Origin: Ephemerocybe angulata | Taxonomy: Eukaryota > Basidiomycota > Agaricomycetes > Agaricales > Psathyrellaceae | Length of the DNA: 64,000 bases | Assembly (NCBI GenBank): GCA_013368325.1 | Contig: JAACJK010000063.1 | Coordinates: forward strand, 434,001-498,000 | Direction: 5' to 3' | Part shown: piece after piece, positions 1 through 64,000 of the stretch | Position numbering within the stretch: the first letter of the stretch is position 1 | Layout of the letters: every line of letters begins with the position of its first letter | Position numbers and translations under genes: made by a program | The notes under the pieces: model-generated | What the model saw: only the letters and a program-made list of their open reading frames with translations | Database searches by the model: none | Told to the model about the DNA's origin: nothing

Positions 1-1039
1 GCTAATTGAACTGGGGGTCTGCGACCGTGCTCGTGTTCGTGCGCATGGGGCGGTGGTGTTGGTGTTTCGCTTCGTTTCGGGCTCGTTTCGCGCCTGTGGG
101 TCTCGGTCGCGCTTTGTTTTGCGTGCGGTCGTTCTCCCTTCTTCCGAGCTCCTTTTCTCCTTTCGCTCCCTTTCGACATCTCTTTCTCTTCCCATCGCGA
201 CAGGATCGGCGCGACGAGTCCCCCAGCTCGATCTATCCTGGCAATCGAAAGAGTCGTCGACGATGCGCCGATGTGTGCCGCCGCTTCTCAACTGTGGATT
301 CGCTCTCGGTGCTCGATGCTCAGGGGCTGATCCTGTGGGGGTCGGCGATCGTGCTCATTTGTGTGCGACGGGGCGGTGGTGTTGGTGTTCGCCTTTTGTT
401 TCATTTCGTTTCGCACCCGTGGAACCCGTGTTCGTTCCGTTTCCCCTGCCAGCGATCGCCCTTCTCCCGAGCCCTTTCTGTTTTCGCTTCTCCTTCGTCA
501 TCCCTTTCTCTTTCCCGTCGCCACAGAATCAGGTCGAAGAGTCCCTCGTTTCGCATACCCTCCCCATCGAAAGAGTGTTGGACGAAGCATCGATGCCGCG
601 CATCGTGCCGTCGGTTCTACCTGATGGCGACGTGTCCGCCAATTTTGGGTCCGTGATTCTGGTTGAGGGCGACGGAGATGGTGGGCGTGATGGGTGGTGG
701 TGTTCGTTACTTCTTTCGTTTTGTTCGTTCGGGGTGGTTGGGTGTTCGTTCCGGCAACTCTGTGCATCGGGTTTCAGTTTTTCGTTCGTGCTTTCGCTTC
801 GTGCTTTCGCCGTTCTTTCATTCGCTACGTTCTTTCGTTCGTGGCTTCGTCATTTCATTCGTTCATTCTTTCATTCGCGTTCGTGCTTTCTTTCTTTCAT
901 TCTTTCGTTGTTCCATTCGGTCGTTCGCCCCATTTACTTTTACGTTCACTCATTTCGTTCATTCGTTCGCTTCGTTCTTCTTTTCGTTCGGTCATTCTAT
1001 TCTCAACAAGAGCTCGCACTAATCGCTTCATCCCCCCAG
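1..1039 (+). repeat. Pyrimidine-rich duplicated segment with TTCG/TTCATTCG low-complexity tail
   Basis: Two diverged tandem units of about 320 bases are visible (roughly 13-335 and 336-655). They share the opening GGGGGTC..GGCGGTGGTGTTGGTGTT, a pyrimidine-rich middle and an ATCGAAAGAGT block. Bases 780-1010 are low-complexity TTCATTCGTTC-like sequence. The long open frames across it are serine/phenylalanine/arginine-rich with no recognisable domain, as expected from biased composition. A related segment lies at 5581-6510. In both places the repeat touches an SRPK-like exon, so it may be an expanded intron of decayed kinase genes (inference). Confidence 0.5.
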
Positions 1040-1130
1040 ACCTCTATGAGTGTTGATGCGAGAAGTGTTGATGAGCGGGAGGTGGACTTGAGTGAGAAGA
1101 TCACTGTTAAGATTGCGGATTTGGGAAATG
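1040..1130 (+). pseudogene. SR-protein-kinase-like exon fragment (DLG segment)
   Basis: A CAG acceptor ends at 1039 and a GTGAGT donor starts at 1131. Between them the frame reads DLSEKITVKIADLGN, closely matching the activation-segment start (VKIADLGNA, the DFG-equivalent) of SRPK kinases. No continuation into the expected downstream activation loop was found after 1131, and the upstream kinase exons are absent or lie beyond the window edge. I call it a remnant of an SRPK-type gene. Alternatively it is one exon of a gene entering from the left. Confidence 0.5.
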
Positions 1131-2113
1131 GTGAGTGCCGCCTTTCGGCGGCGGTGGAGTGGGCGATCCTCCCTGGCGGTAGAGTAGCGCTGCTCCAAGC
1201 GAGTTGACAGCTTGAGACCACGAGCCCTGCGACGAGCGCTGGGAATGCGGGTGCGCCTGTGTCCAAGGATGCGAAGCCGAGACCAACGGCGAACGTTGAC
1301 CAGGAGCTTGGTGTTACGATTATTCGCAGGAGATTACGAACCCGGCTTGGACGATATACAAGAATTCCTGGGAGGAGAGCAGTGTGGTCGTTAGGGGGTT
1401 CTGTGGGAGTATGGCGGGATTGTGGATCCGTTGAAGGTTGTAAGGACTGCACTTGTGGGCGCCGCGGGTGCGTCGAGCCCTTGACGACGAGTGAGGCGTG
1501 TGTTGTTGTTGGGTCGCCTGAGGAGGAGGGGAAGAAGGGAGGTATGGTCGGGATGCGCGGGTTTCGAGGTGTGAATGAGTGGCTCGTTCGTTCGGTACTT
1601 CGTCCCCTCGTAGTGTGTTTGACTTATCACGTAGACGTGATTCTTTTGGTAGTTTAATTGTAATACATCCCCACTCTGGGTCTTTTTACTCTTTGAGTCG
1701 AGGGGTCGAAGTTGAGTTGAGTCACATTGAGTTGAGTTGGGATGAGGTGCTGCGGTGATATGGATCTCCAAGAGAAATTTGGTGGAGATGATCGACTTCG
1801 TGAAGTGAGAGGAGGGCTCTGAACCGGCCGGCGGCACGACTACGTACGACGGCGCTCAAATGAGGGATTCGCGAAACCTCTTGGTAGAACGCCATACACA
1901 GCGATACTTCCGGGTGCATGGGTGCGACGCTCGGTAAAGGCTCTATTGGTTGGTGAAGCGCGGAGACTGAGCGGTTCTTTTGAATGGGGGGCCCGGGACG
2001 GTCTGATGGTGCACACGATAGCTCACATCAGACTTTGGCTGATATTGTACACAGCGGGGAAGTTAAATAAGAAATGTCGACTACACGCAGGCATACACAT
2101 ATACACGACTCCG
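1131..2113. other. No supported gene
   Basis: Several overlapping open frames exist on both strands, but none shows a domain, a convincing splice structure or a coherent codon pattern. The stretch separates the SRPK fragment from the 3' end of the minus-strand pseudokinase gene. Confidence 0.4.
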
Positions 2114-3436
2114 TCAGTAACAGCAAGTGCACTTCGCTGCAGCGTTCACCCAGTCGTCATCTCGCAAGCCCCTGATGGATTGCCTAGCCGCTGGGTCAAT
2201 AACAAGACACTTCCGAAGAAACACGGACATGGCAGCGGCTTCATATTCCGTCAACACTTGCCTCAGACTCTCCTCCAATGATTGAACTGAAGTGTCTGTG
2301 TCTGGGAGGGCTTGGACGTTTGGATCAGCCCTCCAAGTATCAGGAATATTGTCGTGCAGAACATCCCGTATTTCTCCAAGTCGTTCGAAGGCGGGACCGG
2401 TGGAAGTAAAGAGCTTCTTTCCTGTGGTAAGCTCGAAGGCCTGTGTTGCGATAATTATCAGCTATTAGAATCAGGAATAAAACAGATCCCAACAACGTAC
2501 CAGAGATCCGAGCATCCACACGTCGGTTGAGAGTCCGCAGGTAGGATTCCCCAGGAGAGTTTCAGGGGCTGAACTATAGTTGTACTCGCTCTCGGGGGTA
2601 TACGGCGGTACTTGAACTGAGCAGCACCAGTATCACTGTCAGTGCACATACAGAAATGAAGTCGTAATGACATACCATGTCCAAAACCGGCGAGCTGGAG
2701 GAACCAATGCACGATATCGTGCATAGGATCATCCCATTCAGCCATGTAGTTTCCGAGAGGCTGCGAACGCACGGCGGGGAAACCGCCAATAATCTCCGCC
2801 TTTTCTGAACGTCTCTCTGAAAGGAGATTTACTATCTCGTCCTCATTTGTGGAGGACCCGAAGGCGAGGTTCTCAAGTTTGACGCCTGGATTGCATCACA
2901 CTTGGGATTAGCGAAGCAAAGATGCACGGAATCTCAACCAAGGACATACCTGAATGCATGACGTTTACCTTATGCAGTTGCTCGAGTGCCCTAAGGACCG
3001 CCAACACCGTAAATTGTACAGTATGAATAGGGAGCCCCGCGCGCCCATTACTCGTAGCATGTCTCAGCAAGGCCGAGAGCGGCGATCCATAATGCGCCAT
3101 CACTAGGCATAGGTGTTCGCCATGGACGCTAGGCACCCAGAAGCTATCCTGAATAGCGGGGAACGAGTCTGTTATGCCATAGACAGGGCCCTGTAGGATG
3201 GGAAGTAGAGAAGTTCCTGCACTCTTAGAAGCGGAGACAGTGAAGATCTGGACGGCCCAATACGCTCTTTCGCCTCCTTCCCATTCCACTAGCCAGGTGG
3301 ACGACCGGGGTCCCCACCCTAGCTTCCGAACGATGGTGTATTTTCCTTCCTGGAGTGTTTGGTTGATGTCTGCAGGGAAATAGCCGAAGCCGTCTGCTGC
3401 TGAGAGGTTGAGTGGTTCTTCGGGGAACGAGGCCAT
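2114..3436 (-). CDS. SRPK-related pseudokinase (4 exons, 379 aa)
   Basis: Exons 3436-2950, 2885-2676, 2616-2501 and 2440-2114 join in frame through introns of 64, 59 and 60 bases with GT..AG ends, giving 379 residues with no internal stop. The kinase fold is recognisable: glycine loop KLGWGPRSS (residues 38-46), a catalytic-loop equivalent ending KLEN (165-168), SAPE (248-251), STDVWMLGS with the helix-F Asp264, and a C-terminal IDPAAR motif. The ATP-binding Lys is Gln63 (AVQI), the HRD Asp is Gly163 (HSGVKLEN), and the DFG Asp is Gly229 (LAGFG). With all three gone, catalysis is unlikely, so a scaffold or regulatory role is more probable (inference). The frame and splice sites are intact, so it looks like a maintained gene rather than a pseudogene. 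The relation to SRPK/CMGC kinases rests on motif order. Confidence 0.8.
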
Positions 3437-5250
3437 AACACAGCGGAGGTGAGGGGTGTGAGTTAAACAACCAGTGGGTCAAGTTGTGTAGGGTGGCTGC
3501 GATCGGGGGGTCAGAAGCGGGGCGAATGCACTCCTCCACAGATCAGAGCAGCCGTAAATAAGTATGGCTGGATTCGGGTGCTGAGACCGCACATCAGGCG
3601 CCCATTTATCAAACATGATTTTGATCTATGCTTATACAAACATCCGCCCGCACGTTCTGCCCACACAGCAGGATTCCAATTCAGTTGTGGCGGCAAGGTG
3701 AGGGTGTGTGTGTCTGTGTGTCTGTGTGTCTGTGTGTCCGTGTGTCTATGCGTTCTGAGGCCAAAAGGCCGGGACTGACTATTGTCCCCCGTGGTTGGCT
3801 AAGGGCCGAGGCGACTGAGATTGGACTGAACTGCAGGATTATCCATCCTTCAGAACCTGAGCGGGTCGTGAAGTTCACAGCCTTACCGTGTATTCGCATA
3901 CCCAAGACTGTTACTTATTGTGCCGCTCAACGTAATAGCTTTTTTCTCATTCCGTGACGCTATTCGGTGCCCTTTGGAAGAGTAAAACTATCCATGACCA
4001 TACTTCGGAGGAAGTGGAGCTCTTGAATTTGAGGCAAGAGCACCAGCCTGTGTCTTGCGGCTGGCCGAAATTGAACCATGTGTAGCCCTCGTCGTGGGTG
4101 TGTGCACGGTTGCACTCCGCTCTCGCCGAGCTATGTAGTGCAAACTAATGAGAGTCGGTGTATTTCATAAGAGTTTTAAAAACGGGTTTCTCCGTGATGT
4201 AGAAGGAATGTGAAAGTTCGTAAGAGGATCTCCGACATATTCTGAATCACAGGTGTAGTCTGTTAAACCACGTAGATATGATCTGGTGCCTTGGCCTTCA
4301 AAGTCCATCGAAACAATCGTAGCTCTACATTGTTCTAAACCTTGAGAGTATTTCTCCTCCGACATCTGAACCCGAGCAATATATGCCGTATACTTGCTTG
4401 CAGTCTGGTGTTTTTCTTATCATCCTTGTAGGCTAAATTCAAGGTGGCGAACTCCTCATCCATTGCAAAGTCAACACACACATACACACGCGCGCGGAGT
4501 CTTCTCCAACAGTGTCAACTTATTCGACGCACACAATCGCAATAGCCTGTGCGGTTCCGGCTATTTCATCGACGAATGAGTTATCATCACAAACAGGTAC
4601 GCGACACTCATCCCAGAATTGCCTCAGACTGACGGCCATGATTTAAGTTTCAAATTTTGAGGGTAGTAAATGTATTCATGCAAGCGAGATAGGATTTATG
4701 AGGTATGGATATGTGATAGTTCGATAATTAAGCATAACCCACAGCTTCTGAGACTGGTATAACCTCGTACTTATGCCGAGGTATTATTCACCACAATTAA
4801 TGAAAATCAGCGAAATAATTCGTTTATACCAATTGAGGCCAAGACTGCCCAACAAAAGCTGCCATACGCATAGGATCATGGGAAGATATCTCTTGCTTCA
4901 CTGCCAATGCGTCCGCTCAACAAGGCAAGAGCGCACCAGATGCGCAGTGTCGCAGGCTTGGCTGGACCGAATCACATGCGTGGGATTTCGTCCTTGATGC
5001 GGTATATCCCGCCCAAACACCACAAGCAAAGATGAATGCTCCTTTTGGAGACATTGTGCGGCATTGAGACCGGCGATTGTATGTCTCAACATTCCCTTTG
5101 TTTCACGGTGACATACAATCGACTTCTCATAATGCTACCCAATGTTCCTGAACGGGACATCGGCCTTTGCTTGTGGTGAAAGCGGAAATCGGACCTGGCA
5201 AATCGGTCGCTGTTGCTTTCCTCCGCCCACAACGTGTACGACGACGAACC
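3437..5250. other. Intergenic stretch without supported gene
   Basis: It contains the GT-rich microsatellite at 3703-3748 and AT-richer sequence around 4600-4850. No open frame shows a recognisable domain. The sequence directly upstream of 3436 would be the promoter of the pseudokinase gene, but no clear TATA box was picked out. Confidence 0.4.
3703..3748 (+). repeat. GTGTGTCT-type microsatellite
   Basis: An eight-base unit TGTGTGTC is repeated about five times with one C variant. It is simple-sequence DNA with no sign of coding use. Confidence 0.9.
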
Positions 5251-5580
5251 AGCCGACCGATGTCTTCAGCGACGGCCGCTACACCGCCCTGCTCAAGCTT
5301 GGCTGGGGCCACTTCAGTACCGTCTGGCTCGCAAGGGACTCTAAGTGCGTATCCACGTCTTCGTATTTCATCGCACCTCCCCATCGCACACGATCTAATC
5401 ATCGTCCCATTCGTTCCATCGCACAGGCAGAACAGGCATGTCGCGCTCAGAATCGTGAAATCCGCATCGAGGTACACCGAGACGGCGCTCGACGAGATCA
5501 AGCTCCTCCAACGCCTCGGGGAGAATTTGTTGGGCTTGATTAAGAGGCGTCAGAATAAGGGCGTACAACCCTACATACCG
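5251..5580 (+). pseudogene. SR-protein kinase N-lobe with internal deletion
   Basis: The first part reads VFSDGRYTALLKLGWGHFST, then VWLARDSK, the SRPK glycine loop. Donor GTGCGT at 5345 and acceptor CAG ending at 5426 join it to QNRHVALRIVKSASRYTETALDEIKLLQR, which holds the VAxxxVK lysine and the alpha-C glutamate. It is followed immediately by LGENLLGLIKRRQNKGV. In SRPKs the LLQR and LGENLL motifs are separated by several dozen residues covering beta-4/beta-5, so that segment is missing here. A donor-like GTGCGT follows at 5581, then pyrimidine-rich repeats, and no C-lobe was found downstream. I therefore read it as a deleted kinase copy. Confidence 0.7.
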
Positions 5581-6510
5581 GTGCGTCGTTGTCTCTTTCG
5601 TCCCCTCTTCATTCGCGCTTTTCGTCGTTTCTTTGACTCCGGATCTTCCGGTTTCCTTCTATGTTCGCCTGGGCACTTTCTTTCCACCTTCCCCATGGCT
5701 CTCCCCTTTTCGATTCTACGACCTATGAGCGTACTTTCAACCCCTCGATGCCCCTGTTTCGTCCCTTTTGCGCGTCCCCCACCTTTTCCGCGCTCCGGCG
5801 CCTATTTCACCTTCGATCGTCCGATCACCTTCCCCCGTCCTCCTCCAGGGGACGACGCCTATCTCAAGATACGTGACCCCACCCCCACGCTATCAAGTCC
5901 TTCAACTCGCTATATCGCATACGAACGGCCCTATCCATCGTGCTCAGACGTTCCGGGGGCCTTATCTCTCCCTCTTGCTTTCGTTTTGATTATTTGGTGC
6001 GAGGGTTTGGTTCAATGCCCAATCATTCGCTCTTCAATCGCCCAGGGTCCTGTGTGCTTCCGCTTGTGTTTCGTTTTGTGCTTCCATGCGCTTCGTCTCG
6101 CCTCTCGTTGCGTATTCGTTCCGCACCCATGGGCTTTGTGTTCGTTCCCTTGTCTGCATCGTCGGTAATTCGCCCGAGCTCCTTCTCTCTCCCACCTTTC
6201 TGTTCGTTCTCCTCCTTTCGTTCAGGCGCGGTGCTTCGACACCTATTCGACCCCTCTTCGATTCGCACCGGATCTACGGGCGTTCGAATATGTTTGGTTT
6301 CCTGCTTTGGTTCTCTTCGTCTCGCCTTTCGTTTGGTGTTCGTCTCTTACCCGTCAGCTTCGTGTTCACTCCGTTTCCCGTGCCGTCTCCTTTCACTTCC
6401 CCTTCGTCATCCCGTTCTCCCTCCCATCATTCGAGTATCAACTCCATTCGCCCTCCGCTCGAAATCTGCCCGAAATCGGGAGAATTGACGACCATGCGCC
6501 GATGCGCCTG
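5581..6510 (+). repeat. Pyrimidine-rich diverged repeats next to the SRPK remnant
   Basis: The composition and recurring blocks (CTTCGTCTCGCCTCTCG, TTCCGCACCCATGGGCTTTG, CATGCGCCGATG) resemble the segment at 1-655. Two internal copies begin near 6050 and 6290. Long open frames on the plus strand are low-complexity. It probably belongs to a dispersed non-coding family or an expanded intron. Confidence 0.5.
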
Positions 6511-8330
6511 AGTCGTTGGTTCTTTGTGTATTTGCTTGCGGTGCCCGATTCGGGCGTTTGGGATGAGTAAGATCGAGTCGAAGGAGGGGGGCGACGGGGG
6601 CGGGTGCGGCGGGCCCGAGTTTGTTGGCGCAGGCGCTGTCGCAAGCCGGTGCTGTGTCTGGGAAGGATGGGGTGAGTTCACGGGTGTGCGCTTTGGGAGG
6701 GATAGATGGGATATGTGCGTATACCCTTTAGATGTGGTCGGTTCCGTGTTTCGGTTCGATTCTTCGGTCTCGGGTTGCCGTGGGGCGTGGGGGCGTGTGC
6801 GATAGAGGGATACATTGAAGAGAGGGAGACGACGCCGCAGAAGCAGAAAATGAGTGAACGTATGAAGGTATTCATCGGTTCCGTGTATGGCGAGAGTTGC
6901 GAAGGTCCGGAGGGAGGGAGGATGGTTGGTGCTTTTGTTTTAGACAAATTCTTTCTTCCTCGTTCGCTCTCCCGTCCGCTCTTACTCTCATGTACGGTTG
7001 TGTTGTGGCAATTTGATTTTTGTGTTGGTGTGTTTTGATTACCCTAGACCTCCTCCTACATATCTCTAATGTCTGTGTCTACTAGTTGAATGTTAGTTCG
7101 TCTGTTTTGTTTGAAATTGGTGAGGTGCTGAAACGTGAACGGTATGTTCGCTGCTGTGGTGCTGTGGTGTTCGACTCGGCTGATCGGAATTGCTACTCGA
7201 GGCCCAGCCCTCCGAAAAGCTCTATTTTCTTCGAGGTGGAGTGTACCCAACCGCGGTGATCACAAAAGCTTAGTATTTCTGGAACGGACGACCAGCACCA
7301 GGGAGGCGTACATACGTAAAGAGATCTTCCGTACTGCGAACTCTTGGGAGCGTGTTGAGCGCAGACTGTGAACATAATTATTTACATTGGGAATGGGTCG
7401 AACAAAGATGTAGGATCGCCGTCAGAAGGGTGCGTGGCTGCTGGGGGATGCGCGACCGCCAATTGACCTGGAGTTCCATTCCATTCAGTTCTTTGTGCTA
7501 CTGTGACAGCCAAGTGACAAAATGGAATACCCTCCTTCGTGGACCTCGAAGTTCTGTGTTCTTCCTGCCGAATACCCCAAATTTTTATTTCCCTGGTAAC
7601 GTGGGCCTACCGAGGGCCCAGGCTACCCCACCCAAGTATACAACGAGCATCAGAGGTTCTCGCCGTCCGAGGCCGCTCAGAAGGAAGGATCCCGATGTCT
7701 CAGGGGGTACCCAACTCTAACTCTCTCCACAATCCGCAGTGCAACTCGCCTCGAACTCCTCCCCGTAAAGAGGTAATGTGTACCGCATGACGACGTTGCG
7801 CTGTAATGTTTGGAGAACAAAGTTCGATTGCCGCCGGCATGCCATACTGGATGAATGGATTCTATCAGGCTTGGAGGGCGTGGTGTGGAGGGAGTGAGGT
7901 AAATCGAAGCGGAGAAGGTCCAATATTGATATTGTCTGCGATTATGACTGCATATGTGCGGCTGAAGCCCACAAGTTGTACACACTTTGTCCTCGCAACC
8001 CACTAAGTACCAAGGGAAACCCGTTATTATTGCGTAGCGGAAGTGCATCGACGAGCTCGTCGCATCAGACACCGCTGGACCTCACCACGGCCGCTGTGCG
8101 TTCTGCGAAAGCGGAGGAATCGGGGTCGTTGTTAAGATTACAGCAGGGCTGTAATTTTTATCGCTCTTTGCATTCGTCAGTATGGAGTATCAACGGCCAG
8201 ATTTTCGGCGAAGGTGGCTCTCCGCACTTCTCGAGTCCAAGATGAGGAGCCCACCCTGTTTTAGGTCTGCGCGCGTTTCCCAACTCCAGTCTGGGCGGCA
8301 CTCGTGTGAGATGTAGGGGGATAGAGAAAG
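6511..8330. other. No supported gene
   Basis: Short overlapping frames only. None has a signal peptide, domain or good splice structure. The right end holds the promoter of the small secreted protein gene. Confidence 0.35.
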
Positions 8331-8331
8331 A

Positions 8332-8338
8332 TATAAAA
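8332..8338 (+). promoter_or_regulatory. TATA box (TATAAAA)
   Basis: A consensus TATAAAA lies 109 bases before the ATG at 8447, in a spacing compatible with a short 5' leader that starts in the CT-rich sequence after 8360. It supports the small secreted protein as an expressed gene. Confidence 0.65.
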
Positions 8339-8446
8339 GGCCTATACCTTCGACTTCAATTCTCGCATCGCCAATACTACACACTTGACTCCTACGCCCT
8401 ACCAAAGCAACTCAACTTAACTCGAAACCAACTCCTCAACCTCAAT

Positions 8447-8756
8447 ATGCACTTCTGCTCCCTCCTTGTCACTGTCGTCGCTGTCGCCACCCTCGCCGTG
8501 GCCTCGCCGAAGCCTCAGCAAGTCGGCTGTGTGAGTCAGAAGTCTCGACTTGGACTTGGGCACGTTGGTTAAGTCCATTGCTGATGTTCACGTCTTACCT
8601 TCAGCGCGAGGTTTTCTTCCCCGACGACTGTGCCCCCGGCGAAGTTAAGTGCGACGCCGCTGGATCTATCATGATCTGCTGCCAGGTTCGTTTTGAGTTC
8701 GACTCACATTTGTGATGGTAGAAAGCTAACGAGATACGCTCGTGTAGTCGTGCTAA
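8447..8756 (+). CDS. Small secreted cysteine-rich protein (57 aa, 3 exons)
   Basis: Exons 8447-8530, 8605-8685 and 8748-8756 join in phase 0. The introns are 74 and 62 bases, with donors GTGAGT and GTTCGT and acceptors TCAG and GTAG; the second has a CTAAC branch point. The protein starts with a typical signal peptide (residues 1 to about 20, cleavage near AVASPKP). The mature part has six cysteines in the order C-x8-C-x6-C-x8-CC-x2-C and ends with SC. That spacing suggests three disulfides, as in small effector-like or antimicrobial-type peptides, but I recognise no named family. The young retrotransposon sits 272 bases after the stop and may disturb the 3' region. The final micro-exon is the least certain part. 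Confidence 0.65.
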
Positions 8757-9028
8757 ATTTGGGGTGCAATAACGTGCTGAACTGTTGAATGTAAAGTGGG
8801 CCGGATTCTCGCGATTGGAGAGTGGGCGACGGGAGATGCGAATTTATGTTTCCAATGTATCCAGAAATGTGTGCTATCAGTTGGAGGATGATAAGGGCGA
8901 ATGCAACTGTAGACTGTCGATTCTCTTCTGAACTGCTTTTGCATTTGATCCATGACGGAGTAGTTGAGTTAGCGCTTTTAACCTGATTTTCTCGCAAAGC
9001 CGTTCAGCATTCAAGGCGGTCGATGACC

Positions 9029-9261
9029 TGTGACGGATTCATATATCTTATCTTATCTCGTACTGATTTCGTTCTAGAGACTTCTACGTTCGAGCGGCTG
9101 TGTTCATCAAGCCACTCGTATCAACTATATAGTATTATATCATAGGTAGTTACAGTAGGTATAAATATGTAGCTCTACGTAGGTAGTCAATCGAGATAGC
9201 TTTGAACCGTTCTCTCCTCTCGTACTCGAACATCCCGTGTGCCGCGTTACTACGCGTCACA
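9029..9261 (+). repeat. 5' LTR of the gypsy element
   Basis: 233 bases, TGTGAC...GTCACA, identical base for base to the copy at 17925-18157. The six-base ends are inverted repeats of each other. It contains AT-rich TATA-like stretches in its middle. Confidence 0.95.
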
Positions 9262-9498
9262 TATTTTGAACGTCTTTTGCTCTCACCGACTTCGCTACCT
9301 ACAACAAACCTCTAGGCAACCCTAGGCAACTCTCAGCTTTACTCTCTACCTCTCTATCTCACCAACATTCCGCCGTCGACGCCTCTTGGATACGTCGGGT
9401 CTGATCAACCAGACATTCCGAGCCCGTCAACACCCTACTTCGACGCTCAGTCAACTCTCTCTCAGGCAACACCACCATTTAGGACACTCTTCGAGGAT
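9262..9498 (+). other. Leader between 5' LTR and the gypsy open frame
   Basis: It starts TATTTTGAACGTC rather than with a TGG-type primer-binding site. It is rich in CT and CA runs and carries no gene. The polyprotein ATG at 9499 is the first long-frame start. Confidence 0.6.
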
Positions 9499-12400
9499 AT
9501 GCGCCGTTACAGTCTCCGTAACCGCCCCGTGCCTAACCAGGCTAGTGGGAATGCAATTCCTCGTTCAGGTGAGTCTCTTAATTCTCTCGGTACTGTAGCT
9601 GTAGAAACGGCACCGGGGGATAATCAATCCCTACCGTCGAACACCGTAACTGGTTCCTTCGACGAACCCCCAGCTGTGGGACACGCAGCTGGGGAGGCCA
9701 TGCCCTCGCCCGATAGGATGGCTGAGGAAGACCGCGCGATATCGATTGATGTCGATAGCGGTAATCACGGGGAAACTTCGGAGCCCCGTGAAACAGGAGA
9801 CCTCGATGGCTCCACAACCCCACCCTCACCTCGTGGTGGACGCACCGTGATGTCAGAGGACATGGGGAATTACCTTAGTGACAGTAGTTTCAATAAATTA
9901 AATCGAGTTCAGAAGTTTAAAGTGCACAAGCGTGAGGAGGCGCGGAGGCGCCCACGCAGTGACTCGGAAAGTTCGCGAGGCGAAGGCCCATCCAACTTGA
10001 ACAAGGGCAAAGGCCCTGATCCCCGCAACTGGGGTATGATAGACATGTCCGAGTCTGATATCGAATTGCAGAAAGCTGCTCTAGAAAGCTTGGCCAAGCA
10101 GAACAATAATCATGTTAGTTTCGATGATGACAACGTCACATCAGACAGTGAGACAAGCGCCGATGACGTCAAAGAAATGCACAACCGGGTCGAGGACGAC
10201 CGCCGTCGACGTCATAATAAGGACAGGGGTAAGAAATGGAAGAAGAATAAGGCCCATCGTCGTGACAAGAAATCTAACCGAGCCCCTTCTGAGGAAATCA
10301 AAGATATGATTGATACGGCCTTAGGCGCCGACAAGAAAGACAAGAAGTCTAAGCGCGATGTCACCAATAAGGAATCGAGGCGCGAGTATGCAGGACTGCG
10401 TCCCTCTGATCAAATTGAAAAAGAGAATTATATTAACAATGCGTTTGATAAGATTAAGAAATTAAGTAAAGCAAAGGACAAGAAGTCGAGCAAGAAAAGA
10501 GCTCGCAACCATAAACGAAAGTACCGAAAGGGTCGTAGATACTATGACTCTGACCCCGATAGCTCGAGTTCGGATAGTTCCGACTCGTCGGGTTCGAGTG
10601 ACGAGTCGACCCCAGACTCTAGCTCAGACTCTGATAGCAGCGGAGATGATAACTCCAGCTCGAGTGATGAGTCGAGCTCATCGGACGACGAGCGCAAACA
10701 CAAGAAGCGTAACAAGAACAAGAGGGACTCGGGTAAGCTCAAGCCTACCCCTCCTGACGAGTATGATGGCAGTGCTCACCTGCCGAAGCTCCATCGCTTC
10801 ATGAGCGAGAGCGCCATGTGGATCAATGATGCAGAAATTCCACCCAACCGCCAGGTGTACCGCCTTTCACGCTATCTCAAGAAGCGCGCGTATGACTTCT
10901 ATGCGCGCGAAGTAGCGCCTGATGTGGAGAACTGGAAACTCGATGAGTTCTTCTATGCCCTCTATGACCATTGTTTCCCAGTTGATTATAAAGAGCGCAT
11001 GCGCGCGCGTCTCGAGCGCTTTGAGCAGCGTGACTTGACCGTGCGCGAATATATGTCCCAAATGAATGAAATGTTTTTGGCGACTGGCACCACGGATGAG
11101 CGCGAACAGCGCCGGCACGTATTCCGCGGACTTCGTGACGAAATTCGGGTCCGCCTTCGTGAGCAAGGTATTTCAGCCGAGACATCTAACTTGAGGACTA
11201 TCATCAGGCGCGCCGAGCGAATTGAATTGGCACATCAGCTCGCGCGCGCAGATAGGGAAAGGCGCAGCCAGCGCCGTGACAATTCCAGGCGTGATCGTGA
11301 CCGGCGCGACAGGGATCACGATCGCCCCTCTGGAGGCTCGCCCAGGAGTTCCGGAGGGCGCGAGCGCAACGGCGGAAGCAGCAATAATTACCGCCGAGAC
11401 CGAGATCACCGTGGGCGCTACCACGGGCGTCAAACCAATGGCCGCTCCAGCAATGGACAGGGCCAGAGGTCCCCGAGGCATCAGGGGCGCGATCAGCGTA
11501 ACCAGCGTCAGCCCAGGGACAGGAATAATCGCCGAGGATCGTCCAAGGAGCGTGAAGAACGCCGCGCTTCGGGCGCATGCTTTGTTTGTGGTGAAACAAA
11601 CCACTTTGCGCGAAACTGCCCTCAGGCGAACACGGTTGGACGCAATGGAGTCCAGAACAATAACATAGGAATAGACACTGCCAGGGTTGATGAACTCCGA
11701 GCCCTGGCTGAGTCAACTGAGGATATCCATGGCGTGGAATTGGGCGCCATGGGATGGGCGCCTAACTGTGACGCCGACAAGTGTGCTAAGCCACGGGTGC
11801 GCAAGACGACCAAGCGCCCTCGTAAGAATGAGCAGAACACATCTCCGATCTTGGGAGACCCGACGATCGATCGAATCCATCATTTATTGCAACATGGGCT
11901 TCCGTATATCACGGATGACCTTGAAACCGCGTTTGATAAAGACCGATTCTTCGTATATCGCACGTGCGATGGATTCTGCATTATGGATGATCAGGACTGT
12001 GAAGAAGTCCTTCTCACCTTCGAGAATGCGTACAATCCCATGTTTGACTTCGTCAATTGGTACAATAAGCAATTAATGAACCGGTATGGGATGTACCCAC
12101 CACCGGATGGGTGCGTGGTCCAAGGCCGCCGCGTTCGCGACTACCGTCACATGATGGGTAGCCCAGCCGCGGATCGCGTTGAGGAGATCTTACACAAATT
12201 GGTGCCACCTCGACGTAAGGCACGCGCGGTCCCCGCGGGGCCTGGGCGTCGTTTCCAAGCTAAGTACAACAAGGACACTCATTCATTCGAGATCTCGGAT
12301 AATGAGCTCGAGTTTGTGACTACAGTGGCCGCATCGGGCCTTCTTCCGAAGTGCAACATTGTAGATCTATACAAGAAGCATCTGAAGCGAGCTTATGCTC

Positions 12401-15400
12401 GAATGGACCGTGTTATCAAGGATATGGAGGGCGAGGAGTCCGATTTATGGCTCCTCGATCACCAGCCCTCTCGCGATGAAGTTGATGCGCGCGATGCGTT
12501 GATGGAGTTAGTCATCGATGGGAACGTCCGAGGACAGTTCGACATCGAGATTAAGGATGGACTCCTGCGAGTGAGGGCTAGCGATGGCCACAAGGCTCCC
12601 AAGCATGATAAAGGTGAGCATTTTCCTCTATTACCTATTGAGGAATCTCAAGCTGACTTACAGTTGAACTCAAATCAGATCATCGAACCGGACACTTACC
12701 GCGCGCTGGAAAGAAACGCGGCCCGACCAAGAGACGCTTCGCGTAGTGTGCCTGATCCTGTAATCGTAGTAGTGCATGTGAATGGAAACCCCGTTCGGGC
12801 CCTGATTGACTCGGGGTCCCTAGGGGACTTTATGTCAACTCGTCTTGCCGTGCAACTCAAGGTCCCTTTGCAGGAGCTCGCAAAACCTTTGAAGGTTCAA
12901 CTTGCGAGTCCTGGTTCAGTTACTCCGGCTAAGTATAGCACCACTGTGAAGTTCAGTTACCAGGAGATTAATGAGTCGAGGCATTTCGATATCATCAATC
13001 TGCAGAACTATGATATCATTCTCGGGACGCCGTTCTTGTATCAACACCAAGTCACCATCGGTCTCAATCCCACCCGTGTTGTGATTGGGTCAGCGCAAGC
13101 GCGCCCTATCAAGGGCAAAAATGTGAAGGTTCTCCTGTCTCAAGTGATGGAAGCCTTCGAGGATGAACTAGACCGAGTCAGGAAGTCTCTACTTGAGTAT
13201 GCGAAGCCCATTTGTCAGAGTGCGATGGACTCTGGGCTTCCCCCGCTGCGTAAAATAAATCATCGTATTCCTCTCATTGACCCGAATAAGCGGTACAGCT
13301 GGAGGGCGTCTCGGTGTCCAGAGCCCCTCAGGAAGCAGTGGGTGGAAAAGCGAAACTCTTATGTGAAATCTGGGAGATGGGTACCCTCGACGGCGTACAA
13401 CGCCGTTCCTATGCTGTGCATCACCAAACCGGGTAAGAGCGGCGAACCGCCGCGCCTGCGCACAGTCGTGGACTTGCGAGAGCGCAATGCTAATACAAGA
13501 AAACTTACCTGTCCCCTCCCTGACATGGAGGGTATACTCCGCCGCGTCGCGCGTGCGAAGTATCGCACGATTATGGACGGAAAAGATGCGTACGAACAAA
13601 TTCGCATTGAGCCCTCAGATGTCAAGTATTCGGCGATGAACACGCCGGATGGGCCCATGCTGAGTAATGTACTCCAGCAGGGCGACTGCAACGCGGTTGC
13701 GACTTTTCAGACCATTATGACTTCGATATTCTCCCCGTGGATCGGGAAGTGGATCGATGTCTATTTGGATGATATTGTCATTTATTCCGAGACTCTTGAG
13801 GATCACATCAAGCACTTTAAACTTGTCATCGACACGCTGAGAAAGGAGCAGTTTTTTCTAAATGAGTCTAAGATACATATTCTATGTAAAGAGATGAAGA
13901 TCCTTGGACGAGTGGTCGACGACAAGGGGATTCGGATGGACCCCGATAAGGTCGACGCTTTGGTCCGGTGGAAGACTCCCACCAACCGCGAGCTCTTGCG
14001 CGGTTTTCTAGGCGCTGCCAGCTATTTGGCTGATGATATTGCGCAGGTGAGAATTCCTATGGAAGTCTTGTTCAGTCTCACGGGAAATAATGTCCCATTT
14101 CGATGGGATTATACGCACCAGCGCGCCTTTGATGAGATTAAGCGCCTGGCATCTAAGTGTCGTGATCATCACAGAGTCCCACTCAGATACGCACCGGGCG
14201 CGCCACCAATTAATATCGTGACGGATGCGTGCGCTACGGGAGTGGCAGGCGTGGTATCACAGGGTGAAGACTGGAGGCAAGCGAAAATTGCTGCCTTTTA
14301 TTCCGCCAAGCTCAACAAGGCGCAACAGAATTATCCGGTGCATGAATTGGAACTTTTGGCGGGTCTCGAGACGATGATGCGTCATCGAGACTTATTGCAA
14401 GGTGTTCATTTTCGTTGGTACACAGATCATAAGGGTCTGGTGCATTTGCTTAATCAGAAAGACCTCTCGGGCCGACAGGCTCGCTGGCTGGAGAAATTCG
14501 GCATGTTCGACTTTGAGATAATCTACGTGCCGGGAGTTGATAATGTACTGTCTGATGCACTGTCTCGAATTTATGCGTTTGACGCGCCGGGGACAGTGCG
14601 TGCGGCGAGCGAGTACACGGAGCATGACATAACTAATGAATCTCATGTCACGGTCAACTCCATTTCGATGCCGGTGCTTGTTGGAATGGAGGGCGAGATG
14701 GCACTCTTTCCAAAGCATATTGAATCAGATCGCCCGAGTGGTGAAGTCTCACTTAACGTGGTGACTCGAGCGCGTGCGCAGCGCGATGGTGTACCGGACC
14801 AGACCACGCTGGACACCCCTCGGTCAGCTGAGGCTGAGATGGAGGGCGTGTCTGGTGTTAAGGAGCCCCGCCGCTCAGCGAGAATTCGCACCGCTGATGC
14901 CGCTAAGTCGGTATCCCCTACACCAGAGCCCCCAAAATTGAACAAACCCAAGCGCGGCAAGGCACTTCCCAGTGCGAATGCTAACAGGGAAAAGGCATCG
15001 GGTGCGCGTGCTGGGCAAAGTCAGACCAAACAAGCGACTGAGACTAAGCGACGAGGCCGTCCGCCTAAAGAGGCAATTGCCCCTCCCGAAACTGGCCGTC
15101 CTGAGACTGGAGCGGAGTTTGCGAAGAGGATGGCTAGACACTTCGTCCTCCGGGGTCCTGTAGACCCTGAGGAGCGAAGGGAGGGCGGGGGTCAAGAGAA
15201 TCAGGAAACGGAGACTCCACATTCACGCGCACAAGCGCCAGCGCCTATTCTGGACTTAGATGAAGAGACACAAGTGGAAAACCCACCGGGACTAACGGAA
15301 ATTGTTAGTTCGTCGTTGGACGGCACCAACTTGACTTCAATGGTCCGAAATAACTATTCAAATGATTCGTTTTTCAAGGAAATTGTTGATAAACCGAAAC

Positions 15401-17889
15401 AATACCGCAATTTTGAAGTCATAGATGGACTTGTATTTCTGAAGACGCGCGAGTCGCGCGCACTCTGTATCCCGAATATTAAGTTTCGGGACAGGTCAAT
15501 TCGCGAAATTGTGATCAGTGAAGCACACTCGGTGCTTGCACACTTAGGACATAATAAGACTCTGACTTACCTGAGACAGCATGTGTGGTGGAAATCGATG
15601 GTCAGCGATGTCGAGGAGTTCTGCCGCACTTGTGTTACATGCATGCGAGCCAAACCGAGTAATCAGAGGCCGTACGGCCTACTGAATCCACTTGGCGTCC
15701 CCACTCAGCCATGGGACTCGATTGGAATAGACTTTGTAGGGCCGTTGCCTCTTTCGGAAACACGAGATGGGAAATATGACATGATTACGGTCATCATCGA
15801 CCGTCTGACAGGTATGGTGCACTTAGTACCTAGTCGGCAAGATTATACGTCGAAGAATGTAGCTGAACTCGTATTCTCAGAGGTCTACAAACTACATGGC
15901 CTTCCAAGGTCAATTGTCAGTGACCGAGACAAGTTATTTACAGCCACTTTTTGGGACCATCTGCACACGCTGATAGGCACGAAGCTTCGCATGTCAAGTG
16001 CCTATCACCCCGAGACAGATGGGGTGACAGAACGTGCCAATCGCACGATTACGCAAATGATAAGGCAGTGCATAGATCCCAAACAGAAGGACTGGGCGCT
16101 TAAACTTCCTGCAGTCGAGTTTGCAATTAATTCCGCTCGTTCTGATTCTACGGGGTATTCTCCCTTCTTCCTAAATTACGGAAGAATGCCCAGGTCATTT
16201 ATTTGGACCTCTCCAGGCAAGGACGAATTTCCTGGGGTACGCGCATACGTCACTAAGCTCAGGAACGCCATCATGGCTGCACACGACGCCATCATTGATG
16301 CACGCGTGAAGCAAACTCGAAACGCCAACAGGCGTAGGCAAATGAGTCCTTTCGCCATTGGGGACATGGTGTATATTTCTAGTCAGAATGTCCGATTCGA
16401 GAAGGGTCTTGCCCGCAAATTCTTGCCCAAGTACATAGGGCCATATAGGATCATTGAAGACTTCGGGAATAACTCCTATCGCATCGACTTACCCCAGCGT
16501 ATGATATCGCGTGGAATTCATAATGTTTTCCATGCGTCATTGCTACGCATGCACTATCGCAATGATGATCAGCTATTTCCGGGAAGAGTAGATAACCAGA
16601 TATGGGAATACCCTGAGGAGTCCCCGGGAGATGAGTTCCCCGTTGAGCGAATCCTGTCGCACCAAGGTGCAAAAACAGACGCCCGGTTTGAGCTGTTGTG
16701 GAAGGATGGTGAAAAATCGTGGATGCCCTACCATAAAATTGCTCACTTGGGTGTTCTAACCGAATATCTTGAGGCTATGGGTGCGTCGGATATCACTCGC
16801 TTGAGTGATGGGAACGGAAAAATGCAAAACATAGACGAACAAGTGGAACTTGGCGAAATTTCCGCCTGTTTCTCGAAAATTCCGGGAGACGAGATTATAT
16901 TGGACCTAGGGATGATCTCGCTACGTGAAAACAACTCCAGTCGACCCATGGACAACCCGTACTCCTGGTATCAGCCCTATTCTGCTCCCGTTCCTCCCTA
17001 CCAACACACCGCTGTTTACGGCGCTCAGCAGCAGCCTGAATACTCGCCTATTCATTCCCCATTCCTTGACAACCTCCTCTACCTCGGCAACAATCGCCTC
17101 GTCCTCATTCACGTTGGTCCCGATGGCAAACCCGAGCGTACCACTTACACTGGTCAGCAAATCGCTCCGTACTTCGACACCGCGGATCAGTTGTACCATC
17201 GCATGACCAACAAGCTCCCTCTTAACACCGTTGAGGCGTTCGGTGGTCACAACGCTTTCGCCATCGCGTTCAACTCCAAGACCACTCGCTTCTGCATGCC
17301 GACTCAGGCACCCGATGGTAACTGGAGGATGCCCGAGCGTACCGTCACGCGCGCCGAAATCGACATCGACTTCCTTTACGGGAAGCCGCAGCGCCGAAAC
17401 GACCGCATTTTCGACTTACTCGGGTTTACTCACGAAGGTCAAGTCAACGAGCGGGGTATACAGGGCTATATGAGCGAGCAACGCAAGATGGCTCGCACCA
17501 ACGCTTCGCTCCTTCAGAGCATGTCGCGTATGGTCGACTCGGTCGTTCGCACCCGCGGCAAACCTCGGCCCAAGAAGAAGAAGCACCACCGTGGATCTGG
17601 ATTCGGTGGTGGACCCTCTGGGAATAATCCCTACGCCGCCGCTGCCGCTGCTCAGCATCGAGTTCGCTACGGCAACCGAACTCGCGTCTTCAACAACCCC
17701 GGCGAGAATTCTAACTTCGCCAATCCCTTTGCGCCCAAGGTCGACAATCCTGCTGTCAACGACGCCACCGCTAACCTCGCGAATCTCAACCTCGGTGACA
17801 ATCCTGTTCCCGAGAACTCTGTGCAACCCCCTCAAACTGAGAACGTCAACCCGGAGGCGGAGAAGGGAAAGTCTATGGAGACTGATTAG
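9499..17889 (+). CDS. Gag-Pol polyprotein of the gypsy element with extra C-terminal domain (2796 aa)
   Basis: A single frame holds all functions. Residues 1-430 are charged and Ser/Lys/Asp-rich. A retrotransposon Gag region follows, then a CCHC knuckle (C694, C697, H702, C707). The protease motif ALIDSG has its catalytic Asp at 1104. Reverse transcriptase has YLDD at 1422-1425. The RNase H motif TDAC starts around Asp1576. After a Lys/Pro-rich linker with an AT-hook-like KRRGRPPK comes the integrase with an HHCC finger and the catalytic triad D2078, D2142, E2178 (35 residues between the last two). A chromodomain-like stretch (about 2380-2430) follows. Residues from about 2484 form an extra 313-residue region that I do not recognise, ending in basic and Asn/Pro-rich sequence. 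How Gag and Pol are made in the right ratio from one frame is not evident. Confidence 0.93.
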   Translation: MRRYSLRNRPVPNQASGNAIPRSGESLNSLGTVAVETAPGDNQSLPSNTVTGSFDEPPAVGHAAGEAMPSPDRMAEEDRAISIDVDSGNHGETSEPRETGDLDGSTTPPSPRGGRTVMSEDMGNYLSDSSFNKLNRVQKFKVHKREEARRRPRSDSESSRGEGPSNLNKGKGPDPRNWGMIDMSESDIELQKAALESLAKQNNNHVSFDDDNVTSDSETSADDVKEMHNRVEDDRRRRHNKDRGKKWKKNKAHRRDKKSNRAPSEEIKDMIDTALGADKKDKKSKRDVTNKESRREYAGLRPSDQIEKENYINNAFDKIKKLSKAKDKKSSKKRARNHKRKYRKGRRYYDSDPDSSSSDSSDSSGSSDESTPDSSSDSDSSGDDNSSSSDESSSSDDERKHKKRNKNKRDSGKLKPTPPDEYDGSAHLPKLHRFMSESAMWINDAEIPPNRQVYRLSRYLKKRAYDFYAREVAPDVENWKLDEFFYALYDHCFPVDYKERMRARLERFEQRDLTVREYMSQMNEMFLATGTTDEREQRRHVFRGLRDEIRVRLREQGISAETSNLRTIIRRAERIELAHQLARADRERRSQRRDNSRRDRDRRDRDHDRPSGGSPRSSGGRERNGGSSNNYRRDRDHRGRYHGRQTNGRSSNGQGQRSPRHQGRDQRNQRQPRDRNNRRGSSKEREERRASGACFVCGETNHFARNCPQANTVGRNGVQNNNIGIDTARVDELRALAESTEDIHGVELGAMGWAPNCDADKCAKPRVRKTTKRPRKNEQNTSPILGDPTIDRIHHLLQHGLPYITDDLETAFDKDRFFVYRTCDGFCIMDDQDCEEVLLTFENAYNPMFDFVNWYNKQLMNRYGMYPPPDGCVVQGRRVRDYRHMMGSPAADRVEEILHKLVPPRRKARAVPAGPGRRFQAKYNKDTHSFEISDNELEFVTTVAASGLLPKCNIVDLYKKHLKRAYARMDRVIKDMEGEESDLWLLDHQPSRDEVDARDALMELVIDGNVRGQFDIEIKDGLLRVRASDGHKAPKHDKGEHFPLLPIEESQADLQLNSNQIIEPDTYRALERNAARPRDASRSVPDPVIVVVHVNGNPVRALIDSGSLGDFMSTRLAVQLKVPLQELAKPLKVQLASPGSVTPAKYSTTVKFSYQEINESRHFDIINLQNYDIILGTPFLYQHQVTIGLNPTRVVIGSAQARPIKGKNVKVLLSQVMEAFEDELDRVRKSLLEYAKPICQSAMDSGLPPLRKINHRIPLIDPNKRYSWRASRCPEPLRKQWVEKRNSYVKSGRWVPSTAYNAVPMLCITKPGKSGEPPRLRTVVDLRERNANTRKLTCPLPDMEGILRRVARAKYRTIMDGKDAYEQIRIEPSDVKYSAMNTPDGPMLSNVLQQGDCNAVATFQTIMTSIFSPWIGKWIDVYLDDIVIYSETLEDHIKHFKLVIDTLRKEQFFLNESKIHILCKEMKILGRVVDDKGIRMDPDKVDALVRWKTPTNRELLRGFLGAASYLADDIAQVRIPMEVLFSLTGNNVPFRWDYTHQRAFDEIKRLASKCRDHHRVPLRYAPGAPPINIVTDACATGVAGVVSQGEDWRQAKIAAFYSAKLNKAQQNYPVHELELLAGLETMMRHRDLLQGVHFRWYTDHKGLVHLLNQKDLSGRQARWLEKFGMFDFEIIYVPGVDNVLSDALSRIYAFDAPGTVRAASEYTEHDITNESHVTVNSISMPVLVGMEGEMALFPKHIESDRPSGEVSLNVVTRARAQRDGVPDQTTLDTPRSAEAEMEGVSGVKEPRRSARIRTADAAKSVSPTPEPPKLNKPKRGKALPSANANREKASGARAGQSQTKQATETKRRGRPPKEAIAPPETGRPETGAEFAKRMARHFVLRGPVDPEERREGGGQENQETETPHSRAQAPAPILDLDEETQVENPPGLTEIVSSSLDGTNLTSMVRNNYSNDSFFKEIVDKPKQYRNFEVIDGLVFLKTRESRALCIPNIKFRDRSIREIVISEAHSVLAHLGHNKTLTYLRQHVWWKSMVSDVEEFCRTCVTCMRAKPSNQRPYGLLNPLGVPTQPWDSIGIDFVGPLPLSETRDGKYDMITVIIDRLTGMVHLVPSRQDYTSKNVAELVFSEVYKLHGLPRSIVSDRDKLFTATFWDHLHTLIGTKLRMSSAYHPETDGVTERANRTITQMIRQCIDPKQKDWALKLPAVEFAINSARSDSTGYSPFFLNYGRMPRSFIWTSPGKDEFPGVRAYVTKLRNAIMAAHDAIIDARVKQTRNANRRRQMSPFAIGDMVYISSQNVRFEKGLARKFLPKYIGPYRIIEDFGNNSYRIDLPQRMISRGIHNVFHASLLRMHYRNDDQLFPGRVDNQIWEYPEESPGDEFPVERILSHQGAKTDARFELLWKDGEKSWMPYHKIAHLGVLTEYLEAMGASDITRLSDGNGKMQNIDEQVELGEISACFSKIPGDEIILDLGMISLRENNSSRPMDNPYSWYQPYSAPVPPYQHTAVYGAQQQPEYSPIHSPFLDNLLYLGNNRLVLIHVGPDGKPERTTYTGQQIAPYFDTADQLYHRMTNKLPLNTVEAFGGHNAFAIAFNSKTTRFCMPTQAPDGNWRMPERTVTRAEIDIDFLYGKPQRRNDRIFDLLGFTHEGQVNERGIQGYMSEQRKMARTNASLLQSMSRMVDSVVRTRGKPRPKKKKHHRGSGFGGGPSGNNPYAAAAAAQHRVRYGNRTRVFNNPGENSNFANPFAPKVDNPAVNDATANLANLNLGDNPVPENSVQPPQTENVNPEAEKGKSMETD

Positions 17890-17912
17890 TTTCGACGTCC
17901 TACCCGGTCGTC

Positions 17913-17920
17913 GAGGAGGG
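17913..17920 (+). promoter_or_regulatory. Polypurine tract of the gypsy element
   Basis: GAGGAGGG lies four bases before the 3' LTR, the expected place for plus-strand DNA priming. Confidence 0.6.
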
Positions 17921-17924
17921 CGTA

Positions 17925-18157
17925 TGTGACGGATTCATATATCTTATCTTATCTCGTACTGATTTCGTTCTAGAGACTTCTACGTTCGAGCGGCTGTGTT
18001 CATCAAGCCACTCGTATCAACTATATAGTATTATATCATAGGTAGTTACAGTAGGTATAAATATGTAGCTCTACGTAGGTAGTCAATCGAGATAGCTTTG
18101 AACCGTTCTCTCCTCTCGTACTCGAACATCCCGTGTGCCGCGTTACTACGCGTCACA
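17925..18157 (+). repeat. 3' LTR of the gypsy element
   Basis: 233 bases identical to the 5' LTR, followed directly by the TGACC target duplication. Confidence 0.95.
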
Positions 18158-18311
18158 TGACCATGCTTCTCTTCCTCAGCTCTAGTCGAGTCTCAGGCGA
18201 ACTTCAATGGTTGGAGATACGACCGAATAAATAGCATCCAAGACCAACATGCTTGAAAGGAATGACTAGCATATGTTCACATTAACAGGAGCCCAGCTCC
18301 ATGCTTGAAGC

Positions 18312-19202
18312 CTAAACGGCCTCGCCGTTCTCCGCCGCCTGAGTCGCTCCAACCCCACCCTGCGAAGTCCCCTCATTTACCTCCCTTGCGGGCGCCCTCC
18401 TTCGCCCGAGGCCCTCATAGCGCACCATCTCAATTGCTCTATCCCCAAATTCCTCGTCGTCGTCTTCGGAGTCTTCTCCTGGGCGGGGAGGATCGAAGAT
18501 GATTGATGAAACAGTATTGCGTACTTCTGGATCCCGATTCCCGGGTCTTCCAAATGTTGAGGAGCAGTCGGTTTGCGAGGATAGGCACCACCACAGTGTT
18601 AAGCCTGAGTTAAATGAGCGGAACATTGTAACTTGTAAGTGTGGACCCCAGCTACACACCCGGCGAGCATACTTTGGAGTCAATTTGGCTGTATCAGCTG
18701 GTGTCGTGAACTGATGAGAATCTATGGCCTTACGATTCCATTGGTATATCATGCCATGCGATCGCCTAACTAAGCCGTGAGTTAATAACATGGACTCAGA
18801 AAGTGTGTAGACTGCTTACTAGTTGAAAGGCACTAGTTAGTGCAGAGACGAGGCGAAGTGCTAACGGCGTTGTGAGTCAGAATTACTGTAAGAGAATTCA
18901 TCGGATTGGGATCCCGGCGGAGTACGTGAACTAACTTGAAGTTGCCCTCGTGCTTTCTGTATCGTACCATAAAAATGAAAAGTACCAAGGCAACTATACC
19001 TGTAAACGTCGCACGGGTGTTATGTATTTGAGTGAAGACGGGAAGGATTGCATTTAACATGGAATGACTTACATAAGGCCTTGCCCAGCGAAATATATCC
19101 TGCATTCGCAAGCTTCTTTACATTCGCAGGTGATGCTACTCCTCCCCAAGTACACGCATATCCGAGTTCTCGATCAAACTCGGAGAGTGGGAGGGCTGCC
19201 AA
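18312..19202 (-). pseudogene. Possible membrane-protein gene remnant
   Basis: On the minus strand, coding-like pieces appear in order. The first is GVASPANVKKLANAGYISLG near 19150-19080. A GTAAGT donor follows. After an ACAG acceptor near 19010 comes a hydrophobic segment, IVALVLFIFMVRY, that could span a membrane. Last is an acidic C-terminal piece (EDSEDDDEEFGDRA) ending at 18312. The pieces do not join into one clean model and I cannot name the family. It may be a decayed or truncated multi-pass protein, or a real gene whose exons I could not resolve. Confidence 0.3.
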
Positions 19203-20406
19203 ATATTCTCAGCCTAAGTCGAAACAGCATGATGGAAGGGACTTACTGCGCGATATTTCCACAAAATAGCCAATTTGTATTACATTCACCCCCAACGTAG
19301 TTCCCTGGCCGGTCTCAGTCAGGATGAGGGTTTCGCAGCAGCATGAAATATGGTACCAGATATGTTGACATCATAGCTGCGAGATACATGGGACGAGCCC
19401 CGAGAAGCGCGTGAAGGCACAACAAAAGTGTCACTATGGGCTCAATCCATTATCAGTCAACAAAGGTAAAACTGATTCACCCACCCTCAGCTGAGTAAGC
19501 GAAGATTCTGGGGAGAGCTAGGGTACTCCATACCATCCCCAATCAGGAACTTCACAACTTCACTCGCCGGTGCTTGTATTGACTGTCTGCGATCGCCAAT
19601 CAACGTAAGCTGCTTCCTCGAGTATCAGCATGCATCCGAGTCGCAGGTCCCCGAGCATGCACGCACTTCCCAACCAAACCAGTCCCCTTGTAAGTGGACA
19701 TGCCGACGGGAGCTAAGTCGGACACACACTGCTTCTCCACCGCTTTTTACACCGCTATTCAGAATGTGAATGTGCCGTTCCCCCAGTCTACGTCGCAAAG
19801 CCGGCTTCAGCTAATTACCGGTCAGCGTGTTCCACGAGGCCTTCAAGTTACGCGTGCAGTATAAGGCGCATCTCGTTCCCGCTCTGCGTGTTCTTAACCC
19901 AATACATATGTCTATCGTCAACGTACTTATCGAGATTGGGCCATAAGTAGACAAAGAAGGGTGGCTGGAAACATGCCAAATCGGACTCGCCGCTGTGGGG
20001 TCGTTGTACTGGTAGCAATGGGCATCTGGTGTACGCATTCGCTCTTTCCACCTGAGTGGCCATTCCAGAATCATTAAATACTCAATGTCACAATACTAAA
20101 AGCCCAATATCTACTCCTCCCATTCATACTTAGGCTGAACGGATGGAGCTGGATGCGCCTCTTCGCGTTCAAGGCGTACCCTGTCAAGGCACGCGTGGGT
20201 AATAGAGAGTACCAAAGTAGTGATTGCAGGGGCTTGCATGGGAAGGTGTTTATCTGAGGCAGAACGTAGGTACTAGTCCACTAGAGCACAACAACGGTCA
20301 ACCTTCGCAGTGCTACACGTAGTATCCTACTTGGGCACAGATGCCCAGTGAAATTAAGGAATCCTTATCTCGCCCCACTTATCGGTCTCGTGCCTCCGTG
20401 AAAGGT
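19203..20406. other. No clearly supported gene
   Basis: A minus-strand frame at 19848-20063 (with PPFFVYLWPNLDKYVDDRHM) looks slightly protein-like but lacks context, start evidence or a known domain. Nothing else was seen. Confidence 0.3.
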
Positions 20407-20737
20407 TTAGTGACGGTGACCGGTCCTGGGGGGTTTGGGTTTCGTTGGATCGGGTTTCGGTTTTGGCTCATGGTCTTTGATTCTCGCCTCCAGCCGGCCT
20501 GCGACTTCGGCGAGGAGATCACGAGTGGCGATATCGGCGAGGATTTCTCGGCGGTAGAGGGTAGTGAGCTCGTCTAGATCCCTGGCTGCAAATGTGTCTG
20601 AGGGTAGGGATAAATAAGATGTGAGCATTTGTTGTGACTTTGTACGCCAGTGGTGCACCTACGTCGTCGTGATACGCATTCGCGAGGGAGGCGAGAGCCC
20701 CCAGAGCTGTGAGTAGGTGGATGAAGGAGACACGCAT
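20407..20737 (-). CDS. Small secreted protein, Pro/Lys-rich tail (89 aa, 2 exons)
   Basis: Exons 20737-20659 and 20597-20407 join across a 61-base intron (GTGCAC..CTCAG). Residues 1-21 form a signal peptide (RVSFIHLLTALGALASLANA). The mature part has FAARDLDELTTLYRREILAD, a charged amphipathic stretch rich in Leu, Glu and Arg, and then a basic Pro/Lys tail (KPKPDPTKPKPP). An RD(L) step after the leader could be a processing site, but this is conjecture. No cysteines are present, so disulfide folding is not expected. The family is unknown. Confidence 0.6.
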
Positions 20738-21199
20738 GGCTTTGCCTTCAAGTAAACGTGGGTGTGGAATAAGGTAAAAATGAGGGTTGATGTGGAGAAC
20801 CGAAGAGATGCTTTTAAGACACGGGACAGAGCAGCACAACGGTTATAAAATAGGTAATCGTTTCGTAAATTTGGGACCTTGACAGTCTGGAGAGATGCAT
20901 TTTCCGGATCAGCCCATCTAACCGAACGGAAGGGGAAGGGGCTCAGCCTAGTTCAGCCTTCATACCCGTACATATCCGTGAACACCGAGTAGGGGCACGA
21001 GGATCCGGCTCGGATAGATCGTAGCCTGAAGGCTGAGGCACATGTGGACGTTCTCATCCCGTGTTTGAGCGCCTCGGGTAGCGCGGTGCTACAATCGAAT
21101 CCACTTTGTATTATTCGACGAGGCGGAAGCCCTGAAAGGAGCTTCGAATTATCAAACACCAGTGCTCGTGTAATATTAGGCCACGCATTATCTGATATG
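20738..21199. other. Intergenic; TATA-like TATAAAAT near 20845
   Basis: Contains TTATAAAAT at about 20844-20852, upstream of the minus-strand secreted protein. It reads as a TATA-like ATTTTATAA on that strand. No gene seen. Confidence 0.35.
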
Positions 21200-22990
21200 A
21201 CCAAGATCGCTGTATTCGACGATTGTTACTGCTACGATTCACAATCGAAGGCCTCGAGACTTCCGGCCGACGGCCCTTCGGCGTTCGCGCCGTGCGCCCC
21301 TAACCCCACGCCTAAATTAAAACGGGATCGAACAGGGAAATGCATACCCACGCATCCTTTTTTCCACACCACGATCGTCGGGGCGCACGATCTGTGGTCG
21401 CTCTCCCCCCCTGATGACCTCCTCCTTACCATCGGCCAGGCCTGGAAGAGGCGTTTACTCATGGGAACACGGTGCTCATCGTGTGCAGTGCGCTCGAGAC
21501 GCCGAAGTTCCGTGGGGCCAGCAATCGTATGTGGGTTGAGCTTGTTCAGCTCGGTTCGGTGCGTCTTCGTCTCTCCATCGTTGGAGTGGTAGGCTAACGG
21601 GCGGTGTAGCGTTCTACAGGATCGTCTCCTTGCTCTCCTTGCTACTGTACTACATCGAGCTCATTCTCGGCCAAGGCAGTTCTTTGATCTTCTGCGTCTC
21701 CATCCTGCGCATGCCCCGCCTCCTCCGCCTCCTCTGCCCGTTCCGCTCCAACACAATACTCCTGTGCGCCTCACACCGATCTACCGCAACCTGAAGTTGA
21801 CAGCGACACAGTGCCAAAGAAGTGATTTACCTTTCCGTGCTCAGGTCGCACTGCTCGCTGCGTCATGATATCGACGGTCTTCATCACCCTGTTGTACTTC
21901 CTTCCCCGCTGTGCTACCCCAACCACTAACGCAACTACGGATACTTTGCCGAACGCGGGACGTAGGACAATGACATGGACACCCCCGCCGATTCCAACGG
22001 CGACCCCACACAATGCGCCTCCATCCTCTTCGCAGCGTACTTCCTTATCATCAGTGAGTACCATCTCTTCGCATACCCCCCTTCTATCCCGCCTTCACTT
22101 CCATCGTACCCGCACTCCACACCTCATCGACCACCTACCTCGTATCCTACCGCGATCGTCGCAACGTCGACTTGGAACTCCTGCCCTCGTATACGCCGCT
22201 GCAGGTCGCTCTGAATCGACGTCCCACCAAATCACCCGTCCCCTCGCCGATAGTGATAGTCTAGCGTGGCTCGACCTCTCGACCTCCCGACACACCTTCC
22301 GCCCTCCGACCTCCTCTCCTCTTCTCTTCTCCTCTCCCTCTCCCCTTTTTATCTGCCCTACTCTACCTTAAAGTCTTCTTCGTACTAACCACCTTCTTTC
22401 AGCGATGAGGAAAGTCGAGTACGGCGAGAGTTCGACACGCTCATTCCCCGAGCGGCTCGTCGCCCTTCCCATACTCGGGTTCGGACCGGCCTTGAGTGTG
22501 CTCCCGAGTTTTGCGTAGGTAGATGGATAGCGGAGGTAAGGTGCGTGTTTTACGGGTTCGAAATAGCCTTTTTGATCGGTCTTCGACTTCGTTACTTCTT
22601 CTTCTTCGTGACTTTTTCTATGTTCGATTCTTCTTCTGCCGATATGTGGACTGGTTCGTGGGATACGCTTCGGCCCCCGCAGCCATTTGCGATAATCAAG
22701 CTCTTCTGCCTTTCCTTCTTCCTCTCTTCTCTCTCCCCTGCTCACCTGCTTCGTTCTCGCCCTTTCTCCCTCCCAGGTGACTACCCATCGCTTCCTTCTA
22801 TCTATGACCGCCCTTGCGTACGACTCTGAATCCCACGACATGCCTGGGGCGCTAGCGTCTATTGGACGTCTGCTGCTCATCTCGTTGTGTCTGAAGTTGT
22901 GGTCTGGCTTTCGTTTGTGCTTCTTTCTTCAGGCCTCGGGGCGGGCGGGGGTGCATTGGTTATCACTTAAACACCCGCGCTGAGCGTTTT
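21200..22990 (+). pseudogene. Degenerate multi-pass membrane-protein-like gene
   Basis: Plus-strand pieces look coding but fall in different frames. TVLIVCSALETPKFRGASN is near 21470. A long hydrophobic stretch, LLSLLLYYIELILGQGSSLI then FCVSILRMPRLLRLL, lies at about 21620-21750. SILFAAYFLII is near 22020, and LLPSYTPLQVALNRRPTK near 22175. Short GT..AG gaps could join some of them. I could not build a full model and do not recognise the family. Similar fragments recur on the minus strand around 25-28 kb and 34-36 kb, so this may be one member of a decaying multicopy family. Confidence 0.3.
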
Positions 22991-24469
22991 CGAATCTCGT
23001 ATCCTGCCCTCATCGACCAACAGCTGCCTGTGGGTCAGACGGACTGTCCCTCCCAAGCCTTCCGCCACTTCATCGAGCTCGCCACCTCCCTTGCGGGCCT
23101 GCGCAGGTTGGTGCGGCTGGGATTTGGCATGCAGGCATGGTCGTATGGGAGGTGCTGTTTGTTTGGTCTCTAGGTAGTTAATTGCTTATATGGTTGGGGA
23201 ATGATTTCGTTGCCGGTTCGAGGTGTTGTTTGTTGGGATGTCAGATAGCGAAGGCGAAGGCGCGTGGTATGCATTGATCGGTCGTCGGCTCGCTCAGTTG
23301 CTCTTCCAGTCCTTCAGGCGTCCGTCCGTTTGAGCGATCGGTCGCTCAGTTGCTCTTCGAGTCCTTCAGGCGTCCGTCCGTTTGAGCGATCGGTCGGTTG
23401 GTTTGCTCGACCAGCCTTCCTGGATCGCTACTTTTCTGAATACCTCTCTCATCCGGCCCCGTTTTTCCTTCGCATTCGTTCAGTATTTGAGTAGTGGTGG
23501 TATATGAAATTGAGCTCGTTGACCGTGTAATGTGTCTCGCATAAATATTGCTGTGACTTCGCTCCGAATTTCCATCTGAAGCAAGCAGGTGGTCATGAGA
23601 TGACAGGCTTATCGTGCACTATTCACTGTATCGTTATCCCATGTAGGATACACTCATCGCATTGGCAGAGATAGAAATGTCCCTGTGCGCGAAGGGAACC
23701 CCACTTTGCTCGAGTACGAGTAAGTGATGTATCCTTTAAATCAGGGTACATAGACTCGCGCTTCAACTACGCATGGAGGTCAATCCAGGCGCATTTCCGG
23801 GCTCTTTGGAGCTTTGGGCCAGGGCAGGGCCTGGACCGAAAAATCAAGGCACTTCCTGACAAAATGATGCCAGAAAACGATGAATATTTTAACTGCGTCT
23901 CGGGATTTTGAACTTTTGGGGACTAGGGCGGGCGACTTTTCTGAAACAAAGCGAGGCCTCCCATCATTCCTGAGGCCTGACTCATCCCGACCGCCTGGAA
24001 CACGAAAATCGCCGAAAATGGAGATTATGTATGCCCGAATCTCGGGGTGAGACTCGCTCGCTCATCAAACACCGGCTATAACCCCAAAATACCTTCCCGC
24101 AGCAAATATTTTCCTGTGCATGGGAACACATTCAAGATGCCACGTCGACCAGGCACTCGCATCACCTCTGTTTCAACTCGGCATCCCGGGTCGCGAATAT
24201 GTAAACCACATATATATACCACCGATGGTGGTAGTGGTTCCCCCAGTGCCCGGTGCATCCCCCACATCGTACGTCTCATCTACCCACCTGTTGTCCCCCC
24301 ACAGTGGCTCCAGTGTCTGATACCTCTCCATCGCTCTCTAGATCTATAGGCTGGTCCTACATCATTACCTATACAACACAACTTTACCTCCCACTCAAGG
24401 TAAGCCATCCTCGAATACATTTTACACAATGCTGGAGCTAACGGTGGCCGCCTTAGTAAACCTTCAAAA
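22991..24469. other. No supported gene; includes a 52-base tandem duplication
   Basis: Besides the duplication at 23291-23394 the stretch holds no domain-bearing frame. The last 250 bases carry ATATATATACC (about 24208) and CT-rich sequence upstream of the repeat-peptide gene. Confidence 0.4.
23291..23394 (+). repeat. 52-base tandem duplication
   Basis: Two nearly identical adjacent units start CGCTCAGTTGCTCTTC and end GAGCGATCGGT. They differ at one visible position. Confidence 0.85.
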
Positions 24470-25093
24470 ATGCGTTTCGCCATGACCCTCACGCTCCTCA
24501 GCGCCCTCATCCTTAGCGGCTCCAGTGTCCTCGCTATACCCGTTCCCGTACGTCACCCCTCTCCACTACACATTTTGAACATCCCTCTCACGTCACTCCC
24601 ATTCTTAACCAACCTTCAGGCGACAGACGCAATCTCAAATGATCTCACCTCCCTCGCGGCTCGGGAGCTCGAGCGCGATATTGTGGAACGTAGCAATGGG
24701 CACGGGCATTGGAGGCGGGAGCTCGAGCGCGATATCGTGGGACGTAGCAATGGGCACGGGCATTGGAGGCGGGAGCTCGAGCGCGATATCGTGGGACGTA
24801 GCAATGGGCACGGGCATTGGAGGCGGGAGCTCGAGCGCGATATCGTGGGACGTAGCAATGGGCACGGGCATTGGAGGCGGGAGCTCGAGCGCGATATCGT
24901 GGGACGTAGCAATGGGCACGGGCATTGGAGGCGGGAGCCCGAGCGCGATATCGTGGAACGTAGCAATGGGCACGGGCATTGGAGGCGGGAGCTCGAGCGC
25001 GATATCGTGGGACGTAGCAATGGGCACGGGCATTGGAGGCGGGAGCCCGAGCGCGATATCGTGGAACGTAGCAATGGGCACGGGCATTGGTAG
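24470..25093 (+). CDS. Secreted Kex2-type repeat-peptide precursor, 8 repeats (183 aa spliced)
   Basis: Exon 1 (24470-24547) encodes a signal peptide with SALILSGSSVLAIPVP. A 72-base intron (GTACGT..TTCAG, TTAAC branch) ends at 24619; because 72 is divisible by three, retention would also stay in frame. Exon 2 then encodes a short propeptide and eight 18-residue repeats of the form ELERDIV(G/E)RSNGHGHWRR, the last one ending at Trp before the stop. Each repeat ends in Arg-Arg, the classic site for kexin plus carboxypeptidase, and has a single Arg before SNGHGHW. Known fungal relatives in design are kexin-processed repeat peptides and dikaritin RiPP precursors such as UstA. No UstY-like enzyme gene was noticed nearby. 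The HGH core could bind metal (inference). Confidence 0.8.
   Translation: MRFAMTLTLLSALILSGSSVLAIPVPVRHPSPLHILNIPLTSLPFLTNLQATDAISNDLTSLAARELERDIVERSNGHGHWRRELERDIVGRSNGHGHWRRELERDIVGRSNGHGHWRRELERDIVGRSNGHGHWRRELERDIVGRSNGHGHWRREPERDIVERSNGHGHWRRELERDIVGRSNGHGHWRREPERDIVERSNGHGHW
24663..25093 (+). repeat. 54-base coding tandem repeat, 8 copies
   Basis: Units start GGGAGC(T/C)CGAGCGCGATAT and match almost base for base. The only differences are G/A at the GGA/GAA codon, C/T in CTC/CCC, and one silent T. Such homogeneity indicates recent unit amplification or gene conversion. The repeat also produces open frames on the opposite strand, which are shadows. Confidence 0.95.
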
Positions 25094-28000
25094 ATAACGG
25101 TGGTGGTATATAGATGGGTTACTAAACAAATGAAATGATATTCTTGTACTCCACATATGTCCGCATTCCTCGAGCCTCCATCCACCGGGTCGCATACTGC
25201 GGCAAGGTATTTGGGCCCAAGAGTTCCCTGAGAATGTCCACCATCTTCACACCAACCAGTAGACGAGCCAAGATAGTGCGTAAAATGGTAGAAGGAGAAC
25301 TCAAGGGAGAACTTACAAGAGCTCAGTCTCAGTAGTACGTACATCCAATGCTCTCGATAGCACACCATGCCATTGTACACACATTCCATGCCCCGTCTCC
25401 CTCGTTCGCTTTTCGGACTCTAATTTCAAAAAGTAACGAAACGCGCGTTCAAATCTGTCCCAAAGAACGCTCCAAGCAGTCTCTCTTGTCATAACCACGA
25501 GCAAAGGGTTAGTGCTCCAAATCAGGAAGCCGAGCGGCGCGGCAGCGGTGCACAGGGGTCGTAGGACGAGGCGCGTGCGTAGGGAGTAGATGAAGAAGAA
25601 AAAGGTAAAGGAGGTAAGAACAGGTAGAGCGAAGAAGCGACAAAAAGAGGGAGAAACGGTACGAATCGAATCGAGATTCATTAAGTAGAGATATCGACAG
25701 TTATGAGCACGTTCCCATCGGACATGTCAAACACAGGAGACGGCCAACTCGACTTATGAAGCCGTTCACCCAATGCAGCCCCACAGCACGCACCGATATA
25801 CCGATATGCGTGCAAGACGAACAGCGAAAATACACGGAAGAAGCCCACCGGCACGGCTAGACACGGTGTCGAGCAGGCCGTCGTCGCTACGGTGCACTCG
25901 CGATAGGACTTGGGATGTCCATACCCTCGAGTATAGAGGTCGTCGGGCACTTGGCAACGCGAATACGCGTCTGTCCTCTCCTTTCCACAGCGACCGGAAG
26001 ACGAGGGAAAGTATATTCCCTTCTCACGAGTAAATCGTATCTCAAACACAAGTGTTGAATAAACCGTGCTCAAAGGGACGATAGTCTGTGCTCACACCAT
26101 TGAGGAAGAAGGAGGTGAAGGTAGAGAGCAAAGGAGAGACAGGAGCCGACCGACCGAACAACCGAATCACCGCCGAAAGAACGAAAGACCAAATTAACGA
26201 GCGCCGAGCGAACAAGGGAACGAACGAAAGATCCCCCGACCAAACCCGAAATGACAGATTGAACAAAACACTTCCCGGCGCCCGCAGGGCCGGACCTCCT
26301 GTGAGCATCCCACCCGCACCCACCCTGACCCCGCATTGCATCGTAGAGGAAGGTAGGCCGCATAGTCGCGGGTTAACAGGTGGAGATGATGCGCGGGGGA
26401 ATCATCCATCCGACCTCTGAGTCGAAAGGGACCTGAGATAGATATAGAGATAGCGGCGATGAATCCTGGAGTGAGACTCGTATCACATATCACGAAACCT
26501 CGACATCCAAGCAGAGACGATGGTCGATCGAGTGAGATACCGACGAGTAAGCGAAATACACCCGGATAGACGAAAGAACGTGCGAGATGTCTGATGAGGA
26601 CACCCTACGAATAAACGACCGCCCGACTCACCATAGACGTCCTGAACCAACATGGAGCGAGCGGCAGACGTCCCAAGTCGTTCACGCTCAGGATACATGC
26701 TGGTTTTCAAGTCGCGCGTTCAGGCAGGCGGACGTATCTGGATAGGCTCGATGAGGGCACTGGGGAAGGTAGGGGTCGAATGAAGAGAGAAGGGAAAGAA
26801 GAGTAACAAGTGACAAGCGAGTGACGGCGATTGCCATGGATGTCGGCGGACTCTGAAGCAAGTCCCATGACCTCAAAACGGCCGAACGACAGAACCAAGA
26901 CAGAACATGAGAAAGACGGACATAAGAGGTCGAGCAGTAGAAGTATCAAGGCAAAGAAGAGAGAAGAAACGAAATCGAAGTCGAAGTCGAAGTCGACAAA
27001 GTCAAAAGAACGCATTTTATCCTCCGTCATTTGCGTCCACACACGGCTTAACTCCCGCCCCAGCACAAAACTCGGGAATCAACAATAATCCAAAGACGAG
27101 AATGGGCAGGGTGATGATCCGCCTGAGGAACGAGCGGGTTGTGATTGCCCTAGGCTATTGTTATCGCTATGAAAAAGAGGATAAGTATGGTGGTATGATT
27201 GGGAGAATTGAGAGTGGATAGTGGGAGTGAGGAAGGTGGGGGGAGAAGAAGATGACGAGGGTGAAGATGTGGGAATCGGAGGGAAGAAGAGGTGGGCAGG
27301 TGCGATCGGGGCGAGCTCGGTGCACACCATGGTCTCGACAAGAGTGTGATCAGAGGCGCAGCAGCGGTTGTTGCGGTCCTGGGTGCGGACGGTTGTTGAG
27401 CGAGATCTGGGGTTGAGCTGGGTATCGATGGTCGGCACGGGTGGGAGTGGGAGGGAGGGTGGGCGGTGTGTCAGATTGTCCAGGGAGGCTATGGGCTCGA
27501 GGAGAGCGATGGATGCGTTGCCGGTTCCGAGGAGGCCGAAGCGGCACATTCGACGTCGTGGGCACCAAGTCGAAGTAGGGGTGTTCGGGAGTTGGGTCGA
27601 GGTCGGTGTTGAGCATGAGGTGAGGTGCGAAGGCAGGGAAAGGAAGAAGAGCGAAAGAAGAGAGAAGAAGAGAGGAATGGGTACTGATGATAACGAACCC
27701 TGCCGCAGCGGGGATGGAGGCGAGTCTGTAGATCGAAGACCTTAGACCGTAGTTGGATTAGTAGCAAGGGCGCAACGTGAAGATGGGGTGACGTACTCAC
27801 CTGCGTACGGAGAGGCACATCACCTGCCCCACGCAATTGCTCCGTTTCCAGCACCGTCATGAGCCACCGCACAGAATGCTCTCGATGTGCACCGCGAACG
27901 CACTGCTACTCGCGGGCGTATATCCCCCTCTTCCATACCGGGCGAGTCGTGGGCGGACGTCGTCGCTATAACGCCTTGCATTCGGGGAGGAGCGAGTAGA

Positions 28001-28750
28001 GGACGAAGGGGGTTTGTGCGCGCCGACGATCGTGGTGTAAGAAAGGATCCGTGGGAATCCGTTGCGCTGTTCGATGGATTGAATGTGCGGTTAGGGGTGG
28101 GTGCGTGGCGCTCACGCCGAAGTCCTGGGTGACCCTTCGAAGACCAGGGTGTCGCTGATGCAGATTAAACTACCTCTGTGTCGGTAGACTTGACCAAGTT
28201 TTGACGAGGTATCATGATTTGTCCGCCGCAATATGAGAGCCAATCAAGCAACAATCAAGCCGATATTCAAAGGCGAGTGAGCTTCGACTCTGACGGAGTC
28301 GTACATAAGATATCCAGAAGGGGAGTGAATGTGATATGGAACATGTTTGAAGTCCTTCCTCATGGAGCGTAGTACTTGGACGGCCGCAGAGCTCTAACGA
28401 CTTTAATGCGAGCTGTCGCAGCCAAGCAATTTGGGGTGCAGCCAGTTTTATTCAGTGTGGTGACCGTTGTTCTGTGTATTTGATCATACTTACGCATTTT
28501 GTGCTGATCTTCATGACATAGAGGAAATTTAGAGCAGCAACGATGGAAATTAGCAAGCGTAGGACGCCGTATGATGATACCACCGACTGTAGTGCCCAGA
28601 GCTCCTAGCGTGGATCCTTCCTTAGGGAGTCTGCGGCGGGGGCTTGGCGGGGGCACGCGTTTTCCTTTCCGAACGACACGCATAGAACATGCATATTTCA
28701 TATGAGATCCGCTTAGAACTCACTACGGTCTACTGCGTCGAGCTGGTATG
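25094..28750. repeat. Diverged duplicated region A, no intact gene
   Basis: Bases 25540-25700 (AGGTAGAGCGAAGAAG... and GAATCGAATCGAGAT... followed by GAGATATCGA) resemble 31025-31170 and 39000-39150. Bases 27838-28110 (CACCGCGAACGCAC... and GTGGGAATCCGTTGCGCTGTT) resemble 35470-35730. A minus-strand frame at 25313-25681 has hydrophobic stretches like a membrane protein. Nothing forms a complete gene. I interpret it as old segmental duplication of a membrane-protein-like locus. Confidence 0.45.
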
Positions 28751-28754
28751 GGCT

Positions 28755-28760
28755 TATAAG
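28755..28760 (+). promoter_or_regulatory. TATA-like box (TATAAG)
   Basis: GCTTATAAG lies 58 bases before the ATG at 28813, a reasonable core-promoter distance for a gene with a very short leader. Confidence 0.5.
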
Positions 28761-28812
28761 CATCCATCACAAGGTTCCAAGCGACGCGCGGATTCGAAAC
28801 CAGTCCCCCAAA

Positions 28813-29945
28813 ATGCTTCTCCAAGCTCTCTTTCTATCCATTGGCGCTTTTACCGCTCTCGGAGCGATCATGAGTCCAAGTAAGGTTTCCACTATCCCTC
28901 AACTTCGTTCACGCATCCCTGATATTTCTGAGTAGGCGGCCCAATCATTCGATCCCGCCAGGATGGTGTTACAACCACGATCCCGCCAACGGAATGCGTA
29001 CTGGTAACACCCCCTCCAGGCATCACCTTGCCGCACTACACCCCATGCCCTAGCGATGGCTCGACCGAGGCTCCCTGCCCAACCTTGTCTTGCCCGGTAT
29101 GCGGTGACAGCGCCTACATCACCCAAGTCGCGACGGCATCTGTCAATGAGTGCCCCACTTGCACCTGCGTTCCGTACACCACCTCAGAGTGCCCTACGTA
29201 CTCATGTTACTGTGGATCGACGGGGTACCCAACCCTGACTTCGACTGGGAGCGAATGTCCAAGCTGCGCATGCGTCCCATACACCACAACTTCTGACCCG
29301 TACAACACGACAACCTCGAACCCCTACACGACGATGACACCCGGAGCGCCGGACACAACCACGACTTCAGACCCCTACACGACCACGACACCCGGAGACC
29401 CAGGCACGACGACGACTTCAGAACCCTACACGACGACCATCACCCCTGATCCTGAGACGACCACCCCTGATCCTAACACAACAACTTCCAATCCATACAA
29501 CAGGCGAGGTCCAGATACCACGACCCCGGACCCATACACGACCACGACACCCGCCCCCGACACAACCACGACACCCGACACGACGACCTCGGACGACTCC
29601 GAGACTTCAGCTCCCGCACCCGCTGACACCTGCGCACCGTACACGTGCCCAGTCGGATGTCCAATCTCTTGGAGACCCACCGTCACATCCATTGGCGTTG
29701 ACTGCCCTGTCTGCGGGTGCGCAGAGCCTTCTACGACCTACTCTGTTGGATTTCCCCCAGATACTACGACCACCAAGTGGTTCCCGTGGGATACGACCAC
29801 GGAGTGGTCCCCGTGGAGTACGTCCGCCGAACCTGAGGGCGAGACTGAGTCTGAGGCCGAGTCCGAGTCCGAGTCCACGACCACGACCTCCTACTCGACA
29901 CCCATGGGAGGTTACGGTGGTTACGGTCCTACGGCAACGGCTTGA
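28813..29945 (+). CDS. Secreted Thr/Pro-rich cysteine-containing protein, mucin-like (358 aa)
   Basis: Exon 1 (28813-28879) encodes a signal peptide (MLLQALFLSIGAFTALGA). A 56-base intron (GTAAGG..GTAG) leads to exon 2 (28936-29945). The mature protein begins with a cysteine-rich part holding repeated CP(S/T)C(A/T)CVPYTT motifs. A middle of about 110 residues follows, made of degenerate repeats such as DPYTTTTPGDP and DTTTT, likely heavily O-glycosylated. A second cysteine group (CAPYTCPVGCP, CPVCGC) comes next, then a Glu/Ser-rich stretch and GGYGGYGP at the end. No C-terminal hydrophobic GPI signal is visible, so secretion into wall or medium is more likely than membrane anchoring. It resembles fungal mucin-like wall proteins in design. 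No named family is recognised. Confidence 0.75.
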
Positions 29946-31959
29946 GGAAGGTACGTGTGGAGGCTTCATCTCTCTATCCAGCATACACCAGGTTGACGAT
30001 TGGCCGCAGCTCTCGACTGAGGCCTTGATCTTGGGACGTGATGCGCGTGTGATACCTGTTCCGGACTTTACTATGCTTGTTCGTACTCGTTTTCGCGTTT
30101 TGCCCTTTACCCTTTTTTAAAATTGGACTTTGTGACTCTGGAACCCTAAGACATTGATACGAGGTCGTCACGTTTTGGTCGGACTATATAGCTCATGAAC
30201 TATTATTCGATTTTTGGACATATTAGGCGTTGGAAAGGCGAAGTAGCTCCGTAGCGCGCTCGGTTTCGGAAATCAGCAACTCATGCTCAAATAAGTTATC
30301 CCGGAGCCCCTACTCTACTCTCGTAAGCTGAAAGATATCGATTGCAATAATTTGTATTATCGACATGCAGTCACTCGACCTCTATCGCACGACCGAGCAC
30401 AGCCGTAAATCCAAACACGAGTACGTATATATCATAGGGAGGGTGATGAGCTGAGCGGGCTGGTGTTTCGCCGTAGCCTCCAGGCTACTGTCGCTATCTC
30501 CAGAGTTCCATCGAGACTGTACCTCGACAAGTATACCAATAGGTCCTTTTGCAACCTGCGGTCTACCTGTTAGAGTGAATACTATTGATAACCCTACAAG
30601 TTCAGCTTACGCAGGCATTGGACAGGCATTGGACGCCTTACAGTGTCCCGTGCAATATCCTGTGCAAGAATAATACGCCAAGAAGCTTAAAATCACATGT
30701 AAATCTCATCTACAAAACCCCAATATCTACGCACAAACCTAGCTCCCATCTTCACCCCCTCTCCACTTCTCCCTCTCCCTTCAAGCCCCTCCACCAATCG
30801 CCCCAACAACACTTCAGGTTACTCAGGTCTCTCGCCCTCGCTCAGGTGGGGGGGATTGAGGAAGGGGTCGTATGAGGAGGCGCGCGTGTGTGACGGTGGA
30901 TGGGAGGAGGAGGACGTGGAAGTATGGGGATGTGAGGAAGATGAGGCGAGGGGTTGTGGTGCGAGTGGGTATGCCGTGCCGAGGTCGTCTGTCGAGTTTG
31001 AATTTGTGTGGTTCTCCAAGAGCATGGACGATAGTTATTGATTATGAGGCGGAACGAGTAAGGAAGGGTAGAGCGAAGAAATGAATGAGAGAAGGAGGTA
31101 ATAATGATGTGAATCGAATCCAGATACGAAATAATGGAGTGGAGATATCGAAAGTGAGAACCAAGAATGACGAACGGGGCGACCGCATCGCCTCGCCACG
31201 CCATACCGAGCAAACCGAACAGGGACAGGGCGCATCAAGTTGGTGCTAGCCATGTGGTCGACGCCAACGCAGCACGCATCACCGATCGGCGTTCAGGGCG
31301 AACGATGTCAGATGAAAACATGCAGAGCAAGCGCGACAGCATGGCTGGACAAAGGATCAAGCAAACCGCCCTCACAAGAGGCCGTGACGGCAGCTCGACA
31401 ATACGAACACATATCCATCCTCTCCTTTTCACATCGATCGGCCGACGAGGGCATGAACCAGGAAGATCCTCGCCAGGAAATCGTATTCCAAGCACAGGCG
31501 TCAAACCAACCACTCTTGTATTATATATTATATACGCCCCGTGCAGAGGCCCCACCGTCCGTGCCCACGTCACCATTGAGGATAAGGGAGGAGGAGGACA
31601 ATATAGAGAGGAAAGGTGTGACATGAGGTGACCGAACACCGACCGAACCAGCGGCCAATGATCACTGACCAACCAACGAACGAACCCCGAATGAACGAAC
31701 GAGCTCCATCACACCCGATCTATCGCAATAAACGCAATCCGATGCTCTCCATCAAAGCCCTCCCACTTCGAAGCGATCGCTAGACAAGGTCACGGGGCAA
31801 GAGGACCCAGAGACCGCACCAACAGCATCCCCGCGCATCGCATCGCAGAGGAAAGAAGGCCAAATAATACCCACCGGCCATTACACCTCGCCCCAAACAG
31901 ACGGCCGACCACCTTCCCAAAAATCCCCTGCACAACACAGAACCGGCAGCAGGCATCTC
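29946..31959. repeat. Intergenic sequence and duplicated region B (left part)
   Basis: No intact gene. Bases 30685-30850 (CAATATCTACGCACAAACC... and CCTCTCCACTTCTCC) match 41265-41480. Bases 31025-31630 match 39000-39660, including GGAAATCGTATTCCAAGCACA and a CACGTCACCATTGAGGA block. The copia-like element is inserted in this copy at 31960. Confidence 0.5.
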
Positions 31960-32178
31960 TTTTGACTTTTACGAGGGGAGAAAACAATTGAACAGTACTA
32001 TATTTTAGAGCTATCTACAAAGCAGCTTATATACTAGAGAGAAATGTATCTAGAAAGTTCTAATGACTTGAACTACGAGGATAACTAATGTAACAATGGA
32101 GATTACTAACTATTACTAAGCAATAAGTCGGACGCCAGAAGCGCCGACATTCCAGGGGTTGCGGGAAGATTCTCAACA
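31960..32178 (-). repeat. 3' LTR of the gag-only element
   Basis: 219 bases identical to 33518-33736. On the minus strand it starts TGTTGAGAATC and ends GTCAAAA at the ATCTC target duplication. Confidence 0.92.
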
Positions 32179-32187
32179 CTCCCCCTC
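32179..32187 (-). promoter_or_regulatory. Polypurine tract of the gag-only element
   Basis: The plus strand reads CTCCCCCTC, so the element strand has GAGGGGGAG directly before its 3' LTR, the normal plus-strand primer. Confidence 0.8.
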
Positions 32188-32558
32188 GCTCTGGCGGGCG
32201 ACAAATAAACTATAACTAAACAACGGCACACAACAGGTGCAAACACGATGGCGGGGAGCGCACAAGCTACACCCGATCCACAAACAACAAATAATACAAA
32301 CATGGTTACCTCCGGGCAAGGGATCCAACTTCCCTGGTGAAACCATACAAACAATATTAGCTGGTGGCGGCAAACAATGCGTCCACATCAGCCCACACAA
32401 CCCCACTGGGGTTACACAATAAACAATCACTTTCCCGAGATGCGGGAATACCATAACCATATCCTCCTGTCAGGATATTTGACCAATTCCATTTCGACCA
32501 TTTTCCTTCTCTCGACAGCACAGCCCCGAGGTGGGCGCGACATAAGCGGTTGCCCGAT

Positions 32559-33431
32559 TTAGTAGGTGACGGCGTTAAGCGATGTTGCATCGAGTGCGCG
32601 ATTGATATTGACTGCGTAATTTGTTCTGGGCTGCTGAAACTGAAGCACCTTCCTATGAGCTTCCTCTTCCATCTGAGGGGTTATACTGGACCCAGTGATA
32701 TTAGATCTAGCATGACATTCCCTCATCTTGTGTCCCTGTCGACCACAACGGAAACAGGTAAATTCCCTATTTGCTCCGTTGCCCCTATTCCGGTTATCAA
32801 GCCGGGCCTTCCCAAATAAGGAGTAGACGTCCGTGCCAGGTTCTTTTGGCGGTCCTCCCTTTCTCCGTTCCTCCTCCAATAGGGCGCTCGAGACGTCGGC
32901 AACTGTTAGCTCCCCCTGAGATGCCATAAGCGTGGAGGCCACACTCGAGTAGTTGCTATTGAGATTGAAAATCATAACGTCGGTGATGTCATTGTCTGCG
33001 AGCTTGATGTCAATGCCCTGGAGTTTGGACGCGATGTCGGTGATTCCGGTGATGTAATTCTGCATAGGCTCGTTCGTATTGTGATGATAGCCAAAGAATT
33101 GTTGCTTGAGTGATATGCGGGTGGCTCGCGTGTTCTTTTCGTAAATAGCCTTCAACTTGGCCCATGCGTCTGCGCCGTCTGTTGCATCGCGAATGTACGT
33201 ATATTGGCTGGGGTCGACGGTAAGTCCGATTACGGTAAGGCCGAGATCTGCCTTCTTCTTCCAATCCTTCCACTCCTGCTCTTTACTCTCCTCTGGTTTT
33301 GGTTCTTCTCCAGAGACCACTTCCCACACTCCTTCGTGTCGCATAACAATACTGACGGCGAATTTCCAATCATGGTAATTCCCATCGTTCAACGGGGTCT
33401 TGATGGTGGTGTATAATCTCCGGTCGGACAT
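32559..33431 (-). CDS. gag: Copia-type Gag with zinc knuckle (290 aa)
   Basis: The intact frame begins MSDRRLYTTIKTPLNDGNYHDWK and has the typical copia Gag layout. A start like 'L.G.NY..W' is followed by a helical UBN2/Gag-like domain with LKAIYEKNTRATRISLKQQF. Further motifs are MQNYITGI and TVADVSSALLEEERR, and then a CCHC knuckle CFRCGRQGHKMREC (C226, C229, H234, C239). It should form virus-like particles and bind the element RNA. The stop is followed by about 370 bases without pol homology before the polypurine tract, so no enzyme is encoded. Its intact state in a pol-less element suggests selection for Gag function during mobilisation. Confidence 0.88.
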   Translation of the reverse strand: MSDRRLYTTIKTPLNDGNYHDWKFAVSIVMRHEGVWEVVSGEEPKPEESKEQEWKDWKKKADLGLTVIGLTVDPSQYTYIRDATDGADAWAKLKAIYEKNTRATRISLKQQFFGYHHNTNEPMQNYITGITDIASKLQGIDIKLADNDITDVMIFNLNSNYSSVASTLMASQGELTVADVSSALLEEERRKGGPPKEPGTDVYSLFGKARLDNRNRGNGANREFTCFRCGRQGHKMRECHARSNITGSSITPQMEEEAHRKVLQFQQPRTNYAVNINRALDATSLNAVTY

Positions 33432-33500
33432 AGCGGTGATCGTGAGAAGACGAATAGTGATAGATAAGATAACGAAGTATACGACGGTTGAGAAGTCAGA

Positions 33501-33515
33501 GCGCGGGGCTCATAA
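33501..33515 (-). promoter_or_regulatory. Half-tRNA(iMet) primer-binding site
   Basis: Two bases inside the 5' LTR edge the element strand reads TTATGAGCCCCGCGC. This is complementary to the 5' half of initiator tRNA-Met ending in the anticodon loop (..GGGCUCAUAA). Copia of Drosophila and Ty5 of yeast are known to prime from such a cleaved tRNA half. The match to the conserved GGGCUCAUAA core is seen directly; the pairing of the outer bases with this fungus's tRNA is assumed. Confidence 0.8.
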
Positions 33516-33517
33516 CT

Positions 33518-33736
33518 TTTTGACTTTTACGAGGGGAGAAAACAATTGAACAGTACTATATTTTAGAGCTATCTACAAAGCAGCTTATATACTAGAGAGA
33601 AATGTATCTAGAAAGTTCTAATGACTTGAACTACGAGGATAACTAATGTAACAATGGAGATTACTAACTATTACTAAGCAATAAGTCGGACGCCAGAAGC
33701 GCCGACATTCCAGGGGTTGCGGGAAGATTCTCAACA
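33518..33736 (-). repeat. 5' LTR of the gag-only element
   Basis: Identical to 31960-32178. On the minus strand it begins TGTTGAGAATC next to the right ATCTC target duplication. Confidence 0.92.
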
Positions 33737-36700
33737 ATCTCAAAACACCCACGCTCAAGACACGTATTGAGGCACAGGGCACATGGAAGGCGGACGCAAG
33801 CCGTTGGGGAAAGGACGGACGAAGGACGCCGAAGGCTAGAGATGACCGATCCACGAACGACGAACGAAAAGTGGGGTGTTCGACGAACGAGCGCGGTACG
33901 GGTACAGGAATGTACCAGGACGACTCCCGAAGAGGATGGACCAAAAGGAACGAAGGCACAGCGAAGGACTACCAAAATAAAGAACGAACGACGAACGGTA
34001 GGTCGAACGAAAACCGATAACACGAAAACACTAAACACACGAACGATCGCGAAAGATCAAAGGGACGAGATAGGATCGAGGACACAACACACAATGGACC
34101 CAACGAAAACTGATGAAAACTGAACGAACGAACGAAAAGCAAAGGCGCGATCGTCCCATCGTACCCCTAGCCTAACAGACGACCACCGAACGAGAGCTTT
34201 CACACACAGCATGGATCGAGCAGCAAACGTCCCATAACGCCCACGCCCAAGACACACACTGAGAGGGAGAGCGCAAGACGGGCGGATGCAGGTGAGTGGG
34301 TCCAGCAGAGCGTAGGAAGGGATGAAGAGTGGGAGAGAGTGGGAAGAGACAAACGAGGCGAGCGAGACAGACCAGGGTGGTTATCGTAGACGAATCGGCC
34401 GATCCGACGAAGTCGCATCCCCGAACGACTGAGCATCGAATACAAGAAGGACGAAGATAAGGGGAAGGAACGAACGTACAAAAAAAGAACCCATACAAAA
34501 GAACCCAAACCAATGATTCAGAACTCGAGAAGTCCCAAAACCCAAAACGTCTTAACAGACACACCTTATCCGCACTGCGCAGTCATCTACGTCCACACAA
34601 CTTCCAAGCACATAAGTCTCAGCAACGTGATTCAATACCCCAATATGATTATCGACAGGGTGATCGTGATGAGCCGCCCGAGAGGCGAGCGTGGTGTGTG
34701 CGTGTGTGATCCTTGGACAGTCTGGTTTCGCCGTAGCCTACACTTGGTGGCTATAATGAAAGGTTGTCAGCGTCGCATTTTGGAGGATAGGAGGGGAGGA
34801 GAGAAGAACGGGGAGGAGGAGGGTTATGGAAGGTCGATGGGGAAGTCGATTAGAGTGCTTTGCGGCGTTGCGATGCGATGTCGAGGCGATGGTGCCGCCG
34901 ACGGGGTGTCGGAGTAGTAGGAGCGGAAGTCGTCTTCGTGTGTGAACGTGTTGGATGACCAGCGGAGTTGGGAGTTGTGCTTGGGGGCGATGGGCGGTAC
35001 GGATGGGAGATGCGCTGGCTGTCGGGTTGTCATTGGAGATGTCGGTCGGGCAGTGCTCGAGGACGAACGATAGGTCGTCGTTCCCGAGGAGGCCGAAGCG
35101 GCGCATCCGACGTCGAGCGTGCCAAGTTGGAGCACAGCCTATCAACAGTTGGCTTGAGGTCGGTTTCGAAGAGCAGAGGTCGAGAGTGATGATGGACGTG
35201 CGAAGGTAGTAGTGGGAAGAGTAGAAGGAGGGGGGGACAACGAAAACGAAAAAGCGAGGGTACTCACTGACACGAACCATGCGGCGGCGGGGATGGAGGC
35301 GTATCTGTAGAACAAGCGACGGGGGAAGATCAGTAGAGCGTCGAAACAACATGAAGGTGGGACGCCGGTTCGGAAGATCGTCAATATATCATGACGCCGA
35401 TAGCGAAGGGGGCATGCTGGGACCTGCGCACGGAGGTAAATTTGCTTACCACACGCGATTGCTGACCCTATAGCAGGTCTGCCCAGTCTCGAGCACCTCA
35501 ATGATCGCACACGATGGGCGCTGTGCTCCCTAGGTGCACCGCGGACTCGCAGGCACCTCCAGCGGTCAATGAAGGCACCTCTTCCATGCCGGGAGGAGAA
35601 GGAGGAGGATGTCATCGTCGCTCGTCATAGTGGTTTGTTGGAAAAGAGCCTAGAAATAGATGGCGACGACGATGGTTGAGAGGAAGGATGCGTGGGAATG
35701 CATTGCCCTGTTCGATGCATCATTTGAGTGTGGGGTTAGGGACCGTCGGGCCGAAGGCGCAAGGGCCTGGCAAAGTGGCGGGTTCATGCAGGCGATCGTT
35801 CGAAGGGATTTATGGTAGTGTACATTAGTACCCCCTCCTCGGTGGCTCGAGTCCGCTGCGCCGCTCAGTAAATGAATCAATGAACCACGTTGGATCCACG
35901 CGACTACACAAACTTCCGAGATATCGTTGAGATATCGTTGCATATTCGGAGACATTTCATAGTGAGGGAACTTCAAATTGAACGAAAACTTCTGCAGTAC
36001 TCGATGAATCCACTCCTATTGTAAAAGAAAAGGGCTTCCTCTCCCCCCACCCACGCGGGCACCCACCCATGCAACAATTGTTTCTTCTTCGACTCGGCCC
36101 ACAATAACACTTCGATACATTCATTCCAGTGCCAAGCTTACAGAGCATTGTGGAGGTTGGTTAAACGCAACCCTTCCACCCGTTCTATCGCTATCACAGC
36201 TGAACACCCGCCGTCGTGGTCTCCAGCGGGCGGGTGGCTCCACGGATTCACGAGGCCAATCAGAGGTCTAGGTGAAATGCAGATTTCCAGCTTCCACGAA
36301 TACTATAGTATTGTGGCGTCGATTGCACTTATTTTTATCCTTCACCACCTAACGTTGTGAGTGGCAGTACCACCTAAGTCGGATAGGCTGGAAGTGCAAA
36401 GACCTATCTCAGCACTATGGGTATGTATAAATATTTCAAAGCTTAATGTCGCAGCCTAGGATAACATACAGCATATTTCGCATCTAAGAAAACCTACACT
36501 AACTCTCATTCAAACCGTCTCTGGTGTGGTTGTCCTATGGAGAACGGATGCTAGCTATCCGTCATGAAGTAGGGCAACGAGAGGAGGTACGAAAAGTTTA
36601 AAGCGACGAACGAAGTAGGGACGATACTGTGAACGACGACAGAAACGTCCTTATCACCACGCGCTACCGAACACCGAACAAGAGACGTGCGGCCCAAATA

Positions 36701-38800
36701 TGTCAGCCATGCATAATAGGGAGGCGGAATTGCACCCATCGCCGACTCGCGTCTAGAGCGACCGACAAAACATGCAAACCCATCCCTAAAGCACGACTGG
36801 CAGAGTATCGAGCACTGCGTCGTCGCTTCCGGTCTAGAGCTTGAATGCCTTGGTGCGCTCGTGCCAATAAGAAAAAACAAGAACATAGGATGAATAAAAG
36901 GAGACCGAATGAACGAATCACTGATTGAAGCTCAGAACGACATCGTACAAACAATACCTCCCAGGCGACTCAGAGATATTACACCCCAACCGCACCAGCA
37001 CCAACCCCATGTAGAGGTAGGAGGGCCACATAGTAGTCATGGATGATCACTTGGACAGAACGCCTGGGAGGGGCCGTCCGACGTCGAGTCACAGTAAGCG
37101 ATGAATGGGTGCGAGAATGGGACCTGGAACGCACGCAATAGTAAGAGACGAACGAATAATGGAGAACCTAAAGAGGGCAGAGCGGAGCGTACAATGAAGA
37201 AGTGGGAGATGGTATCATGGCATGGTGGACGGTTTGAGGTCGAACAAAAAACCAACGGACGGGGAGAGAGCGAGGGAGCAAAGGTGCGATCAAACAAACC
37301 ACCGCAACGGAACACCACCTGTCATACCCCCAGCTACATCGTTTCTCCAACCATACGCGTGCGACGAGCAGCAGACGTTCCCAAACGCCCACACCCAGCA
37401 CATACGTTAAGGTAAGCGGTTGCATGGCAGGGGGACGTGTCAGAGTTGACTTGTTGTGGTAAGGATAAGAGCAGAGGGAAGGATGGCAGATGAAGGGGAG
37501 AAGGAGAGTGAGCGAAGGAAGGCGATAAAGTATCGTAGATGGCACGGCATATTCCGAGGGGCCCCACGACCACAAATATCCGCCCGAACATAGGAAGGCC
37601 GGACGAAATCTACCGAACGACATCGAAAGAAGCGGCGAAGCCAAAGAAGAGAAGCAACGAAGGCGAAGTCTCACGAAACAGAAGAAAAACACGACCCCAA
37701 AGGCGAGAAGTAAAACCTACCACCAAAACACCCAAATATTCAAGTCATTGAGTCCACGTGGTAGCAGCAGTATGAACACCAATATCGGGAGGGTAATGAG
37801 CCGTCCGAGAAAGGAGCGGTGTGGTTTCATTGTAACATACTATCGTTATCACTGTGGGGAGGGGTGTTAGTATGGTGGTATCGCGTTATGGTCTCGAGGA
37901 GAATACCCACAGGTTGGTTCGAGCGCAACATGACCAGGACCCCATCACCCCGTCACTTCGTCTAACACCTCTGGGTTAAGTACCACTTCACTCGCCTGAT
38001 GTGGCGTTAAAACATACGCAGCCTCGTTATAGGCGCACATACATGTACCTCATTCAAATGTATCAAGTTTCAGTGCCCGTGTACAACTGACCTTGCTGGC
38101 CAGATCGTGGGGTCCTTCCCGGAATATAATCTAGAGTCCATCTATAAAACGCCCCGATCCTGTCTATCACGCCGCTGATTAGCTGGCACTTCAACCATCG
38201 TTCTGTCGTCAAAATAAGTGCCCATAAGTGTTGTGCGCATTACAGTAAATATGAGCGCTCTGTTTGTCATGAGTCGCACGCGCGCTTATAAGAAATACTT
38301 ACAGGCAAGGAAGCATACTCCCAATCGCAGTGTTACTTCGGAATGGTGGCGAGTGCTACGCATGCGAAGGCGGCGGTTGATGATCATACTTAGTGAAGGA
38401 GAAATGAATCAAACGCGGTCTGAGTCCCACCCCTCGCGCAGACCACGCGGCGTAGCCAAGGTCTCGGCGTTTTCTGGCTGTACCCAGACCTGTAGTAGGA
38501 ATGGGACAAGTCGGAAGGACCGGCCAGTATATTGTACTCACTGGCCGTGCTCAGGACGAGGCTATCAGAAACGGGCCGACTATTCTACGGTGGTGAGGAG
38601 TCGTACGAGTATCTACAGTGAGTAAGTGTGTCTAGGAATGACAAGAAATGCCACACCTCACCCGAGTGGACAGACCGAGGGGAGAGAAACGAACGAGACA
38701 AGTATATATATGAGAGCATTCAAAGAACGATCGAAACGTAACAGAGGATCATAGGAAGCTTTGAGCTTGGAGAAAAGGCGTACATACTATCTACATCAAC
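33737..38800. repeat. Duplicated region B (right part), purine-rich, no intact gene
   Basis: Rich in GAACGAACG-type purine sequence (the complement of the TTCGTTCG sequence at the window start). A diverged block containing GAGC(A/G)GCA(G/A)ACGTCCCA... and a nearby ACACACTG/ACATGCTG recurs at 26650, 34211, 37360, 40455, 40660 and 40890. Bases 35470-35730 match 27838-28110. A plus-strand frame at 38251 preceded by a TATAAAA at about 38144 could be a tiny gene, but I see no domain in it. Confidence 0.4.
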
Positions 38801-41800
38801 AGCCCGGATGACAGATGTGTTGCAGATACGATGTGGATGACTATGATGGATGGGTAGAGGTGTGTGGGCACCGGGATGTGGAGGAGGTTGTGGAGGAGGA
38901 GGCCCCGAGTGGTTCAAGAGTGGTTGGCCGGCGGGCGGGTATGTCGTTCCTGAAAGGTCGTCTGGTAAGTTTCAACTTTCTGTTGTGGTGTGGGCTATCC
39001 TGTCGCGTATAGATGTTAGTTATGGATCATGGAGTAGAGAGAATGAAAGGAGGTAAGAGGGGGTAGGAGAAGCGAAAGAAAGAGGTAACACGGGTGCGAA
39101 TCGAATCGAGATGATAAGATAAAAAGAAGAAATATCGAAAGTAAAAAGCCACGAGGAATGTAAGAAATGTCGACGCCGCCAAACATACTGAGCAAACCGA
39201 AGAGGAGACAAACACTCAAATCCTGCAATCCGGTACTCGGTCTTCTCTCCACAGCGCGCATCACCAATCCGTGTTCAAGGCGAACGATGAAAACACGCGG
39301 AAGAGGGGCCCGACAGCACGGATAGACAAAGGATTGAGCAAGCCATCAATGATCATCGCTACGGTCTATTGCAATAGGACATGGGATGTCCATTCCATTT
39401 AGTATAACTAAAATAGCAGCAGCGATCCTCCAAGTCCCCGTCACCTTAGCTTCTCATCCATCCCCTCCCTTCGCAACAATCAGCACCCGAGGACACCATG
39501 CTGAAGCCATGTGCAATGGAAATCGTATCCCAAGCACAAGGTTCAAATTGAGCCTGCTTGGCTATATCCGCTTCATTGCAGATTAGCCAGAGTCGGTACC
39601 CACGTCACCATCGAGGAAGGAGGAAGAAGGGGAATAAAGGGAGGGAAGGGGAGACATGAGGCGACCGCGACAACACGACCCCCAAACGACCTGAACGCAC
39701 CAACTAAGTCCAGTGTCATGATCACAAATCGCCTATCGCACGAGCGCACTGACGCTCACCATCCAAGCCCTCCCACTTCGAAGCGATCGCTAGACGTGAG
39801 CACATGGCTTCTAATCCTCGAAACAGGGACTATATCCGGCATATTCAAATGCCTGTCTATGTCCTGTTCCAGGAGCAGGACTCACTGTGCCCACGACGCC
39901 ATGCTAACCAAATGATAAGGACACGTAGAAAAACACGTAGGAAAGGGGAGGAGAGGGGGAAGGGAGACCCGAGGTGACCGAACGAGCGCGCCGCCGCCCA
40001 AAGAACGAACCATCGACCAGACGAGCGAATGAGCAAATACCTGACTGAACACCCCGAGCCTCAAAATAAGATCGGAGCAACAACACCGCACCAGACTCTC
40101 CAACGGGCCACACCAACAGCAGCCTCGCGCATCGCATCGCATCACAGAGGAAGAGGATGGGAGGGAGGCCGCATATTCGTGTGTGAACAAGGGTAGAAGA
40201 GTCAAGGGGGGATCACCGATCCAATCGCCGAGTCGTAGAGGACGTAGACATATAAAAACGGCCGATACGAATGCTAGAGTGAGACTCATAGCATATCGCG
40301 AAGGCCCTACATCCAAACAGAATCAAGAAAGGAACGAGGAAGGATAGAGATGAAGCACCGCAGTCCAGAGGAAGGGATCGTGCGAGACGAGAATACCCAT
40401 CGACCAAACAACGACCACCCACGACTGGAACTCACTGACGCAACAGCACGGAATAAGCAGCAGACGTTCCGAGACGTTAGCGCTTACGACACATGTTGGC
40501 TGGCATCGCGTGTCCGGGTGGGCGGACGTATCTGGAGAAAGGCATAAATCGGATGAGGAAGGATACAGATGAAGTAGCGAGATCCGGATAGACGTCCTAC
40601 GAAGGGACGTGCGCTACTATCACACCCATCGACCGAAACGACCCCTGACGAGGAACAGGTGGCAGCACGGTAAGCACCAGACCTCCCAAGACGTTTACAC
40701 ACAAGACACATGCTGGTTATCATCGCTCGCGTCCAGCGGTCGTATCTGGGAGGGATCTACAGGAATCAGATGAAGAGGGAAGGGAAAGAAGAACGACGGC
40801 TGGGAGGACGATTGCATGGCACGCGGCAGAGGCCAGAACACCCAGCGACCAAAACGACCGCCACAAGGGCTCAAACATCATGGACAACATCGACTGAGCG
40901 GCAGACATCCCAAGACATCTACGCTCAGGACACATGCTGATTTCCATCGCTGGCGTCTGGGCGGTCGTATTTGGGTGTGCTCGACAAGCATGCTACATAA
41001 GATGGAGAGCTGGAAGGGAAGGAAGAACAAACAGCGAGGGAAGACGATTGTCATGGCATGCAGCAGATGCTGCCAAAGCATGTCCCACGACTTCGAGTGC
41101 CCGAACAACCGAATGGCCGAACGACCGAACACAGCTTGTGAACGTGGTGCGCAATGTGCTGTATACTGGTTAAATTGCACCCTCAATCGACCGGTGTTAA
41201 TTATCGCCTCCTATGATATCAGACGCAAGGGTAAACACTGGCAAATCTCTTAAACCTCAAGCCCATACCCAAGTACGCTCCCAAATATCAATAAATCGCA
41301 TCTCCCCAAACCCCAACATCTACGTACCAAAACCTAACTCTCATCATCACCCTCTCACCGATTGCCCCTCCCCCTCAAAGCCCCATCCCTCCCATCCCCT
41401 ACGAGCACCCTCTCCCCAAGCACCTCCACCAACCTCCACATCAAAACACCCTGCCTGCGCACCTCCTCCGCCAACTCCGCGATCTGCCGACCCAGCTCCG
41501 TCTGGTTCTGCGCGAGCTTTAAATTACTTGTGGGTAGTAGACCACCGCTTCGTGTGGCATATTCCTTGGCCATTTATTTATTTATTCATTTATTCACATT
41601 TACCTCTCTGTGGCCACTGGGCGCTTATTTATTGCAAATCAACCTCCGGAATCAAGCTAATCAAGTGTGTACTTAGTAACATATCCTTATAACAATTTCT
41701 GTGATCTTTCCCGTAGTAATAAGATAACAGCGACGCCTCAGAAACCACTGTGAAAGGTTGACCGTGACGGCGTTGGGTGCCGGTGACCGCTGACAAAGTG

Positions 41801-42396
41801 CCCCTGATTTGATGATCGCTCATTGCCGACGCGGGCGCTTATCTCCGATCGTTCTCCAACCAACCTTAGACATATCCATCGTGCTATGGCCACCATGTAG
41901 CCAACAGATATGGATCCAGCTGTGAAATCAGCGCTGGGCAGACCTACATGTGGCGCTTTGTGCGATCGGAGAGCCCAACCCGGCAAAAGAAGTCGCACGG
42001 TTTACATTCTCCTGCTCTGGAAGTCAATTCTCCCCCCACAAACTGGCTGCTACTGAGCTCGCACTCAACTCGGGACTCTAAGCGCCCATACGACAAGGGT
42101 GCGATGCAGGCAAAAGAGGAGAGCCAAACACGATGATCTGTTTGTGTCCAGGGTGGAGACACCAAAGCTCGTGCACGTAGTACGGCGCGGAGCAAAGTCG
42201 AGGGTCGGCAGTTAAGGATAGTATAGATGTTATATATGAGGTTGAATAATGTACACATAGCAAACCTATGGGCACGTAAACCTTGGCTCCCTCCTGAACG
42301 ATGACCGACACGTACCGGAAGCAGTCCCCTCTCTCATTTTCTCCTTGAGCCTCACCTCGTCCTCGTCAGCAGGCATCTATACGCCCCTGACGAGCT
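38801..42396. repeat. Duplicated region C, no intact gene
   Basis: Bases 39000-39660 align with 31025-31630 over most of their length, and 41265-41480 with 30685-30850. Three further copies of the GCAGACGTCCCA-type block lie at 40455-40990. A minus-strand frame at 41355-41573 encodes a coiled-coil-like stretch (QTELGRQIAELAEEVRRQG) but has no start or context that I could confirm. Confidence 0.4.
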
Positions 42397-42730
42397 TCAC
42401 CACCACCCAGCAATCTTCGCACCTAACCCGAGCTTAATGAGCTCTAGAAAGATGAGCATCACGATGTGCCCCCAAATCCCAAATGCCTGCCGTGCACGTA
42501 GAGATGCTTGTGACAATGAAGTGCCGCAGGACGCGAAGCTGCCGTTCTGCAGACACAATTGATCATTTGGTGGTCGGTCGACCCAACAGGAAGAAGCGCA
42601 GCCATGCCTGAAACATGGCCACGCTGGCGGGGTATAATATATAAGCACGTAAACCTCCCACCGGGCGCACGAACGAAAGCCGACGACCGGCACAACACTG
42701 GTCGATGTGCTGGCAGCCCCTTCGATCATG

Positions 42731-43759
42731 TCAAGAATGGCAACTAGATTCAAGGAGACTCGGACGCGACTTGATCGAAGAACGAGGGAACGTCGCGAGG
42801 GCACACAGGGTGGCGTAGATGGGACGTCTCCAGGTGCGCCAAGCTAGCATTTTCATTATCAAAACTACATAGCCAGCATAAGGGTGGTTAGTCGCACTCA
42901 CCTTGTCAATCCACTCTCCAAGTTCTCTGGGAGCACCGAGGTTCAGCAAATATTGAGCCGCCTTCTCATACGTCCCCTGTCTCAGATGTGATAGCACAGT
43001 CGCGAAATCGAGCTTCGACTGGACAGAGTCCCTTTCTGCGGACACTGGCTTCTTCTTGGGTAAAGCGCCGGTGGGGACAGTGCTCCCAGACCAGTTTCCG
43101 CCTCCATTTCCAGCAGTGGAAGCAGCAGCGGTAGCCGCATCGAGTGCAGCGTCTGCTTTAAAGACGTATGTCATGAGATGTGAATAATTGCGCTGTTCGA
43201 TAAGGAGCTGTGCATGGTGTCTATCGGATGAAGGACACCCTGCGTGGAGGAAGTCACACACCTCGAGCACGGATAAGCACATCTCCAGTACGTGGGCACC
43301 CGTGGCGCAGAATTCTCGAGACTTGGTGTAGTGCTTCAGCACAATGGCGTAGTCCCCAACCTGTTGAAAGAAATCCCCCAAATCCCGATGCGCCATGGCC
43401 CCGGCCCATGTTACCCAACATCATCGCCGGTGTCAGAATCTACATCCTGCCAAAGAAAAAAAAGGGTCATTCCGCACTCTGGTGCCCTCCTTAATCGTGT
43501 TGTTGGTGTAGGTTTTCAGCTCCACCTCCAATTTCGTCCTGTCGGTTGTGTTCCTCGCGAGCGTGTCGTCCGCCCACCTCGTGTCGAGACCCCCAATCTC
43601 CATGGGATCAGGCAGCGAGGAGCTTGAGGAGTTGTTGAGGAGGTTCGATGCCTGCTCATAAGCGTTCATGAGATTCTGGAATAGCGACGGATCGCGCAAT
43701 TTGTGAATGTGTTGCAGGCAGAGCTGGTAAGCTTCGGGCACTATGGACGGGGATGTCAC
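42731..43759 (-). pseudogene. COP9 signalosome subunit 1 (CSN1/GPS1-like), broken
   Basis: Minus-strand pieces match CSN1. One is RTKLEVELKTYTNNTIKEGTR; another is MAHRDLGDFFQQVGDYAIVL with KHYTKSREFC. Across a 54-base intron come CLSVLE|LLIEQRNYSHLMTYVFKADAAL and SKLDFATVLSHLRQGTYEKA, then a PCI start with APGDVP and YATLCALATFPRSSIKSR. CSN1 normally organises the signalosome that removes NEDD8 from cullins. There is no AG acceptor before MAHRDLG. APGDVP and YATLCAL are in different frames, indicating a one-base loss. After SSIKSR the frame soon stops, so the rest of the PCI domain is missing. I therefore call a pseudogene; a functional copy should lie elsewhere. Confidence 0.75.
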
Positions 43760-43892
43760 GACGATACGGAGAGCGACATCGCTGCGTCGTCTGTGGGATC
43801 GCTGTCCTGCTCAGCTTGGAGAAAGCATTCGCATTAAATGACGTACCGCTCTCACTATGCTCGAGCAGCAACACCTTCACGACTCCCTTCAC

Positions 43893-45737
43893 CTCACTTC
43901 TTCAACCTATCCTTCTCCTTTCTCAACTCCTCATCGATCGCATCATTCGTTTCTTCACCTCCAGCGCAGCGCGCTCTCCGGACGTCTCGTTCGCCGGCGC
44001 TCGCGTGAAGACCGCAAGGCTTGTAGTCGTCGTACGATAGCACAATCTTCCTGCCTCTGCGCGTTCTAGGGATGTCCGTGTAAGTGCGTCATCTCGCATC
44101 GCTCGAGGTGAAAGTTTCGGTAGGTGTAGGCGTCGGGAGTTCAAGCGTGCGATGAACTCGGTCACAAGGATGGAAGGTCACCTTGCTCGAATGCCCGCCC
44201 ACCCACATCTACACATCCCGTCCCGCTTCGCTTCCACCCCCCTTGCTTTCCCTCCCTTCCCACCACCCCTTGCGTCCTCCTTCTCACTGTCCCACCCTCT
44301 TCCTTCGGTTCTCAGCTCATCGTTGGAATACGCCATCGTCGTCGAGATGCAGAATGCCGTGCTCGTGGGGTGTGCTTCAGGAATGGAGGTGAGTGCGCCC
44401 GTTCGATTTTCGGCAAGGTTTTGATAGTGTCAGAGGACGGTCATGGCGAGCTCGGTGGCTAGGCAGAGCCCGTCGTCGTCTTCAGTCTTGAGCGCGAGGT
44501 GAGCACACGAGTTTACTGTGCCGGATTCACGTGTTGACGGTTGCTCGGAGGAGCATACTGGGATCGAGCCGGAGAGCTCGTCGAATATGGTGCGTTCACC
44601 GTCCATTCGCGCACGGGCATCGGCGATTCACATGCCATCGTCGCCGTGGTCGTGTGTCTGCCCCGGTGGAGGGTGGTGAGTGTTGCGTCTGTGTTAGGAG
44701 TGGGGGTCGGTTTTCAGGATCCGCGCGCGGCGTAAAGGGTTATCGCCGTTCGGTGCGAGTGCGAGCGCGGTGAGGGAGGATAGGGTGAAGGAGAGCCAGG
44801 CGACTGCGCGCATTGGCTCTTGGGGAGAAGGGATAGATTAGCTTCTGTGTCCTTCAAGGAGACAGCGGAGAAGGACGACGTACAGCGACTGTAACTAAGA
44901 GGTTCTGTTCAATAATGAGGTTCTCCAAACACCGTTATGATTCTCTGGGTATCTTGACAAAAAGGAGATTTGTCGCCGTCGTTGCTAAAGTCCAGTTGGT
45001 TGATGGATAGGTGTGGACAGGCCCGAGGGAAGAGTAAAGACGAGAAATAGTGGTAGGCACTGTAAACTTGCGAATACAGTCACGTAGCATGCAGAGGTTG
45101 TGCATAACTTCACTACCAGGCTCACAAATAGTTACAGCAGAGCCACAGAGGTGGTCGAGGGCAACGGCTTACAGGGTTTTGCATATTGTTGTGAAAATTC
45201 TGAAAGTTCGAATTTTGTCACGTGCCGGTGGCCCCCACCAAACAAAAGCGATTAGATTGCTTGCAGGCGAAGGGTGCCCGTTCTAGGTGCGATTGAGGCT
45301 CGTTTCATGACTAAACACTAATCCTCGAGTATATAATACATGTTTACAGTTATCCGAAGACCTTTCGAAGGCGCAATGTATGGGCGATGGGGTCCAGGAA
45401 AGGGTACCGGGCTTGTCGGAGATGCGAGATTTCATCAAAAGGTTGGGCCGATCATCCCCTCGATTGAGATAAAGCTCTGGTAAAGGCCTCCTTCGTAGGA
45501 TAGTGGTATTATATATACAGATAGTGTCTATCTAGGAGCTATACCTACATATGGGAGAATTTAAGAAGGTTAGAGTAGGAGGAGGGGAGGATTCTAACAC
45601 TATAATATTCTCGTTAGGGCCCTAACTCCATTTTTTTTGGGGCCGTTTCGCAAAAAGCGCACGTCAAAAATTTCAAATTTCAAAAAAAAAAAGGGAAAAA
45701 GGGCGAGTTTGGGGCTCGAACCCATGGACAGGGCCCG
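43893..45737. other. No intact gene; poly-A/T and B-box-like sequence at the right end
   Basis: Plus-strand fragments near 44330-44740 (LEYAIVVEMQNAVLVGCASG and GDSHAIVAVVVCLP) look coding-like but do not join. Bases 45630-45700 carry T- and A-runs. At 45709-45720 the minus strand reads GGGTTCGAGCCC, resembling an RNA polymerase III B box, but no full tRNA cloverleaf could be drawn. Confidence 0.35.
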
Positions 45738-46507
45738 TTATGAAGACTCGACTTGAGTCTTCATAAGTCCCATCCGCTCAAAAATGCCGGTGCAGCAAAA
45801 CACAACTCGAGACTTCACAACAATGCTGTCCGTTCTCCCTCCGCAAACGTTCCAAACTGACTTATGAAGACGCACGTTGAGTCTTCATAACTCACTTCAC
45901 GAAGGATTTCCCATCATCAGCCAAAAACCACCGTTATGAAGACAGACATTGAGTCTTCATAACACGGCACGTGGACAATTTTGATTGTGCGAAGCTCAGG
46001 CACAATTTGATGTCGCATCACTGGCCGTTATGAAGACAGAGTTTGAGTCTTCATAACACGCCTCATGGACAATTACGATGGCATGTCACTCACTCTTAGA
46101 TTCTGGTTCGTTTACTCTTATGAACACTCGATCTCCCTCTCCATAAAACAACGGAGTTGCGTGAACAATTTGAACATGCTTCACTGGCTCATATCAAGAC
46201 AGGAACTGGGTCTTAGGGTTCATGGAATATCATTTGCTCTTATGAAGACTCGAACTCTGTCTTCATAAGACGCGCATGGATCATTTGATTTTGCATCACT
46301 GGCTCTTATGAAGACGGAGATCGAGTCTTCATAAGATGCCGCATGGATCATTTGATTTTGCATCACGCCGCATGCGCGGACATTTTGATTTCACATCAGG
46401 CGGCTGTTATGAAGACAAGGATCGAGTCTTCATAACGCCCGCGCGGACATTTTGATGCTGCGTTATGAAGACACAATCTTTGTCTTCATAACGCCCGCAC
46501 TTCATAA
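45738..46507. repeat. Array of ten 29-base palindromes TTATGAAGAC-N9-GTCTTCATAA
   Basis: Near-constant 29-base units start at 45738, 45862, 45934, 46028, 46118, about 46190, 46240, 46306, 46407 and 46463, with a half unit at 46501. Eight have perfect 10-base arms (12 in the first), and the units at 46118 and about 46190 are degenerate. The central nine bases vary. Gaps are 21-95 bases and often share GCATGGATCATTTGATTTTGCATCAC-like words, so the array probably grew from a larger tandem unit. It lies 240 bases beyond the stop of the dioxygenase-like gene. Each unit would fold as an RNA hairpin or could bind a dimeric protein. No cas-like gene exists here, and the host is a eukaryote. Confidence 0.9.
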
Positions 46508-46640
46508 CGCGCGCGGCCCTTGGTATGAAAACTCTGTGTCCTTAGCACTCGCTCACTTCGTTTCGTTTTGTTTTGTTTCGTCCCCCGTCTGTCCGTTCAT
46601 CCGTCTGTTAATCGTAACCGTCTCAAACCTTGGCTGGGAC

Positions 46641-46709
46641 ATTAGAATACAATTACAATATACATTAGAATACAATTACAATATACATTAGAATACAATT
46701 ACAATATAC
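46641..46709 (+). repeat. 23-base tandem repeat, 3 copies
   Basis: ATTAGAATACAATTACAATATAC is repeated three times in perfect register, just past the 3' end of the minus-strand gene (stop at 46747). Confidence 0.95.
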
Positions 46710-46746
46710 AAGTACAACTTCATCGTTAGTCTAGCCTCCCTTGTCC

Positions 46747-49700
46747 TCACGCCGCAGTAAGCAACCGGTGATTGCGACTGAGCTTGCAGAGCAGGTGCTC
46801 AACACATATTATGTCAAACCCCATCTCCTCTCTCTCCTTCTCCGAATACCCTTCAATTACAAACTTCATCACCTCCTGAAGCCCTGCTTCAATGGCTGGA
46901 ATAGTCTGCCGGTTCCTGCGCTCACCAGCGCTGCCTACCAGCCCAAGATATCTCAAACCCTTTAAAGCTCCAGCATCATTATCGTACACTGCCTGGGCCA
47001 CCTCACCAAGCGATGGATAGCAGCACAAGCCAGCGTATGCCACGTCGCAGGCAAGTAAGTAGGCTGCCAATGGACCTAACTCTTTGAACCTCCCCGCCCG
47101 ATCCCCAGGAGGGCGAAAGAAGTTCACACACTCCGTAAAGGCGCACCTTTTCTCTCTGCTTGTCAACTCCCTCCATTCCTCCTCCAAATCTACGGCAGAA
47201 TCCCAGTATTCTTTGGCGTTTTCGAATTTCCTGCCAAAGGCGGTGCCGCCATACGCGTTCTTCTTGCAGAAGTAACTCTCTTGCTCTGCGTCTTTCGGAT
47301 GTAAAGCCTTGTGCTTCGTGCGCTCGCGCTCTAGATCCTCGTACGAACCAAAGACTTGTTTTGAGCGACGAGCGAAGTCTGTGTCCCAAGTGATAGCTCG
47401 GCAGACGACCATGCTGAACAGACCTTCTTTGGTTTTAGAAACCTGGGGCGCAAATGGACCGTCCTCTCCTGTGAGCCTCCTTCGGTCATCCGCCTTCTCT
47501 CGGAAAGGCAGGAGCGCATTTGGCTTCCGCGCCATCTCGCTCCGGATACGGGCGACTTTCTCATCCCCGTTGCGGGCGCCATTCCCACCCCCCCTGATGT
47601 ATTGCAATCCCGCGTCCAGCAGGACGTGTATGTTGGCATATTCGGGGCTGCGCAGCACCCGAGAAGACGTTGAGAGCGCCCCCCCACTGGATAACGCCTT
47701 GATGCGCTCCCATACGTCGTGCATCTCCGTTCCCCACTGTAACATGGGATGCTCACTCGCGCGCTGCTTGAACCCATTCAGAGAGTCTCGGTTGGGTTTA
47801 CGGCGACGATCGGAAGGTGATAGGTACTTCGAGAACTTGATGGTCGTATATGCCTTCCAAGTAACCCCCAGGAGCAGGACTTCCTCTCCAAATACCTCAA
47901 CTAGAGTTGAAGTAACCCAGGCTTGATGACGATATTCTTCGGCGGGATACCCAAGTAGCTCCCTCAAAATCCCAACCACTACCGTCACAACACGAGTCGA
48001 AGTCCGCGGTTCTCCTCGAGTGTACAGTCCGGGCTGAGGATTGGCGCAGCTGAATTTCCTGTTTCCCAGAGGCGCAAGGGCTGGTTCAATCGATGGGTCG
48101 AACACCAGGCCCTCCAACCGCCTCACCACCATGTCTTCAACCAGCCGAACCAGCACTCGTAGCCAATCTGGTGTTGCTTGTCCCTGGGAATTTGCATCGA
48201 GATATGCCTTGGCGGTACCCACAATGGTTTCGTCCAACCAAGCCCAAATCTCCTGGTTTCCTCTCATAACCGCTTCTCGATATCGACGCAAATGGTAAGA
48301 CTCTCGTCTTATGCCGTTCTCAACAGCACCGCAGCCTTTTATGAAATTGGCTACGATCCCCGGGCTATCAGTGCCGCACGGATTAGAGTGGATGGCCTCC
48401 TTCAAACTCGTCACCTCGTCCAGGAACTTGAGGTTGGAAACGCGCTCCTCCATCTCCAATACCTCCTTTTCTTCCAACAAGTCCATTAATTCATCCTTCA
48501 ACATCGCCCCAGTCAAGTCGCTTAGCAACGGATACTCGCTGGTGCGGGCCTTCTTGCAGAGACGTGTGGCATTATCGTCTAGTGGAGAGTTAATTGCTGA
48601 GGGAATTGGGGGGGACATACTCCACCCACCGTGCTCTGAATCGCTCTCTACACGCCGGCGCTTATCACCGGCCTTGCTCGTGCTGATCTCGCTGCGTGGC
48701 GCCATCCGACCACCCTCCACCTCAAGCTCTACGGTTGCGAGCCCAATACATTAGCACAGAACAAAATGAGGTGATGATTACACACCTGGTTCCGAGGACT
48801 CGGAGATACTCCTCTGCTCCTCACTTCCACCTAACATATCCTCTTCCTCCTTGACTTGAGGCGTCTCCAGCTGGGCGCTCGAGTCTTGGATATCGAACCC
48901 GGGAGAGAGGCGCAGCAGCCGGGAATCCATCAGCGGTCTCGCCCCGTCCACTGCAGCGGCGGTGGTTGGATTCAACAGAGGTGCAACGGTATCCTCCAAG
49001 TCGGATACTTCTTCGTCGGTAGCGGGATCATCATTGGAGTCCGATCTTGCTAACAAGTCTGCACCTACACAGTGCAATGAACTTTATGTACCATCGAACA
49101 TAACAATGCAGCTTACCCGATTTCTTCGCGCCTCTCTCGCCTTTTTTCTTTTCCTTGCCCGAATTGGGCTTGCGTGGGGTGGGCTTCATCTTTGCAGCAT
49201 AGAACTTGCGGGACTCTTCAGCGATATCTGCAAAGTCATCCCGTGCCTTTGATCGCAGCTCTTCCGCCCGACCATAGGAGGAAGGAACAAGCTCCGTAGC
49301 CTTGACTCTAACTCCCCCAACGGTGACCGCCTCCACAACCTCGTCACCATACAAGTCGATGGCATCCGCCACCTCATCCCCATCTGCTGTCTGCGCTATC
49401 AGATATCGCCCAAAGTCCAGCATTCGACGTGATATAAAGTAGGCTCGCGATTCGGGCTCCATCAGGCAGCCTCCTTCGCGGGCCCAGGTAGCGCGAGTGC
49501 AGGGCTTATAGGTGGAGCGGTCACTAACAAACATGTGTTTTGTGGTTAATATACTCCCTCCCAGCTCAAGAGCCCACTCACTTTGCGTTCAACATCTCGT
49601 GCGTCATAAATATAGCTTTTCCGTTATGATCAGATCCCAGGCAGTATTTCGCTTGTCCATTCAACATTTTCGCCGGCGTATACCCAATGTAGTTCACGCG

Positions 49701-50951
49701 ATGGGCATCCTCCGCAGGCTCAACACCATCTGGCGCGATAGGGGACGTACCGACGTGAACCTGTCTCCCAGAAAACAGAAAGCACAGGTACTTCTCCAGT
49801 TCCACAAAAATACCAGCGAACAGCAGCGCAAATATGCCGTTACGATAGCTGTCGGGTAGCTGTGGATTGGCGCAAAGACAACTCGGCCATGCTTCCATAT
49901 CCCCTCCATCGCAATGGGCGTCTCCTTTGACCCCGAGTTCTTGGTTGAGCTCCACATCTGCTCGGTCTCAGTACATGAATCCTTAGAATGAACATCACAA
50001 TACGCACCGCTACCGTGCCTTTTGGCGGAGGATATGTTGCATTGGAAGGTTGCAAAGGCGTAGTTCTCATCACAACCAATGCGAGGAGCCCCGACCACCT
50101 CTGACAGATCCTCCATAGCCTTGGTGAGACTCTGCGGTCCCTTTTCCACTGCGTTCATAGACACCTGCGCAATGGTCTGTGAGAAGTAAGCGTCTGATTC
50201 AAAAGTAAGAACTCGTGAAGCTTCACCGAAATGGCTGAACCAATGACCTCCTGCGACTTGGGCGCTTCTCCTGTGGTCGGATTGTTCTTGAACGTTTTTG
50301 TAGGCGCAACGATGCTGGTGGGCCTCTCCAGGGACGGTCCAAAGGTATAGCAACGCTCCCCCTCCTTGTGCGGCTCTACCCCTGGTAGCGTCTCAAAGTA
50401 CACGCACTTCTTCTTCCTCTCAGCCGGAGGCCCCATGAGGTCCAAAGTGGATTGATCGTACTCCACACGCAGACCACGAGACATGTCATCGCTATCGCTG
50501 TGCATCAGTACCTCCTTAACGCTTATCCTGAGTGACTTACGCCCCAGTAACCCAAGCCAACGGCATATCATCTTCGTACTTCATCCCCTTCTTGGCGTCT
50601 CTTGCGAACGCCATATCTCCTGGACGCATTCTCAAGAAGCCTACCCAGACACCACCCACAAGTCAGCTACATCTAGGAAAGCAAGCACAACAACTCACCG
50701 TGGTCACGGCACAGCTCCTCGGGATCCTCTGAAGGCAACTGAATGTTTGCTTCTATCTCTGACCGCCTCTCCCTGGCCTTGTCCGAAGTATTAAACAGCA
50801 CAATGTACGTCTTGCCGTTCAGATCCTCGGGCTGCTTTGGGTGATTGAATGCACGGCGAAGGGTCGGTAGCTCTCTAGCGTAGGGCCCCGTCCTTCGAAG
50901 AGGCAAAGTTTCCTCTCTGTAGTGGTTACTGGTGGAAGCTGATGCAAACAT
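46747..50951 (-). CDS. Large protein with 2-oxoglutarate/Fe(II)-dioxygenase-like core (about 1300 aa, 7 exons)
   Basis: The exons I infer are 50951-50699, 50640-50541, 50497-49999, 49957-49582, 49523-49117, 49064-48784 and 48728-46747, with introns of 41-59 bases. The N-terminal part includes GFLRMRPGDMAFARD. The central part has GDAHCDGGDMEAW with His at 49916-49914 and Asp at 49910-49908. A hydrophobic strand-rich stretch and FSGRQVHVGTSP (distal His at 49757-49755) follow. This HxD...H arrangement and the G..H.GT.P ending match 2OG-Fe(II) oxygenases, the superfamily that includes TET/JBP. Next come KKKGERGAKKSG, an acidic segment, and a 657-residue C-terminal exon of unknown fold. Exon 3 switches frame between EAPKSQ and VAGGHWF near 50270, so either a one-base loss or an intron I missed exists there. 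The substrate is unknown. Confidence 0.6.
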
Positions 50952-51060
50952 GGCAGAAAGAAAGATTCTGAGGTGGAAGTAAGAAGCAGAGAGGGACTGA
51001 CCTCCCCTTGGTCTGTAAATGGGTGTCTCACTTATGTCACCAGTGAGACCTCAATTAAAC

Positions 51061-51264
51061 AATGTCTCTCTTGCCCCACGGGCGCCTAAAGTATTGAATC
51101 ACCGATCGGAGCGACCGCTCCAAAGTGGAGATCATTTCCCCGTTGAGCAGTGACACCTCAACGAAACATGTCTCTCTTCCCCCGCCGTCCAATGACGGGC
51201 GCCTAAAGTATTGAATCACCGGTCGGAGCAACCGCTCCAAAGCGGAGATCATTTCCCCGTTGAA
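51061..51264. repeat. Two-copy promoter-proximal repeat with GGAGC-N4-GCTCC palindromes
   Basis: Two units share ATGTCTCTCTT and GGGCGCCTAAAGTATTGAAT, the palindrome GGAGC(G/A)ACCGCTCC, and GGAGATCATTTCCCCGTTGA. They lie about 110-310 bases upstream of the ATG of the dioxygenase-like gene, a place where paired regulatory sites would be expected (inference). Confidence 0.8.
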
Positions 51265-51434
51265 CGACTGCGCTGAAGCCTCGTCCGACCTCTTGAGGTT
51301 AATTGGGGGCTAGGCAATAGCATCAAGCGAGCCAAGACATCAGATATAAGCGCCCAGGTTCATCCTCCTCGAACCCCGAAGCGATCGCCTTGATTCCACA
51401 GAAGTACAGAGCAGGGGTAAGATCTCCAATAATT

Positions 51435-52817
51435 TTAAGGCTCCCAATCTTTCATCCCCGCCGCGATAACGTGTTCGATATTTCCCTGGCATATTGGTTA
51501 GAGATAAGGAATTACCCAGGGAGTGGAGCTTACCGATTCAAAGGTGGCAATGGTATAGATAGATCTATTCCGAGAAAAGGCGGTTATCCAGCCTTTCTCG
51601 GTAGAACCCGTCACGGACGTTGCAGATATCAAGTCGCCGATTTCGAACTCCCGGCGAAGGTAACTTGGGGGGATAGGTACGTGCCATCCGCGCCCTTTCC
51701 ACCTCATTGACACGCGCACGAGACCCCCGCTGGTGAGGGCGCTCGAAGGATACGCGCCGCTGAGGTAGATGGAACCGCAGGTACCCGCAAACGGGCCTTT
51801 CACCACTTTGCAGCGCGCTCCATGTGCCAAGCCTTCTGGTCGAAATCTCCTCAGGTCAGCGACCGACGCGTTGAACAAATTTGGTTCGTTCGGGGCAAGA
51901 GCCAGGTTGAAAAGCTCAACCAGCCGACCTGGAGGCTCCTTCACCGGGACCGAGGTTGCGCGCGCGGGTAGCTTCACGACTTGAAGGCCGTACCGGAAGT
52001 GAAGGCGGTCTTCGATCAGATCGGTGGTAGCGTAGGTATCGTGTCCCTCGTCGACTATGTCCGTATGGTGCTCGTTGAAGTAGCGAGACCTGTTTTCTTC
52101 CAGCACAAGGAGAAGGTCCTTCCCGGTGTTGGCGAGGGTGAAGGCGGTAACTACACCCCTGACAGCGTCAAATCGCTTGCTGAGGCCAAGGGCAAGATAA
52201 TCGGATCCGCATGCGCTCTGACCAACAAACAGGAACCACTGGCCGCTAGATACGCCATACGCATGATGATCTTCAAGTGACTTGATAAGAGGAGGGCATT
52301 TGTGATACTCCTCCTTCGTTCCTTCGGGCAAGAGGGTGTCAACGGCGTCTTTCGACGTCGCGTCAACGAAGAAATACCCAGCAAACCTGGGAGATCGCAC
52401 GATGGCTCTGATCCCGGCGTGGAGTTCGCGGTCGCGGGCGGCGGTGAGAGCGGCTTTCACGGCACAGTCAGCAGACGTATAGTTCTGGTTTGTGGCTCTT
52501 GAGATGATCGGTTGAAGGGACAGTTGGACATGCTTACCTCGTCTTCAACCGGGATACGCCAGAGCGAGTCGAACTTTCGGCTCCAGTTATTCGCCGTCGG
52601 ATAGACGTGAAGTTCCTCCGAGTTGGCTTTATTGTTGCTTAGAGCCAGAGATGCGTAAGAGAGAGAAAAACGAACAAGGGTGGCTCAGGAGCTTGGACGA
52701 CTGCCTCTCGAAAATCGTATGCGTCGTCGTCTTCTTGAGTGAGTTCACTTTCAACTACAATCGGGCACGACTTACTGCAGAGACGAGCGGATAGTCGACG
52801 AGGTCGGTGATCCTCAT
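51435..52817 (-). CDS. Spt5-like NGN/KOW protein
   Basis: The main exon 52484-51534 and last exon 51485-51435 join across a 48-base intron with a CTAAC branch, ending ..MKDWEP. Upstream, exon sequence ending in KFDSLWRIPVEDE (donor 52537) joins NYTSADCAVKAAL across 53 bases. The 5' part up to the ATG at 52817 (MRITDLVDYPLV) could not be spliced cleanly and is uncertain. IRAIVRSPRFAGYFFVDATS resembles the NusG N-terminal domain of Spt5. GLAHGARCKVVKGPFAGTCG and YLRREFEIGDLISATSVTGS are KOW-like elements. Genuine Spt5 is far longer with an acidic N-terminus and C-terminal repeats, so this is a short derivative. A role in transcription elongation or chromatin is inferred from fold only. Confidence 0.6.
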
Positions 52818-53032
52818 GGTGGATTGAGATGGGATAGCGAGCGCGACTTGCAATTTTACCGGGCCCCGATTTGATGTCATCAATCCGTCAACTATCCAAC
52901 CCACCATCTCACTCCGGGCGCTGTTAAGTTCCGCATCCAGCCCTCGTGTACGGACGAGGGTGTTATTGATGTTCGCTCATCACCAAGACGAGAGAAAAAA
53001 AGCCGGCATCAAATCGAAAACTGAGGCATACA

Positions 53033-53176
53033 TCGAGATACAAATACATTCGGGAGGTACATACAGGCAGGGGCGCAGCGAGGTACAAATACACCAAAGA
53101 TACGTCGAGATACAAATACATTCGGAAGATACATACAGGCAGGGGCGCAGTGAGGTACAAATACACCAAAGATACG
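53033..53176 (+). repeat. 72-base tandem duplication
   Basis: Two units starting TCGAGATACAAATACATTCGG repeat with about four differences. They sit between the Spt5-like and chromodomain genes, so they may contain the 3' flank of the latter. Confidence 0.85.
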
Positions 53177-53226
53177 AACGCAAGAAAGATTCAAAAGAGA
53201 CTTACAATTTGATGGAGGGGAAAGGA

Positions 53227-54136
53227 TTAACCGCCGAGAAGGAAGATGTCCGATTCGACATCTTCCTTCTTGATGTACGCAGAGACTGGCGCTGTCGAGT
53301 CTCGTAAATCGGCGTGGGTATCCTGTACGATTCCCTGTGAAGTACGTGAGAAACAAAAGAAGGGTAAATAAAAGATTCCGTACCTGCCAAACGTCCAGAG
53401 CTGCCAGCTTCTCAGCGTCCTCCTGCGGAATCCAAGACGCCTCGACGTAAGGATACCCAGTCCATAGGACCCGATACTCGCTGCCGCTGTCGTTCTCACG
53501 ATAGTCCAAAACGCGGTCGACGTAGTACTCGGACCCCTCGGCCGTCTTTACCTCAGGGGGAGCACGCCGACCAACAGGAATCTGGCCGGGATCCAGCCCA
53601 ACGTCCTCAAGCGACAGCCTGCGATGGAGCAACAGGGCTAATTGAACGTTACTGAGGTATGTTTGAGAAAATAGCAACCTACTCAGGCTTGGGGAGCTCG
53701 TGAGCCCGAATCGCAACCTGTTCGCTCGAATATCCGCTGCTGGGGGCATGGGCGCTTATACAGTCAAAGATCAACGCGGTTTGACGCACCCGTAGTCAAC
53801 GACTAGTCCAAGACGCTCGCGCTCCAACTCGCCGTCCGACTTCTCCATCCGGAAAACCCTGTCGCCAGTCTTCAACGCGAGACGGAGATGCGCTAGCAAT
53901 GTCCTTAGCGCGCCATTGGAACCAAGCTAGAGAGACATACCGAAGGGGTGGGCAACCTCGTCAAGGCACGCGTTCTCCGACAGGAAGGCGAGCAGGTCGC
54001 CGCTACCTTGTGAGAACGACACTATGAAGGTCCTCCCGGCAGGTTCGGGTTGAAGGTCGTGGGATTGGACCTGTCGGACATACACCAGCTCGTCGCCAAG
54101 ACTAAAGACTTTTTGATTCCGGTTGACTTCGTACAT
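53227..54136 (-). CDS. KOW-like plus chromodomain protein (232 aa, 5 exons)
   Basis: Exons 54136-53941, 53892-53790, 53739-53683, 53618-53384 and 53334-53227 fit exactly in phase through introns of 48, 50, 64 and 49 bases. The N-terminal half has GDELVYVRQVQSHDL and TGDRVFRMEKSDGELERERL then GLVVDYG, looking like an SH3/KOW-type barrel. The C-terminal half is a chromodomain, EYYVDRVLDYRENDSGSEYR then VLWTGYPYVEASWIP, at about 149-183, with the likely aromatic cage Tyr151, Trp171, Tyr174. HP1-type cages bind methyl-lysine on histone H3. The tail ends with an IKKEDVE acidic stretch, a possible SUMO-acceptor-like site. An in-frame upstream ATG at 54181 would add 15 residues. Together it looks like a chromatin reader linked to an elongation-factor-like module. 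Confidence 0.78.
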
Positions 54137-54181
54137 GATGGAGGGGATTGAGATGGGGGAGATAACAGGGCAATGACGCAT

Positions 54182-54646
54182 TTAAAAAGTCTTTGTTTCA
54201 GGCAAGCGGAGCCATGCGACTAAGATCGATACCGCTCCGCGCTCCGCGCCCGTTTAGGACGACAGTGTCTGAGACACCAGAAGTGGGCCCCTGCCTCAAC
54301 AGCCAGAGGCGTCAGTTCAAGGCCTCATTGCAATGTGAATTTTTAATACGTACGCAACGAAGTCTACCGCGGTGAGGAGAACCCGAAGGCGAAATAGGCG
54401 CCCATCAAACTGCCGAAAGATTGCGCGCGTTCTCCATGAGCGCATTGGAGCCCGAAACGCGTCATATTTGGGGCTGTTTCACCCGCCCATGACGTCGTCT
54501 GACGCAGAGGTCTCGGGTTAATGCCCCTGAGACATTACCCGTCCTGTAGCGCAGGCTCCGTCACGCGATCGTGCGCCGGCGCTTAGAACAAGAAGCGCCG
54601 GCGCCAAAGCGTTACGCGAGACGCCTAGTCGCGTGCCCGCCTGGAA
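54182..54646. other. Spacer without gene
   Basis: GC-rich left part of the divergent spacer. No frame or motif stands out before the palindromic repeats begin. Confidence 0.4.
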
Positions 54647-56950
54647 ACATCATCGCCGTGTAAAAAAGCGCGCTTTCAGCGCGACTTAACCCGCTTATGA
54701 CGTTTGGCGCATGCGCGGCGACGTCCAGCACCCGTTGCGTCGACTCGAACGCGCCTGAGGGCGCGGCGCATCGAAATGCGCGTCATCAGCATGTAAACTC
54801 GCGCCTAGTCACCGCGACTTTACTCTCGGATGACGTTTGGGTATGCGCGGCGCCCGTCGATTTGAACCAATCGCGCCGTATTATACGGCCTCGCCCACCC
54901 AACCCTCTGCAGAGACGTATTCAAGGGCGGCCCGTTGAAGTCATCCCAGAGCACTTCGAATCTCGCCCTCACGGCGGGGTATCTCGTGCTGCTGGGTGAC
55001 GTCCAACAGACCTCGCACCTCGCACGAGCGCCGCGCAGGTGGCGATGGACGGTCAAGAGGAGCGGCACTCCCAAGCGCCCGTTCCAATCCTCGGCGGCAC
55101 TTGCCGAGCCGTCACGTGCCACACCCTGGAAATGCTGCTGTGACGTTTGCCGCACGCCCTGTTGAATTGGTGCAGGGCGCAAACGTCATCTGCATGTAAA
55201 ATCGCGCCTATTCAGCGCGATTTTACCCTCGGATGACGTTCCGCCCGGCGCTCAAGGGCGTGCCCGTTGAAGTCACCCAGAGCACTTCGAATCTCGCCCT
55301 CACGGCGGGGTATCTCGTGCTGCTGGGTGACGTCCAACAGACCTCGCACCTCGCACGAGCGCCGCGCAGGTCGCGATGGACGGTCAAGAGGAGCGGCACT
55401 CCCAAGCGCCCGTGTTCCAATCCTCGGCGGCACTTGCCGAGCCGTCACGTGCCACACGCACGCGGCCTAAGCGCCCTGGAATTGCTGCTGTGACGTTTGC
55501 CGCACGCCCTGTTGAATTGGTGCAGGGCGCAAACGTCATCTGTATGTAAAATCGCGCCTATTCAGCGCGATTTTACCCTCGGATGACGTTCCGCCCGGCG
55601 CTCAAGGGCGTGCCCGTTGAAGTCACCCAGAGCACTTCGAATCTCGCCCTCACGGCGGGGTATCTCGTGCTGCTGGGTGACGTCCAACAGACCTCGCACC
55701 TCGCACGAGCGCCGCGCAGGTGGCGATGGACGGTCAAGAGGAGCGGCACTCCCAAGCGCCCGTGTTCCAATCCTCGGCGGCACTTGCCGAGCCGTCACGC
55801 GCCACACGCACGCGGCCTAAGCGCCCTGGAATTGCTGCGGTGACGTTTGCCGCACGCCCTGTTGAATTGGTGCAGGGCGCAAACGTCATCTGTATGTAAA
55901 ATCGCGCCTATTCAGAGCGATTTTACCCTCGGATGACGTTTGGGTGCCGCAAGCACGCCTCCTTCGCACCTTCCCCTAACTCCGTTCGGAGGCCTTCGCG
56001 CCTCCCAACAAGTACCAGCAACAGCCACCGCACGAGCCCAACCGCTTCCCGCAGTTCAGCACTCATTCCGCTCTCTCCCTATCGAGACCAACTCCACGGT
56101 ATACGCGCCAAAGCGCACGGCGAGCCTCCATCCGAGACGCGTACGCATCGCTGCGCCCGCTTAGGCACATGAATCACCCCTAGTTAACTGGGAAGTATCT
56201 CACCTACTTAACTCCCGCCGTGATTAAACACCCACCACAGCCCAAACACCAATTCACCGAGACCAACTTCGCGGTAGACTGGCCAGCAGCGGCTATGCGC
56301 ATCATCACCCGCGCTGCTCGTTCCCCAAGTCAGGAAAGAGAAGGTACGTCTCTCGCCGACTTACCCTGACAACTCACGCACTCACACGCAATGATCAATC
56401 TAGAGTAACCCTACACTACGAATAAACTACGTATGCGACTACCAATCCAATCTACTCCACCCAAATCGAAGGGCCTAGCGCGAATCTGGAAAATGTCCAA
56501 GGAACTAAAGTCAGTTACGTGTCGCGAATCAATTCGAACTCACGGGCGGTATAACGGCAGCAATCTGCGGTTCGACTGGAATATATTGCGTAATTGAAAA
56601 CGAAATAATTGAAACCCGGGAACTAACCTGATCCCCCGGCGGGATGAAAGAACGCCTTGAAGACTAAAAGCAGACAAATAGCTGGGCTGTGGGGTGAAAG
56701 GTGAGGATGACTACGTGCGGGGTATGCGGAGTGTTGGCGGCCGGAATCAGGGAATTGGGACAGAGTACTGCAGCGAGCGGGCATTGAGTGAGCAGTTAGT
56801 CGATGTCAGAGACCCACCGCACGCGCAGCCGTGTCCCGCGCCCATTCATTTGGCTCGACAACGCGAAATGCGCCCTTGCAGCGCGCAAACGTCATCAGCA
56901 TGTAAAATCGCCCCTAGTCACCGCGATTTTACTCTCGGATGACGTTTGCG
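54647..56950. repeat. Palindromic satellite in the divergent spacer (350-base units)
   Basis: Six long imperfect palindromes occur at about 54647-54715, 54774-54840, 55179-55240, 55529-55590, 55879-55942 and 56883-56950. Each has AAACGTCATC and GTAAAATCGCG on the left mirrored by CGCGATTTTAC and GATGACGTTT on the right. Units between 55211 and 55910 repeat with an exact 350-base period, a more diverged copy precedes them, and a partial copy lies around 56880-57100. Within units a second inverted pair, TGACGTTTGC...GCAAACGTCA, surrounds CGCCCTG..CAGGGCG. The array fills the space between two divergent genes, the chromodomain gene on the left and the JmjC gene on the right. Confidence 0.9.
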
Positions 56951-57360
56951 TATGCGCGGGAGCGCTCGGCGCCCGTCGATTCCAAACGATCGCGGCGCAA
57001 GTCGTGCGTTGAAGTTGCCCAGAGCACTTCGAATCTCGCCCTCACGGCGAGGTATCTCGTGCTACTGAGCGTCTGACGCAGCACCTTGCGCAAGCGCTGA
57101 TCAGGTGAGTGTGCAAAGGGCAAGAGGAGGAGCAGCCAAGCGCCCGCCGCGGCCTTTGCCGAGCCATCAGGTCACGTGACCTTGAGTCATGTGCGCCTCA
57201 CCCGCCGTCTAAGCGCCCGTTCTCCCAGGTCCGTTCGGAGCGCTGGGATCCCGCATAAAAAACCCCAAATATATTATAAACTCATATATATATTTAGTTC
57301 TTTCATGGCTGCTTTCCCCGTTCCACCGCAAGTAGCCCTGCAGTTTATTCCAGAATCCAA
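56951..57360. other. JmjC promoter side of the spacer, AT-rich TATA-like stretch
   Basis: Bases 57261-57296 include AATATATTATAAACTC and ATATATATATT, about 140-170 bases before the JmjC ATG. A short frame starting at 57305 stops within the hairpin and is not supported as a gene. Confidence 0.4.
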
Positions 57361-57399
57361 GCTTACTAAGCTTTTCACTGGGTGAAAAGCTTAGTAAGC
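57361..57399. promoter_or_regulatory. Perfect 18-base inverted repeat with 3-base loop
   Basis: GCTTACTAAGCTTTTCAC, the loop TGG, and its exact complement form a hairpin 33 bases before the JmjC start codon. If it lies in the transcript leader it would be a strong barrier to ribosome scanning. As DNA it could be an operator-like dimer site or the footprint of an excised or hairpin-ended element. Confidence 0.9.
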
Positions 57400-57432
57400 A
57401 TCTGATTTGCCCCACCGATTTTCCAGGCGCCC

Positions 57433-60400
57433 ATGTCTGACCTGAACCACCGCCTTCGTCCTCGCCACACCATGCCGACCCCCGTCATTAGATTGTGGCT
57501 GGCGTGCTTCGAATTCGCCACAGGCCTCCCGAATCACACCGGCAGCATGGCGGAGCTAATATCAGACAATTCTCCTCTGCAGGTGCGCCCTTATAAGCGC
57601 CCGCGTTATGAGACACGCTAACAATTCTCTAGAACCTAGCGCTAAAGCTCGATAATATGGAGCGGCGTCTCATGTCTGGCGATGAGAGCGCGCTCGCCAT
57701 GGGTATCCAGTACTACACCGGTGAAAAGCTCGCTCCCGGTCTACCAGAGCCAGGGGGCGCTCCTCCACCCGCCATAACCCAAACCCTGGCTCTTCTAGTT
57801 GCATGCTACCGCGTCATCGACTACCACCTGTTCCGATCCGGCAAGCTAGAGGGTCCGCCGCCTCGTCGCCCTGCCCCGATTTCCTTCTCCAAGCAAGCGT
57901 ACGCCATCGACGACTGGGTGAAGAAGGTCAACGGCTTCCGCACGGAGCTCCCGCGCGATTACGGCCGAGGATCTCTTCCATCATCCTCCATGCAGTCTTC
58001 TCCCGACGATCCACCGACTCTCGTCAAGAACTTGCTCCTCTGGAAGAAGAACGAGAACATTCTCAAGGTCCAGTATAATCTCTATCGCTGCGCCCTGTTC
58101 CTCGCGTATCTCTGCTCTCCCTCTGGTATCTCGGTGCGTAGTGCCAATATTTCTCTCGCTGTCTCTAACTGGTTTTCAGGACCCATTCACCGCTGCGAAC
58201 GCGAAAGAATTCTTTGCAGACGCCGCCAACTTGCCTGGGTGAGTCTTATCGACGGTCGACACGCCGGAAAACCAACGTCCTAACTCCGTCCAGCTCCGAT
58301 AAACTGAGTGAGGGTGAGCTCGAGCAGATTTCGACCTTCATGGAGGACTCCAAGGGGCACTTCTACTTCCAAATTCCGTTTCTGTCCTCTCCTCTTCGCC
58401 TCATCGCCGCGGCGGACATTGGGAAGGCAAGGTGGACTCCGAAATGGATCATTCAGGTGAGCACAGTCCCAAAAGCACAAATGGACCCGCCCTAACTCGC
58501 TGTCAAGGACGCACTAAACCGCAGCAATCGACCGCGGGTCTTGAAGGCAGCCGAAGAAGCCGTAGCTGCAGCTGCTCTCGACGTGGCTTTCTCCGGGGTG
58601 AACGCCTCAGCCGCGCTCTCTACAGCTGCAGAGCGCTTGGCGGTGATTCTCCAAGGCACAGCCAATTTCGAACCTACGTGGTTTGTCCTGCAGAACAATC
58701 CCCCGTCACCTCCCGTCGTTGAGCCCCTTCCATCACCTCCCGTCATTGAGCCCCCTCCATCACCTCCCGTCATCGAGAAACCCCCGTCAACTCCCACCAG
58801 CGAGCGCCCACCCAAGAGGAAGACTCCCCCCATCCCGTCATTGACACCTCATGTCAGTCCCCCTCAAAAGAAGCGGAGTCTCTCCGTTACCACAGGTGGC
58901 CCATCCACTTCGTTCTCCAGCCCCCTCACTCCTCCTCCCTCGACACCACGCCTCACCCCGCCTAGAGATCGCTCGCCTTTCTCCGACATTACAGTGGATC
59001 AGACCGATCCTGAAATGGCGATCGATTCTCCTGCATCATCCTACGGCCCCGTGCTGCAACCTCAGCGGAGCCTAAGCATACTCAGGTACAAGAGCTCGAG
59101 GGCCCGGCTCTCCCCATCTCACTCATTGCCATGGATGCTTTACAGAGGCGAGATAAACTACAACTACGAAGGGAGGGAGGATGTGAGACAAGAAGAGGAT
59201 ACTCCGCAGGACGAACTCATGACGGATATGACCGCGGGCCGATTAGAAGGTGTAGGGCAGGAGATCAACGACGCTAGGGATGCCGATGTTGTAGACTCCG
59301 AAAGGGAGAGCGAAGAGGAGGAGACGGTCGATTCCGAAACGGAGGGGAAGATCGGTGTCAAGGCGGGGGTCGAGGCCGATGGCGAAGCGGATGCGGAGGG
59401 TGAAGTGGATGCGGAGGGTGAAGTGGATGCGGAGGGTGAAGCGGTCGGCGTAGCGGATGTTGAGCGTGGAGTGGATGCTGACGAGGGGAGCGACGAGGGG
59501 AGTGCTGACGAGGGGAGCGACGAAGAGAATGCTGACAAGGGGAGCGACGAAGAGAATTCTGACAAGGGGAGCGACGAAGAGAATGTGGTCGGCGTCGAGG
59601 GGAGTGCTGACGAGGGGAGCGACGAAGAGAATGCTGACAAGGGGAGCGACGAAGAGAATTCTGACAAGGGGAGCGACGAAGAGAATGTGGTCGGCGTCGA
59701 AGCTGAGGATGCAGAGGATCGGTTCGTTGTAGACACCGAGAAGGGCGCCGGTGATCTCGACGCCAATGGGGAGCGGGATTCGGTCGAGCTTGCGGAAGCT
59801 CTCAACCTCTTATCCATGCCGCGTCAGAGGGTCGATCCTGGTCTCCCCAAGTTTATACCATCCTCCCAGAGCGGTCCTTCCAAGCGCGTACTCGGGGAAA
59901 GGACTGTTCTGTTCCACGACATCCGCGGGTTGGCACACCCGTACACTCCCTGCATGACCGTGAGTACTAAGCGTAATAGCCTGGACGCCGCTTATTCTCC
60001 CAACTAATACAGCCGGCGGAACTCAAACAATTCTACGCGTTCATGGACGCTGCAGAATCTTGGTACGTGCACGGTAAACCGCGTCATGTTACCGCTCCGT
60101 CAACGTCTGCGTTCCTACGCTATGATGCCGACAAGTTCAAGTCTGATCCTGCCAACGCGCGGCGGGCATTTGCGACCCAGAACATCGTCATCCCCGCTTC
60201 GGAGTTCAAGGAGGTCGAGCTTAGCGCGGAGTTGATCGAGGAGACCGAGGCCCTCGGACGCGTTCGCGTCATGCAAGACTACTCTTTGCTTAGCAAGAAG
60301 AATCGCGGCAACGGCATTCGTGTCTCTGCCACTCTTCGAGATCTCCTTAACGAAGATTCCGAGGGCCACCGCGGCAAGGTTCTCAACGGGCTTGACAACC

Positions 60401-61773
60401 CTATGAACGCAGCTGTGACTCGTGGACCGCTCTTCTCCGATGTTGTAGCCGCGTCCGAGACGACGGAGTGCCCGATTCCTGGATCAAGCAACTACCCCAC
60501 CACAGACGCCAGGTGGGCTCTGGTGGCGAACAAGGACGCACATCACGACTGGCACGTGGACTCTAACGGGGCGGCTACCTTCATTCACAACAGGGCCGGC
60601 GGAAAGGCATGGTTTGTTGCAGTACCTATCGACGGCGGTCCAGCACTCCCCTTCTTTGCTGTGTTGGACCGTTTTATCAAACAGTGGGACACTGGCGATG
60701 CGGGTCTGGGACGCTGGCGCATCGAAGTGATTTACCTTGGACCAGGAGATATGTAGTGAGTTCATCGCTTACAGGTCAAGGTGCTTAGTTAACCTTTATC
60801 CAGCTTCCAACAACCTCTCACGGTTCACGCTGTGTGGACCACGAAGAGCGCTCTGTGTCATGGCGGACATTTCTACTGCTCTACCACGTTCGCACACTCC
60901 GCTGCCGCCCTCATTGGCGCCTTTCACCTTGAGCAGGTGATCACCAACACTCGCCACCTTCCCCTCTTCAAACTTTGGCTCAGGCAGGTCATCTTTTACT
61001 ACGACCTCCTCGTCTGCAAGGGCACGTCACCAGCGAATGTTGACGTTCTGGGCGTCGACCTTCTGGGAGACTGGGGTTCATTCCACGGCTTCGTCATGCT
61101 TCACGTCACTGCTGCTCTTGCCTTTGTCCTCGATCCTCGCACGTATGAGAATGACGAAGAGGAAAAGTTCACAGAGGACGCTGTCGTCATGGCTCTCTAT
61201 GCCCGAGGAGCAGCCCTGGCCACTATGGAGTGCTTAGGCAGACAGGGGCTTACGGTCCGCGTACCTGGCAACAAGCGTCCGCAGCGAGCGGACGCTTATT
61301 TCGCCGAGACCCTTCTAGAGCAGTCACTTCTTTTGGTCCGCGCATGCGACGCCATCGAGCGCGACGTTGAGGACGACTCAAGTGATGAAGACTCGAACGA
61401 TGGAGATTCGCACGACGGGGACTCGGACGCATCTCATCTCCCTAAGGTCGGCCCCGCGACCTGGAACCGCGCCCGTCTAATATCCGTACTGAACGATGCG
61501 CTATCCCATAACACCAAGCTTCAGGGCGCCTTTTCTTGTGCTGTGGGGAAGTTGGATCCCCAATCCCCCAGCTACCCCATTCCTACCATCCCACTTCAGC
61601 TTGAGGGAGAAACACAACTCACCGGCATCCCCCCACGTCCTACCGAACATGATCTCGTCATCGTCGCCGGCCGAGGTCTCACCGACCTCTCCCGCACCCG
61701 CTTCCGAAGGATGATGCAGGTTGTAAAGATCAAGGAGGAGGCCGTCGAGGTTGAGAATTTTGATGGACAGTGA
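57433..61773 (+). CDS. JmjC-domain protein with long acidic linker (1345 aa, 7 exons)
   Basis: Exons 57433-57582, 57633-58133, 58180-58238, 58294-58456, 58508-59959, 60013-60755 and 60804-61773 join in frame through introns of 46-55 bases. After about 300 helical residues come a Pro/Ser-rich region with PSPPVIEPP repeats and basic KKR motifs, then a strongly acidic repeat region. The JmjC core follows: DAHHDWHVDSNGAATF gives the iron-binding His956 and Asp958, and MYFQQPLTVHAVWTT gives the distal His1031, followed by CHGGHFY. That HxD..H set is typical of JmjC 2OG oxygenases (lysine demethylases or hydroxylases). An acidic DSNDGDSHDGDSD loop lies nearer the C-terminus. No PHD or other reader domain was seen. 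The substrate is unproven. Confidence 0.82.
59501..59704 (+). repeat. 102-base coding duplication inside the JmjC acidic linker
   Basis: Two apparently exact copies start AGTGCTGACGAGGGGAGCG. Each encodes 34 residues built from smaller GSDEEN(A/S)DK repeats. The high copy identity suggests recent slippage or gene conversion and a length-variable linker. Confidence 0.92.
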
Positions 61774-61878
61774 TAGGTAGCCGGATTAACAATTTACTCA
61801 GACTCGATACGAATTATTTTTTAAGTAGAGACTATATTCGCTAATGGTACGAGGAACATTCGAGCAGATCTAGATTCG

Positions 61879-63084
61879 TTAGAGTGCGCCCTGTCCGGTT
61901 CCACTTCCAGACGCATCGGCCGGCGCAGCCATCTCTTGTCGCCTCTTCGCCTCCTGCTTCCTCCATCGAGACTCCCTTTGCTTAGATTTATTTTTCTCAG
62001 CTTTCTCCCTCTTTGCTTTCTCGGAATTCCGCGCTCGATTATCCAAGAAAGCAGTCGCGCGGTCTTGGTTCCTCGCCGCAAGCCTAGTGCGGCGCTCCTC
62101 CATTGCCGCCGCTGCGGGTCCGTGGTTCGTTGGCTCCTGAGGCCCCTCTGGTATCGATTGGACCACCGCTTCCATCCCATCGGTAGGAGCGCAGTCGACA
62201 CATGGGCACGAGGATCCAAACCACTCTTCCCCATAGTTCACGGTGATCTCCTCTCCCGCCACCACATCCCTCGTAGTCCGAGCAATGAACGCTGAAGTTC
62301 TTGGGATGTATACGTACTAACGGGAGCGGTAAGTTTGTCTTATCCGAGTCCGGTGATTAGGCCCACTTACTTCAGCATTGAATGACCGACATAGGTGGTT
62401 CACCATCCGCAAAGGTCCGACGAGCACCCGCTCCGATCCAGCCTCCTGGTTCTGGCCATCGGCGACCCTGATTGCGGATAAGGATGAATGGCGTGATTCG
62501 TTATCACCAGGCATGATACCCAAGGCCTCCCAAATATCCACGCCGCCTCGAATATCCATTCGAGCAAAGATCCCAAAGCCTTTCTGGGAGTAAGCGCCCA
62601 TTTTCGAAACGCCTAATCGAACCACGCTCCTGGGAGAAATGACCATGGCATACGCCGCAACGAACCTTGGATCTTTCCATCAACGACTCAGGACGCAAGA
62701 AACAAGTTTACCGACTCACCACTCCACGCAGTCGAGCATCGCTATGCTAAGCGCCCGACAGCCTCGGTCTGACCCTCCATCTACCTGTCGCCTTCTTACG
62801 AGGGCTGAACGAACTTTCTTCGCAGCCGCAAGGTAGGTGCTGGCGCGTGATAGCTCAAACAGATCCTTGTGTTCCTCGAACGTATCTCGGATCGTCAAGA
62901 GAGTCAGACCAGAGACGCCGACAGAAGTCCCTACAATCTGTGGAATGTGGGCTTCGGGCCTGCTTGGGCTGGCTGGCGCAAACAGAGCCAGCACGACCAG
63001 GTCATCCGCGGAGATCGCGTCTGTCGAGGTCATGAGAGGCGCGGACGATAGCGCTTTTGCAACAAGTTCAGCTTGGGAGGACAT
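61879..63084 (-). CDS. SET-domain lysine methyltransferase-like protein (365 aa, 3 exons)
   Basis: Exons 63084-62720, 62665-62371 and 62316-61879 join in phase through introns of 54 bases each. Residues 1-120 are a helical region without a known domain. The SET domain follows: KGFGIFARMDIRGG with the cofactor-binding GFG at 151-153, NHLC then RSFNAEY (211-221), and FIARTTRDVVAGEEITVNYG with the catalytic Tyr248. CPCVDC right after it looks like a short post-SET zinc motif. The C-terminal 90 residues are basic with many KR/ER pairs, possibly a nucleic-acid-binding or nuclear signal. The gene converges with the JmjC gene, 105 bases between stops, and shares a 155-base divergent promoter with the small gene on its right. 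The target lysine cannot be told from sequence. Confidence 0.82.
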
Positions 63085-63239
63085 CGCAGTCAGGAGGAGA
63101 AAGAGCCACGGGGCGACCGCGTGTTCGAAATCAAAACATCATTGATCGGAAGGTATAAGATCTCCGCTCAAGGCGCACTTTCAACGGTCATCCTCAACAC
63201 CCACTCGCGCAGCCCCTCTGAGCTGAGCAACGGCAGAAT

Positions 63240-63761
63240 ATGAACATATCTCCGAAATTGGTGGAGAGGGTGAGTGGTAGATCTACACCGGTGGGTAGAT
63301 ACATCTAAATGCCCGCACATTCACCTAGGTTAGATCAGCCTCCAAAGAGAACAGAGATCCCAATCGCAGTGGCGAAACTAAGCCTCGTCCCCGGAAACAC
63401 ATTCAAGCAACGGGCTGGGAACTCTGGAAGCTTGCGTATGCCGAGTTCCACGAAGAAAAACAACAAAAAATCGAAGACTCAAACCGGAAAGACGGGGAGA
63501 AGCGGCAAGTGAAGTTCGCCGACGAGGTTGAGGTAATCCCGCGATCGCCCCGCCCGCAGAAACCTGTCAGTGTCTTTTAGAATAGCTGCTGTTAAACCTA
63601 TCATTCACCTCCAATTTCATTAGATCAATGCCGCTCGCCTTCTATTCAAGCGAAGGCGGCAGCAAGAAAATTTGCAGAGATTGAAGCGGGTGAAGGGCAA
63701 ATCGCACTTTGCGCCTGCGCCCCGCCGCACCGCCAATGTGACAGCTCCAACCCCTATTTAG
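63240..63761 (+). CDS. Small basic protein of unknown function (134 aa, 3 exons)
   Basis: Exon 63240-63269 (MNISPKLVER), exon 63329-63565 and exon 63624-63761 join in phase 0 through introns of 59 and 58 bases. The protein is rich in Lys and Arg. It contains TGWELWKLAYAEFHEEKQQK, an amphipathic aromatic helix, then RQVKFADEVEVIPRSP, which is reminiscent of RVxF-type phosphatase-1 docking (KVKF/QVKF plus downstream acids), and a basic tail LLFKRRRQQENLQRLKRVK. A PP1-binding role is only a hypothesis from this motif. The ATG lies 155 bases from the divergent SET gene, so the two may be co-expressed. Confidence 0.6.
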
Positions 63762-64000
63762 TCCTATCTTTATTTCAACAATCCTGTACTACAGTAGGCT
63801 CTGGTAGATGTCTTAGCAGCTAGACTAACTCTTATCAACGACGGAGATCTCCTCCGGTTTCAACCGTCTCCACCCTCCATGTGGCACTCGGATCAACCAT
63901 TCGCCCCTCCCTCCACTATTTAAACTCCCGGCCTGTGCCTAAGCTAACCGCAATCCTCCCTTCATACCAAGCACTTTGCCATGGGGCATATCTGTGGAAC
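63762..64000. other. Right edge, no gene seen
   Basis: No open frame with support. The sequence ends in CT-rich DNA that could be the leader of a gene beyond the window (an ATG occurs near 63980). Confidence 0.35.

What the first reader, a model, noticed from the sequence alone, without database searches (positions are those of the whole stretch)
46747..63761. Compact island of chromatin writer, reader and eraser-type genes
Within 17 kb lie a 2OG/Fe(II) dioxygenase-like protein, an Spt5-like NGN/KOW protein, a KOW-like/chromodomain protein, a JmjC protein, a SET methyltransferase and a small basic protein, with no unrelated gene between them. The motifs (HxD..H, chromodomain aromatic cage, JmjC triad, SET NHxC and Tyr) are seen directly. 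Fungal genomes are known to carry transposon-linked expansions of oxygenase (TET/JBP) genes, so this could be the cargo of a large mobile element or a self-contained epigenetic module. A shared function is inference.
Basis: partly seen in the sequence, partly recalled or inferred. Interest (0 to 1): 0.88.

Follow-up and report, generated by a model that had tools for sequence, protein, structure and literature searches.

The report
Old fungal cluster of chromatin-type genes
A mushroom-type fungus carries, side by side, genes that look able to write, read and erase marks on its DNA-packaging proteins, together with a private array of DNA palindromes; two of the gene families are neighbours again elsewhere in the genome, but the block does not look like the known transposon cargo, and what it does is untested.

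Summary
"Spt5-like NGN/KOW" fails. The cluster runs past the window to about C77:521,600 and includes an F-box-like gene.

TET/JBP-transposon cargo was tested with an in-genome control: 18 of 25 Tet_JBP loci lie within 6 kb of a KDZ transposase; 0 of 26 oxygenase and 0 of 17 JmjC loci do. The block is close to single-copy.

Grouping is not accidental for one pair: 6 of 10 non-redundant JmjC groups lie within 20 kb of an oxygenase relative, in shuffled order (P 3e-9 under uniform placement, 3e-4 under my harshest null). Chromodomain and oxygenase genes are neighbours again on C215 and may share an N-terminal module. SET and NGN paralogs are not linked.

New: nine exact 29-bp palindromes, all in this island, none elsewhere in the genome.

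Best reading: an old, selected, non-mobile cluster of lineage-specific chromatin-type genes; joint function unproven.

The parts
46747..50951 (-). 2OG/Fe(II) oxygenase gene, 8 exons, 1278 aa; Fe ligands HCD and H, plus R, in exon 49582-49957
   Evidence: Spliced model open end to end; 52 matches in the genome merged by eye into 26 loci; H, D, H, R kept in 19 of 21 rows, the other two rows do not reach the site; no Pfam or PDB match
51435..52734 (-). Gene of an NGN/KOW-like protein of unproven family; N-terminus unresolved
   Evidence: First exon joins failed; a join by eye, later checked as open with GT..AG introns to 51453. Pfam Spt5-NGN only 13.8 bits; paralogs at C77:500190, C117:618584 (with stops), C147:373878
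53227..54136 (-). HP1-like chromodomain gene, 5 exons, 232 aa; N-terminal module resembling that of the oxygenase
   Evidence: Model; Pfam Chromo 38.3 bits; HP1 chromodomain E 2.6e-4; paralogs at C77:520844-521590 and C215:150906; module test
54793..57067 (.). Repeat-rich spacer (350-bp unit, 2.3 copies, and diverged copies) between the chromodomain and JmjC genes
57433..61773 (+). KDM2/KDM7-like JmjC gene, 7 exons, 1344 aa, with an acidic repeat stretch before the catalytic domain
   Evidence: Model; profile against PDB E 1.9e-7 to KDM7; HxD, K at H+17 and second H kept in 14 of 16 rows, altered in C47 and C11; Pfam JmjC does not match it
61879..63084 (-). SET-domain gene, 3 exons, 365 aa, closest solved relatives SUV420H1/KMT5B
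   Evidence: Model; Pfam SET 38.5 bits; PDB E 5.3e-5
63329..63577 (+). Frame of a possible small protein (19 K+R, 14 D+E of 83); unverified
   Evidence: no Pfam family near its cut-off
45738..46491 (.). Array of eight exact palindromes TTATGAAGAC-N9-GTCTTCATAA and one decayed copy at 46118, just 3' of the oxygenase gene
   Evidence: genome-wide 9 exact sites, all on C77; arms identical, flanks about one third identical

Best explanation
The block is an old, resident cluster of lineage-specific chromatin-type genes in a fast-changing part of an agaricomycete-like genome. It grew by duplication and reshuffling and was not carried in as transposon cargo. SHOWN: open oxygenase, chromodomain, JmjC and SET gene models with their motifs; paralog families; repeated neighbourhood of the JmjC and oxygenase families in varying order; a second oxygenase-chromodomain pair on C215; low amino-acid change against high silent change for two genes. 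INFERRED: the JmjC protein oxidises methyl-lysine as its KDM2/KDM7 relatives do (H3K9, H3K36 or H4K20 by analogy). INFERRED: the SET protein methylates lysine, perhaps H4K20. INFERRED: the chromodomain reads methyl-lysine. INFERRED: the oxygenase shares a targeting module with the chromodomain protein and so acts at the same place. The palindrome array is most simply a set of sites for a dimeric DNA-binding protein at the left edge of the cluster. The likely net role is local control of silencing, chiefly removal, in this dynamic compartment.
For: Gene models. Family identities. JmjC-oxygenase linkage: 6 of 10 non-redundant JmjC groups within 20 kb, P 2.7e-9 under uniform placement. Second oxygenase-chromodomain pair on C215. 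Shared N-terminal module: in the HMM search the C215 chromodomain protein scores 16.9 bits (E 0.0029), the other two 8.9 and 8.7 (E about 1), the best of 9000 shuffles 8.0; hhalign probability 95.4. Purifying signal: chromodomain dN 0.24, dS 1.43 over 78 codons; oxygenase pN 0.185, pS 0.755 over 180 codons. No KDZ link and nearly single-copy block DNA.
Against: SET and NGN paralogs are not linked to the other families, so the full five-gene set is known from one place only. Orientation and order vary between linked loci, so no fixed cassette exists. Four of 10 JmjC groups have no oxygenase within 20 kb; 3 of 10 have none within 40 kb. Linkage could come merely from both families living in recently duplicated contig-end segments. 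A Tc5-type transposase frame lies about 1 kb from the C193 JmjC copy, so some copies may have moved with transposons. Pfam JmjC does not recognise the JmjC gene. No expression data and no relatives' genomes were available. The oxygenase substrate is unknown. The NGN protein does not pass as Spt5-like. The shared module rests on weak single-sequence scores, two of the three near the best shuffles.
Confidence: 0.6

Rival explanations
1. Passive neighbours: each family expands by its own duplication in a permissive, contig-end-like compartment, and proximity carries no function.
For: 8 of 16 JmjC loci with known contig length lie within 12 kb of a contig end (three of them on contigs of 41 kb or less) against at most 9.5% of the genome; near-identical copies of both families there; shuffled order; SET and NGN not linked.
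Against: Linkage also holds away from contig ends (window 73 kb, C43 91 kb, C11 117 kb, C47 556 kb) and survives a threefold coverage penalty; an N-terminal module, moderately supported, ties oxygenase and chromodomain genes.
Confidence: 0.3
2. Cargo of a large mobile element of a kind not searched here, whose outer ends lie near the 95-bp direct repeat pair 43.7 kb apart.
For: A 95-bp repeat, 94.7% identical and in direct orientation, at window 45617-45711 and C77:523312-523406 brackets the cluster; only these two copies were listed. A Tc5-type transposase frame stands beside one JmjC relative, on C193.
Against: No transposase among the frames of the block scanned with Pfam and no KDZ listed on C77; block close to single-copy; the repeat pair is 5% diverged and has transposon remnants next to it on both sides. 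C77:504,001-520,299 was not read.
Confidence: 0.07
3. TET/JBP-KDZ transposon cargo, as in known Kyakuja elements.
For: The genome does carry such gene pairs; the oxygenase shares the HxD..H..R layout.
Against: Pfam Tet_JBP misses the window oxygenase and the 10 aligned members even at E 10; 0 of 26 oxygenase loci within 6 kb of KDZ against 18 of 25 Tet_JBP loci.
Confidence: 0.02

Closest known systems
Transposon-borne TET/JBP dioxygenases of fungi (Kyakuja/KDZ and others; PMC12730594)
   Same: Expanded family of HxD..H 2OG oxygenases in an agaricomycete-like genome, plausibly acting against silencing
   Different: No Tet_JBP profile match, no KDZ within 6 kb, not multi-copy as a block; linked instead to a JmjC family and a chromodomain gene
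KDM2/KDM7 (JHDM1, PHF8) JmjC lysine demethylases
   Same: Profile E 1.9e-7 to KDM7; HxD, lysine at H+17 and second His kept in 14 of 16 rows
   Different: Expanded family (32 matches merged by eye into 17 loci); below Pfam JmjC detection; His instead of the Thr three residues before the first ligand (recalled for PHF8); no PHD, F-box or CXXC domain found by Pfam on the parts scanned
SUV4-20/KMT5 H4K20 methyltransferases
   Same: Best solved relatives; NHxC motif and post-SET-like cysteines (read by eye)
   Different: E only 5.3e-5 over 62 residues; substrate unknown
HP1/CDYL chromodomains
   Same: Chromodomain with Tyr-Trp-Tyr at the cage positions (positions recalled for HP1, read by eye)
   Different: Joined to an N-terminal module resembling that of the oxygenase; no chromoshadow domain reported by Pfam
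Fungal functional gene clusters
   Same: Neighbouring genes of related theme, partly recurrent pairing
   Different: Chromatin-type enzymes rather than metabolism; pairing known only within one genome

Membership tests
TET/JBP dioxygenase | Match to Pfam Tet_JBP | tested here: not met
   None at E up to 10 for the window protein or the 10 aligned members; 30 matches elsewhere, none at an oxygenase locus, show that the model works in this genome
TET/JBP dioxygenase | HxD..H iron ligands | tested here: met
   19 of 21 rows, the other two not covering the site; shared by 2OG oxygenases in general, so not specific
KDZ (Kyakuja) TET+ transposon | KDZ transposase within a few kb | tested here: not met
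   0 of 26 oxygenase loci within 6 kb, 1 of 26 within 20 kb; control 18 of 25 within 6 kb (104 KDZ loci merged by eye from the listed part of 170 matches)
Mobile element cargo | Terminal repeats and target duplication | tested here: inconclusive
   No inverted pair reported in 44-64 kb; one 95-bp direct repeat pair brackets the cluster; the region beyond the window only partly read
KDM2/KDM7 JmjC demethylase | Profile similarity of the catalytic domain | tested here: met
   14 of 14 hits at E up to 10 are KDM2/KDM7
KDM2/KDM7 JmjC demethylase | Match to Pfam JmjC | tested here: not met
   No match for the window protein at E up to 10; 1 of 7 aligned members at E 0.063; genome search lists 5 matches, none at these loci
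KDM2/KDM7 JmjC demethylase | Fe ligands and the 2OG lysine | tested here: met
   14 of 16 rows; C47 and C11 altered; role of the lysine recalled from PHF8
KDM2/KDM7 JmjC demethylase | Reader domain (PHD or CXXC) in the same protein | tested here: not met
   No such Pfam match on the parts scanned
SET methyltransferase (KMT5-like) | SET domain above cut-off | tested here: met
   nearest SUV420H1/KMT5B
Spt5/NusG NGN-KOW | NGN and KOW domains above cut-off | tested here: not met
   13.8 bits against 22.4
Co-regulated epigenetic module | Conserved co-occurrence | tested here: inconclusive
   Met within this genome for JmjC-oxygenase (6 of 10 groups), one extra locus for oxygenase-chromodomain, not met for SET and NGN; no other genome available
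Co-regulated epigenetic module | Co-expression | not testable with these tools
   No RNA-seq available

The most novel reading that the evidence does not exclude
The cluster is a self-addressed chromatin switch. A dimeric protein binds the island-private palindrome array and recruits the oxygenase and chromodomain proteins through their shared N-terminal module. The SET protein writes and the KDM7-like protein erases marks of one axis (H4K20/H3K9), so the island controls silencing of itself and of the dynamic compartment in which its relatives multiply.
Probability: 0.08. Interest if true: 0.85.

Novelty: new variant of a known kind. Interest (0 to 1): 0.52.

Why it matters
The anti-silencing oxygenases described in mushroom genomes ride on transposons (PMC12730594). 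Here a different oxygenase family, without a Pfam model, pairs repeatedly with a KDM7-like family, and at one place with a chromodomain and a SET gene, without a KDZ transposase. If the pairing is functional, it gives a second, host-resident route to local control of silencing, and a natural test set of linked and unlinked copies in one genome.

Tried and rejected
TET/JBP-KDZ cargo: rejected by the in-genome control. Recent multi-copy element: rejected by nearly single-copy DNA. Spt5-like identity: rejected. Structure prediction of the oxygenase core and of the NGN frame failed (mean pLDDT 37 and 32), so no fold search was made. The public protein search gave no JmjC relative at E 0.001 among the 7997 candidates scored and three short metagenome proteins for the oxygenase; I suspect that database is poor in fungi. 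Subtelomeric location: not shown. Contigs C115-C118, C120 and C146, which carry near-end copies, show no exact (TTAGGG)4, while the listing stops within C150.

Rows dropped: the weak C218 JmjC match from the groups; five Tet_JBP matches under the cut-off; near-identical copies merged into 10 groups. My first grouping into 12 had not merged C152 with C193 and C120 with C117b/C213, and was corrected. Matches were merged into loci by eye.
Full report
SETTING. The window is contig C77:434001-498000 of a 58.7-Mb assembly in 232 contigs; the tool holds no relatives. KDZ transposases, expanded Tet_JBP genes and (TTAGGG)n ends suit an agaricomycete; the species was not identified.

ANATOMY. From left to right: an RPN7-domain gene on the minus strand (42734-43810); a transposon end (45170-45595) with copies on C64, C13 and C63; a palindrome array (45738-46491); the oxygenase gene (46747-50951, minus); the NGN-like gene (51435-52734, minus); the chromodomain gene (53227-54136, minus); a repeat-rich spacer; the JmjC gene (57433-61773, plus); the SET gene (61879-63084, minus) (models; intron borders). 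A small frame near 63.3 kb stays unverified. Beyond the window, C77 carries a second NGN-like frame (C77:500121-501059), an F-box-like gene (C77:501602-502891, just under the Pfam cut-off) and a second chromodomain gene (C77:520844-521590). The block is therefore about 41 kb long, and not all of it is chromatin-like. C77:504,001-520,299 was not read.

WHAT THE PROTEINS ARE. Pfam JmjC does not find the JmjC gene. The profile of 7 family members finds only KDM2/KDM7 chains in the PDB, 14 of 14 at E up to 10, best 1.9e-7. HxD, the lysine at H+17 and the second His are kept in 14 of 16 rows; C47 and C11 are altered. The SET protein is nearest to SUV420H1/KMT5B (E 5.3e-5). The chromodomain is nearest to HP1 (E 2.6e-4) and keeps Tyr-Trp-Tyr at the cage places (positions recalled, read by eye). 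The oxygenase family keeps H, D, H and R in the 19 of 21 rows that cover the site; they are invariant in the 10 aligned cores. It matches no Pfam Tet_JBP model and no PDB chain (a few members give weak, unrelated Pfam names). The NGN-like protein does not pass as Spt5-like.

A SHARED MODULE. An HMM of the oxygenase N-terminus (11 rows) scores the C215 chromodomain protein at 16.9 bits (E 0.0029) and the other two at 8.9 and 8.7 bits (E about 1); the best of 9000 shuffles reaches 8.0. A profile-profile comparison gives probability 95.4 and E 1.9e-8 for a single pair. Among the five window models only the oxygenase and the chromodomain protein score positively. This is moderate, not decisive, support.

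TRANSPOSON TEST. PMC12730594 (abstract, sections 18 and 23, and passages read) describes TET/JBP genes carried by Kyakuja and other DNA transposons in mushrooms. This genome has such pairs. Of 30 Tet_JBP matches 25 exceed the cut-off, and 18 of those 25 lie within 6 kb of one of 104 KDZ loci, which I merged by eye from the listed part of 170 matches. None of 26 oxygenase loci and none of 17 JmjC loci does; within 20 kb it is 1 of 26 and 1 of 17. In the DNA search of 44-64 kb the only match over a whole gene region is the C215 oxygenase (68%, and 65% for a second piece); short matches fall in low-complexity coding repeats, spacers and the transposon-rich left edge. Against this, a Tc5-type transposase frame (25.3 bits, cut-off 22.2) lies about 1 kb from the C193 JmjC copy, whose 3.5 kb are 99.7% identical on C152.

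LINKAGE. Oxygenase relatives lie near JmjC relatives at the window, C202, C43, C47, C117 (start) and C11 within 20 kb, and at the C117 end within 40 kb. After merging copies that are 98% or more identical, that is 6 of 10 JmjC groups within 20 kb and 7 of 10 within 40 kb; P is 2.7e-9 and 2.0e-9 under uniform placement. Dropping the window and the weak C11 pair leaves 4 of 8 within 20 kb, P 3.7e-6, or 2.7e-4 if the covered fraction is tripled, an ad hoc penalty. Order and strand differ between loci, so this is no fixed cassette. The C47 JmjC copy has lost ligands. SET and NGN paralogs lie elsewhere. The best oxygenase paralog, on C215, again has a chromodomain gene nearby, match edges 4.7 kb apart.

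AGE AND SELECTION. Amino-acid change is low against silent change: chromodomain pair dN 0.24, dS 1.43; oxygenase pair pN 0.185, pS 0.755, saturated. The window genes are old. By contrast several JmjC and oxygenase relatives exist as copies 98-100% identical, some oxygenase pairs about 92%, often near contig ends, so the families are still multiplying elsewhere.

PALINDROMES. TTATGAAGAC-N9-GTCTTCATAA occurs exactly nine times in 58.7 Mb, all on C77: eight in 754 bp beside the oxygenase gene and one at C77:501435 in the same cluster. With up to 3 mismatches only one more island copy and two scattered ones appear. Arms are identical while 30-base flanks agree at 32-35%, the nearest 10 bases at 40% and loops at 44%; since copies were chosen by exact arms, the lack of 1- or 2-mismatch copies is the stronger point. 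Loop length is 9 in all nine. Diverged duplication of a unit of 55 bases or more is visible. Protein-binding sites are the simplest reading; this is inference.

FUNCTION. By family knowledge, KDM7 enzymes remove H3K9me and H4K20me1, SUV4-20 enzymes write H4K20me2/3, and HP1 chromodomains read H3K9me (all recalled). A writer, an eraser and a reader of one axis in one cluster is suggestive, but no substrate was tested.

LITERATURE. Six searches of the held open-access library listed, among the rows shown, no paper on such a cluster; only PMC12730594 was opened, the rest were seen as listings.

VERDICT. Observation partly confirmed; cargo reading rejected for the known form; a partial, recurrent grouping is real. 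Function remains inference.

Noticed in passing
window 45738-46491 and C77:501435-501463: Nine exact 29-bp palindromes with constant 9-base loop, found nowhere else in the genome; arms identical, flanks diverged.
   Followed up: yes
window 45617-45711 and C77:523312-523406: 95-bp direct repeat, 94.7% identical, bracketing the whole cluster 43.7 kb apart; only two copies listed; the sequence just past it in the window reads like a tRNA T-arm (by eye).
   Followed up: partly
window 9316-17886: Single open frame of 2857 aa with gag, protease, RT, RNase H and integrase domains: a gypsy-type retrotransposon polyprotein.
   Followed up: no
window 32562-33509: Copia-type gag frame (Retrotran_gag_2).
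   Followed up: no
whole genome, Tet_JBP and KDZ matches: 18 of 25 Tet_JBP genes lie within 6 kb, most of them 3.9-4.6 kb, of a KDZ transposase: an abundant TET+ Kyakuja-like family.
   Followed up: partly
L009:3-563 (C193), minus strand: Tc5-type transposase frame about 1 kb from a JmjC relative.
   Followed up: partly
C77:342754, 352562, 362377; C86:941686, 951279, 960897; C95:6645, 16216: Short matches to window spacers recur at 9.6-9.8-kb steps, pointing to long tandem arrays.
   Followed up: no
C116, C32, C115, C117, C120, C213, C146, C151, C118 near contig ends: JmjC and oxygenase relatives as near-identical copies (98% or more, some oxygenase pairs about 92%) near contig ends: recent segmental duplication.
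   Followed up: partly
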